Shown one piece after another: positions 1 through 37,880 of a DNA stretch of 37,880 bases. This DNA comes from an uncultured Lachnospiraceae bacterium. Its GTDB lineage: Bacteria > Bacillota > Clostridia > Lachnospirales > Lachnospiraceae. The first letter of the stretch is position 1, and every line of letters starts with the position of its first letter. The stretch lies in the NCBI GenBank assembly GCA_947175435.1, contig CAMWMS010000005.1, forward strand, positions 1 to 37,880, given 5' to 3'. The notes under the pieces were generated by a model. That model ran no database searches. It was given only the letters and a program-made list of their open reading frames with translations, and was not told where the DNA came from. A program made the translations under genes and the position numbers.

Positions 1-547
1 CCGCAGGTGCTTCTGCTGCCGGAGCTTCCTCTGCAGGTGCCGCTTCTGCTGCACACTCGGACGCGCCGCCTTTTTCCGCCAACTGATTCATGACGCGCGC
101 AAAATTGGTGATCGGGGACTGGATGCTTCCAAGCAGCTTGGAAAGCAGCTCTTCTCTGGACGGGATCTTCGAGATATTCTCGATTCCCTTAGCATCATAA
201 GCCACACCTTCCACAACACCGCCCTTAACTTCAAGAGCGTTTGCCGTCTTAGCGAATTTGCATAATATTCTCGCAGGCGCCGTAGCATCCTCAGTGGAAA
301 TAGCAACTGCGCTGGGGCCTTCCAGATAGGGAGTAAGCGACTCGAAATCCGTACCCTTAAATGCAAAATTCATCATTGTGTTCTTGTAAACCTTGTAGGT
401 GATTCCTGCTTCACGAAGCTGTTTACGAAGTTCTGTATCCTGCTCCACCGTAAGTCCTCGGTAATCAACCAGAACAACCGACTGCGCATCTTTCACAGAA
501 GCCGTAATCTCTTCTACGATAGGTTTTTTCAGTTCGACCTTTGCCAT
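1..547 (-). CDS. rplJ: Ribosomal protein L10 (partial, C-terminus outside window)
   Basis: Reading from the ATG at 547 gives MAKVELKKPIVEEITASVKD, then the L10 core (VVLVDYRGLTVEQ, YKVYKNTMM) and an Ala/Glu/Pro-rich tail that runs off the left edge. L10 is the stalk base of the 50S subunit: it anchors L7/L12 dimers beside 23S rRNA, and with L7/L12 it represses its own mRNA. The start is fixed by AAGGAGG about 7 nt upstream. About 182 codons are visible. The low-complexity Ala/Pro/Glu tail is longer than in the shortest bacterial L10 proteins but common in Clostridia. rplL would be expected next, outside the window. Expression should be controlled by the leader at 590-716. Confidence 0.96.
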   Translation of the reverse strand, partial: MAKVELKKPIVEEITASVKDAQSVVLVDYRGLTVEQDTELRKQLREAGITYKVYKNTMMNFAFKGTDFESLTPYLEGPSAVAISTEDATAPARILCKFAKTANALEVKGGVVEGVAYDAKGIENISKIPSREELLSKLLGSIQSPITNFARVMNQLAEKGGASECAAEAAPAEEAPAAEAPA

Positions 548-589
548 TACATTTACCTCCTTATAGATTTGACGCCGAAAGGAGTTCAC

Positions 590-716
590 CATATAATAAA
601 CCCCTTCCCAAAGACAGGAAAGGGGTGACTTTACAAGCTAACTCTTCTCCTCGGTAGGCGAATCTGCTTACGCCGGCATTACGGCACCTACTGTCTTCGG
701 CATGGTTATAACAACC
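590..716 (-). ncRNA. L10 leader (autoregulatory 5' UTR of rplJ)
   Basis: The minus-strand transcript between the rplJ promoter and its ribosome site contains GCCGAAGACAGTAGGTGCCG, a short hairpin, then GCCTACCGAGGAG. These match the conserved kink-turn region of the Firmicutes L10 leader bound by L10-(L12)4 (known family). A terminator-like hairpin follows at 600-626. This fits transcriptional attenuation of rplJL by free L10 complex. Confidence 0.88.
600..626 (-). terminator. Attenuator hairpin in the L10 leader
   Basis: On the minus strand ACCCCTTTCC, a 7-nt loop TGTCTTT, then GGGAAGGGGT form a stem followed by TTTATTATAT. The loop sequence CTGTCTT is complementary to AAGACAG of the L10-binding motif (plus-strand 691-697), so alternative pairing could act as antiterminator. 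That pairing is an inference. Confidence 0.75.
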
Positions 717-722
717 TTGACA

Positions 723-752
723 ACTATAGCACACGGTGTTAATGGCTGTCAA
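723..752 (-). promoter_or_regulatory. rplJ promoter
   Basis: TTGACA (747-752) and TATAGT (723-728) are separated by 18 bp on the minus strand. Transcription would start near 716, giving a leader of about 170 nt before rplJ. The -35 box begins only 4 nt after the stop codon of the upstream gene. Confidence 0.85.
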
Positions 753-755
753 GTC

Positions 756-2072
756 CTAATTTTTACTCTCGCCACTGGTGACAACACTGTTCCGCCCCAC
801 ATCTATCATAAGCCCGAACTTCTGTGCCTGTGTGACTTCCCGCTCCATCACGCCGTAGGCCGTCTTGATCTGCAGAACCGTGGAACCGTCCGGCTTCGTT
901 ATAAGCTTCGTTTCGATCTCGTCCTCTTCTTCCGAATCTTTATCCCCTCCGACTCCTTCCGGGATCGTCATCTTCCCATTATAATCTGACAACCGTGTCA
1001 GATGCTTCCTGTTTTCATGCATTACGCCTCGCCGGATCAGCTCCATCTCTTCTCTGGTATAGAAACGCACACCGAAGTCATTCATATATTTCGCATACTT
1101 GATCTTCTCCCGATCTATGTATGTGGAGCCGTCCTTCTCATAGGTATAATCCGGCACTCCGTCCTTTGTTGTCTCGAAAAAGGAAACGAACTCATCCTCG
1201 TCGATCTCACCCGCAAGGAAATCCTTCCAGAAATTCTCGTGGGCGGCAAACCGCAGATTAGCATCCTGAGGAAAACGTTGCAAAAATGCCATGACCTTCT
1301 CGTATTGTCCTTTTTCCGTATATGAAAAACTCCACAGATCCTTGTTGACCCATCTCGTGCCGTCAAAATATGCTTCCTTACAAGAGATACCGTCCTGCCC
1401 GTAACAGGTAATATACCAGTGCTTCTGCTCCGGATTATCGGTGGGGTAACTGCATTTCGTGATTTCATCGGTAAGCAGCGCCGCTGCCTCCTCCGTTCCG
1501 ATTTCGTCCTTCTTTACCGTGTCTGTTCCAGCCACGCCTGCTGCCGGCTGCTGCGGCACTCCTGTCACATCGGGTGCAGCCTGTGGAGACGTCGTTTCTG
1601 TCACGTATGTCGCTTCTTTCGGATCATGCATGCCGCTTTCGGCTTCCCGCCGCAGCGCTTCCGCTTCCGCCTGCTTCCTAATCTCCTCGATCATCGCTTC
1701 CACTTCCTGGCGCAGCGCCTCCTCGGCAGCATCGAATTTCTCCAGAAGCTTTTCCCACTCTTTGATAGTATACTCCTGCGCGCCTATCTTAAATTTCGGC
1801 TGGATCGTACCTTTTTTGATATTCTGCGCCATCTCCTCCATCTTCTCTAAAATCTGTTCTCTGTAAGACTTTGGCTCGTTGGCATCATCCTGCTTATTGT
1901 CCTTCGCATTCTCCCCGGCCTTTGCACTCTCATCCACTGCCTTCTGACCTTCTCCGAGGCGGTCTGCAAAGCTGGTCGTTTCCTCATTTTCTACATGAGT
2001 TTTGCCATAGCTTCTGCCATATTCCGGATAATATCCCACTCTTGGGCCGTATTGATTCTGATTAATATTCAT
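756..2072 (-). CDS. Hypothetical protein, acidic, with helical middle region
   Basis: I do not recognise this 438-residue protein. It opens with a Tyr/Asn/Gly-rich segment (MNINQNQYGPRVGYYPEYGR), followed by a charged stretch and a Glu/Ala/Lys-rich region at about 85-150 that looks coiled-coil. A Pro/Thr/Ala linker lies near 165-185. The C-terminal half has many Tyr, Trp and Phe (for example KHWYITCYGQDGISCKEAYF) and looks like a folded domain. No signal peptide or membrane segment is visible. I chose ATG 2072 because GGAGG at 2082-2086 is 9 nt away. An in-frame ATG at 2081 directly abuts that site. The gene lies between capA and rplJ, and no strong promoter was found in the 168-nt gap upstream. 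Confidence 0.75.
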   Translation of the reverse strand: MNINQNQYGPRVGYYPEYGRSYGKTHVENEETTSFADRLGEGQKAVDESAKAGENAKDNKQDDANEPKSYREQILEKMEEMAQNIKKGTIQPKFKIGAQEYTIKEWEKLLEKFDAAEEALRQEVEAMIEEIRKQAEAEALRREAESGMHDPKEATYVTETTSPQAAPDVTGVPQQPAAGVAGTDTVKKDEIGTEEAAALLTDEITKCSYPTDNPEQKHWYITCYGQDGISCKEAYFDGTRWVNKDLWSFSYTEKGQYEKVMAFLQRFPQDANLRFAAHENFWKDFLAGEIDEDEFVSFFETTKDGVPDYTYEKDGSTYIDREKIKYAKYMNDFGVRFYTREEMELIRRGVMHENRKHLTRLSDYNGKMTIPEGVGGDKDSEEEDEIETKLITKPDGSTVLQIKTAYGVMEREVTQAQKFGLMIDVGRNSVVTSGESKN

Positions 2073-2240
2073 ACAATCCATCCTCCATGTCTGAACCGCC
2101 GATCACAACAGCACTCCGATTCCGGAACGACTCCGGACAGCCTTCGCGTGAATTGCAGCTTCTACTTATGCTCTTACTATAAATACGAATCACATGTCCG
2201 AAAAGTTTCACCCGGTTTCAATTTTCCCTTCTTCACACTT

Positions 2241-3533
2241 TTACCAAGTAATATATCCCTCGTCATCAATCCGCACGCCCGGTGACATATTCCGCATGTC
2301 ATTTAACACTCTCATTTTTTCCTCACCCTGCAGCAGCACAGTCCTGCTCCCCTGTTGCAGACAGGGCAGAAACCTACAACTTTTCAGTCCATTCTCATCA
2401 AGTTCCACCTTGACCATTCCGGTATCCATCGTTCTGGAATTGAACCAGAAATTGCCCAGACTGTACACCACCGGCACTCCCTGCACTATACTGATCGGCT
2501 GCAGGCAATGCGGATGGGCTCCGATGATCAGATCCGCTCCTGCCGTCGCCACCTCTGCCCCTTGTTTCTCCTGTGCCCAATCAATCTCAGCCACGTTCTC
2601 GGTACCCCAATGCAGATACACGATCACAAAGTCACTATTTTCCTTCGCTTCCCGAACAGTTTCCAACAGACTGGCTCCGTTCCAACAGCGAAATACCCCA
2701 GCTGAAGAATCCGTCGCCCCCTTAGTGTCTGGGTGATCCAGCTTTTCAATCTGAGTCGCGGATACGATAGCAATCTTCATATTATTAATAATATAGTAGA
2801 CCGGTCTGCGAGCCTCTCTCAGATTTCGTCCGGCGCCCACATAAGCGATTCCCGCCGCCTCCAGTGTCGTCATCGTGTCCAGAAATGCGCTCTCTCCATA
2901 GTCATAAGCATGATTGTTGGCCAGCGTTACGATATCCACACCCAGATCATTCAGATATGACACCCTGTACGGTTTGGCGCGAAAGGTGAACTGTTTCTTT
3001 TCAAGCGGTCTGCCGCCTTCCGAATACGGGAACTCATTATTGAGCATCATGATATCCGCGCTCTTCATCTCCTCGATCAGCTCCGGCGAAATGCCATTGG
3101 ATATATCATCATTATCCACTACCCTGGTCATGATCGCATAGTTTTCGTCAAACAAAATATCTCCTGCAAAAGTAATCGTCACCCGATCCGGCTCCGCCGC
3201 GTTCTTTGCGTAGATATTATTCTCCACCATGTATTCCGGATCATTCAGCATATCTTCGTACTTATCATTGACACTTATGATCTCTTCGATCTGTGCCTGT
3301 GTCTGCGCCTCTACTTCCGCCTCGGATTCTCCTGCCAGCTCCGCCTTATCCATACTCACCTGAAAATGGCTGGTATTTATCGCTTTGACAGGTTCCATGA
3401 TCCACTGATATGCCGCGATTCCTGAAACACCGATCAGCATCACCATGCTGAAAGTCAGGATAAACGGCTTCATAAAATGATGTCCGACACTTATTCTGTT
3501 GTGCTTCTTTCTTTTTCTGCTTTTTCTGCTCAT
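2241..3533 (-). CDS. CapA-family metallophosphatase-like protein, membrane-anchored
   Basis: This 430-residue protein belongs to the CapA/PGA_cap family. It starts with a very basic N-terminus and one membrane segment at about 22-43, then an acidic coiled stretch (58-110). The metallophosphatase-like domain covers 118-430. Visible family motifs are AGDILFDE (D125), NNEFP (165-169), ANNHAYDYG (205-213), LHWG (307-310), GAHPHCLQP (338-346) and SLGNFWFN (358-365), with all metal-ligand His/Asp/Asn positions present. CapA was first linked to poly-gamma-glutamate capsule, but most clostridial homologues have no such operon and their substrate is unknown. No capB or capC gene is adjacent. It probably faces the cell exterior. 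It has its own promoter and follows the rplA terminator. Confidence 0.9.
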   Translation of the reverse strand: MSRKSRKRKKHNRISVGHHFMKPFILTFSMVMLIGVSGIAAYQWIMEPVKAINTSHFQVSMDKAELAGESEAEVEAQTQAQIEEIISVNDKYEDMLNDPEYMVENNIYAKNAAEPDRVTITFAGDILFDENYAIMTRVVDNDDISNGISPELIEEMKSADIMMLNNEFPYSEGGRPLEKKQFTFRAKPYRVSYLNDLGVDIVTLANNHAYDYGESAFLDTMTTLEAAGIAYVGAGRNLREARRPVYYIINNMKIAIVSATQIEKLDHPDTKGATDSSAGVFRCWNGASLLETVREAKENSDFVIVYLHWGTENVAEIDWAQEKQGAEVATAGADLIIGAHPHCLQPISIVQGVPVVYSLGNFWFNSRTMDTGMVKVELDENGLKSCRFLPCLQQGSRTVLLQGEEKMRVLNDMRNMSPGVRIDDEGYITW

Positions 3534-3571
3534 GTTATCATATCACCCGGAATAACTCTCACTCATGTCTT

Positions 3572-3599
3572 ATTATACCACAATCAAACCGCTTCGCAA
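3572..3599 (-). promoter_or_regulatory. Promoter of the capA-like gene
   Basis: Minus strand TTGCGA (3594-3599), a 16-bp spacer and TATAAT (3572-3577) with an extended -10 TGG directly upstream. It lies between the rplA terminator and the capA-like start at 3533. Confidence 0.75.
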
Positions 3600-3612
3600 T
3601 TGTAACGTCAAA

Positions 3613-3641
3613 AGGACAGCGCGCCTGCTGCGTGCTGTCCT
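3613..3641 (-). terminator. Terminator of the rplK-rplA operon
   Basis: AGGACAGC and GCTGTCCT arms, with an inner CGC/GCG pairing, form a GC-rich hairpin 37 nt after the rplA stop. On the minus strand it continues into TTTTGACGTT, a modest U-run. Confidence 0.75.
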
Positions 3642-3677
3642 CTTATCATTCGTTTGTCGTAATCTGAAATCGACAGA

Positions 3678-4367
3678 TTAATATTTCGCCGTGCTTACTT
3701 TCACGCCCGGTCCCATTGTGGTCGCTAATGTGATACTTCTCAGATATTGACCCTTGAGTGCCGACGGTCTTGCCTTAACGATCGCTTCCATCAGTGCATC
3801 AAAGTTCTCCTGCAGCTTCGCCTCATCAAAAGAAACCTTGCCGACCGGAACATGAATAATGTTGGCTTTATCTAATCTGTACTCGATCTTACCTGCCTTG
3901 ATATCATTGACAGCCTTGGTAACATCCATGGTTACCGTGCCTGCCTTCGGGTTGGGCATAAGTCCTTTCGGTCCAAGCACCTTACCGAGACGTCCTACCA
4001 CACCCATCATATCAGGTGTCGCAACGACTACGTCAAAATCCAGCCATCCGTCATTCTGGATCTTCGGAATCAGTTCCTCGCCGCCTACATGATCTGCGCC
4101 TGCTGCCTCTGCCTCAGCCACTTTATCACCCTTAGCAAATACCAATACTCTGACGGTCTTACCTGTTCCGTTCGGAAGTACAACGGCACCACGAATCTGC
4201 TGTTCCGCATGACGTCCGTCACACCCAGTCTTAATATGAACCTCTACAGTCTCATCGAATTTAGCTGTTGCTGTCTTTTTAACCAGAGCGATCGCTTCTG
4301 CCGTATCATACTGAACTGTACGATCTACGAGCTTAGCCGCCTCTGCATACTTTTTACCATGTTTCAT
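3678..4367 (-). CDS. rplA: Ribosomal protein L1
   Basis: The 229-residue product has full L1 length and sequence: [17 protein letters not shown] at the N-terminus, the [14 protein letters not shown] strand, the hinge [20 protein letters not shown] and the C-terminal [10 protein letters not shown]1 binds 23S rRNA helix 76 to form the mobile stalk that helps release E-site tRNA, and it can repress its own mRNA. The start is supported by GGAGG 7 nt upstream. The gene lies 13 nt after rplK and is followed by a terminator, so rplK-rplA form one translationally close pair. Nothing is unusual in the protein itself. Confidence 0.98.
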
Positions 4368-4380
4368 ATCAAATCCTCCA

Positions 4381-4806
4381 TTACTCTTCTACTGTGATGC
4401 CCATACTTCTGGCAGTTCCGGCGATCATGCTCATAGCCGCTTCCAAGCTTGCAGCGTTCAAATCAGGCATCTTTGTCTCTGCGATCTCCTGTAATTTCGC
4501 TTTAGAGATCGTAGCAACCTTTGTCTTATTCGGAACTGCGGAACCGGATTTAATGTTGCATGCTTTCTTTAAAAGAACTGCTGCAGGGGGAGTCTTCGTG
4601 ATGAAACTAAAACTTCTGTCTGCATAAACCGTAATAACAACCGGGATGATCACATCACCTTTATCGGCTGTTCTTGCGTTGAACTGTTTAGTAAATTCAA
4701 CGATGTTCACGCCGTGCTGTCCGAGTGCGGGACCAACCGGCGGCGCCGGCGTAGCTTTGCCGGCAGGGATCTGTAACTTAATATATCCTGTAACTTTCTT
4801 TGCCAT
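4381..4806 (-). CDS. rplK: Ribosomal protein L11
   Basis: The 141-residue product begins [20 protein letters not shown] and carries the L11 signature [17 protein letters not shown] and the C-terminal RNA-binding domain ending [13 protein letters not shown]11 stabilises the GTPase-associated 23S rRNA region and is needed for RelA-type stringent sensing. The reading frame stays open to 4845, but only ATG 4806 has a proper site (AGGAGG 7-8 nt upstream) and the family start. It lies downstream of nusG with hairpin-rich DNA between them and 13 nt before rplA. Confidence 0.98.
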
Positions 4807-4868
4807 AATGGCACCTCCTAAAATAATGTGGTACGGGCGCACCATACTCCTGAATCTTGCTCGACATG

Positions 4869-4951
4869 CAAGAATTTACGACAGTAAATTCTTGTCACTT
4901 CGGCGAAGTCGAAGTGATGCTCCCACAATATATCTAATCCGCCGAAGCGGA
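4869..4951 (-). repeat. Cluster of perfect hairpins in the nusG-rplK spacer
   Basis: Three hairpins lie in the spacer. CAAGAATTTAC/GTAAATTCTTG (4869-4894) has an 11-bp stem and a 4-nt loop. TCACTTCG/CGAAGTGA (4895-4917) directly abuts it. TCCGC-CGAA-GCGGA (4938-4951) is just after the nusG stop and reads as a UUCG tetraloop on the transcribed strand. None has a U-run, so they are more likely RNA processing or stability structures than terminators. Confidence 0.6.
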
Positions 4952-4962
4952 ATAAATATCAA

Positions 4963-5478
4963 TTACATCTTCCTGACTTCTGCGAAACCGATCTCCACAG
5001 GCGTCTCTCTTCCGAACAGCTCAACATTGATCGTCGCCACCTGTTTACCGAAATCTATTCTCTGAACAACGCCGATCGTATCCTTCCAAACACCGGCAAC
5101 CACTGCAATGGTATCGCCTTCGGCGAAGTCAACGCTCACGTTCTCCATCTTAATACCAAGCGGCTTCATCTCAGCCTCTGTCAGCGGCACCGGCTTACTT
5201 CCCGGCCCGACAAATCCCGTGACGCCTCTGGTATTTCTCACAACATACCATGTATCGTCATTCATGATCATATTGATCAGGACATATCCGGGGAACATCT
5301 TCTTCTGAACCGTCTTACGAGCACCGTTCTTCATCTCCATGACTTCCTGCATAGGCACCCTGACTTCCAGAATCTCTTCCTCCAGATGTCTGTTCTCGAT
5401 CGTCTTCTCAATGTTGGCTTTTACTTTATTCTCATATCCGGAATAAGTATGAACAACATACCAATTTGCTTCTGCCAT
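4963..5478 (-). CDS. nusG: Transcription termination/antitermination protein NusG
   Basis: The 171-residue product starts MAEANWYVVHTYSGYENKVK, the canonical NGN domain, and ends with a KOW domain (EGDTIAVVAGVWKDTIGVVQ). NusG binds RNA polymerase, modulates pausing and Rho termination, and couples to ribosomal S10. GFVGPGSKPVPLTEAE marks the NGN-KOW linker. I chose ATG 5478 because GGAGGG lies 5 nt upstream and it matches the family start; a longer frame to 5514 lacks support. It follows secE after a spacer with two strong hairpins. Confidence 0.97.
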   Translation of the reverse strand: MAEANWYVVHTYSGYENKVKANIEKTIENRHLEEEILEVRVPMQEVMEMKNGARKTVQKKMFPGYVLINMIMNDDTWYVVRNTRGVTGFVGPGSKPVPLTEAEMKPLGIKMENVSVDFAEGDTIAVVAGVWKDTIGVVQRIDFGKQVATINVELFGRETPVEIGFAEVRKM

Positions 5479-5547
5479 ATGTCCCTCCACGTCAGTATGA
5501 TCTTCTGATCTCATATCATACCAATACCCATGCTTTTCTCACAACCT

Positions 5548-5605
5548 GCGAATTTGTAGCCGCAAGGCACAAATTTGCGATTGAAAAATCTTTGATTTTT
5601 CAATC
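5548..5605 (-). repeat. Twin hairpins in the secE-nusG spacer
   Basis: GATTGAAAAATC-TTT-GATTTTTCAATC (5579-5605) is a perfect 12-bp stem. It directly abuts GCGAATTTG/CAAATTTGC (5548-5578, one mismatch). The arrangement of two abutting hairpins is the same as in the nusG-rplK spacer. Confidence 0.6.
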
Positions 5606-5620
5606 TATTACCAGAGCTTC

Positions 5621-5839
5621 CTATAGTGAAAAAGTTGTAAGGAAATCCACACCATACTGCAAACCAAAGTCCAGTATCGTAATGATTGCTCCGATCACAA
5701 CGGAAATAATAACAACCGCGATAGATTGTTTTAAGAGGGCATCTTTATCAGGCCAAGTGATTTTCTTAAATTCAGCTTTCACACCGTTCCAAAATTTCGT
5801 GATTTTGGATGCTCCTTCTGATTTAGCAGAATCTCCCAT
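5621..5839 (-). CDS. secE: Preprotein translocase subunit SecE
   Basis: This 72-residue product is of the short single-span SecE type: a hydrophilic N-terminus, the conserved amphipathic segment VKAEFKKITWPDKDALLKQS, then one membrane helix (IAVVIISVVIGAIITILDFGL). SecE clamps SecY in the SecYEG channel. The start at 5839 has AAGGAG 8 nt upstream; an upstream in-frame ATG (5863) has no ribosome site and adds a tail not seen in the family. It sits between rpmG and nusG in the standard Firmicutes order. Confidence 0.95.
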   Translation of the reverse strand: MGDSAKSEGASKITKFWNGVKAEFKKITWPDKDALLKQSIAVVIISVVIGAIITILDFGLQYGVDFLTTFSL

Positions 5840-5870
5840 GCTATACTCCTTTCGTCCACACAACCAGCAA

Positions 5871-6020
5871 CTATTTTGTTTCCTTATGCAAAGTATGTGT
5901 CTTGCAGAATCTGCAATACTTCTTTGTCTCCATTCTGTCCGGATGAGCCTTCTTATCTTTCGTCGTATTGTAGTTACGCTGTTTGCACTCTGTGCATGCT
6001 AAAGTAATTTTTGTACGCAT
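5871..6020 (-). CDS. rpmG: Ribosomal protein L33 (zinc-binding type)
   Basis: The 49-residue product reads [20 protein letters not shown] and ends [14 protein letters not shown]. The two CxxC pairs mark the zinc-binding C+ form of L33, whose counterpart without cysteines is normally induced under zinc shortage. It belongs to the 50S subunit near the E site. The ribosome site is GGAGG 8 nt before ATG 6020. It is the first gene of the rpmG-secE-nusG-rplK-rplA run. Confidence 0.96.
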
Positions 6021-6106
6021 CTCGCTACCTCCACGTGTATGATTCAAACATTCGAGTCACTATTTTTGAGCATAAAAAAAAGACCTGAATCTTATCTTGC
6101 TCAAAC

Positions 6107-6135
6107 AATATACCATACGCAAATCACGAAGTCAA
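6107..6135 (-). promoter_or_regulatory. Promoter of the rpmG-secE-nusG-rplKA operon
   Basis: Minus strand TTGACT (6130-6135), a 17-bp spacer and TATATT (6107-6112). The leader of about 80 nt contains GAGCA/TGCTC arms around a run of eight T, possibly a weak 5' UTR hairpin. Confidence 0.85.
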
Positions 6136-6317
6136 CCTGTTTTTCCGATTATTTCGGGCACTTTTTTGAAAAATTTCAAAAAAATTTTTCCACACCTCTT
6201 CAGTTTTGGCATATACGCTACGATATACATATTACAGAATGAACTCAGTTTGATCACTTGTTGCAATTTTACGGTTGCATTTTTAGTCGTTTTTCGGCTA
6301 AAAAGACTACAATATGC

Positions 6318-6456
6318 TTGCATTTTCCATAATTGCGGTGATAGAATAGAGTTATAGAATATCCGCATTGATGGGCCGCATGCTACGGACAGCGACGCCG
6401 GCTATCAATGATCAGACAGGTTCCGAGAATATTTCATGGAAGAAAGGAGGGGGACT
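6318..6456 (+). promoter_or_regulatory. Promoter and structured leader of the FliD-like gene
   Basis: TTGCAT (6318-6323), 18 bp and TAGAAT (6342-6347) form a plausible sigma-A promoter. The roughly 100-nt leader can fold through CATTGATGG plus CC (6366-6377) with GGCTATCAATG (6400-6410), an 11-bp stem with one bulge, enclosing an inner CCG/CGG hairpin. It ends in the strong site AAAGGAGGGGG. I could not match it to a known riboswitch class. Upstream, 6136-6317 is AT-rich, with a TTTTTAG/CTAAAAA dyad near 6276-6304 and no gene. Confidence 0.5.
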
Positions 6457-7770
6457 ATGTCATATAATAGTATTAATAGTCTGAATAATGTCTATAATTT
6501 CTATATGACTACCTACGCCCCGAAATCAAGCACACCTTATGATTCTCATAAGAAGAGTGAGCTGCGTGGTGTCTATAATTCCATAGTCAAGATGAATAAG
6601 GAATCCCCTCTGTATATCTTAGATACCAGTAAGGATTCTCAGCGGTTCGCTATCAGCGTAAAAGAAAACGCACGCGAGCTGCGCAACACAATCGCATCAC
6701 TCGGTGGACTGGATGAAGATGAACTTCTAAATAAGAAGGTAGCCTATTCCAGTAATCCGAATATTGCAAAGGCTTCCTTTATCGGTTCTGCTAAGGCAAC
6801 TGACGATCTGCCCTCCTATGACATTGAGGTAAACCGTCTGGCATCTTCGCAGGTGAATGCAGGGAAGTTCCTTCCGAATGATGAGATTGTGGCGCTGACA
6901 CCCGATACTTACTCTTTCGATGTCGGTATCGACGAGTTAAATTATGAATTCCAGTTCAGCATCAAGCCTACTGATACTAATCGGGATGTACAGGATCGTC
7001 TTGCCCGTCTGGTCACCAATGCCAACATCGGCATAACGGCGCAGGTCATTTCCGGAGAGGACAACACTTCCTATCTGCGGATGGAATCCAATTCCACGGG
7101 GCTTAAGGATGATAAGCCATATATATACAAAATATCCGATCACAGAACAAGTAAGACTTCCGGTGCGGTGGATTATTTCGGTTTGGATCATGTAGCAGTA
7201 CAGCCTGCTAATGCTTCTTATACCATCAATGGGGAGGAACACACCTCAACCTCCAACCGGTTCACGTTGGCACACACTTACGAAATCGAATTGACAGGCT
7301 TAAGCAGTGAGGAAGGCGAGACAGCTTCTATCGGACTTAAGACTGATGTAGAATCGCTTACGGAGAACGTTAATACATTGGTAAGAGGTTTTAACTCTTT
7401 CCTGCAGGCTGTTGCGGAATACAGTGATAATCAGCCCAAGAGTAACAGACTTTTTAACGAGATGAGCAGCGTCGCAAGAGTTTACGCCCGTGACCTCACT
7501 TCCGTCGGTCTGAATCTGAATCTGGACGGAACTCTGGAAGTCGATGACGCAACGCTTCGTCAGAGCGCAATGAGTGACAACGCAAAGAATGCTTTTTCAC
7601 CGATGAAAAGTTTTACGAACTCCGTGCTCCGCAAATCCAATCAGGTGGCACTGGATCCGATGAACTATGTCAACAACGTGATCGTGGCATATAAGAATCC
7701 CGGCAAAAATTTTGCCAGCCCGTATATCACGAGTGCATACAGCGGCATGATGTTCAATAGCTATTGCTAA
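6457..7770 (+). CDS. fliD: FliD-like flagellar filament cap protein
   Basis: The 437-residue product has FliD-family hallmarks. After an unusual Asn/Tyr-rich N-terminus (MSYNSINSLNNVYNFYMTTY) comes a segment like FliD_N, including the VNRLASSQVNAGKFL motif near residue 130. SYTINGEEHTSTSNRF follows at about 255, matching the FliD signature of an ING strand followed by Ser/Asn. The C-terminal part has the LxVDxxxLxxA-like LEVDDATLRQSA. FliD caps the growing filament and folds flagellin as it emerges. Start 6457 is fixed by AAAGGAGGGGG. The gene is monocistronic, closed by a strong terminator, and fliS is not adjacent. It could be a FliD paralogue rather than the main cap, because both termini diverge from the textbook protein. 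Confidence 0.75.
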   Translation: MSYNSINSLNNVYNFYMTTYAPKSSTPYDSHKKSELRGVYNSIVKMNKESPLYILDTSKDSQRFAISVKENARELRNTIASLGGLDEDELLNKKVAYSSNPNIAKASFIGSAKATDDLPSYDIEVNRLASSQVNAGKFLPNDEIVALTPDTYSFDVGIDELNYEFQFSIKPTDTNRDVQDRLARLVTNANIGITAQVISGEDNTSYLRMESNSTGLKDDKPYIYKISDHRTSKTSGAVDYFGLDHVAVQPANASYTINGEEHTSTSNRFTLAHTYEIELTGLSSEEGETASIGLKTDVESLTENVNTLVRGFNSFLQAVAEYSDNQPKSNRLFNEMSSVARVYARDLTSVGLNLNLDGTLEVDDATLRQSAMSDNAKNAFSPMKSFTNSVLRKSNQVALDPMNYVNNVIVAYKNPGKNFASPYITSAYSGMMFNSYC

Positions 7771-7771
7771 C

Positions 7772-7801
7772 AAAACGACAGATCGAAAGATCTGTCGTTT
7801 T
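7772..7801. terminator. Bidirectional terminator after the FliD-like gene
   Basis: AAAACGACAGATC, a GAAA tetraloop and GATCTGTCGTTTT make a perfect 13-bp stem with T-rich ends on both strands, directly after the stop codon. It can also stop transcription from the convergent carboxyltransferase gene. Confidence 0.92.
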
Positions 7802-7806
7802 CTCGT

Positions 7807-7872
7807 TACCCCCGCCGAAGGAAAACAAATGTCGCTTCGCGCCGCTTGTTTTCCTTTTCGGCTAGAGGGGTA
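7807..7872. repeat. Long imperfect palindrome overlapping the carboxyltransferase stop
   Basis: The nested arms are TACCCC/GGGGTA, GCCGAA/TTCGGC and GGAAAACAA/TTGTTTTCC around a GC-rich loop containing GTCGCTTCGCGCC. The palindrome includes the stop codon of the minus-strand gene. It has no U-run of its own; the perfect terminator at 7772-7801 follows. Confidence 0.65.
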
Positions 7873-9478
7873 TATTTCCGTGCTTTTTCTTGGGTGCTTC
7901 TATCTGCTTATTCTTAAGCCCTCTGAGCGCTCTCACCAGTGCTTCTCTCGTCTCTTCCGGCTTGATCACTTCATTCACATATCCTCTTGCAGCAGCTACA
8001 TAAGGATTTAAGAATCGTTCTTCATATTCCGCCTTGCACTGTGCACGCATGGCTTCCGGATTCTCTGCCGCTTTGATCTTACGCTTGAAGGCAATATTGA
8101 CAGCTCCGTCTGCTCCCATAACCGCAATCTCCGCGATTGGCCATGCATAGACGATATCTGCGCCCATCTCCTTAGAGTTCATGGCGATATAGGCTCCGCC
8201 GTACGCCTTACGCATAATCAGCGAGATTTTCGGCACCGTAGCCTCGGAATAGGCATACAGGATCTTCGCGCCATGCCGGATAATGCCGTTATGTTCCTGC
8301 GCCGTGCCGGGCAGGAACGCAGGTACATCTATCAGTGTAATCAGCGGTATGTTGAAACAGTCGCAGAACCGGATAAATCTTGCGATCTTGTCAGAGGCAT
8401 GATAATCCAGAGATCCGCCCATGGAATTGGGCTGATTCGCCACGATACCAACCACTTTGCCTTCCATCCTGCACCATCCGATCACCGCATTGGTGGCAAA
8501 TTCCTTCTGTACTTCAAAGAAACTTCCCTCGTCCACGATACAGTCAATCACTTCCTTGACATCATATGCATGCCGGGAATTGTCCGGCACAATATCCATG
8601 ATTTTAGCCGCTTTAGCTTTCATGGAAGAAGCCACCCTGCCATTATCCACTTTGCCGAACACCTTACCCACACGGGGCAGTATACTCTGTCTCTCTACAT
8701 TATTAATAACCGGCGGTTTCTCCGTCCAATTGCTTGGCAGATAGGACAATAATTTCCGCACGCCCATCAGACATTCATTTTCGCTGTCATATGTAAAATG
8801 TGACACGCCGCTTTTCTTGGCATGCACATCCGCTCCGCCCAGTTCCTCTACAGACACTTCCTCGTTAATAACCGTCTTCACAACATTCGGTCCGGTGATA
8901 AACATCTTGGAAATGTCCTTGACCATAAATATAAAATCACAGATCGCCGGCGCATAACACGCGCCTCCGGAACAAGGTCCCAGAATTACCGCGATCTGCG
9001 GGATGACCCCCGATGCTTTTGTATGACGAAGGAACATGCCGCTGTAACCGCTCAGGGATGAGATACCCTCCTCGATTCTGGCACCGCCGCTGTCATTAAT
9101 ACAGATCAGGGGCGCTTTCATCTCCATCGCCATATCCTGAATTCTGCATATCTTAAAAGAATGATATTCCCCCAGTGTACCGCCAATTACCGTAAAATCT
9201 TCGCTGGCCACGAATACCTGCCGTCCGTCGATCTCTCCGTAACCTGTCACGACACCGTCACCCGGCACCCTTCTCTTATCCAGATCGAAATCATTGATTC
9301 TGGACTCCATGAATCCGTCCACCTCTACAAAAGTACCCGGATCCAACAGCACCTCAATCCTCTCCCGCGCAGTCATCTTACCGGCGGCATGCTGCTTATC
9401 TATCCTGTTCGGTCCGCCGCCTAAAAGAGCCTTCTGTCTTCTGTTATCCAGTTCTTTAATCGCTTCGTTCCATTTCAT
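7862..9478 (-). CDS. Acyl-CoA carboxylase / methylmalonyl-CoA decarboxylase carboxyltransferase subunit
   Basis: This 538-residue protein is of the PccB/MmdA/AccD type. It has two crotonase-fold halves: the N-terminal half with GARIEEGISSLSGYSGMF and GPCSGGACYAPA, which form the acyl-CoA oxyanion hole, and the C-terminal half with NQPNSMGGSLD, DVPAFLPGTAQEH and MRKAYGGAYIAMNSK. It ends KKHGNIPL, the usual PccB/MmdA terminus. It transfers CO2 between carboxybiotin and an acyl-CoA. No biotin carrier, biotin carboxylase or Na+ pump subunit is next to it, so direction and substrate (propionyl-, acetyl- or methylmalonyl-CoA) cannot be read here. ATG 9478 follows GGAGG by 11 nt; GTG 9496 is the alternative. 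It is driven by the promoter at 9629-9657. Confidence 0.93.
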   Translation of the reverse strand: MKWNEAIKELDNRRQKALLGGGPNRIDKQHAAGKMTARERIEVLLDPGTFVEVDGFMESRINDFDLDKRRVPGDGVVTGYGEIDGRQVFVASEDFTVIGGTLGEYHSFKICRIQDMAMEMKAPLICINDSGGARIEEGISSLSGYSGMFLRHTKASGVIPQIAVILGPCSGGACYAPAICDFIFMVKDISKMFITGPNVVKTVINEEVSVEELGGADVHAKKSGVSHFTYDSENECLMGVRKLLSYLPSNWTEKPPVINNVERQSILPRVGKVFGKVDNGRVASSMKAKAAKIMDIVPDNSRHAYDVKEVIDCIVDEGSFFEVQKEFATNAVIGWCRMEGKVVGIVANQPNSMGGSLDYHASDKIARFIRFCDCFNIPLITLIDVPAFLPGTAQEHNGIIRHGAKILYAYSEATVPKISLIMRKAYGGAYIAMNSKEMGADIVYAWPIAEIAVMGADGAVNIAFKRKIKAAENPEAMRAQCKAEYEERFLNPYVAAARGYVNEVIKPEETREALVRALRGLKNKQIEAPKKKHGNIPL

Positions 9479-9603
9479 GATCCCCGTTTCCTCCACTTCC
9501 CCACCATCACATGGGCCGAATCATCATAGTCCACTTTTCTGCACGGACTTTCCGTGTTAATTTCCTTCTGCAATAAGCATATAATAATTTGATCCTCCAA
9601 TAC

Positions 9604-9616
9604 TTTGATATTCAAA
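9604..9616 (-). promoter_or_regulatory. Palindromic operator candidate (TTTGA-N3-TCAAA)
   Basis: TTTGATATTCAAA is a perfect dyad just downstream of the predicted transcription start of the carboxyltransferase gene. It matches the TTTGANNNTCAAA pattern known for FabT-type MarR repressors of fatty-acid genes. The regulator assignment is inference. Confidence 0.4.
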
Positions 9617-9628
9617 CTATCACTTGAT

Positions 9629-9657
9629 ATTATAGGCAGAGTACTAATTATTGTCAA
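9629..9657 (-). promoter_or_regulatory. Promoter of the carboxyltransferase gene
   Basis: Perfect consensus TTGACA (9652-9657), a 17-bp spacer and TATAAT (9629-9634) on the minus strand, giving a leader of about 145 nt. Inverted arms GGCAGAGTA (9635-9643) and TACTCTGCC (9658-9666) bracket the spacer and -35 box. They could form a repressor-binding dyad with centres two helical turns apart. A 95-codon frame crossing this region (9475-9762) is most likely not a gene. Confidence 0.8.
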
Positions 9658-9789
9658 TACTCTGCCTGCAAATTTTCTTTTACATAAATATTCTTGTGTT
9701 ACTGTTCCACCACTCTCAATGCCTAAGCGCAGATGAAAATTAATATTTTCATCGTTACGCAAGAATATAGTAGCACTAAGTTAAGCCTA

Positions 9790-9944
9790 TATCCAACCCC
9801 AGCGTTGGATAGCATGTAGTTGTCCTAAGGACCGTTGGAAAACGCCGGTACTTAACGAGGTTCCGAGTTGCTCTGCAACTCACGAGTTTAGTACCGTTGC
9901 GTTTGGAACCGAGCGAAAGCGCGTCCTTAGGACAACTACATGCT
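9790..9944. repeat. Large palindromic intergenic element
   Basis: Two 22-nt perfectly inverted arms (9811-9832 and 9923-9944, core TGTAGTTGTCCTAAGGAC) enclose 90 bp. That interior holds further nested pairs: AACGC/GCGTT, GGTACT/AGTACC and GAGTTGC/GCAACTC. A separate hairpin TATCCAAC/GTTGGATA (9790-9811) abuts the left arm. On the minus strand the element follows the glf stop codon, so its transcript would fold into a branched RNA. It could be a MITE-like or REP-like unit, or a structured 3' end. The rest of 9497-9974 holds the promoter and operator candidates listed separately. Confidence 0.7.
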
Positions 9945-9974
9945 GTCCGACGCGTCCGTCCTAGATAACATTAA

Positions 9975-11111
9975 CTACAACTCCGCCTCCACCGCACTAA
10001 GCGCTACCGCAATCACCTTATCCATATCATAATACCGATACTGCCCCAAGCGCCCTCCGAAGATCACATGCCGCCTTGCCGCCGCCAATTCACAATACCG
10101 CGCAAAGAGCGCATCGTTACGTTCATTGTTGACCGGATAATAAGGCTCGTCGCCCTCCTGCCACTGTGCCGGATACTCCCGCGTAATCACGGTGCCGGGC
10201 TGTGTTCCGAACTCAAAATGTTTATGTTCGATGATTCTCGTATAAGGCACTTCCCGCTCAGTATAGTTCAACACCGCGTTCCCTTGATAGTTATCACATT
10301 CCGGAAGTTCTTCCGTCTCAAACCGAAGGGAACGATACTCCAGATGTCCCAGACAATAGTCAAAATACTCGTCCATCATGCCAGTGTACACCACCTTGCG
10401 ATAAGTATTGCCCTCTTTGTCAATGACCGTCACACCACTGTCCGTCTCCTGCTCTGTGACAAAATCCCGATAGGAGATTCCCGTCTGCACATCAATCCCC
10501 TGAAGCATATTCTCTACCATAATGGTATACCCTCCGATGGGAATACCCTGATAACGGTCGTTAAAATAATTATTATCGTAAGTAAACCGAAGGGGGAGTC
10601 TCTTGATGATAAAAGCAGGCAGTTCCTTGCAATCTCTGCCCCACTGCTTCTCTGTGTAGCCTTTTACCAGTTTCTCATAGACATCTGTTCCCACCAGCGA
10701 AAGCGCCTGCTCTTCCAGATTCTTCGGCTCCGTAATCTGCAGCCTCCCGATCTGCTCCGCAATCTTCTCTCTTGCCTGCGCCGGTGTCACCACGCCCCAC
10801 ATCCTGTTAAATGTATTCATATTAAAAGGGAGATTATACAATTCTCCCTTATAATATGCAACCGGTGAATTTATATAGTGATTAAATTCGGTGAACTGAT
10901 TGACATAGTCCCATATTCTCTTGTCCGAGGTGTGAAAAATATGTGCTCCATACCTATGCACCTGAATATTCATCACGGGCTCGGTATAGATATTTCCCGC
11001 TATGTGCCTACGTCTGTCAATCACCAGTACCTTTTTGCCCTGCCGCTTCATCTCACGGGCAAATACCGCGCCGAACAGTCCGGCGCCAACTACCAGATAA
11101 TCGTATTGCAT
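9975..11111 (-). CDS. glf: UDP-galactopyranose mutase
   Basis: This 378-residue flavoenzyme has full Glf length. The N-terminal FAD-binding motif is VVGAGLFGAVFAREM followed by VLVIDRRRHIAGN. Family motifs include GAHIFHT, LPFNMNTFN, GYTEKQWG, RLPLRFTYDNNYFNDRYQG (the substrate loop region), YTGMMDEYFD and the C-terminal FGGRLGQYRYYDMDKVI. It converts UDP-Galp into UDP-Galf in the cytoplasm. Its ATG overlaps the TAA of the XRE gene (TAATG), so the two are co-transcribed. Its position beside a large glycosyltransferase island suggests that galactofuranose is a building block of the glycan made there. That link is inferred from context. Confidence 0.97.
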   Translation of the reverse strand: MQYDYLVVGAGLFGAVFAREMKRQGKKVLVIDRRRHIAGNIYTEPVMNIQVHRYGAHIFHTSDKRIWDYVNQFTEFNHYINSPVAYYKGELYNLPFNMNTFNRMWGVVTPAQAREKIAEQIGRLQITEPKNLEEQALSLVGTDVYEKLVKGYTEKQWGRDCKELPAFIIKRLPLRFTYDNNYFNDRYQGIPIGGYTIMVENMLQGIDVQTGISYRDFVTEQETDSGVTVIDKEGNTYRKVVYTGMMDEYFDYCLGHLEYRSLRFETEELPECDNYQGNAVLNYTEREVPYTRIIEHKHFEFGTQPGTVITREYPAQWQEGDEPYYPVNNERNDALFARYCELAAARRHVIFGGRLGQYRYYDMDKVIAVALSAVEAEL

Positions 11112-11455
11112 TAATTCTCCTCTACTGCCTTATATTTCTCTAACTGCGCATAATCCTCCATCAGCTCCAACGCTTTCTTACGTCCCGTCTTGTTCAGCTT
11201 CACATAGTACTGCATCACACGATTCTCCATGATCTTGCTTCCAAGTACGCTCTTCTGGTTAAGCGGTGTAAAATCAACCGGATTCAGGTTCAATTTGTCA
11301 CACATTCTGATTACAGTGCCATACGCCATTCCCTCAATTCCTCTATCCAGGGCAGTAACCAGAGTGGAGTACGGTATCTCCATCTCGATCGCGAACTGTC
11401 TGACACTCTTATACTGCTTTAAAATTTCTGCCTTTAAAATTTCTGCCTTTGTCAT
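11111..11455 (-). CDS. Small XRE-like DNA-binding protein
   Basis: The 114-residue product has a helix-turn-helix of the Cro/CI type at about 17-62 (SVRQFAIEMEIPYSTLVTAL, then GTVIRMCDKLNLNPVDF). A basic/aromatic C-terminal tail follows (VMQYYVKLNKTGRKKALELM). The N-terminus contains a duplicated pentapeptide, AEILKAEILK, from a 15-bp tandem repeat. It starts at ATG 11455 after GGAGG and overlaps glf by one base, so it is probably in one operon with glf and may control it or the divergent glycosyltransferase genes at 11735. Its target is unknown. Similar small regulators occur in clostridial genomes outside prophages, and no phage genes are nearby. Confidence 0.85.
   Translation of the reverse strand: MTKAEILKAEILKQYKSVRQFAIEMEIPYSTLVTALDRGIEGMAYGTVIRMCDKLNLNPVDFTPLNQKSVLGSKIMENRVMQYYVKLNKTGRKKALELMEDYAQLEKYKAVEEN
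11421..11450. repeat. 15-bp tandem duplication inside the XRE gene
   Basis: Two exact copies of AAAATTTCTGCCTTT (11421-11435 and 11436-11450) encode AEILK twice. A copy-number change would keep the frame. Confidence 0.9.
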
Positions 11456-11665
11456 TTTAGCCCTCCTATAGTGTATGATTCTGATTATTTTTGTGAAAAT
11501 TATATCATAAAATTCCCTAAAATGGAACCATTGAAACGTATACTGAACGATATTCCGTCCATTTCATCATTTTGTTGCTTTTTTCCTACATATTTTTGTG
11601 CAAAAAGTCTGGTACTTTATTCCTATTTTTTGCCTGTTTCTATCAGAATGCAACAAAATATTTTA

Positions 11666-11694
11666 TTGTCGTAACATGCAGAAAATGCTAATAT
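11666..11694 (+). promoter_or_regulatory. Promoter of the first glycosyltransferase operon
   Basis: TTGTCG (11666-11671), 17 bp and TAATAT (11689-11694), preceded by TGC as an extended -10. The transcript would start about 35 nt before the ATG at 11735. The remaining divergent spacer 11456-11665 is AT-rich and shows no gene. Confidence 0.55.
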
Positions 11695-11734
11695 ATATGA
11701 TAGAAAAGATTTTTACTGTTGAAGAGGTGACGCC

Positions 11735-12832
11735 ATGATTCCTATTTCGGTATGCATGATCGCTAAGAATGAAGACAATCATATAGAAGAATGTCTCAAG
11801 AGGCTTAGACCGTGTAAATTTGAAGTCATCGTTGTAGATACGGGTTCTGTGGACAGAACCGTGGAAATTGCCCATCGCTACGCAGACAAAGTGTTTCATT
11901 TTGCATGGTGCGACGACTTCAGCGCTGCCAGAAACTTCTCCACTCAGCAGGCTTCTAACGACTGGGTGCTGATCATAGACTGTGATGAATATCTGGAAAA
12001 TGTCAATCTCGCCGAACTGGAGGAAGTACTAGAGAAAAACAACCGCTCCATGGGTATGATCATCCGCAATAATCCCTATATTATCCAGGGAGTGCGTTCC
12101 ATCCAATCAGAGCGCATCGGCAGATTGTTTAACCGCAAATACTGTCATTATGAGGGCAGTATTCACGAGCAGGTATGCACACTGGACGGAAATGAGCCGG
12201 ACTCTTTCACGATCCCTCTGACCTTTTATCACGAGGGCTACGTCTCCGAATCCGACAAACGTATGCGCGCCACCCGTAATCTGGAAATGCTTCTTCACGA
12301 CCTGACCCTCAAAGGTCCAAGCCCCTATATTTATTTCCAGCTTGGACAGAACTATATCTCCCTGAACGATCTGGAGAAGGCCGCGTACTATTATCAGAAA
12401 GGTTTGGAATTAAACGCCGATCCCCAATCCGCTTTCGTGCAGAGCATGGCGGAGACATACGGCTATTGTCTGGTGGAGCTGGCTAAATATGATCTTGCCA
12501 TGAGGCTTCGGGATAAGTATGAACTTTTCTCCCACCGTGCGGATTTCGTCTATCTGATGGGCATGATCTATATGAAAAAAGGATTAAATGACAAAGCGAT
12601 TGAGGAGTTCCGGAAGGCAACCACTCTCTCCTCCTACTCCCGTAAAGGCGTCAATAGCTACCGCGCCAACTATAATATCGCTTCCATCTACGAGAACATG
12701 GGCAATCTGAATGAAGCCCGTACATACTATAAGAAATGCGGCGACTATGAACCTGCCGTAAAGAAACTGAAGGAACTTACCCCATCTCCCGCTCCGAAGC
12801 CGATGTTAAACAGCTTTGTCCAGGGACAGTGA
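11735..12832 (+). CDS. GT2 glycosyltransferase with TPR repeats
   Basis: 365 residues. Residues 1-190 are a GT-A fold of family GT2: PISVCMIAKNED, VVDTGSVDRTVEIA, DDFSAARNFS, and the metal-binding DCDE at 82-85. Residues about 195-350 form tetratricopeptide repeats (PYIYFQLGQNYISLNDLEKA; ANYNIASIYENMGNLNEA). This is the architecture of SunS-like and other protein-directed GT2-TPR enzymes, where TPRs can hold a polypeptide acceptor. It acts in the cytoplasm; no membrane segment is present. The sugar and acceptor are unknown; flagellin is inferred from context. First gene of a four-gene operon, with paralogues at 12860 and 17259. Confidence 0.9.
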   Translation: MIPISVCMIAKNEDNHIEECLKRLRPCKFEVIVVDTGSVDRTVEIAHRYADKVFHFAWCDDFSAARNFSTQQASNDWVLIIDCDEYLENVNLAELEEVLEKNNRSMGMIIRNNPYIIQGVRSIQSERIGRLFNRKYCHYEGSIHEQVCTLDGNEPDSFTIPLTFYHEGYVSESDKRMRATRNLEMLLHDLTLKGPSPYIYFQLGQNYISLNDLEKAAYYYQKGLELNADPQSAFVQSMAETYGYCLVELAKYDLAMRLRDKYELFSHRADFVYLMGMIYMKKGLNDKAIEEFRKATTLSSYSRKGVNSYRANYNIASIYENMGNLNEARTYYKKCGDYEPAVKKLKELTPSPAPKPMLNSFVQGQ

Positions 12833-12859
12833 TGTAAACCAACAGGAAAGGAATCTGCC

Positions 12860-13963
12860 GTGCTGCCCATATCAGTCTGTCTGATTGCCAAAAATGAAGA
12901 AAAGCATATCGATGAGTGTCTGAAACGCCTGCAGCCTTACGGATTCGAAATCGTGCTGGCAGATACCGGCTCCACGGATCGCACTGTTGAACTGGCACGG
13001 AAATACACTGACCGGATCTACCATTTCGACTGGTGCGGTGATTTTAGTGCCGCCAAAAATTTTGCCATGCAAAAAGCCTCCCACGACTGGATACTCTCTC
13101 TCGATTGTGACGAATATCCGGAGGTTATAGATCTGAAGGCATTACGAAAATGTATGGAAAGCTATCCTCATCATGCCGGGCGCATCCTGATCCGCAACCG
13201 TTTTACGCAAGACGGTCAGACATCCTACGAGCATGTGCGTGTCAGCCGGTTCGTAAACAGGCGCTATTTCCACTTTGAGGGAGTCGTTCACGAGCAGCTT
13301 GTACCGACAGCTGCTTCCGATTACCGGGACACCACGCCTGATACGGCCCCCGTCAAATATGTCTACTCAGCCCCGATTACCGTCCTTCATGTAGGTTATG
13401 ACGGCACAGAAGATGAGATGCGCGAGAAATCCAAACGCAACATTACTCTTTTAAAAAAAGAATTGGAAACCCACGGCGCCGATCCCTACACCTATTATCA
13501 GTTGGGGCAAAGCTATCGAAAGCTGCACGACTTCGAGACGGCTTTCCGCTATCTTGATCTGGGGCTCTCCATGGATGTAGATCCTGCATTGGATTATGTG
13601 CAGAATATGGTGGAATCCTACGGTTATACTCTATTAGACTTAAAGCACAATCAGGATGCTCTCGATCTGCTTGATATATACGACGAATTTGCCACGCGCG
13701 CCGACTTCGTATTCCTGATCGGACTGATCTACATGAATAATGGGCTGTTCGATAACGCCGTCCGAGAGTTCCATAAGGCTTCCACGATGGAAGAGTTTGC
13801 CGTGGAAGGCGTGAACAGTTACAAGGCCAATTACAACATTGGTGTGATCCTAGAATGTACGGGTGATGTCGCAAAAGCAATAGAAGCCTACCTTAAGTGC
13901 GGAGATTACGAACCTGCCAGGGCAAGGCTGCGACAGCTCGATTGTGCAAGAATGGAGGATTAA
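12860..13963 (+). CDS. GT2 glycosyltransferase with TPR repeats (paralogue 2)
   Basis: 367 residues, starting at GTG 12860 after GGAAAGGA; the MLPISVC start aligns with MIPISVC and MCPISVC of its paralogues. The GT2 domain carries PISVCLIAKNEEKHIDEC, ADTGSTDRTVELA and the metal site DCDE. TPRs follow from about 215 (PYTYYQLGQSYRKLHDFETA; ANYNIGVILECTGDVAKA). It is clearly a tandem duplicate of the gene 27 nt upstream but has diverged, notably through an insert at about 150-175. Its stop codon lies one base before the next ATG (TAAAATG). Probably cytoplasmic; I infer that it adds a sugar to flagellin or to a growing glycan. Confidence 0.9.
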   Translation: MLPISVCLIAKNEEKHIDECLKRLQPYGFEIVLADTGSTDRTVELARKYTDRIYHFDWCGDFSAAKNFAMQKASHDWILSLDCDEYPEVIDLKALRKCMESYPHHAGRILIRNRFTQDGQTSYEHVRVSRFVNRRYFHFEGVVHEQLVPTAASDYRDTTPDTAPVKYVYSAPITVLHVGYDGTEDEMREKSKRNITLLKKELETHGADPYTYYQLGQSYRKLHDFETAFRYLDLGLSMDVDPALDYVQNMVESYGYTLLDLKHNQDALDLLDIYDEFATRADFVFLIGLIYMNNGLFDNAVREFHKASTMEEFAVEGVNSYKANYNIGVILECTGDVAKAIEAYLKCGDYEPARARLRQLDCARMED

Positions 13964-13964
13964 A

Positions 13965-14336
13965 ATGGAAATACATGAATCCGCGGAGGATTATTTAGAG
14001 ACGATCCTCATTTTAAAAGAGCGCTCCGGACAAGTCCGCTCCATCGACATTGCCACGGAGATGAATTACAGCAAACCCAGTATTAGCGTAGCCATGAAGA
14101 AGCTGCGCGAGAACGGCTATATACAAGTGAATAAGGACGGCTATATCACCCTTACCGATACCGGCTATGCGATCGCCTCCGATATCTACGACCGACATAA
14201 AGTACTGACAGCCTTCTTCGTATCGCTCGGCGTAAACGAAAAGACTGCCGCCGCAGATGCATGCCGGATCGAACACGACTTAAGCCCTGAGACTTATGAG
14301 AAAATCAGGGAACACGCACTGAAAACGGTCGGATAG
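13965..14336 (+). CDS. DtxR/MntR-family metal-dependent regulator (short form)
   Basis: The 123-residue product has the winged helix (EDYLETILILKERSGQVRSI, YSKPSISVAMKKLRENGY) and the dimerisation domain of the DtxR/MntR family, without the SH3-like third domain. Putative metal ligands are D9, E12, H78, C100, E103 and H104. Asp at 9 is MntR-like, whereas Cys at 100 is the DtxR-like choice where B. subtilis MntR has Glu99. Metal selectivity is therefore uncertain. ATG 13965 follows GGAGG by 6 nt and sits one base after the upstream stop, so it is translationally close to the GT2-TPR gene. A manganese- or iron-sensing regulator inside a glycosyltransferase operon is unexpected. Confidence 0.9.
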   Translation: MEIHESAEDYLETILILKERSGQVRSIDIATEMNYSKPSISVAMKKLRENGYIQVNKDGYITLTDTGYAIASDIYDRHKVLTAFFVSLGVNEKTAAADACRIEHDLSPETYEKIREHALKTVG

Positions 14337-14376
14337 ACGGCACGCCGCCTCTCATCGGCCAGAACCGAGGACATCT

Positions 14377-15528
14377 ATGAAAATACTGTTTATCGAATGG
14401 GCCAGTTTCGGAAATAATGACATGAAGGAGGCTTTTACAGCTGAAGGACATACTGTAGTCTCCTATCCTTTTTCCAATAAAGACTCCCGCAGGGATGAAG
14501 AAGTGGAAAAGGATTTCGCTGCATCTCTTCACAGAGAAGTGCCGGACGTGGTCTTTTCGTTTAATTATTTCCCGGTCATCTCAGTTGTGTGCAAACAGGA
14601 AAATATACGTTATATCTCATGGATTTATGACAGTCCGTATGTGATGCTTTACTCCTACACCACGATCAACCCGTGCAATACCATCTATGTTTTTGACCGG
14701 GAGCTTTATACAGAATTTCATAATGCTGGCATACAGACCGTACATTACCTGCCTATGGCAGCGAATACGGAGCGTCTGGACAAAATCGTTCCGGCAGTTA
14801 CCACCTCAGGCATTCCATACTTATATGACGTTTCTTTCGTGGGCTCTCTCTACACCGAAGAACATAACTTTTTTGATCGTATGACATCCCTGTCAGATTA
14901 CACCAAAGGCTATCTGGACGCACTCATGGCGTCACAGATGAAAGTGCAGGGCTACAACTTTATTCAGGAATCCCTTGCTCCGATCATGGACGATCTGTAC
15001 CGTGCTCTCCCGATGGATCCTAATCCGGACGGCGTGGAGTCAAGGGAATATCTCTATGCCCAATATGTAATCAACCGCAAGATTACCGGACTGGAGCGTG
15101 ACGAACTGCTCCATGCTGCCGCACAGCATTTTCACTTCGACCTGTTTACCCCCAACCGCGATTACGACATACCGAACCTTACCAACCACGGTACAGTTGA
15201 TTATTATCAGCAAATGCCGATGGTATTTAAACAGAGCCGGGTCAATTTAAACATCTCCCTTCGAAGTATTAAAAGCGGTATTCCGCTTCGCGCTTTTGAT
15301 ATCATGGGAAACGGCGGGTTCCTGCTGAGTAACTTTCAAGCCGATTATCTGGATAACTTTATCCCCGGCGAAGATTTCGACTATTATGATAGCAAAGAAG
15401 ATTTCATCAATAAAATCAACTACTATCTGACCCACGAAGAGGAACGTATCGCCATTGCTAAGAACGGACATGACAAGATAGCTGCGCGCCATACGTTCCG
15501 TCATCGGGTGAGGGAGATGCTGTGCTGA
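14377..15528 (+). CDS. CgeB-type glycosyltransferase
   Basis: This 383-residue protein resembles the CgeB/DUF3880 group of GT-B glycosyltransferases. The N-terminal Rossmann half has KILFIEWASFGNNDMKEAF, VVFSFNYFPVIS and YISWIYDSP. The C-terminal half has the signature VNLNISLRSIKSGIPLRAFD followed by IMGNGGFLLSN and the final HEEERIAIAKNGHDKI. B. subtilis CgeB is linked to spore-coat polysaccharide; homologues in motile Clostridia occur in flagellar glycan loci. No membrane segment. The start has GAGG 6 nt upstream, and the gene lies 40 nt after the MntR-like gene as last member of the operon. Its closest relative here is the gene at 18464. Confidence 0.88.
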   Translation: MKILFIEWASFGNNDMKEAFTAEGHTVVSYPFSNKDSRRDEEVEKDFAASLHREVPDVVFSFNYFPVISVVCKQENIRYISWIYDSPYVMLYSYTTINPCNTIYVFDRELYTEFHNAGIQTVHYLPMAANTERLDKIVPAVTTSGIPYLYDVSFVGSLYTEEHNFFDRMTSLSDYTKGYLDALMASQMKVQGYNFIQESLAPIMDDLYRALPMDPNPDGVESREYLYAQYVINRKITGLERDELLHAAAQHFHFDLFTPNRDYDIPNLTNHGTVDYYQQMPMVFKQSRVNLNISLRSIKSGIPLRAFDIMGNGGFLLSNFQADYLDNFIPGEDFDYYDSKEDFINKINYYLTHEEERIAIAKNGHDKIAARHTFRHRVREMLC

Positions 15529-15575
15529 GTGCAAGATCCCGTTGTCGTTTGTGAGGAAAGAACACACATTTTCCA

Positions 15576-16994
15576 CTATCGGATATGCGATCCGGCGGTT
15601 TGTGTGCACATTTCTTCGAAGGAAAGTAAGTATATTCGCTTATTCTTCTGTGCGAACAGCCGGGCTTCCTCCTGAAAACCCGCCTTGGAAAATAGATAGT
15701 AATATTTCTCCGGGTAATGAAACAGTTCTCCCCGTTCAAACAATCTTTCCACAACTTGCCTGCCTATTTTCTCATTTTTCCATTTACACTCCCCAAACAA
15801 TGCCTGCTTTTCTGTAACCGCCATCAGATCAATTTCCTCCTGCCGTTTCTCCCGGGCATTCGTTCCCCACCAACGCCCGACTTCCCCGATTACAAACGGT
15901 AAACTGCTGTATATTTCCGGCAAAAATAAGTATTGCTGACAAATCCTTTCAAATATTGCTCCCATAAAATCATTCATCTGCGGCAGCACGATCGCCTCAT
16001 ACACCTGCCGTCCTACGCCGCGCATAATGCTGCTTGAATTCGGTCTTACAAAGCGATACCAGAACAGATACATACTGTCTTCCAGACGATACAAGGTTCT
16101 CCGACTGCTTACCGGCTCCGTCATAGGCGTTTCTTTCTTAATGATCTGCAAAGAAATTAAGGATGAGAGCTGATTACTGCAGCCACTCGTCTCCAAACCT
16201 GTCTTAGTTGCAATTTCATTTAACCGGCTTGCCCCGGATGCAATTGCCGAGATAATGGAATGGTAAGACATTGGTTCCCTTAACTCCTGCTTCATCAAAT
16301 TGAGCGGCTCCTCAAGTAATCGACCACTTTCATCAAAAAAAAGCTCTATAATATTTTCATCTGCACCGACAGAAGTTTTAATACGCGATAAATATTCCGG
16401 GATTCCGCCTGTCACACCGTAAAGTGCTGCCTGTTCCCAGATCGTAAAATCCGCCAGCATTTCTTTCGCCTCCCAGAATGTAAACGGTTGGATCTTAAAC
16501 TGCGCTGTACGCCGTCCATACAGTGGGCTCTTATACCCCAAAACCTGTTCCTCCATAAAGCTCATGGAAGACCCACATAAAATCAAAAACAATCTGCTGT
16601 CTTTCCATATCTGGTCTATATGCTTCTGCAGCATAGAGGAAATTGCCGGATAGGATGCCGCAAGATACGGATACTCATCAATTGCGATCACAAGACGCTC
16701 GCCTGCCGTCGCCAAAGCATCTATATATTCTAAAAGCCCTTCATAATCCCCAAATGCTGCCTGGTAAGCCATCAGATGATTCTGCGTAAAAAGCGCTGCT
16801 GAAAGCCCGCTTAAGTTTTCTCTGCCGGTTCCCTCAACTGCCATATAATAAATACCCTTCTTTTCTCTCATAAATTCTCGCAGAAGCGTTGTCTTACCGA
16901 CACGTCTCCTCCCATAAAAAACAGCAAACTCAAATTGCCCGCTTTGGTACAACGTATTTAGTTTATTTAGTTCTCTATTCCTTCCCACAAACAT
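15576..16994 (-). CDS. AAA/STAND-type ATPase with C-terminal PD-(D/E)xK-like domain
   Basis: 472 residues. Walker A is GRRRVGKTT at 28-36 and Walker B is LVIAIDEYPYLA near 100. A winged-helix middle region covers about 250-330 (SGASRLNEIATKTGLETSGC). The C-terminal part holds EIDLMAVTEKQALFGECKW, the ExD...ExK pattern of PD-(D/E)xK nucleases as in the DUF234 family fused to archaeal-type ATPases. The biological role of this family is unknown; roles in mobile or toxin-like systems have been proposed. It stands alone between two glycosyltransferase genes, transcribed against both. Its start has GGAGAG 6 nt upstream, and iteron-like repeats cover its promoter region. Confidence 0.88.
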   Translation of the reverse strand: MFVGRNRELNKLNTLYQSGQFEFAVFYGRRRVGKTTLLREFMREKKGIYYMAVEGTGRENLSGLSAALFTQNHLMAYQAAFGDYEGLLEYIDALATAGERLVIAIDEYPYLAASYPAISSMLQKHIDQIWKDSRLFLILCGSSMSFMEEQVLGYKSPLYGRRTAQFKIQPFTFWEAKEMLADFTIWEQAALYGVTGGIPEYLSRIKTSVGADENIIELFFDESGRLLEEPLNLMKQELREPMSYHSIISAIASGASRLNEIATKTGLETSGCSNQLSSLISLQIIKKETPMTEPVSSRRTLYRLEDSMYLFWYRFVRPNSSSIMRGVGRQVYEAIVLPQMNDFMGAIFERICQQYLFLPEIYSSLPFVIGEVGRWWGTNAREKRQEEIDLMAVTEKQALFGECKWKNEKIGRQVVERLFERGELFHYPEKYYYLFSKAGFQEEARLFAQKNKRIYLLSFEEMCTQTAGSHIR

Positions 16995-17020
16995 ATTTAT
17001 CTCTCCATTTGCTAATTATG

Positions 17021-17059
17021 TAATTAGTAATTATTCAATTAGTAATTGTATAATTAGTA
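17021..17059. repeat. Three 15-bp AT-rich iterons upstream of the ATPase gene
   Basis: The core AATTAGTA recurs at exact 15-bp spacing (units beginning 17021, 17036 and 17051). They lie 27-66 bp before the ATPase start, where its promoter should be, and may be binding sites for autoregulation. The rest of 17060-17258, upstream of the next plus-strand gene, is AT-rich. A TATAAT at about 17131 has no good -35 box. Confidence 0.7.
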
Positions 17060-17258
17060 TATTGTATTTCTATAAAAATGACAAGCATAAATATATACTT
17101 CATTAAAATAAAAACTGCCGAATAAATTAATGTATAATATCGCTCATAGGTTATTATCTTAATTGTCTGCGCATATATTCCGGGGTTTGGCATTAGGGCG
17201 GATGTTACTGGATTTATGATATAGATTATGATACTATATTCTCATGGAGATGAAGAAA

Positions 17259-18332
17259 ATGTGCCCTATATCAGTATGCATGATTGCCAAGAATGAAGAA
17301 AAGAATATCGAGAAGTGTCTTGCCGCAGTCAAGCCCTATGGGTTTGAGATCGTTGTGGCTGACACAGGTTCTACCGACCGGACGAAGGAGATTGCCGCCC
17401 GATACACCGATAAAATATATGATTTCAAGTGGATCGACGATTTCAGCGCCGCGCGGAATTTTTCGCTGAAACATGCTGCAAATGATTATGTGTTGATCCT
17501 TGACTGCGATGAAGTCATCACCGAGCTTGATATCGATCTTATGTCCGATATGATCAGACAGCATCCCGAATCCGTGGGAAGGCTCGCCATCGATAATCAC
17601 TATATCTCCAATCAGACTGACATGGTCTATCAGGACCGGCTGGGAAGACTTTTTAACCGTAAGCTCTTCCACTTTGAGTCCGCCATCCACGAGCAGATCA
17701 CTCACAATACGATGGGTATGCACTATGAGAGCTATGATCTGCCGCTTCTGATTGATCACGTCGGTTATCTGGGCAGTGTGACAGACCTTCGCAGTAAAGT
17801 GGAGCGCAACAACACACTCCTGTTCCACGAGCTTGAAAAAGATCCGGAAAATCCTTATCTCTATTTCCAGATCGGACAGTCCTATAATATGATCTATGAT
17901 TATGAGAATTCTTATACCTATTACGAGAAAGCATTGGAATACGATGTAGACCCACAGGAAGAATGGGTACAGATGATGATCATCGCCTATGCTAACGCTC
18001 TGCTTCACACGGGCAGACAGGCGGAGGCTCTGCAGCTTGAGTCAGTCTATGATGCCTTCGCAACCACATCCGACTTTTTCTGCTGTATGGGACAGATCTA
18101 TATGGCCAACGGACGGTATGTGAAAGCCATGATGGAATTCGTGAAGGCGATCCACTGTCCCATCGCCAGAGAGACCGGAACCAATTCCTTCATCCCTACC
18201 TACAACATCGGGCTGATCAATGAAATGATGGGAAAGACCGAAGATGCCTTGATGCATTACCGCAACTGCGGGGATTTTCCGATGGCCGTAGAGAAGGTGA
18301 AGGAGTTAGAAAGCAAACTTTCTAACGAATAA
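17259..18332 (+). CDS. GT2 glycosyltransferase with TPR repeats (paralogue 3)
   Basis: 357 residues from ATG 17259, chosen because GGAG lies 9 nt upstream and MCPISVCMIAKNEEKNIEKC aligns with the paralogues; an ATG at 17244 is the alternative. The GT2 domain shows VADTGSTDRTKEIA, DDFSAARNFS and DCDE. TPRs follow (PYLYFQIGQSYNMIYDYENS; TYNIGLINEMMGKTEDAL). All three GT2-TPR proteins share an IHEQ or VHEQ motif after the FNRK or VNRR segment (here SAIHEQITH), probably part of the acceptor site. It is monocistronic and convergent with the long minus-strand operon. The spacer 18333-18463 shows no clear terminator. Confidence 0.9.
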   Translation: MCPISVCMIAKNEEKNIEKCLAAVKPYGFEIVVADTGSTDRTKEIAARYTDKIYDFKWIDDFSAARNFSLKHAANDYVLILDCDEVITELDIDLMSDMIRQHPESVGRLAIDNHYISNQTDMVYQDRLGRLFNRKLFHFESAIHEQITHNTMGMHYESYDLPLLIDHVGYLGSVTDLRSKVERNNTLLFHELEKDPENPYLYFQIGQSYNMIYDYENSYTYYEKALEYDVDPQEEWVQMMIIAYANALLHTGRQAEALQLESVYDAFATTSDFFCCMGQIYMANGRYVKAMMEFVKAIHCPIARETGTNSFIPTYNIGLINEMMGKTEDALMHYRNCGDFPMAVEKVKELESKLSNE

Positions 18333-18463
18333 ACACTGTGCGGGTTGTCAAGAACCGAAGATACAGCCGACACCAATCTGCAAATATATAAAATCTGCAA
18401 ACTGTTACCTAATCAGCAGAAACTTGCAATGACTATAAGCCACAATCAATTAGATCCTTGTCT

Positions 18464-19717
18464 CTATACTTCAAACAATCTTGCTATCCCTGTCTCGTAA
18501 GAAAACGCATTCTTCACCTTTCTCTGCCCGGCTTCTGCGATCTGTCTCCGTTCTTCTTCATGAGACAGATAATAATGCACCTTATCAATACATTCTTCCA
18601 TACTGCCAAAGGCGGCGATCTCCACGCCTTCCTCAAAATGCTCTGTAATTTCGGGCTGGCGGTTGCTCAGCACGAACCCGCCGCATGCCATAATATCCAA
18701 TACCCTGAGCGGAATACCGGAATGAATGGATCGCAAGGAAATATTGAGATTGATCCTGCTGCCCGCAAAAACTAACGGCATCTGCGTATGGTAATCTACC
18801 GTGCCGTGGTTGTGCGCATTCAGCTCCGGCAGCTTCCCGGTATCGGAACCCGTATATAACCTGAAATCAAGATTCCTGTCAGCAATGCCGCGACCATCTG
18901 CTGTAACGCTGTCGTCACATGTACTCAACCGTCTCGCAATCCCAGTGAACAGCTTCCGCCGCTCTTCCACCGTTACCTTCTTCTCCAAAACCGCCGCCAT
19001 CAGAATGTCCTCCGGCCTTGCGAAATAATCCTCGCCCAGCATAAGTCCTTGCTCTTCCATAGGCTTCTGCAGTTCTATCAGATTAATCTGTCCTGACGCA
19101 ACTGCCTGCCCTAAGTAATCCTTTTCATAAGAGAAGCATTGCTGTTTAATTAAAGCCTCCATGCTGCCACAATCTGACGCTGCTACCTCTCTTTCACCAT
19201 CAAACAACAGATCATAGTAATTATGCCCATCCGTATACAAAGAACCTACAAAGGATACATCGCACTGATATTTCTCCCGCTCTGCTTGCGAAGCCCGGAC
19301 TATTGCTTCCTCAAAATATGCACAGTCTACCGCCAGCGGCGCGTGATAAACCGTATTGATACCGTAATCCTCCTCCAGCCGTCTTACCATCTCACGATCA
19401 AAAATGCCAATGTGATTGCACGAGTCACCTACCTGCTTCGCATACAATGTAAAATGCGGGCAGTCATACACCCACGCATAGTACGGTATTCCGCAAGTAT
19501 GACAGATCATGGAAACGATCGGGAAGTAATTATAAGACACTACCGCCTCCGCCGCCTCTCGATGAACCGCCTGTATCATCTCCATAGCAAGCTCCATATC
19601 CCGCGTGTAATGCTTACATTCCTTACGAAACCACACGACCTCAAATCCCATTTTTATTAAATTGTCCGCCAAGTTCTGTTCGTTGTTGGCTTGCCATGAA
19701 TATAATATAAGACGCAT
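18464..19717 (-). CDS. CgeB-type glycosyltransferase
   Basis: 417 residues, same subfamily as the protein at 14377: RLILYSWQANNEQNLADNLI, AVVSYNYFPIVSMIC and YYAWVYDCPHFTLYA in the N-terminal half, then CDVSFVGSLYTDGHNYYDLL. The C-terminal signature is INLNISLRSIHSGIPLRVLD, IMACGGFVLSNRQ and HEEERRQIAEAG. It is about 35 residues longer than its relative, mainly by an insert near 285-310 (VTADGRGIADRNLDFRLYTG). It is the last gene of the long minus-strand operon, 50 nt after the GT/GT/methyltransferase gene. Predicted cytoplasmic GT-B enzyme; donor unknown. Confidence 0.88.
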   Translation of the reverse strand: MRLILYSWQANNEQNLADNLIKMGFEVVWFRKECKHYTRDMELAMEMIQAVHREAAEAVVSYNYFPIVSMICHTCGIPYYAWVYDCPHFTLYAKQVGDSCNHIGIFDREMVRRLEEDYGINTVYHAPLAVDCAYFEEAIVRASQAEREKYQCDVSFVGSLYTDGHNYYDLLFDGEREVAASDCGSMEALIKQQCFSYEKDYLGQAVASGQINLIELQKPMEEQGLMLGEDYFARPEDILMAAVLEKKVTVEERRKLFTGIARRLSTCDDSVTADGRGIADRNLDFRLYTGSDTGKLPELNAHNHGTVDYHTQMPLVFAGSRINLNISLRSIHSGIPLRVLDIMACGGFVLSNRQPEITEHFEEGVEIAAFGSMEECIDKVHYYLSHEEERRQIAEAGQRKVKNAFSYETGIARLFEV

Positions 19718-19767
19718 AAACCTTTATTCCGTATAAACTAAATCCTTTCTCACATATTTCATTCAGA

Positions 19768-21798
19768 TTATCTGGGGCGTTTCTGTGCCCTGACTATATA
19801 TTGGAATGTTGTATACATCCACTCCTCCGTCTGATCTGATAGACCAAGCAGCGTTTCCACAATAGCCTGTTCTCTGTCAGATATGGCAAAAACGCGCCTA
19901 TCGATATCCTTTACTTCATAACCCGCATTCCGGAATAAATTCATAATCTCATAATAGGTAAAGAAATGTATATGAGTCCGATCCAACAGTCCCACGTCTT
20001 GATACACAAATCTTCCTTCCAGCAACTGTTCCATAACCGATATATGCATAACATTGGGTATGCAGGCAATAATACATCCGGCTTCATTCAAGCTTTCGCG
20101 GCACATTTCGACCACTTCTTCCGGATGCCGCAAATGTTCCAATACATCACCGAAAATAATATAATCGAACTTTTCCCCGAAAGGAATCCGCAGCTCATCT
20201 ATATTCCCGTATTTGGCTTCGGTAACATGCTTTGCTATTTCCACTGCAGCCTCATTGATATCCAAACCATACGTCTTGCATTTCGGAAAACGATTCTGAA
20301 TCTCAACCAAAGTTGCACCCAAATCACACCCCACTTCGAGAACTTTAAATTCTTCTTCTTTTTCCTCCTGAATACGCGCTGCCAGTAACCGGTTAGGTTT
20401 TAAATTAAAGTAATTCATCCCCCATTCCTTCTTCATGAACGCTCTGGCATTGAAGCACCATTCTTCTGCAACACTATATATTTCATCGCATTGATGGAAG
20501 CTTTCATATGCGTATGCGTATAGACATACAATCTGCGCTAACCCTCCCTGAATCATTCGGAGTGAATAATCAGTCAGAACCTCCTCCGGATGACTCAGTT
20601 CTTCCCGAAACAATCCGTTTTGTTCAAAAATATCTCTCCGCGCCGCCCACATTTTCCAATTGGCACACAATACTTTATCGTACGCTTTCCCACTCCGCCG
20701 TCTGTTGCCATGCCGCCGGATCAGCGACAATTCCTCTTTACTCTTGACAGCGCTTCTTTCGTTTGGAAAGAAATTGTTCGTACACGGACTTGCCATTGCC
20801 GCATGATCTGACTCCAGAGCTCTTGCAAGCACTCTCAGACTTCTTTTCTCAGGATACACACCTGCCTCCAGAAAGACGATGCACTCCTGAGTTTCAAAGT
20901 TGGTCAGAACCGTATTCCATAGTTTCCCATAACCTTGTACTCCTTCGTCAAACCATAGATATTCATACTGTCCCGACGACAGCCACTGTGCAGTATCCTC
21001 CTCCGATTCGTTAACCGCTATGATAATATTTGCAATTCCATCAACTCCGCCAAGCCATTCAAGCGTATCCCGTAACTGATCCAACCTCCGATGTACCGTC
21101 AATACTACGGTAACTTTGTATCCTTCAAGATCCGTCTCATCCTCTTGGAAATACTCCTGCAAAAATTTTTGTCTTTCTCCGTCATACGCATTCATAAGCG
21201 ACAATGCGCTGTCATGCATGCACCACGGTTCATCGAGTGCCGGCACTACAACTTTATATCCACGACGTATAAACTCCTGACTTTGCGAGCAGTCATAGAA
21301 ATCCCATTTATCAAATATGTCTTCCCGCCACGGAATATCATATTGTGTGATCATGAGCAGACCATCTATAGCCTCCACTTCTGTCAACTCGGTTCCTCCC
21401 GGGCGGAATAAGTTATCACCAAGATATCCCGGTAAGTAAACTGCCCCACACCTTTTTCCCGCCCACATCACACCGCTGTCCGGGAGTTCAGGCGATCCGA
21501 TCATGCCGATCATGCCAATCTGTTCATCTTTTTTAAAAACATCCAGAAAGTCCCGTATAAAATCACGATTTATTATAAAAGAGTCCTGATGCAGATATAC
21601 CTTATACTTTGCGTCGGAAGCCTGCATCCCCTCATTATATCCGGATGCCATAGATTTCGCTTCTTCCACCGTAAGTACTTCGATCTGATACCCTTCCGGA
21701 ACATTCAGATGGTAAATATAATGCAGACATTCCTCCGTATAAAGCCGATCACTGCTGCAGATCACAAAGCAGACTTTCCTTTCGTTGACTTCATTCAT
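19768..21798 (-). CDS. Trifunctional fusion: two GT-A domains plus SAM methyltransferase
   Basis: 676 residues in three modules. Residues 1-220 are an HxD-type transferase (Glyco_tranf_2_5-like) with EEAKSMASGYNEGMQASDAK, LHQD at 69-72 and EAIDGLLMITQYD. Residues about 228-450 resemble a second GT2 fold (TVVLTVHRRLDQLRDTLEWL), but the usual DxD position reads FLEAGVYPE, so it may be inactive or bind differently. Residues 480-676 are a class I methyltransferase: motif I VLEVGCDLGATL (486-497), YGLDINEAAVEIAK and DVLEHL at 551-556. It could add a sugar and then methylate it, capping the glycan. Its ATG overlaps the stop of the upstream helical-domain gene (ATGA), implying coupled translation. 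Confidence 0.88.
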   Translation of the reverse strand: MNEVNERKVCFVICSSDRLYTEECLHYIYHLNVPEGYQIEVLTVEEAKSMASGYNEGMQASDAKYKVYLHQDSFIINRDFIRDFLDVFKKDEQIGMIGMIGSPELPDSGVMWAGKRCGAVYLPGYLGDNLFRPGGTELTEVEAIDGLLMITQYDIPWREDIFDKWDFYDCSQSQEFIRRGYKVVVPALDEPWCMHDSALSLMNAYDGERQKFLQEYFQEDETDLEGYKVTVVLTVHRRLDQLRDTLEWLGGVDGIANIIIAVNESEEDTAQWLSSGQYEYLWFDEGVQGYGKLWNTVLTNFETQECIVFLEAGVYPEKRSLRVLARALESDHAAMASPCTNNFFPNERSAVKSKEELSLIRRHGNRRRSGKAYDKVLCANWKMWAARRDIFEQNGLFREELSHPEEVLTDYSLRMIQGGLAQIVCLYAYAYESFHQCDEIYSVAEEWCFNARAFMKKEWGMNYFNLKPNRLLAARIQEEKEEEFKVLEVGCDLGATLVEIQNRFPKCKTYGLDINEAAVEIAKHVTEAKYGNIDELRIPFGEKFDYIIFGDVLEHLRHPEEVVEMCRESLNEAGCIIACIPNVMHISVMEQLLEGRFVYQDVGLLDRTHIHFFTYYEIMNLFRNAGYEVKDIDRRVFAISDREQAIVETLLGLSDQTEEWMYTTFQYIVRAQKRPR

Positions 21799-22211
21799 AC
21801 TTCAAGTTTTCCCTCCGCTACTTTTCTCTGAATAAATGCCTGCACCTTCTCCTTATATACCGCATTACAATATGCCTCAATGAATAATTCCGGCAGAGAA
21901 ACATGATTCTGATGACAAAATTCACAAAACTCCTCTTCATCATCCAACACATCAAATGCAATCCGTCTGAGATAAAATTTCACCTTCGTATCCCGCTCCA
22001 ACAGCTCGTCTACCCCCGATACCTTAGAAAAGAGTATCTGCTGTCCTTCCTCTCTTTCCGCGGTACAGACCGGAATCAGATAAAAAATCTTTAAAAGCTC
22101 TCTGTTTGACTTTGCAAGCTTCTCGTTTGCCAGTAACAGGCTCTCCACCTCATCATATTGCTTCTTCGCAAACAGATCATTGACCTGTTCCCACAAGTTT
22201 TGCCCATCCAT
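21795..22211 (-). CDS. Stand-alone helical KFYLRRI-domain protein
   Basis: This 138-residue, all-helical, TPR-like protein matches no family I can name. Its core is VNDLFAKKQYDEVESLLLAN, then KFYLRRI at 78-84 and a C-terminal helix pair. The same domain is fused to the N-terminus of the transferase at 27478 and to the C-terminus of the transferase at 25278. Here it is a separate gene that overlaps the related transferase gene (19768) by ATGA. It therefore probably works as a partner or acceptor-binding subunit of the HxD-type transferases. The ribosome site is weak (AAAGGG). Confidence 0.82.
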   Translation of the reverse strand: MDGQNLWEQVNDLFAKKQYDEVESLLLANEKLAKSNRELLKIFYLIPVCTAEREEGQQILFSKVSGVDELLERDTKVKFYLRRIAFDVLDDEEEFCEFCHQNHVSLPELFIEAYCNAVYKEKVQAFIQRKVAEGKLEV

Positions 22212-22265
22212 ATTGATTCATATCCCTTTCTCTATATTCCGGTCATTCAAATTTCTCACCTAATA

Positions 22266-25200
22266 CTATAATATCTTTTCTATAATGAACTGTTTTGACT
22301 TCTCTATCTCTACTGCCAATTTCCTATTTACCGCATCATAATCAATATCTTCTATGAATTCCTCTACATCATACTGATCCTCATTTTCCAGAATCCTGTT
22401 TTTTATTTCAGGAAACAAGGCAAATGTAGCAAACCTGTCTGACTCTCTGTTTTTTACCGTCACAAAATTCTTCTCAAATATCATGGAAAAGCAAGTTCCA
22501 TGGTATGAGTCGGTGATGACAAAATCGGCATTGCGAAGATATGAAAGCCACTCCTCAACTGTCAACTCTGTCCTAATATTGTCATATTCCAATACCCGCA
22601 GATAATAGTCTGTTGCCCGCAGATTTGCATCCATTATATTGATCAGCTTGATCCCGCCAAGCTTCTGTTGTATTTTCAAACACAGTTCCCGCTTTTCTTC
22701 AGTAGGATTCAAAAAATATACTGCAATATACGGATCTATCTCCGCTTTGGGCGTCTTGCGAAGGAGAATATCATAATCCTTTTCTCCCAACAAAAATACC
22801 GGATCTAAAACCCACGTCGCCTCCACACCATATCGATCATGGCAAAGATCAACGCCAACTTTTTCTCTGACGGAAATGGCCTGAAATCTATGATACAGAT
22901 CCGTTCCTATTTCCGCAGGAGCTGCCGCATCAACATTTCCGAAAGAAGTTGCGTAAGACACTTTCTTCTTGCCCTCTTCTACAAAATCAAGCAGAAAATA
23001 ATTGCCATATCCATAGTATTGTGCATATATATAATTCCAATTTTGATCAGAAGCTACAATAAATGTATCACAGCACTTATTCAACATCTCATAATCATAA
23101 TTCGGAAAATACTCCGAACTTAAAACATAATGTTCTTCTGCAAACTTTTTAAACTGTTTGATCGGTGTTAATGTACAATAGTTGTCCAACACAACCATTT
23201 TCTTCCCCTTTGTCTGCAGAAACGTGTGCAATGCATAGTTTGTTAATGCGTTACCGTAATTGATCCCCCACATGCAAACCAATGCCATATCAAAGCGGAT
23301 TCGCTCCTTGACAACCATCATCATGTCTGCTAAGGATCCATAATTACCCTTTCTCCACTCTTCAAAGAATAATTCTCTACATTTCGGTTCTTTCACAGAC
23401 TCACTGATACATGGATTGAAATTCTCTGCCGCCTCCGTCTGCAGACTTACAATTTTCTCAAATTCCGGCAGTATACTCTTAAAGAAATATGCGCCTTTCT
23501 TCGTATTCAGTGTTACAAACGACGTCCCCATTCCATCATCAAATTGATAGATTTTATTAATTCCCCAGAAATCTCCCAAGCTTAAATCGCTGTACTTTTT
23601 ATTTTTAAATTTGCAATCATAACAACTCTTTCGTAATGCCCAATTATTTAGGAAACCATACATATATGGCTCTTTCTTCTTTCCAACGTATTCCGTGCCG
23701 TTCTGATATTTCACATACAGCCCTACACCCCATCCAAACACGTCTTTCTTCCTAAATGAAATCTCCGCAATCTCTTCTTTGCTCTCCAGGCAAGAATCAA
23801 ATACCTTCTGTGATGGCACACCGTGGCATACAACATCCACAAGTATCAGATTCTCATATTCTTTTCCCACATAGCGCTTAAGCCCTGCAAGCTGACAGCT
23901 GCATCCCGTAAAAAGAACTTTCGTTCCCTGTTCCGCCAATTCCTTAACCCGCTGATAGGCCTTCCCCACATTACTCTGTACATATTTGGACGACATCATC
24001 CGTTCCACATCTTCAATCTGATCCGATACAATATGTTCTACCTGCCAGTCATCATTCCAGACTGCACCGCATACATAGCCTCCCTCTGACAAGATCTTGT
24101 CTGCAAGTACTCTGAATACACCGCCTGACGAACTTCTTCTGCGGATTTCCGAATTACTCATAACCGCATAGCAATCATCCGGCAAGACTGTCCCCGGCGT
24201 TTCATTACAAACCGGGCATACTGCTTTACATCCACCACATTTAATGCATTTATTATTATCTATTACCGGTATAAGAAATCCGTCCTCATCACATCCTTGT
24301 GATATAGCTCCTACAGGGCATACATTATAGCACGCCATACAACCCGTACATGCTGTAACTCCGGTAATATCAACAGTCGCAATTTTCTCCGGATGACTGG
24401 AAGGATATAATTTCTCCCACTTTTCCTGTACATAGGTCAGATAATCCTGATCTTTTGACAACTGCATAATACATCTGCAGAAGAATTCCTCGCACTGATA
24501 TCCACATGCTTCATGGTAAACCGTTTCAAACTTCTGTCGTTTCAAACCGACCAGCGCCAATTCATCTTTGTACATATCCATAATGTAGCACTGTGTAATA
24601 ATCTTATCCTTGTTGCGTTTTCCCACACTGTTTTCTGACTCATGGGCAACCGCCAGCACCTCGTTTACTAACATAATTCCATATTTTTGTGCAATGCGGA
24701 TTGTCAATTCATAGTCTTCCAGCGAATTTAACTGCTCATTGAAACCGCCTATTTCAATAAAAATGCTTTTCTTCATTACCAGAGTAATCATACCCACCAG
24801 AGAATTGATCAGAAGCGTATAAAATACATAGCCGGTTTTATGCATTATATCAACACCTTCCGGCGGATAAATATCAGATCCGGGGCCGTTTGTATAGAAA
24901 AGACTGTATACCGCACCCACATTCTGATTACATCCTGCAAAATGAGCCATCTGTTTTTCCAGCTTATCACGATACCATTCATCGTCACTGTCATGAAAAG
25001 CAATATATTCACCGCTTGCATAAGATACACCGATATTTCTGGATGCCCCCGCTCCAAGATTATCATCATTTCTGACATAGACAATATTAATATCCGTAAT
25101 ATCTCCATACTCGGCTTCTATAAATTCCATTGTATTATCCGTCGAACAATCATCAACAATAATAATTTCAAAATTCCGGTATGTCTGATTCAGCACACTG

Positions 25201-25274
25201 TCAATAGAGCGTTTCAAAGTATGCCTTCTATTGTATGTAGGTATGATAACACTTACTAACACTTTCTGATCCAT
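22266..25274 (-). CDS. Four-module fusion: GT2, 2[4Fe-4S] ferredoxin, FrhB/FdhB-like, polysaccharide pyruvyl transferase
   Basis: 1002 residues. Residues 1-270 are a GT2 transferase (VSVIIPTYNRRHTLKRSIDS, VDDCSTDN, metal site HDSDDEW). Residues 300-355 are a two-cluster ferredoxin: C309, C312, C315, C319 and C343, C346, C349, C353. Residues about 360-640 match the FrhB/FdhB family (RRRSSSGGVFRVLADKIL, FTGCSCQLAGLKRY, VVCHGVPS, CYDCKF, SLGDFWGI). Residues 660-960 match polysaccharide pyruvyl transferase (WGINYGNALTNYALHTF, ASDQNWN, LDPVFLL, TDSYHGTCFS). The last two families are often adjacent genes in polysaccharide loci; here they are joined with a GT2 in one chain. Expected activity: add a sugar and modify it with pyruvate; the redox role of the FeS/FrhB part is unknown. 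Start: GGAG 8 nt upstream, 3 nt after the previous gene. Confidence 0.92.
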   Translation of the reverse strand: MDQKVLVSVIIPTYNRRHTLKRSIDSVLNQTYRNFEIIIVDDCSTDNTMEFIEAEYGDITDINIVYVRNDDNLGAGASRNIGVSYASGEYIAFHDSDDEWYRDKLEKQMAHFAGCNQNVGAVYSLFYTNGPGSDIYPPEGVDIMHKTGYVFYTLLINSLVGMITLVMKKSIFIEIGGFNEQLNSLEDYELTIRIAQKYGIMLVNEVLAVAHESENSVGKRNKDKIITQCYIMDMYKDELALVGLKRQKFETVYHEACGYQCEEFFCRCIMQLSKDQDYLTYVQEKWEKLYPSSHPEKIATVDITGVTACTGCMACYNVCPVGAISQGCDEDGFLIPVIDNNKCIKCGGCKAVCPVCNETPGTVLPDDCYAVMSNSEIRRRSSSGGVFRVLADKILSEGGYVCGAVWNDDWQVEHIVSDQIEDVERMMSSKYVQSNVGKAYQRVKELAEQGTKVLFTGCSCQLAGLKRYVGKEYENLILVDVVCHGVPSQKVFDSCLESKEEIAEISFRKKDVFGWGVGLYVKYQNGTEYVGKKKEPYMYGFLNNWALRKSCYDCKFKNKKYSDLSLGDFWGINKIYQFDDGMGTSFVTLNTKKGAYFFKSILPEFEKIVSLQTEAAENFNPCISESVKEPKCRELFFEEWRKGNYGSLADMMMVVKERIRFDMALVCMWGINYGNALTNYALHTFLQTKGKKMVVLDNYCTLTPIKQFKKFAEEHYVLSSEYFPNYDYEMLNKCCDTFIVASDQNWNYIYAQYYGYGNYFLLDFVEEGKKKVSYATSFGNVDAAAPAEIGTDLYHRFQAISVREKVGVDLCHDRYGVEATWVLDPVFLLGEKDYDILLRKTPKAEIDPYIAVYFLNPTEEKRELCLKIQQKLGGIKLINIMDANLRATDYYLRVLEYDNIRTELTVEEWLSYLRNADFVITDSYHGTCFSMIFEKNFVTVKNRESDRFATFALFPEIKNRILENEDQYDVEEFIEDIDYDAVNRKLAVEIEKSKQFIIEKIL

Positions 25275-25277
25275 ATC

Positions 25278-26381
25278 TTATTCTCCAATCTTCCCCAGAG
25301 TATTCCGTACTTTCGCCTGATCGTATACGCAATGCTCTATCATATAATCAAGTCCCTGCAAAGATATCCTGTCACTACGAACATATTCTTTTAAAACAAC
25401 GCCTGCCTCTTCCAAATCGTATTCTATCCGCCTTAGGTAAAACTTTATTTCCGTATATTTTAGTAATAATGCCTCATAATCTGCACAGTCATTGCAAAAA
25501 CAATCCAGCTTTTGTGCAGTTTCCCTTTTTCTTATTTCAAAAATATGCTGCATAACCGAGAGGTCTGTCATCCTTATTTGAAGGTCATTAGCCTTCATAA
25601 TCATCATTTCCACCGCCCCATACTCTTTCTGTGCGATCAATCTCTTTATAAGATCCAGAATCGATTGTATTAAAGCATATCTTTCCTGCAGGGAATCCAT
25701 CATTTCCGGTTTTTGATAGACATATCCGAAATCCCGATAGGCTTCGCAGAAACATCTTCTCGCCTCATCGTAATTCTGCAATTTACTGTGACCACAGTCA
25801 TGCAGACACCATGCTTCTTTCTGATAAGGAACTGCTACCTGATACCCTTTCCTCCTAAATTCGCATGATTGGGACAAATCATAGAAATCCCACCCTGTAA
25901 TAATATCCTCACGCCACTCTATGTCATATTGGGTTGCCATAAACATACCGTCAATTGCATCCACTATGACCGTTTCCTGTGCTTCTGTCTGGAAATTAAC
26001 TTCCAGCTCTGCAGCGGTATTCCACGCTCTGGTGCGTCCACAGTTCCAGGTATTCCATGCAATACCGTCCTTGTCCAGTTCCCTTTCCCCAAGCACCCCT
26101 GCCATACCTATATCCGGTTTCTCTTTGAACATTTCTATCAGATCACACAGTAAATCAGAATATATCAGAAAAGTATCCTGATGAATATATATTTTATACT
26201 TTGCATCAGAACTGTGCATTGCCTCATTATAAGCCGCCGCCATGGAAACCGCTTCTGATATATTCGTAAATGAGAGTTCATAACCTTCCGGTACTTTTAA
26301 TGCCTGAATATATCTGATACACTCTTCCAAATACTGTTCCTGATTGCTCGCTACGATTATCTCTATCTTCCATTCATTCAT
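25278..26381 (-). CDS. HxD-type glycosyltransferase with C-terminal helical KFYLRRI domain
   Basis: 367 residues from ATG 26381. Residues 1-225 are a Glyco_tranf_2_5-like GT-A domain: VPEGYELSFTNISEAVSMAA, YNEAMHSSDAKYKIYIHQDT with HQD at 67-69, and DAIDGMFMATQYD. Residues about 240-367 are the helical module with KFYLRRIEYD at 313-322. The order is the reverse of the protein at 27478. An alternative GTG start at 26405 would overlap the preceding stop by 4 nt (GTGA). I prefer ATG because its product aligns with the start of the related domain at 21798. The gene is paired with the GT2 gene at 26402, as 27478 is with 28646. Confidence 0.85.
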   Translation of the reverse strand: MNEWKIEIIVASNQEQYLEECIRYIQALKVPEGYELSFTNISEAVSMAAAYNEAMHSSDAKYKIYIHQDTFLIYSDLLCDLIEMFKEKPDIGMAGVLGERELDKDGIAWNTWNCGRTRAWNTAAELEVNFQTEAQETVIVDAIDGMFMATQYDIEWREDIITGWDFYDLSQSCEFRRKGYQVAVPYQKEAWCLHDCGHSKLQNYDEARRCFCEAYRDFGYVYQKPEMMDSLQERYALIQSILDLIKRLIAQKEYGAVEMMIMKANDLQIRMTDLSVMQHIFEIRKRETAQKLDCFCNDCADYEALLLKYTEIKFYLRRIEYDLEEAGVVLKEYVRSDRISLQGLDYMIEHCVYDQAKVRNTLGKIGE

Positions 26382-26401
26382 ATCTTGCTCATCCCACGCT
26401 A

Positions 26402-27439
26402 TCACAAATAGTACTTTCTAAGAACCTGATGAATTACCAAAACACTCTCATCCGTAATCTCCATATTCAAAACAAGCAATAGCAACTCCTCCAGAACAGT
26501 TCTTTCTTTCAGATATGGATTTTCCCGTATATTAGGGAAAATTTGCAACATTGCCCTTACCAGTAATTTAACCTCTTCCACTGTAAGAAATTTTCCCTTT
26601 TTCATAATCAGGCTGATATTGTAGGCATACCCCCATCGAAAAAATAAATATGCTATTTCATCATAATATCGCTGTAAAAATTCCCGTTTTTCTAAATCTT
26701 GCGCCAGAAGCAGCCACACTTGTATATTATCGATCCTATGTTGATCCCATCCGCTACGCGTTGTACTTCCAGGCGATATATAATAAAAATAAAGTTCTTC
26801 ATCCAAGAAATAATGCCTTTTCTCGTAAAATAACACCGGTACCGTAAAACAAGGCTCCTCAAATATCAAATGCTCTGCAAATTGAATATGATTATCCTGA
26901 ATCATACTCATCCTATAAAATTTTTTCCAGCAATTGTTAATCAGTGTATACTCGTTTTTCAGTAAAAAATCCTTTCTCTCTTCTTCCGTATTCACTTCCA
27001 GCAGACAGCTTTCATTACCTTCCTGTACAGATACTAAAGAATATCCCTCATCCTTCTTAAAATCCTTATGGCGGAATTGTACTACATCCGCATCATACTT
27101 CTTGGCCCTGTCATACAAGTGTTCCATTGCTTCAAACGCCAACCTGTCATCTGCATCGCAAAACATCAGATATTCCCCGCCTGCATAAGAAATTCCTGCA
27201 TTTCTGGCTCCGCCTTGACGCATGTTCTTCTCTAGTTGTATGGCTATAACCGTATCTGGGAACGCTCTTTCATATTGCATGATTAACTCCCATGTTGCGC
27301 CTTCGTCCGTCGATGCATCATCGACTAAAATAATCTCTATATTTTCTATGCCTATCGTCTGTTTTATCAAATGTTCCATGCATTTGTCCAAATACGCTGA
27401 CGCATTATAACATGGCACGACAACACTTACATATTTCAT
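26402..27439 (-). CDS. GT2 glycosyltransferase
   Basis: 345 residues. The N-terminal GT-A domain has VSVVVPCYNASAYLDKCMEH, TIGIENIEIILVDDASTD, NMRQGGARNAGISYAGGEY and the metal site CDADD. The C-terminal part (about 210-345), with FLDEELYFYYISPGSTTRSG and helical segments, is shared with the products of 28646 and 29713. That places it in a three-member subfamily, about half identical by eye. Start: GGAGATTAGC then ATG. It overlaps the start region of the next transferase gene, with which it forms a cassette. No membrane segment. Donor and acceptor unknown. Confidence 0.9.
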   Translation of the reverse strand: MKYVSVVVPCYNASAYLDKCMEHLIKQTIGIENIEIILVDDASTDEGATWELIMQYERAFPDTVIAIQLEKNMRQGGARNAGISYAGGEYLMFCDADDRLAFEAMEHLYDRAKKYDADVVQFRHKDFKKDEGYSLVSVQEGNESCLLEVNTEEERKDFLLKNEYTLINNCWKKFYRMSMIQDNHIQFAEHLIFEEPCFTVPVLFYEKRHYFLDEELYFYYISPGSTTRSGWDQHRIDNIQVWLLLAQDLEKREFLQRYYDEIAYLFFRWGYAYNISLIMKKGKFLTVEEVKLLVRAMLQIFPNIRENPYLKERTVLEELLLLVLNMEITDESVLVIHQVLRKYYL

Positions 27440-27477
27440 GCTAATCTCCTTCTATACCTACTTCTAAAACATTGCCT

Positions 27478-28602
27478 CTACCGCTGAAGATATTCTCTTA
27501 CAAACTTTTCTCTTTCCCCGTTATAGTCCTTCAGATTAATAAATCCGCAGTCATGAACACACCAAGGTTCTTCTGTTTTCGGCACTACCACTTTATAACC
27601 ATGTCGCATAAACTCCATACTTTGAGAACAGTCATAGAAATCCCATTTATCAAATAGATCCTCCCTCCACGCGATATCATACTGTGTAATCATGAGCAGT
27701 CCGTCTATTGCTTCCACCTCCTCCAGTGGCTGAGTACACGGATTCGACAGCATAACTGTCTCATAAATATGCTGTTCATAGATCATTCCATACCGTTTCT
27801 CATCCCACATAATTCCGTTTGCAGGAATATGGGGTGCTCCAATAACTCCGATCATTCCGATTTCTGCATCGGATTGGAATATCCGCAATATGTCCTTCAG
27901 AAAATGCGGATAAACGATAAATGTATCATGATGAAGATATACCTTATACTTTGCTTCGGAATGCTGCATGGCCTCATTATAGCCGGAAGCCATAGACTTA
28001 GCATCCTCCACCGTCAAAATGTCTATATGGTAACCATCCGGTACTATCAGTTGATTGATGTAATATATACACTCATCAACATAAACCGGATCATTGGTAC
28101 AGATAATAAAACAAATCTGCATTTCAGTCGAAACATCTGTCTCAAATGTTCCTTGCTCTTCTGTATGATCCGTCCTCCACGTATCCGCCCCCGCACGCAC
28201 TGACATACTCCCATTCATCGCAGTAATAATTTTCTTTTTATTAACTATACTGAAATCAATAACTCGCATTAACTCGTAAGAAGATACTTGGTTCTGTGCC
28301 AAAAATTGATGGAAAGATCCCAAATCATATGCAACGCCAAACTCGATCCTTCTCAAATAAAATTTCAGTATTGTATAGCGGTTCAGCAAATCTTTCATAT
28401 CGGAAATCTTAGAAAAAATATCAGCCTGACCTGCCGCTTTCTCCTGCTCATAGATCGTGCTCAGATAGCAGACCGTAGCAAGATCATTATCCTTCTCTGT
28501 TATAGATTTGTAAGATAACAGTAGTGCTTTGATCTCATCATATCTTCCATTCTGCAGCAATTCATCTGTCTGCTGTTTCAGTTGTGACGCATTCATATTC
28601 AT
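27478..28602 (-). CDS. Helical KFYLRRI domain fused to HxD-type glycosyltransferase
   Basis: 374 residues. Residues 1-125 are the helical module (KFYLRRIEF at 80-88). A Ser/Thr-rich linker covers 128-158. Residues 160-374 are a Glyco_tranf_2_5-like transferase with CFIICTNDPVYVDECIYYIN, VEDAKSMASGYNEAMQHSEA, HHD at 224-226 and EAIDGLLMITQYDIAWREDL. The transferase part is strongly similar to residues 1-220 of the protein at 19768, also at the DNA level. This is therefore the fused counterpart of the split pair 21795/19768. Start ATG 28602 has AAAGGA 8 nt upstream. It sits 43 nt after the GT2 gene 28646. Confidence 0.87.
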   Translation of the reverse strand: MNMNASQLKQQTDELLQNGRYDEIKALLLSYKSITEKDNDLATVCYLSTIYEQEKAAGQADIFSKISDMKDLLNRYTILKFYLRRIEFGVAYDLGSFHQFLAQNQVSSYELMRVIDFSIVNKKKIITAMNGSMSVRAGADTWRTDHTEEQGTFETDVSTEMQICFIICTNDPVYVDECIYYINQLIVPDGYHIDILTVEDAKSMASGYNEAMQHSEAKYKVYLHHDTFIVYPHFLKDILRIFQSDAEIGMIGVIGAPHIPANGIMWDEKRYGMIYEQHIYETVMLSNPCTQPLEEVEAIDGLLMITQYDIAWREDLFDKWDFYDCSQSMEFMRHGYKVVVPKTEEPWCVHDCGFINLKDYNGEREKFVREYLQR

Positions 28603-28645
28603 AATTCATTTCCTTTAAATGCTCTATTTTGCCTATATTAATTAT

Positions 28646-29677
28646 TCATGCATATTTTCCAAGAATATCGTTGATCACTTTCACACTCTCATCTGTGATT
28701 TCCATATCAAGTACTGTCAGCATCAATGAATCCCATGCGCTCTGGCTTTCCTTTAAATATTTATTCTTTCTTACATTCGGGAACATCTCCGCCACCATAT
28801 CGATCAGGAAACTCAATTCATCTTTCGTTATAACATATCCCTTCTGAAGAGTCATGCGAATGCTTAATCCAAGCCCCCATCTCATAAACAAATATTCCAG
28901 TTCCGAATAATATTTCTTAAAGAGTCCTCTGGACTCCAAATCATCCATCAAATGCATCCATACCTGCGGATTATCCCACTTATGTACTCCCCAGTCACCC
29001 CGTACCGTACTTCCCTGCGATAAATAATTAACATAAAGCACCTCATCCAAAAAATAATGCCTCTTCTCATATAAGCGTAGCGGTAGCATAAATGAAGGTT
29101 CTTCAAAAATCAAATGCTCGGCAAAAGCAAGATGATTTTCGCGAACCATTGATAATCTGCAGAATTTTCTCTGCGACCCCAGGGTTAAACGCCCATCCAT
29201 ACGCAAAAGAAATTCTTTTCTCTGCTCTTCCGTCTCCAGTACTATGAATTCATTTCGGCTTCCCTTTACCAATTCTACTACAATATCGTGATTGCCTACA
29301 TCAGTATTTAAAAATTCAACCACATCTGCATCATATTCCTTTGCCGCACGATAGCAGTGTTCCAGCGCCTCTTCCAGAAGCCAGTCATCCGCATCACAAA
29401 ATTGGATATACTCACCGCTTGCATAAGAAACGCCGACATTTCTGGCTCCGCCCTGCCTCATATTCTGCTCCAATGAAACGGCTATGATCGTATCAGGAAA
29501 CTGCCGTTCATAATCACTGATCAAATTCCATGTCGCACCGTTATCCGTAGAGGCATCATCAACCAGAATAATCTCCATATTTTCAATACCAATCGTCTGA
29601 TGCACTAACTGCTTTATGCATTTATCAAGAAATTTGGTTGCATTATAACATGGGATCACCACACTGACTGCTTTCAT
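28646..29677 (-). CDS. GT2 glycosyltransferase (tandem copy)
   Basis: 343 residues: VSVVIPCYNATKFLDKCIKQ, TIGIENMEIILVDDASTDNG, NMRQGGARNVGVSYASGEY, the metal site CDADDWL, then LIFEEPSFMLPLRLYEKRHY and the C-terminal LTVLDMEITDESVKVINDIL. It is a tandem duplicate of the gene at 29713, with stretches of near-identical DNA separated by diverged middle parts. Both have the same GGAAGGAGAAG ribosome site. Together with 27478 it forms a GT2 plus HxD-transferase cassette repeated at 26402/25278. Cytoplasmic. Confidence 0.9.
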   Translation of the reverse strand: MKAVSVVIPCYNATKFLDKCIKQLVHQTIGIENMEIILVDDASTDNGATWNLISDYERQFPDTIIAVSLEQNMRQGGARNVGVSYASGEYIQFCDADDWLLEEALEHCYRAAKEYDADVVEFLNTDVGNHDIVVELVKGSRNEFIVLETEEQRKEFLLRMDGRLTLGSQRKFCRLSMVRENHLAFAEHLIFEEPSFMLPLRLYEKRHYFLDEVLYVNYLSQGSTVRGDWGVHKWDNPQVWMHLMDDLESRGLFKKYYSELEYLFMRWGLGLSIRMTLQKGYVITKDELSFLIDMVAEMFPNVRKNKYLKESQSAWDSLMLTVLDMEITDESVKVINDILGKYA

Positions 29678-29712
29678 CTATCTTCTCCTTCCATTCTGCA
29701 GCAATTCATTAA

Positions 29713-30747
29713 TCAGGCGTATTTATGCAGAATATTATTGATTACCTTCACGCTCTCTTCGGTGATTTCCATATCAAGTACCGTCAGCATCAATGAATCC
29801 CATGGATCACGCTCTTCCCTAAGATATTTGTTCTTCCTGACCCCTGGGAACATCTCCGCCACCATATCGATCAGGAATCCCAATTCGTCTTTCGTCAGAA
29901 CATATCCCTTTTGAAGCGCCATACGAATACTTAGTCCGAACCCCCAGCTCATAAACAAATATTCTAATTCTAAATAATACTTCTTAAAAAGTTCTCTGTC
30001 TTTCAGGTCATTCACCAAATGCCGCCATACATGCGGATTGTCCCATTTATGTTCTCCCCAGTCACCCCGTATGGAGCTGGACGGAGAAAGGAAACATATA
30101 TACAGTTCCTCATCCAGAAAATAATGCCTTTTTTCAAATAAGCGCACAGGAACCATAAAGGAAGGCTCCTCAAAAATCCTATGTTCTACAAACCGAATTT
30201 TGTTTTCCTTCAACATGGACAGTCTATATAGTTTTTTCTGCGATCCCAATGACAGTTTTTCATCGACTTGTAAAAGAAACTCCTTCCGCTTCTTCTCCGT
30301 ATCAATTTCCGTCAAAAAGCTGCCTTTCCCCTTCTCTACTATATCTATTTCTATTCTATGATCCATGATGTCTTTAATCCGAAACTCCACTACATCTGCA
30401 TCATACTCCCGAGCCGCATCGTGTAAATGCTCCAATGCCTCCGGCATCAACCAGTCATCCGCGTCGCAGAAAATTAAATATTCCCCGGCAGCATGAGAAA
30501 TTCCGATATTTCTGGCTCCGCCCTGCCTCATATTCTGCTCCAATGAAATGGCTACGATCGTATCAGGAAACTGCCGTTCATAATCACAGATCAAATTCCA
30601 TGTCGCACCGCTATCCGTAGAGGCATCATCAACCAGAATAATCTCTATATTCTCAACACTAATCGTCTGTTGTAACAAGTGGTTAATACATTTTTCTAAA
30701 TAATTGGATGCATTATAACACGGAACCACTACACTGACTGCCTTCAT
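29713..30747 (-). CDS. GT2 glycosyltransferase (tandem copy)
   Basis: 344 residues from ATG 30747; this start has GGAAGGAG upstream and overlaps the previous stop (ATGA). Motifs: KAVSVVVPCYNASNYLEKCI, TISVENIEIILVDDASTDSG, NMRQGGARNIGISHAAGEY, CDADDWL. The C-terminus is almost the same as in the neighbouring copy (LTVLDMEITEESVKVINNIL). The central specificity region (about 115-160) differs most, which suggests a different acceptor or donor for each copy. It is the third gene of the long minus-strand operon. Confidence 0.9.
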   Translation of the reverse strand: MKAVSVVVPCYNASNYLEKCINHLLQQTISVENIEIILVDDASTDSGATWNLICDYERQFPDTIVAISLEQNMRQGGARNIGISHAAGEYLIFCDADDWLMPEALEHLHDAAREYDADVVEFRIKDIMDHRIEIDIVEKGKGSFLTEIDTEKKRKEFLLQVDEKLSLGSQKKLYRLSMLKENKIRFVEHRIFEEPSFMVPVRLFEKRHYFLDEELYICFLSPSSSIRGDWGEHKWDNPHVWRHLVNDLKDRELFKKYYLELEYLFMSWGFGLSIRMALQKGYVLTKDELGFLIDMVAEMFPGVRKNKYLREERDPWDSLMLTVLDMEITEESVKVINNILHKYA

Positions 30748-31928
30748 CTGCCTTCTCCTTCCACCCATGCAAGCAACTCTTTTATTTTCTTCTCATAGGT
30801 GTAGCACCTCATAACTTTTGCATGTCCGTTCCGGGCAATCTGCTCCCGCTCCTCATCATGCCTAAGATAATACTCCACTTTCTCCATTAATTCCTCCGGG
30901 GTCCTGAACATCACGATTTCTTCATCCTCTTTAAACAACTCTGCTGTCTCCGGCGAGTAATTTGTCAATGCAAATCCTCCGGCTCCTAAAATATCCAGCA
31001 CTCTCTGTGGTGTCCCACCCTCTATTCCTTTGAGAGAAATATTCAAATTGATCTTACTGTTTTTAAAGGCATAATGGAGATCCTGCTCGGAGCAGATCGG
31101 CGGCATGATCTTTACATTGTTCAGCCTTTGCTCCGCCGTTTTACTCGTAGTGTATAGTGTTACAGGGAATCTCTCCGCCAATAGATTCAGTACACATATC
31201 CTCTCGATATTAGCGACTTTACGTGTTAAATATCCATTCTCAAAATAAGTCGAATCCGCGATGTCAAAGAAATTAACCATCTGAAACCCCGGCGTTACTT
31301 TGCGAATATATGCGACTAATTCATTGCTCACAGATCCGTTGATCCGATTGATGCCGTCCCAACGAAAGGCTGCCCTCTCAAACACGCCTACAAAATAATC
31401 CTGCAATTCCTGCGGAAGATGATTACAGAATTCATCATAAAAATTATTATCATATAGTTGTCCTACAAAGCAGACCTCATCATTGTAATGATGATCACCT
31501 CCGGTGCAGCAGCTCTTATCCCATTCCAGTATCTGCTCAAAATCCACCGCCAAGGGCTGATAAAGGACATGGCGTATTCCCCCATCCACAAATCTTTGGG
31601 CATCGACCTTATCAAATATAGAGAACCTACAATTATCCATTCTCCCATATGTTGTAAATATTTTATAATACGGTGCATCCCAAATAAGTGATATGTAGAT
31701 CACATTAGCTCTTTCTACCGCAACGGCAATTGTGTCGATCAAATGAATCGACATCACATGCGTAATTTCATGCTCCTTAATGATGGAGACCAATTCATCT
31801 GCCTTCTTCTCATTAGCAAAAGCATCTAACAGCCTTTCCGGATATACTTCAACGTCTACCTTCAGCCTGCGCAGTGCATTAATAATGCCTTCTGTTTTAG
31901 CGGTTCCGTGTACATATAAAATTCTCAT
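30744..31928 (-). CDS. CgeB-like glycosyltransferase (second subfamily)
   Basis: 394 residues: MRILYVHGTAKTEGIINALR, HVMSIHLIDTIAVAVER, ISLIWDAPYYKIFTTYGRMD, EVCFVGQLYDNNFYDEF, and the signature INLNISLKGIEGGTPQRVLD followed by ILGAGGFALTNY and HDEEREQIARNGHAKVMRC. It differs from the 14377/18464 type in a shorter middle region and in KGIEGG for RSIKSG. Overlaps by 4 nt (ATGA) connect it to both the upstream and downstream genes, showing tight coupling. Tandem paralogue of the gene at 31925. Expected to be a cytoplasmic GT-B enzyme. Confidence 0.88.
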   Translation of the reverse strand: MRILYVHGTAKTEGIINALRRLKVDVEVYPERLLDAFANEKKADELVSIIKEHEITHVMSIHLIDTIAVAVERANVIYISLIWDAPYYKIFTTYGRMDNCRFSIFDKVDAQRFVDGGIRHVLYQPLAVDFEQILEWDKSCCTGGDHHYNDEVCFVGQLYDNNFYDEFCNHLPQELQDYFVGVFERAAFRWDGINRINGSVSNELVAYIRKVTPGFQMVNFFDIADSTYFENGYLTRKVANIERICVLNLLAERFPVTLYTTSKTAEQRLNNVKIMPPICSEQDLHYAFKNSKINLNISLKGIEGGTPQRVLDILGAGGFALTNYSPETAELFKEDEEIVMFRTPEELMEKVEYYLRHDEEREQIARNGHAKVMRCYTYEKKIKELLAWVEGEGR

Positions 31929-33106
31929 GAGTTACCTTCCACCCAGTCCAATAATTTCTTTAGTTTCTTTTCGTAAGTATAACATTCTATAACCTTATCA
32001 CACCCCGCCTTTGCTATCTGCTCCCGCTCCTCATCATGCTGTAGATAGTACTCGACTTTTTCAAACAATTCCTCCGGCGTTCTATACATAACGATTTCTT
32101 TGTTTTCTTCGAACAGTTCCGCCGTTTCCACACAATAGTTTGTCAACACAAAACCTCCGGCTCCCATAATGTCGATAATTCGCTGTATTGTTCCGCCTTC
32201 GATGCCTTTTAAAGAAATATTCAGGTTGATCTTGCTACCTGCATAGACTACTGTCGCATCCTCCCCCGGTCGCACCGGAAGTCTGACTTCTACATTGCCC
32301 AGCTTGTCCGCTCCTACCTCGCTTGTGGTATGCAACACCACATGATATGCCTCGGAGAGAGTGTTTAACACGGCAATTCTTTCAATATTTGCAATTTTTC
32401 TTACCAGATATATCACTTCAAACAAATAGGTATCCTCGATATCCAGTCTGTTATCGATACGGAAATCCGGGCTGACCATCTCCATATATTTCAACATCTC
32501 TTTACTTGTTTTACCGTATATTCTGTTGATGCCATCCCAGCGAAATGCCGCCTCCTCAAAAATACTGTTAAAGTAATCTACAATAACCTGCGGCATGTTC
32601 TTTACACGCTCGTCAAACAGATTATCCTCATACAGATTACCCACAAAACAGATATCGTTGATATACTTTCCCTCTAATACCTTCTTCGCCTTTCTGTTCC
32701 ACATAATAACATCTGCTTTATTAACTGCCAGTGGCTGATACAGCGTATGAGGTATCCCGGCCTTCCGAAATCTTTCATTATCCAGCCGGTCGAACACAGA
32801 AAACCAACAGTTATCCATTTTACCAAATGGTGTGTATATCTTAATATAAGGGGCATCCCAAATCACCGAAACGTACTTGATCTTTGCCTGGTACGCCGCC
32901 ATAGCCAGATTATAGATCAGATGAATGGACATCAGATGGGTAATCCGGTGTCGCCTGATATATGCAACTAATTCTTCCGTCTCCTCATCATTCAGGATTG
33001 AATTATCCTGAACTTTCGGATATTCTTCCACTTTATAGCCTAATTTCCGCAGAGTAATCGGAATGTCCTTCGTATGCGCCATTCCATATACGTATAAGAT
33101 CCTCAT
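31925..33106 (-). CDS. CgeB-like glycosyltransferase (second subfamily)
   Basis: 393 residues from ATG 33106 (AGGAAAATATTG upstream; the frame could extend one codon to a TTG). Motifs parallel the neighbouring copy: HLMSIHLIYNLAMAAY, VSVIWDAPYIKIYTPFGKMD, DICFVGNLYEDNLFDERV, RWDGINRIYGKTSKEML, INLNISLKGIEGGTIQRIID and IMGAGGFVLTNY. It is the first gene of the 11-gene minus-strand operon and is preceded by the promoter at 33172-33200. Duplicate of 30744, with DNA similarity strongest around the C-terminal signature. Confidence 0.88.
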   Translation of the reverse strand: MRILYVYGMAHTKDIPITLRKLGYKVEEYPKVQDNSILNDEETEELVAYIRRHRITHLMSIHLIYNLAMAAYQAKIKYVSVIWDAPYIKIYTPFGKMDNCWFSVFDRLDNERFRKAGIPHTLYQPLAVNKADVIMWNRKAKKVLEGKYINDICFVGNLYEDNLFDERVKNMPQVIVDYFNSIFEEAAFRWDGINRIYGKTSKEMLKYMEMVSPDFRIDNRLDIEDTYLFEVIYLVRKIANIERIAVLNTLSEAYHVVLHTTSEVGADKLGNVEVRLPVRPGEDATVVYAGSKINLNISLKGIEGGTIQRIIDIMGAGGFVLTNYCVETAELFEENKEIVMYRTPEELFEKVEYYLQHDEEREQIAKAGCDKVIECYTYEKKLKKLLDWVEGNS

Positions 33107-33171
33107 CAATATTTTCCTCGCATAATTTTTCTGTTCGTATCACAACATTATCGTATTTTTCCACTAGTTAT

Positions 33172-33200
33172 AGTATAATAAGAGAATCAATAAATGTAAA
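33172..33200 (-). promoter_or_regulatory. Promoter of the 11-gene glycosyltransferase operon
   Basis: Minus strand TTTACA (33195-33200), 17 bp and TATACT (33172-33177). It lies in a 124-bp divergent spacer. On the plus strand TATAAT (33174-33179) overlaps it and may serve the SGNH-like gene at 33231, so the two promoters would compete for one site. Confidence 0.75.
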
Positions 33201-33230
33201 ACAATAAATACATAGGAGCTCATTATTTCA

Positions 33231-34400
33231 ATGAATATTTTACTAATCGGATTTGAACATGAAATCGACTTTGTCTACCAAACTATTAAAAACAGAACTT
33301 ATATAAAGGAAACCGTCCTCTGGGACAAAAACGGCGGTCCCGATTGCCTGACTTACGAATTTCTCTCCCAATTCGATTGTATTATTATCGCCATCATAGA
33401 TTCAGAGACTTCCGAAAACTTATTTACATTAGTCAGCCTGATCCGGGATGATGACTCGCACATCATTGATTTCTATCGTTTATACCAGGCCTGCATGCCA
33501 TTTATGAAAGCCGATCGTATTATGACCAATCATCCTGAACAAAAGTACGACGGTATGATCCTTGGCATTTCTCACGCAGAAGTGGGACTGATCCCACGCT
33601 GTTTTGACGGCAGTTTCTGCAATCTTGCAGTCACTTCTCAGGATATTTATTTTAATCTGAAAACACTTGAATACTGTCTTGCCAATTATCCGGAGAAGAT
33701 CAGCAATTTGAAATACTTGATCTTAGACCTCTATGACTATACCTATTTCAACTATGATACATCCCTCACTAAAAATGTCGTGAATTACTATGATCTGGGC
33801 GGATATATCGGTGCCCATAACTTCGACAGGAATAAACATTTTCGCGTTACTTTTGAGACTGTCATAGCTGACATTTTCGCTGACAGGTTTCACGGCATTA
33901 CGGATCCCATGGTATCTCTTTGGAACGAATTGTTTCCGAATATTTACACACAATATGACTACCTCGAATTTCCATTTATAACCACTACCTATCTCAGAAC
34001 TAAAATGATACAAGATAAAGATATTGAAAATTATTATGCCAATACAAGTATCGTAGAAAAAATCTTTCATAATACCATTCAGGAGAATATACAACATTTC
34101 TATGCGCTGTTGGACTTGGCATACCGCATTGCTCCCCAAACAAAAATTTATCTCATTCTGCTGCCTCGTAATTTCCAAGCACAACAAAAGGGTAATGCAT
34201 TGTATCCGCAGTATACCCAGTGGAAGGAAATGTTCGAAACAATCCTTGAAGAAGCAAATAAAATATATCCATTCACCTATTTAAACTTTAAAGACCATGA
34301 AATATCTAAAGAGATGAAATATTACTATGATGTATCACACTTTAACTATTACGGCGCAGTCACTTTTTCAAAATTACTTAACAGCATGATAAAAAATTGA
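33231..34400 (+). CDS. SGNH-like hydrolase/acyltransferase candidate with N-terminal Rossmann-like domain
   Basis: 389 residues. Residues 1-95 look like a nucleotide-fold domain (NILLIGFEHEIDFVYQTIKN, IIIAIIDSETSENLF). Residues 105-389 have the layout of an SGNH/DltD-like esterase or acyltransferase: LGISHAEVG with putative nucleophile S114, LKYLILDLYDYTYFNYD, KIYLILLPRN, and a terminal DVSHFNYYG with putative catalytic D367 and H370. No signal peptide is present, so it should act in the cytoplasm, unlike DltD or AlgJ. It may acetylate or deacylate sugars of the glycan made here. The ribosome site is GGAG 12 nt upstream, rather distant. Family assignment is by motif only. Confidence 0.68.
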   Translation: MNILLIGFEHEIDFVYQTIKNRTYIKETVLWDKNGGPDCLTYEFLSQFDCIIIAIIDSETSENLFTLVSLIRDDDSHIIDFYRLYQACMPFMKADRIMTNHPEQKYDGMILGISHAEVGLIPRCFDGSFCNLAVTSQDIYFNLKTLEYCLANYPEKISNLKYLILDLYDYTYFNYDTSLTKNVVNYYDLGGYIGAHNFDRNKHFRVTFETVIADIFADRFHGITDPMVSLWNELFPNIYTQYDYLEFPFITTTYLRTKMIQDKDIENYYANTSIVEKIFHNTIQENIQHFYALLDLAYRIAPQTKIYLILLPRNFQAQQKGNALYPQYTQWKEMFETILEEANKIYPFTYLNFKDHEISKEMKYYYDVSHFNYYGAVTFSKLLNSMIKN

Positions 34401-34440
34401 GCTTCGCGGGGTTGCGAGATTCGCTTCGCGAACTCGAAGT
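34401..34440. repeat. GC-rich hairpin between the SGNH-like and DUF4422 genes
   Basis: GAGATTCGC-TTC-GCGAACTC (one bulge) sits within outer CTTCG/CGAAG arms, directly after the stop codon. There is no U-run. The GCTTCGCG motif occurs twice here and once in the loop of the palindrome at 7807-7872. Confidence 0.5.
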
Positions 34441-34486
34441 TTGCCAAGCAATTTCCTATAGAATAAAATAAACGGAGATCATCAAC

Positions 34487-36889
34487 ATGTCCATTCAAAT
34501 ATATACCGTCACTCATGTACCTTTTACACCGCCCAAAGATCCGGTCTATGTTCCTCTCCAGGTGGGACGTGCCCAGAATCCGGATTACGGATATACAGGC
34601 GATCACACCGGTGATAATATCTCGATGAAAAATCCATATTACAGCGAACTGACCGGCCTGTACTGGATCTGGAAAAACAACATGGAGGCTGATTATCTCG
34701 GGCTCTGTCATTATCGTCGTTATTTCTTGAACGCTACCGGAGAACTCATGACAGAATCCGAATACATGGATATTCTTTCAAAATATGATGTAATGATAGC
34801 CGCCCCGCAGATTGGACAGTATGATTATCGCACCATCTATGCGCGCGCCCACGATATTCGGAACTTAGAACAGACCGCTGTCATCATCAGAGAATTATAT
34901 CCCGACTACTATGCCGATTTTCAAGATGTCATTGACGACAAACGCTGTTATGTAGGTAATCTGTTCGTTGCCCCCAGATCATTGTTTAGTGCCTACTGCG
35001 AATGGCTTTTTACAATATTCGCAGCATTGGAAACCAGAATTAATTCGGAGGGCTATGACGACTATCACAAGCGCGTCTTCGGCTTTCTGTCCGAACAACT
35101 CTTATTCGTATGGATCAAGCACAATCATCTGTCCTGTTATGAGGCTCCCTTCGGGCTCAGTCAGGAAAAGGCGGAGACAATAGAACTAAAAGCGGCCATC
35201 GGAAAATATATATACAACAAAGATATTTCGGGAGCTTATCAGTATCTTAATTCTGTCTTAGACCAAAGACCGGATCTGTCATTGGAAATGTCGGATTTTA
35301 ATCAGGACTTAAAAATAATCGAGCACATTATCAACGTCTGCCGTATAGAGCAGGAAGCTGCTCTCCCTACCCTGTTAAATTTTTCTAATGATCTTTCCGT
35401 ATTGATCAAGCACTTCCGTCTTCTGCTGACCATTCTGGAACACATTCATGATGGCACAGTTGCAGAAGATGAATTACGGTATTTAACTGACTGCAAAGTA
35501 TCCACTAACGCAATCATCTACATGCTACAGAACTTCAAACAATTTACTGACGATCCTGTCACTCTTTTGAACCAACTGGCTGTGGTGTATGCGGACACCG
35601 GAAACAACCTGACATCATTGTCATTTCTCGAAGAAGCGTTGGCTATACAAGAAACCAATCAGGCAACTTTATCTAATATCGTTGCTGTACTGCAAAATAT
35701 GGGACAATATGATATGGCCGCAGAATATCAGCAGTTTCTGGATGAAAACTGTACCTCCAAGAAATTCGTTGTTTTTACAGGCTCCGATATTCCTATTCTG
35801 GATTACATCGCCGAGCAATATCGTCAAGCCTTACAAACTCTCGGTCATAAAGTTTACATTTTTGATAAACATAACTTCGAAGCAAGTATGGAATCCCTGC
35901 TATCTTATCAGAAACAAGGACTGGATGGCGCTTTCGTCTTTAATAATGCCTGCTTTCAAATGCGGCTGCAATCCGGTGAGAGTCTCTGGGATCTCTGGAA
36001 TATTCCCTGTTACAATGTTTTAGTGGATCATCCTATGTATTATTTTGATACCTTGGATCATGCTCCCGCTTATGGCATCGTGGTTTGTGCAGACAAGTAT
36101 CACGCAGAATATATTAAGCGCTTTTATCCCACTGTCCGAAATGCCGTATTTCTTCCTACTGCTGGCGAATGCCTTAAACCTTACAAGGATTTAAAACCAT
36201 TTGCCGAACGTCCAATCGACGTACTTTTTATCGGGAGCTATAAATACCACGATGATGTACCCTATGATGCATTCGCCAGACAATTGGAACAGGAATTGAT
36301 TTCCCACCCTTACAAAACTTTTGAAAACGCGGTCTCAGGCTGCCTTGCAGATCAGCAGGAAGATCTTTCATCGGAAAAGCTCAAACTGCTGATACAGCAA
36401 TATCGCTTTATCGACGTCAACACTACCGCACTGTTTCGTCAGAAAATAATAGAGACACTTGTCGGTGCCGGAATCTCTGTGACAGTGTATGGAAACGGCT
36501 GGGAAGATTTAGAAATATCGCATCATCCTAATTTCATTTATAAAGGATTGATCAGCCCGGAGAACGGAGTCAAGCTAATGGAAGAAAGCAAGATCGTCCT
36601 AAATCACATGGCATGGTTTAAATACGGTGCCAGCGAAAGAATTTTTGAAGCTATGCTGCAAGGAGCTGTGGCACTAACGGATGAAAGTGAATATTTAAAG
36701 GCACATTTTAAAGATTCCGAAAATATTAAATTCTTCAACCTAAATCATTTAGAAGAACTGCCGCAGATAGTTCATCGCCTGTTATCCGATCAACAACTAT
36801 CCGAATCTATTATAAGAAACGGATACCAATCAGCCTCCCAATCCCACACATGGCTGAACCGCTTACAGAAACTGCTGGATACAAAATGA
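34487..36889 (+). CDS. Fusion of DUF4422 transferase, TPR linker and CgeB-like glycosyltransferase
   Basis: 800 residues. Residues 1-235 are DUF4422, a GT-A-like domain found in capsule and glycan loci: YSELTGLYWIWKNN, the hallmark LGLCHYRRYF (71-80), and YVGNLFVAPRSLF. Residues about 236-425 are helical with TPR character (LLNQLAVVYADTGNNLTSLS). Residues 428-800 are a GT-B domain related to CgeB: FTGSDIPILDYIAEQY, IPCYNVLVDHPMYY, IDVLFIGSYKYHDDVPY, and the C-terminal KYGASERIFEAMLQGAVALT in place of the usual LNIS/GGF motif. Two transferases in one chain suggest consecutive sugar additions. The ribosome site is GGAG 9 nt upstream. Transcribed with 33231 after an 86-nt spacer and convergent to 36921. 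Confidence 0.88.
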   Translation: MSIQIYTVTHVPFTPPKDPVYVPLQVGRAQNPDYGYTGDHTGDNISMKNPYYSELTGLYWIWKNNMEADYLGLCHYRRYFLNATGELMTESEYMDILSKYDVMIAAPQIGQYDYRTIYARAHDIRNLEQTAVIIRELYPDYYADFQDVIDDKRCYVGNLFVAPRSLFSAYCEWLFTIFAALETRINSEGYDDYHKRVFGFLSEQLLFVWIKHNHLSCYEAPFGLSQEKAETIELKAAIGKYIYNKDISGAYQYLNSVLDQRPDLSLEMSDFNQDLKIIEHIINVCRIEQEAALPTLLNFSNDLSVLIKHFRLLLTILEHIHDGTVAEDELRYLTDCKVSTNAIIYMLQNFKQFTDDPVTLLNQLAVVYADTGNNLTSLSFLEEALAIQETNQATLSNIVAVLQNMGQYDMAAEYQQFLDENCTSKKFVVFTGSDIPILDYIAEQYRQALQTLGHKVYIFDKHNFEASMESLLSYQKQGLDGAFVFNNACFQMRLQSGESLWDLWNIPCYNVLVDHPMYYFDTLDHAPAYGIVVCADKYHAEYIKRFYPTVRNAVFLPTAGECLKPYKDLKPFAERPIDVLFIGSYKYHDDVPYDAFARQLEQELISHPYKTFENAVSGCLADQQEDLSSEKLKLLIQQYRFIDVNTTALFRQKIIETLVGAGISVTVYGNGWEDLEISHHPNFIYKGLISPENGVKLMEESKIVLNHMAWFKYGASERIFEAMLQGAVALTDESEYLKAHFKDSENIKFFNLNHLEELPQIVHRLLSDQQLSESIIRNGYQSASQSHTWLNRLQKLLDTK

Positions 36890-36920
36890 AAGTATCCGGC
36901 AGACTTCTTATCGCCCTATG

Positions 36921-37739
36921 TTACAGTTCTATATCTCTGTTTAACAGCTCATTAATCTCCTCGTACAGATTGTTCTTTACAGCCACATCCAGAATTTCTT
37001 TTTTTACCTGATCCATCATTCCCAGTTCTGTTATTTCCTGCCGATAGAGTGAAACCATATAACATCTTGCAATCAAATACCACGGTGTATTCGTAGAGAC
37101 GCTTCCCTCCGACTTATGAACTTCTACCAGAACCTTATCAACAAATGCAATCTTCCAATTCTTAGCTATTCGCAGAATCAGCTCCCAATCTTCCAGACAG
37201 TGCAGCGTTTCCTTAAATCCGCCAGTCTGTTGCAGACATTCTTTGCGAACAAGCATAGTTGGTGTTCCTATTACATTTTGAAATAATAACGGCTTAAATA
37301 ACTCTCCTTCTAATATCTCTTTCACATAATCTTCATGCGGACATACAAATCTGCCGCTGCCATCTCTCAAAAGTCCTCCCATCCTGCAATATACCATTCC
37401 GGTCCGCTTAGAAGAACTCAACATCTTCTTCATCTGCAACTCTAATTTATTCGGCAGCCATTCATCATCACTATCCAAAAAGGCCACATAATCATATTTC
37501 GCTTCCTGTATTCCCACATTCCTCGCATGTGCAACTCCTTGATTCTCCTGTAAAGCAATATACCTGATTCTGTCATCCTGCAGTCTTGCTACGACTGATT
37601 CTGTTCCATCCGTGGAACCGTCATCCACTACAATCACCTCATAAGCCGAATAAGTCTGACGAAGAATACTACGAAGCGCTCTTTCTATTACATTTTCCCG
37701 ATTATATGTTGGCACAATAATACTTACCATAGTTTTCAT
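36921..37739 (-). CDS. GT2 glycosyltransferase
   Basis: 272 residues from ATG 37739 (AAAGGA 11 nt upstream; the frame opens to 37781 without a ribosome site). Motifs: VSIIVPTYNRENVIERALRS, VIVVDDGSTDGTESV, NQGVAHARNVGIQEAKYDY and the metal site LDSDDEW. After the family's FLKPLLF-like region comes TPTMLVRKECLQQTGGFKET and a second acidic motif LEDWELILRIA. It is close in type to the GT2 module of the 1002-residue fusion (GGFNE...LEDYEL). It lies 112 nt after the flagellin stop and its terminator, the nearest glycan gene to flagellin. A CgeB-like fusion gene converges on it. Confidence 0.9.
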   Translation of the reverse strand: MKTMVSIIVPTYNRENVIERALRSILRQTYSAYEVIVVDDGSTDGTESVVARLQDDRIRYIALQENQGVAHARNVGIQEAKYDYVAFLDSDDEWLPNKLELQMKKMLSSSKRTGMVYCRMGGLLRDGSGRFVCPHEDYVKEILEGELFKPLLFQNVIGTPTMLVRKECLQQTGGFKETLHCLEDWELILRIAKNWKIAFVDKVLVEVHKSEGSVSTNTPWYLIARCYMVSLYRQEITELGMMDQVKKEILDVAVKNNLYEEINELLNRDIEL

Positions 37740-37786
37740 GTTATGTCTTTTCCTTTCAAAACCTCTTATTGGCAGCACCATTTAAA

Positions 37787-37816
37787 AATAGGGGTTGGCA
37801 TAAACCAACCCCTATT
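37787..37816 (-). terminator. Terminator of the flagellin gene
   Basis: AATAGGGGTTGG, a 6-nt loop and CCAACCCCTATT form a perfect 12-bp stem. On the minus strand it is followed by TTTAAA. It lies about 35 nt after the putative flagellin stop codon. Confidence 0.9.
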
Positions 37817-37850
37817 CGGTAGTCTTGCAATAAATTCTGACCGATCAGTA

Positions 37851-37880
37851 TTAGCCAAGTAAGGACAGTGCCAGCTGGTT
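37851..37880 (-). CDS. Flagellin, C-terminal end only (partial)
   Basis: Nine codons and a stop enter at the right edge, reading NQLALSLLG. This aligns with the conserved end of flagellin domain D0, where many Clostridia have NQ followed by two residues and LSLLG. The strong terminator right after it fits a highly expressed flagellin gene. With nine residues the call depends on motif and context; the N-terminal part outside the window would settle it. Confidence 0.6.
   Translation of the reverse strand, partial: NQLALSLLG

Follow-up and report, generated by a model that had tools for sequence, protein, structure and literature searches.

A Lachnospiraceae protein joining glycosyltransferase, ferredoxin, FrhB and pyruvyl transferase modules: a candidate maker of lactyl ethers on surface glycans

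The fusion gene and its full-length relative

The window, a stretch of 37,880 nucleotides from an uncultured Lachnospiraceae bacterium, contains an open reading frame that runs from ATG to stop without internal stops and encodes 1002 amino acids. The four modules that the original prediction had placed in this chain were all matched by Pfam above the curated cut-offs, and the gene is set in a same-strand run of glycosyltransferase genes. The features are as follows.

22266..25274, minus strand: whole fusion gene, GT2 - 2[4Fe-4S] ferredoxin - FrhB/FdhB - polysaccharide pyruvyl transferase (PSP); intact frame, Pfam, full-length relative in genome G700
24405..25274, minus strand: GT2 glycosyltransferase module, residues 1-290 (Pfam match 8-133), DSDD metal site; Pfam, G700 alignment
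24204..24359, minus strand: 2[4Fe-4S] ferredoxin module, residues 306-357, eight cluster cysteines; Pfam, alignment
23958..24170, minus strand: FrhB_FdhB_N, residues 369-439; Pfam
23469..23924, minus strand: FrhB_FdhB_C, residues 451-602, conserved C460, C483, C551 and C554; Pfam, alignment
22449..23261, minus strand: polysaccharide pyruvyl transferase module, residues 672-942; Pfam, conserved residues, trees
25278..33109, minus strand: upstream genes for Glyco_tranf_2_5, GT2 and DUF3880/Glyco_trans_1_2 glycosyltransferases; Pfam
18464..22211, minus strand: downstream genes for a small protein without Pfam match, a Glyco_tranf_2_5/GT2/methyltransferase fusion and a DUF3880 glycosyltransferase; Pfam

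The Glycos_transf_2 match (E 2.5e-37, 128.8 bits versus a cut-off of 23.3) places the first module in the GT2 family, and the translation contains the predicted acidic metal site, DSDD and VDDCST. Fer4 matched two stretches (E 2.4e-9, best at residues 308-325), and all eight predicted cluster cysteines (C309, C312, C315, C319, C343, C346, C349 and C353) are present in two CxxCxxCxxxC motifs, as in 2[4Fe-4S] ferredoxins. Both FrhB profiles exceeded the Pfam cut-off (N-terminal, E 3.7e-7; C-terminal, E 6.9e-17), which assigns this part to the FrhB/FdhB family. Three of the FrhB cysteines named earlier, C460, C551 and C554, were each Cys in 97 of 99 aligned rows, in an alignment that includes near-duplicates and the window protein twice. 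The fourth, C458, was Cys in 10 of the 99 and falls outside the conserved set, which is completed by C483 (97 of 99). We take these four conserved cysteines to bind a cluster, as in the FrhB/FdhB family. The PSP part matched PS_pyruv_trans (E 2e-35) and retains the SVRE arginine, the DPV aspartate and the histidine of the predicted SYHG motif, as expected for PF04230. Its Arg and His are assumed to correspond to R148 and H308 of CsaB, which lies outside our alignment (accessible part of PMC10435577). MurA- and MurB-type domains gave no Pfam match in the fusion protein, which is thus not a member of either family.

A structure predicted from a two-row alignment had a mean pLDDT of 35.9, too low to be of use. 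One search for further rows gained two loci, and four others gained none. The PSP part matched no solved structure at E up to 1.

A relative in G700, a genome of another genus, repeats all four modules and their order in one open frame of 1026 amino acids, with 40% identity over residues 18-996 of the window protein. It was the sole other full-length match among the matches listed for 397 Lachnospiraceae genomes (two candidates scored per genome); E values of 1e-30 or better were reached in at least 136 of these genomes. A flagellin gene lies two genes ahead of the relative, in agreement with the earlier idea of a flagellin substrate. The predicted glycosyl transfer is plausible for the window protein, but the GT2 part of the G700 relative is degenerate and has lost the acidic metal-site residues, so the architecture may not depend on glycosyltransferase activity.

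Coupling of FrhB and PSP genes

FrhB and PSP are coupled in Lachnospiraceae. In 200 Lachnospiraceae genomes with at least 150 PSP places, at least 65 of 87 FrhB places lay within 15 kb of a PSP place; these near pairs were on the same strand in 65 of 65 cases, and 39 were within 1.5 kb. Fusion is common: the census of domain order that had been proposed found 22 FrhB-PSP fused reading frames in 17 of the 200 genomes, in both domain orders. In one protein of 1880 amino acids, PSP and FrhB are accompanied by a hexapeptide stretch and by two matches to short-chain dehydrogenases. Five FrhB loci without PSP by local profile were each located beside a TagD-like cytidylyltransferase gene, at least one of them also with LicD (four were judged by eye, and Pfam was applied to L054 only). 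These loci rule out that FrhB serves PSP alone; it must have at least one further function in glycan loci. A nitroreductase relative was found in 2 of 40 loci of PSPs without FrhB. Many PSPs thus appear without a reductase partner near, which, like the TagD-side loci, counts against the lactyl-ether product proposed below.

In E. coli, FrhB and PSP are paired in the O124/O164 cluster, the O69 cluster, an IAI1-type cluster and on a plasmid, and a PSP lay near FrhB in 9 of 9 loci opened. The O69 cluster reads rfbBDAC-FrhB-wzx-PSP, whereas that of O150 reads rfbBDAC-nitroreductase-wzx-PSP, and the two PSPs are sisters in the tree (support 100/100). The O124/O164, O69 and O150 loci thus have the same predicted pair of activities as the fusion, but as separate genes and without a fused GT2. 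The matched E. coli and enterobacterial FrhBs share only ~22-24% identity with the FrhB part of the window protein and have one N-terminal cysteine cluster, as opposed to its two, which also counts against the proposed product. FrhB occurred in 2 of 392 Enterobacteriaceae genomes, with PSP near in both, and in 0 of 20 genomes reached via loci of wcaK, whose product we take to be a ketal maker. Searches of plasmids and phages by tblastn returned no enterobacterial FrhB.

At the serotype level, we take the O124 polysaccharide to carry a lactyl ether, that of O150 to carry 4-O-[(S)-1-carboxyethyl]-GlcNAc and that of O164 to lack the lactyl group; we know of no structure for the O69 and IAI1-type polysaccharides. 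The Shigella dysenteriae O antigen mentioned below is presumably type 3, equivalent to E. coli O124. The PSP is split into two CDS in 3 of 5 O124/O164 genomes, which fits the structure presumed for O164 but was set aside as proof of it. In the accessible part of PMC10609480, O-(1-carboxyethyl) sugars are described from several enterobacterial O antigens and from further surface glycans, and 4-O-[(R)-1-carboxyethyl]-D-glucose is cited for a Shigella dysenteriae O antigen. The literature searched, from which subscription papers were excluded, named in its accessible text no enzyme pair for these sugars and left the FrhB-like gene unexplained; the search found no paper combining FrhB, pyruvyl transferase and polysaccharide. 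It also retrieved no lactyl structures for O124/O164, and for Butyrivibrio with carboxyethyl, nothing relevant by title.

PSP relationships and Klebsiella capsule types

We reduced 82 reading frames with a PSP match to 63 rows by removing repeat fetches, split genes, frames below 300 amino acids and weak matches. The first tree, of 64 rows, gave a long-branch warning. Removal of 15 name prefixes, including WcaK and several fused PSPs that the first tree had placed outside the window group, left 47 rows, to which three were added for the last tree; in both later trees L171_U_9330 was relabelled as FrhB-near, as an FrhB remnant precedes its PSP. The window PSP grouped with enterobacterial PSPs (support 100/99). 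Every row of this group (18 in the 47-row tree, 20 with the three added) is linked to FrhB or nitroreductase, either complete or as a remnant, by fusion or at a distance of no more than 15 kb. The rest of the 47-row tree comprised 12 FrhB-near rows, 5 with a fusion, 2 near a nitroreductase and 10 unlinked; FrhB-linked PSPs are thus scattered, and no conserved column of the alignment separated 39 linked from 18 unlinked rows, both of which count against the lactyl-ether proposal. WcaK formed a far-off branch in the 64-row tree, and in blastp at 1e-3 it matched none of the seven further PSPs in the comparison.

Klebsiella capsules allow a comparison with chemistry. The accessible part of PMC4616057 gives 46 non-pyruvylated capsule types, of which K8, K22, K37 and K66 have a pyruvyltransferase gene. 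It counts 35 such genes in the cps loci, together with two genes annotated as "nitroreductase" and one as "coenzyme F420 hydrogenase", which we infer to belong to the K22/K37 and K66 loci, respectively. By our own count of the table columns available in PMC6856556, O-lactyl groups occur among 79 K-antigens in K22, K37 and K66 only. For K22, a reference title in PMC3857182 gives the group as 4-O-[(S)-1-carboxyethyl]-D-glucuronic acid. The O-lactyl types are therefore three of the four non-pyruvylated types with a pyruvyltransferase gene, an overlap with a chance probability of 2.6e-4, or 3e-3 when K22 and K37 are counted once. The fourth, K8, is entered as pyruvylated in the K-antigen table of PMC6856556 and as non-pyruvylated in PMC4616057.

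A proposed lactyl-ether pathway and its alternatives

In the synthesis of UDP-MurNAc, MurA and MurB form an enolpyruvyl ether from phosphoenolpyruvate on a sugar hydroxyl and reduce it with a flavin to a lactyl ether. PSP and its reductase probably act together by the same logic to make a lactyl (1-carboxyethyl) ether on a sugar. In a first step, the PSP part would transfer the carbon skeleton of the pyruvyl group from phosphoenolpyruvate to a single hydroxyl of the sugar; the intermediate would be an enolpyruvyl ether or oxocarbenium-like. In ordinary family members, a second hydroxyl would close this intermediate to a pyruvate ketal; here, the flavin of the FrhB part, supplied with electrons through the ferredoxin clusters, would reduce it before closure to a stable lactyl ether. 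Fusion would keep the short-lived intermediate beside the flavin. The role of the GT2 part is probably to transfer the sugar to be modified, or in the G700 relative just to hold it; the product most likely belongs to a flagellin glycan. The resemblance to MurA and MurB would lie in this two-step logic, built from unrelated proteins: the fusion is set among glycosyltransferase genes, and its reductase is of the FrhB type with Fe-S cysteines. The MurA step is also given in the accessible part of PMC10435577.

The FrhB_FdhB_N and FrhB_FdhB_C domains and conserved cysteines link the reductase to COG1035, which includes the vinyl reductase BciB and HCAR. BciB reduces vinyl to ethyl, a reaction chemically close to the proposed one, and the founding members bind flavin with F420 as partner. 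The best full-domain match of the FrhB part among solved chains, however, was 8rja_E at E 1.2e-6, and use of F420 by the fusion is putative.

The original prediction, which these data partly support, assigned formation of a pyruvate ketal to the PSP part and, to the FrhB part, a separate redox step at another site of the same glycan. The fusion shares its Pfam family with CsaB and Pvg1p, described as ketalpyruvyltransferases in the accessible part of PMC10435577, and with WcaK; it keeps the conserved family residues (Arg, Asp and His also occur in WcaK), and FrhB is found in glycan loci without PSP. We nevertheless consider a ketal unlikely: WcaK manages without FrhB; the lactylated Klebsiella types coincide, bar K8, with the non-pyruvylated types that have a PSP gene; and an unrelated step would not lead one to expect a nitroreductase in the place of FrhB near a sister PSP. 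A reductase acting on the pyruvyl intermediate (+72 Da) therefore fits the Klebsiella and E. coli comparisons better than a ketal (+70 Da), and the predicted association of an electron-dependent step with pyruvyl transfer is supported.

FrhB could also feed electrons to another reduction, for example of a nucleotide-linked or polyol intermediate, with the PSP pairing reflecting shared polysaccharide loci and not a shared reaction. The TagD-side loci, one or more with LicD, and the 1880-residue protein are consistent with this, but the 22 fusions in both orders, the strand agreement of all listed near pairs and the nearness of PSP in the Enterobacteriaceae genomes and E. coli loci make it still more doubtful than a ketal.

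Coupling, the Klebsiella O-lactyl overlap, the E. coli pairs, the nitroreductase exchange, the PSP grouping and the absence of FrhB with WcaK therefore favour a lactyl ether. We lean, with some caution, towards the broader view that PS_pyruv_trans and a flavin reductase of FrhB or nitroreductase type make up a second lactyl-ether pathway of independent origin, which serves the surface glycans of gut Lachnospiraceae as well as the O antigens of E. coli and the capsules of Klebsiella. Its most condensed form would be the window protein, in which one oxygen-sensitive, flagellin-decorating chain combines glycosyl transfer, phosphoenolpyruvate-dependent transfer of the enolpyruvyl group and electron-driven reduction. 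If so, the "pyruvyl transferase" family would split into makers of ketals and of lactyl ethers, distinguished by the neighbouring reductase, and genome-based prediction of capsule and O-antigen structures would change.

Finally, a degenerate or misassembled gene without joint function is very improbable: the genome is a draft (293 contigs, 82% complete) and the GT2 part of the G700 relative is degenerate, but a full-length relative with this module order in another genus contradicts misassembly.

The fusion gene, its relatives and its surroundings

The fusion gene lies in a run of genes on its own strand:

22266-25274, minus: fusion gene, 1002 aa, unbroken frame (ORF reading)
18464-33109, minus: same-strand gene run around the fusion, mostly glycosyltransferase genes (gene and profile reading)

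In a profile search, GT2, a two-cluster ferredoxin, FrhB_FdhB_N, FrhB_FdhB_C and PS_pyruv_trans all exceeded their Pfam cut-offs within this single frame, confirming the predicted four-module chain. The conserved cysteines of the FrhB/FdhB-type reductase (FrhB) part were C460, C483, C551 and C554, each present in 97 of 99 aligned rows, near-duplicates included; the original prediction had named C460, C551 and C554, whereas its fourth, C458, was a cysteine in 10 of the 99. Profile searches of the draft genome's contigs returned the fusion itself as the single FrhB_FdhB_C match; PS_pyruv_trans had two more matches, on other contigs. Two flagellin matches also lay on other contigs.

The whole protein was searched against 397 Lachnospiraceae genomes, with two candidates scored per genome. 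Among the matches listed, one other was full-length: G700, a genome of another genus, has a single open frame that aligns with residues 18-996 of the window protein at 40% identity and shows the same module order of GT2, ferredoxin, FrhB and polysaccharide pyruvyl transferase domain (PSP). This relative rules out an assembly error as the origin of the fusion. The GT2 part of G700 lacks the acidic metal-site residues that the window protein keeps in the alignment. Upstream of the G700 fusion lies a GT2-TPR protein and, further upstream, a flagellin with both flagellin domains. Of the two listed genomes from the window's own genus, G769 has an FrhB-PSP fusion without GT2, and a profile search of G060 found no FrhB match.

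Elsewhere in the window, a FliD-like protein (6436-7770, plus) matched FliD_N/FliD_C only in part, and three GT2-TPR glycosyltransferases (11735-12832, 12860-13963 and 17244-18332, all plus) are of the same kind as the flagellin-adjoining gene of G700. A DtxR-like iron-dependent repressor (13944-14336, plus) is flanked by glycosyltransferase genes. UDP-galactopyranose mutase is encoded at 9975-11111 (minus), and the glycan may therefore contain galactofuranose.

FrhB and pyruvyl transferase domains in Lachnospiraceae

Of 200 Lachnospiraceae genomes searched, 65 contained FrhB_FdhB_C, at 87 places in total, and 109 contained PS_pyruv_trans. For at least 65 of the 87 FrhB places, a listed PSP place was no more than 15 kb away, each of these 65 pairs sharing one strand, and for at least 39 the distance was no more than 1.5 kb; these are lower bounds, since the distances use the PSP places listed (at least 150). 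The census of domain order proposed with the prediction yielded 22 frames (14 and 8 more) holding both domains in 17 of the 200 genomes. Fifteen were PSP-first, five FrhB-first (the window, G188, one frame of G105, G166 and G108), and two mixed, namely PSP-FrhB-PSP in G140 and PSP-FrhB-PSP-FrhB-PSP in G105. G107 and G163 have a fusion of GT2 with PSP, and FrhB as an adjoining gene. Given these varied layouts, GT2, FrhB and PSP have been joined in more than one arrangement.

The mixed G105 chain (1787 aa, L039:9353-14713) adjoins an 802-aa FrhB-PSP protein. In an 1880-aa protein of G721 (L257:10181-15820), PSP and ferredoxin-FrhB occur together with a hexapeptide stretch and two matches to short-chain dehydrogenases. 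On the viral contig IMGVR_UViG_3300021254_001572, an FrhB-PSP fusion without the ferredoxin part (L234:3980-5128) runs off the contig end behind genes that, judged by eye, resemble phage head genes; the glycan-modifying pair thus appears to be phage-borne. A tblastn match to the FrhB-PSP region on a 232-kb viral contig (L233:4001-5701) was not covered by any ORF of at least 200 aa, under either the standard code or TAG = Gln.

Five FrhB loci (L053, L054, L056, L057 and L059) lacked PSP by a local profile, which misses some PSPs that Pfam detects (e.g., at L074), and adjoin TagD-like cytidylyltransferase genes, four judged by eye and one checked by Pfam, which also confirmed a LicD neighbor there. 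These loci point to a second role of FrhB in glycan loci.

Exchange of the reductase near one transferase family

A blastn search with two enterobacterial FrhB genes and then with E. coli copies, which more divergent FrhB would escape, found FrhB in 17 of 5,426 genomes: five of the O124/O164 family, three of the O69 family, eight with an IAI1-type cluster and one with the gene on plasmid pBDSF8-3_3. Plasmid p30COLEC-2 carries an FrhB remnant. All nine FrhB loci examined contained a PSP gene, whole or split. The gene orders were as follows:

O124/O164: wzx-FrhB-PSP
O69: rfbBDAC-FrhB-wzx-PSP
O150-type: rfbBDAC-nitroreductase-wzx-PSP (3/3 loci examined)

The O69 PSP gene as query also matched eight O150-type genomes, whose order is that of O69 with a nitroreductase in place of FrhB. 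By annotation, FEX669 has a broken wzx and VCSW8 has broken wzx, wzy and PSP genes, while the O150 locus of PI24 is whole. The O69 and O150 PSPs share 48% identity and are sisters in the tree (100/100). O150 presumably carries 4-O-[(S)-1-carboxyethyl]-GlcNAc. Flippase-nitroreductase-PSP cassettes, or parts of them, occur on two E. coli plasmids. On pBDSF8-3_3, which has many insertion sequences and may have undergone rearrangement, two PSPs 99.7% identical lie one beside a nitroreductase fragment and the other beside FrhB. Of 384 Enterobacteriaceae genomes, two encode a relative of the plasmid nitroreductase, each time in a PSP-bearing polysaccharide locus, and among 40 fetched Lachnospiraceae PSP loci without FrhB, two had such a relative within 0.5 kb of PSP. 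The reductase slot near PSP is thus exchangeable. That two unrelated flavin reductase families fill one slot near one transferase family argues that the needed step is reduction of the transferase's own product.

The original prediction had paired ketal pyruvate addition with a separate electron-dependent step. WcaK of E. coli is a ketal maker, and FrhB was found in none of the 20 genomes reached via wcaK loci; ketal pyruvylation seems not to need the reductase. FrhB was present in 2 of 392 Enterobacteriaceae genomes, in both close to PSP (the next gene and 1.4 kb off).

A review (PMC10609480) cites 4-O-[(R)-1-carboxyethyl]-D-glucose from a Shigella dysenteriae O antigen. We take this antigen to be that of type 3 and E. 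coli O124, and O164 to lack the lactyl group. The PSP gene of this family (L164:13095-14230 and L167:3880-5015) is intact in two of five genomes, whereas the annotation of the other three divides it into two CDS; a split gene would account for a lactyl-free O164, if that is its structure. DebRoy et al. (PMC4732683) list O124/O164 as one of the sets whose clusters are identical and which cross-react occasionally. Small, IS-rich E. coli plasmids (L165, L170 and L171) carry capsule cassettes, some broken, in which a flippase, PSP and GT2 accompany FrhB or nitroreductase.

In a tree of 47 PSP domains, from which rows such as WcaK and several fused PSPs were left out for their very long branches, the window PSP fell in an 18-row group (100/99) with two halves, one from Lachnospiraceae and one enterobacterial. 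In all 18 rows the PSP has a reductase partner, either FrhB or nitroreductase, that is complete or a remnant and is fused to it or lies no more than 15 kb away. In the rest of the tree, PSPs with and without linked FrhB intermingled. With O150, L265 (a fetched locus) and G700 added, the group had 20 rows (100/99), with the window and G700 as sisters (100/99) and the PSP of L265, also nitroreductase-linked, outside. A tree retaining the long branches gave the same group (20 rows, SH-aLRT 99).

Proposed chemistry and the Klebsiella capsules

The window transferase part retains the conserved arginine and histidine of the family. An arginine and a histidine are critical for PEP in CsaB (PMC10435577). 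We assume the two pairs to be equivalent. PEP would then yield an enolpyruvyl-type intermediate on one sugar hydroxyl, and the flavin of the FrhB part, with electrons passing via the clusters, would reduce it to a 1-carboxyethyl (lactyl) ether. BciB, an FrhB relative, converts a vinyl to an ethyl group and is a chemical precedent. No residue marking the proposed lactyl-ether transferases emerged among the PSP rows compared. The window FrhB part shares about 22-24% identity with enterobacterial FrhBs where matched; the latter retain one N-terminal cysteine cluster, in contrast to the two-cluster ferredoxin of the window.

Klebsiella is an independent test of the reductase role. In PMC4616057, 79 capsule types were studied, and a pyruvyltransferase gene occurs in K8, K22, K37 and K66 among 46 non-pyruvylated types; the gene counts there are 35 for pyruvyltransferase, two for nitroreductase and one for coenzyme F420 hydrogenase. 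The composition table of PMC6856556, whose text terms the lactyl group 'O-lactose', gives O-lac in K22, K37 and K66 only (columns counted here) and pyruvylated galactose in K8. The K22 group is 4-O-[(S)-1-carboxyethyl]-D-glucuronic acid, going by the title of a structure paper cited in PMC3857182. The Klebsiella PSP genes without pyruvate are therefore those of lactylated capsules; the probability of this overlap by chance is 2.6e-4, or 3e-3 with the near-identical K22 and K37 loci counted once.
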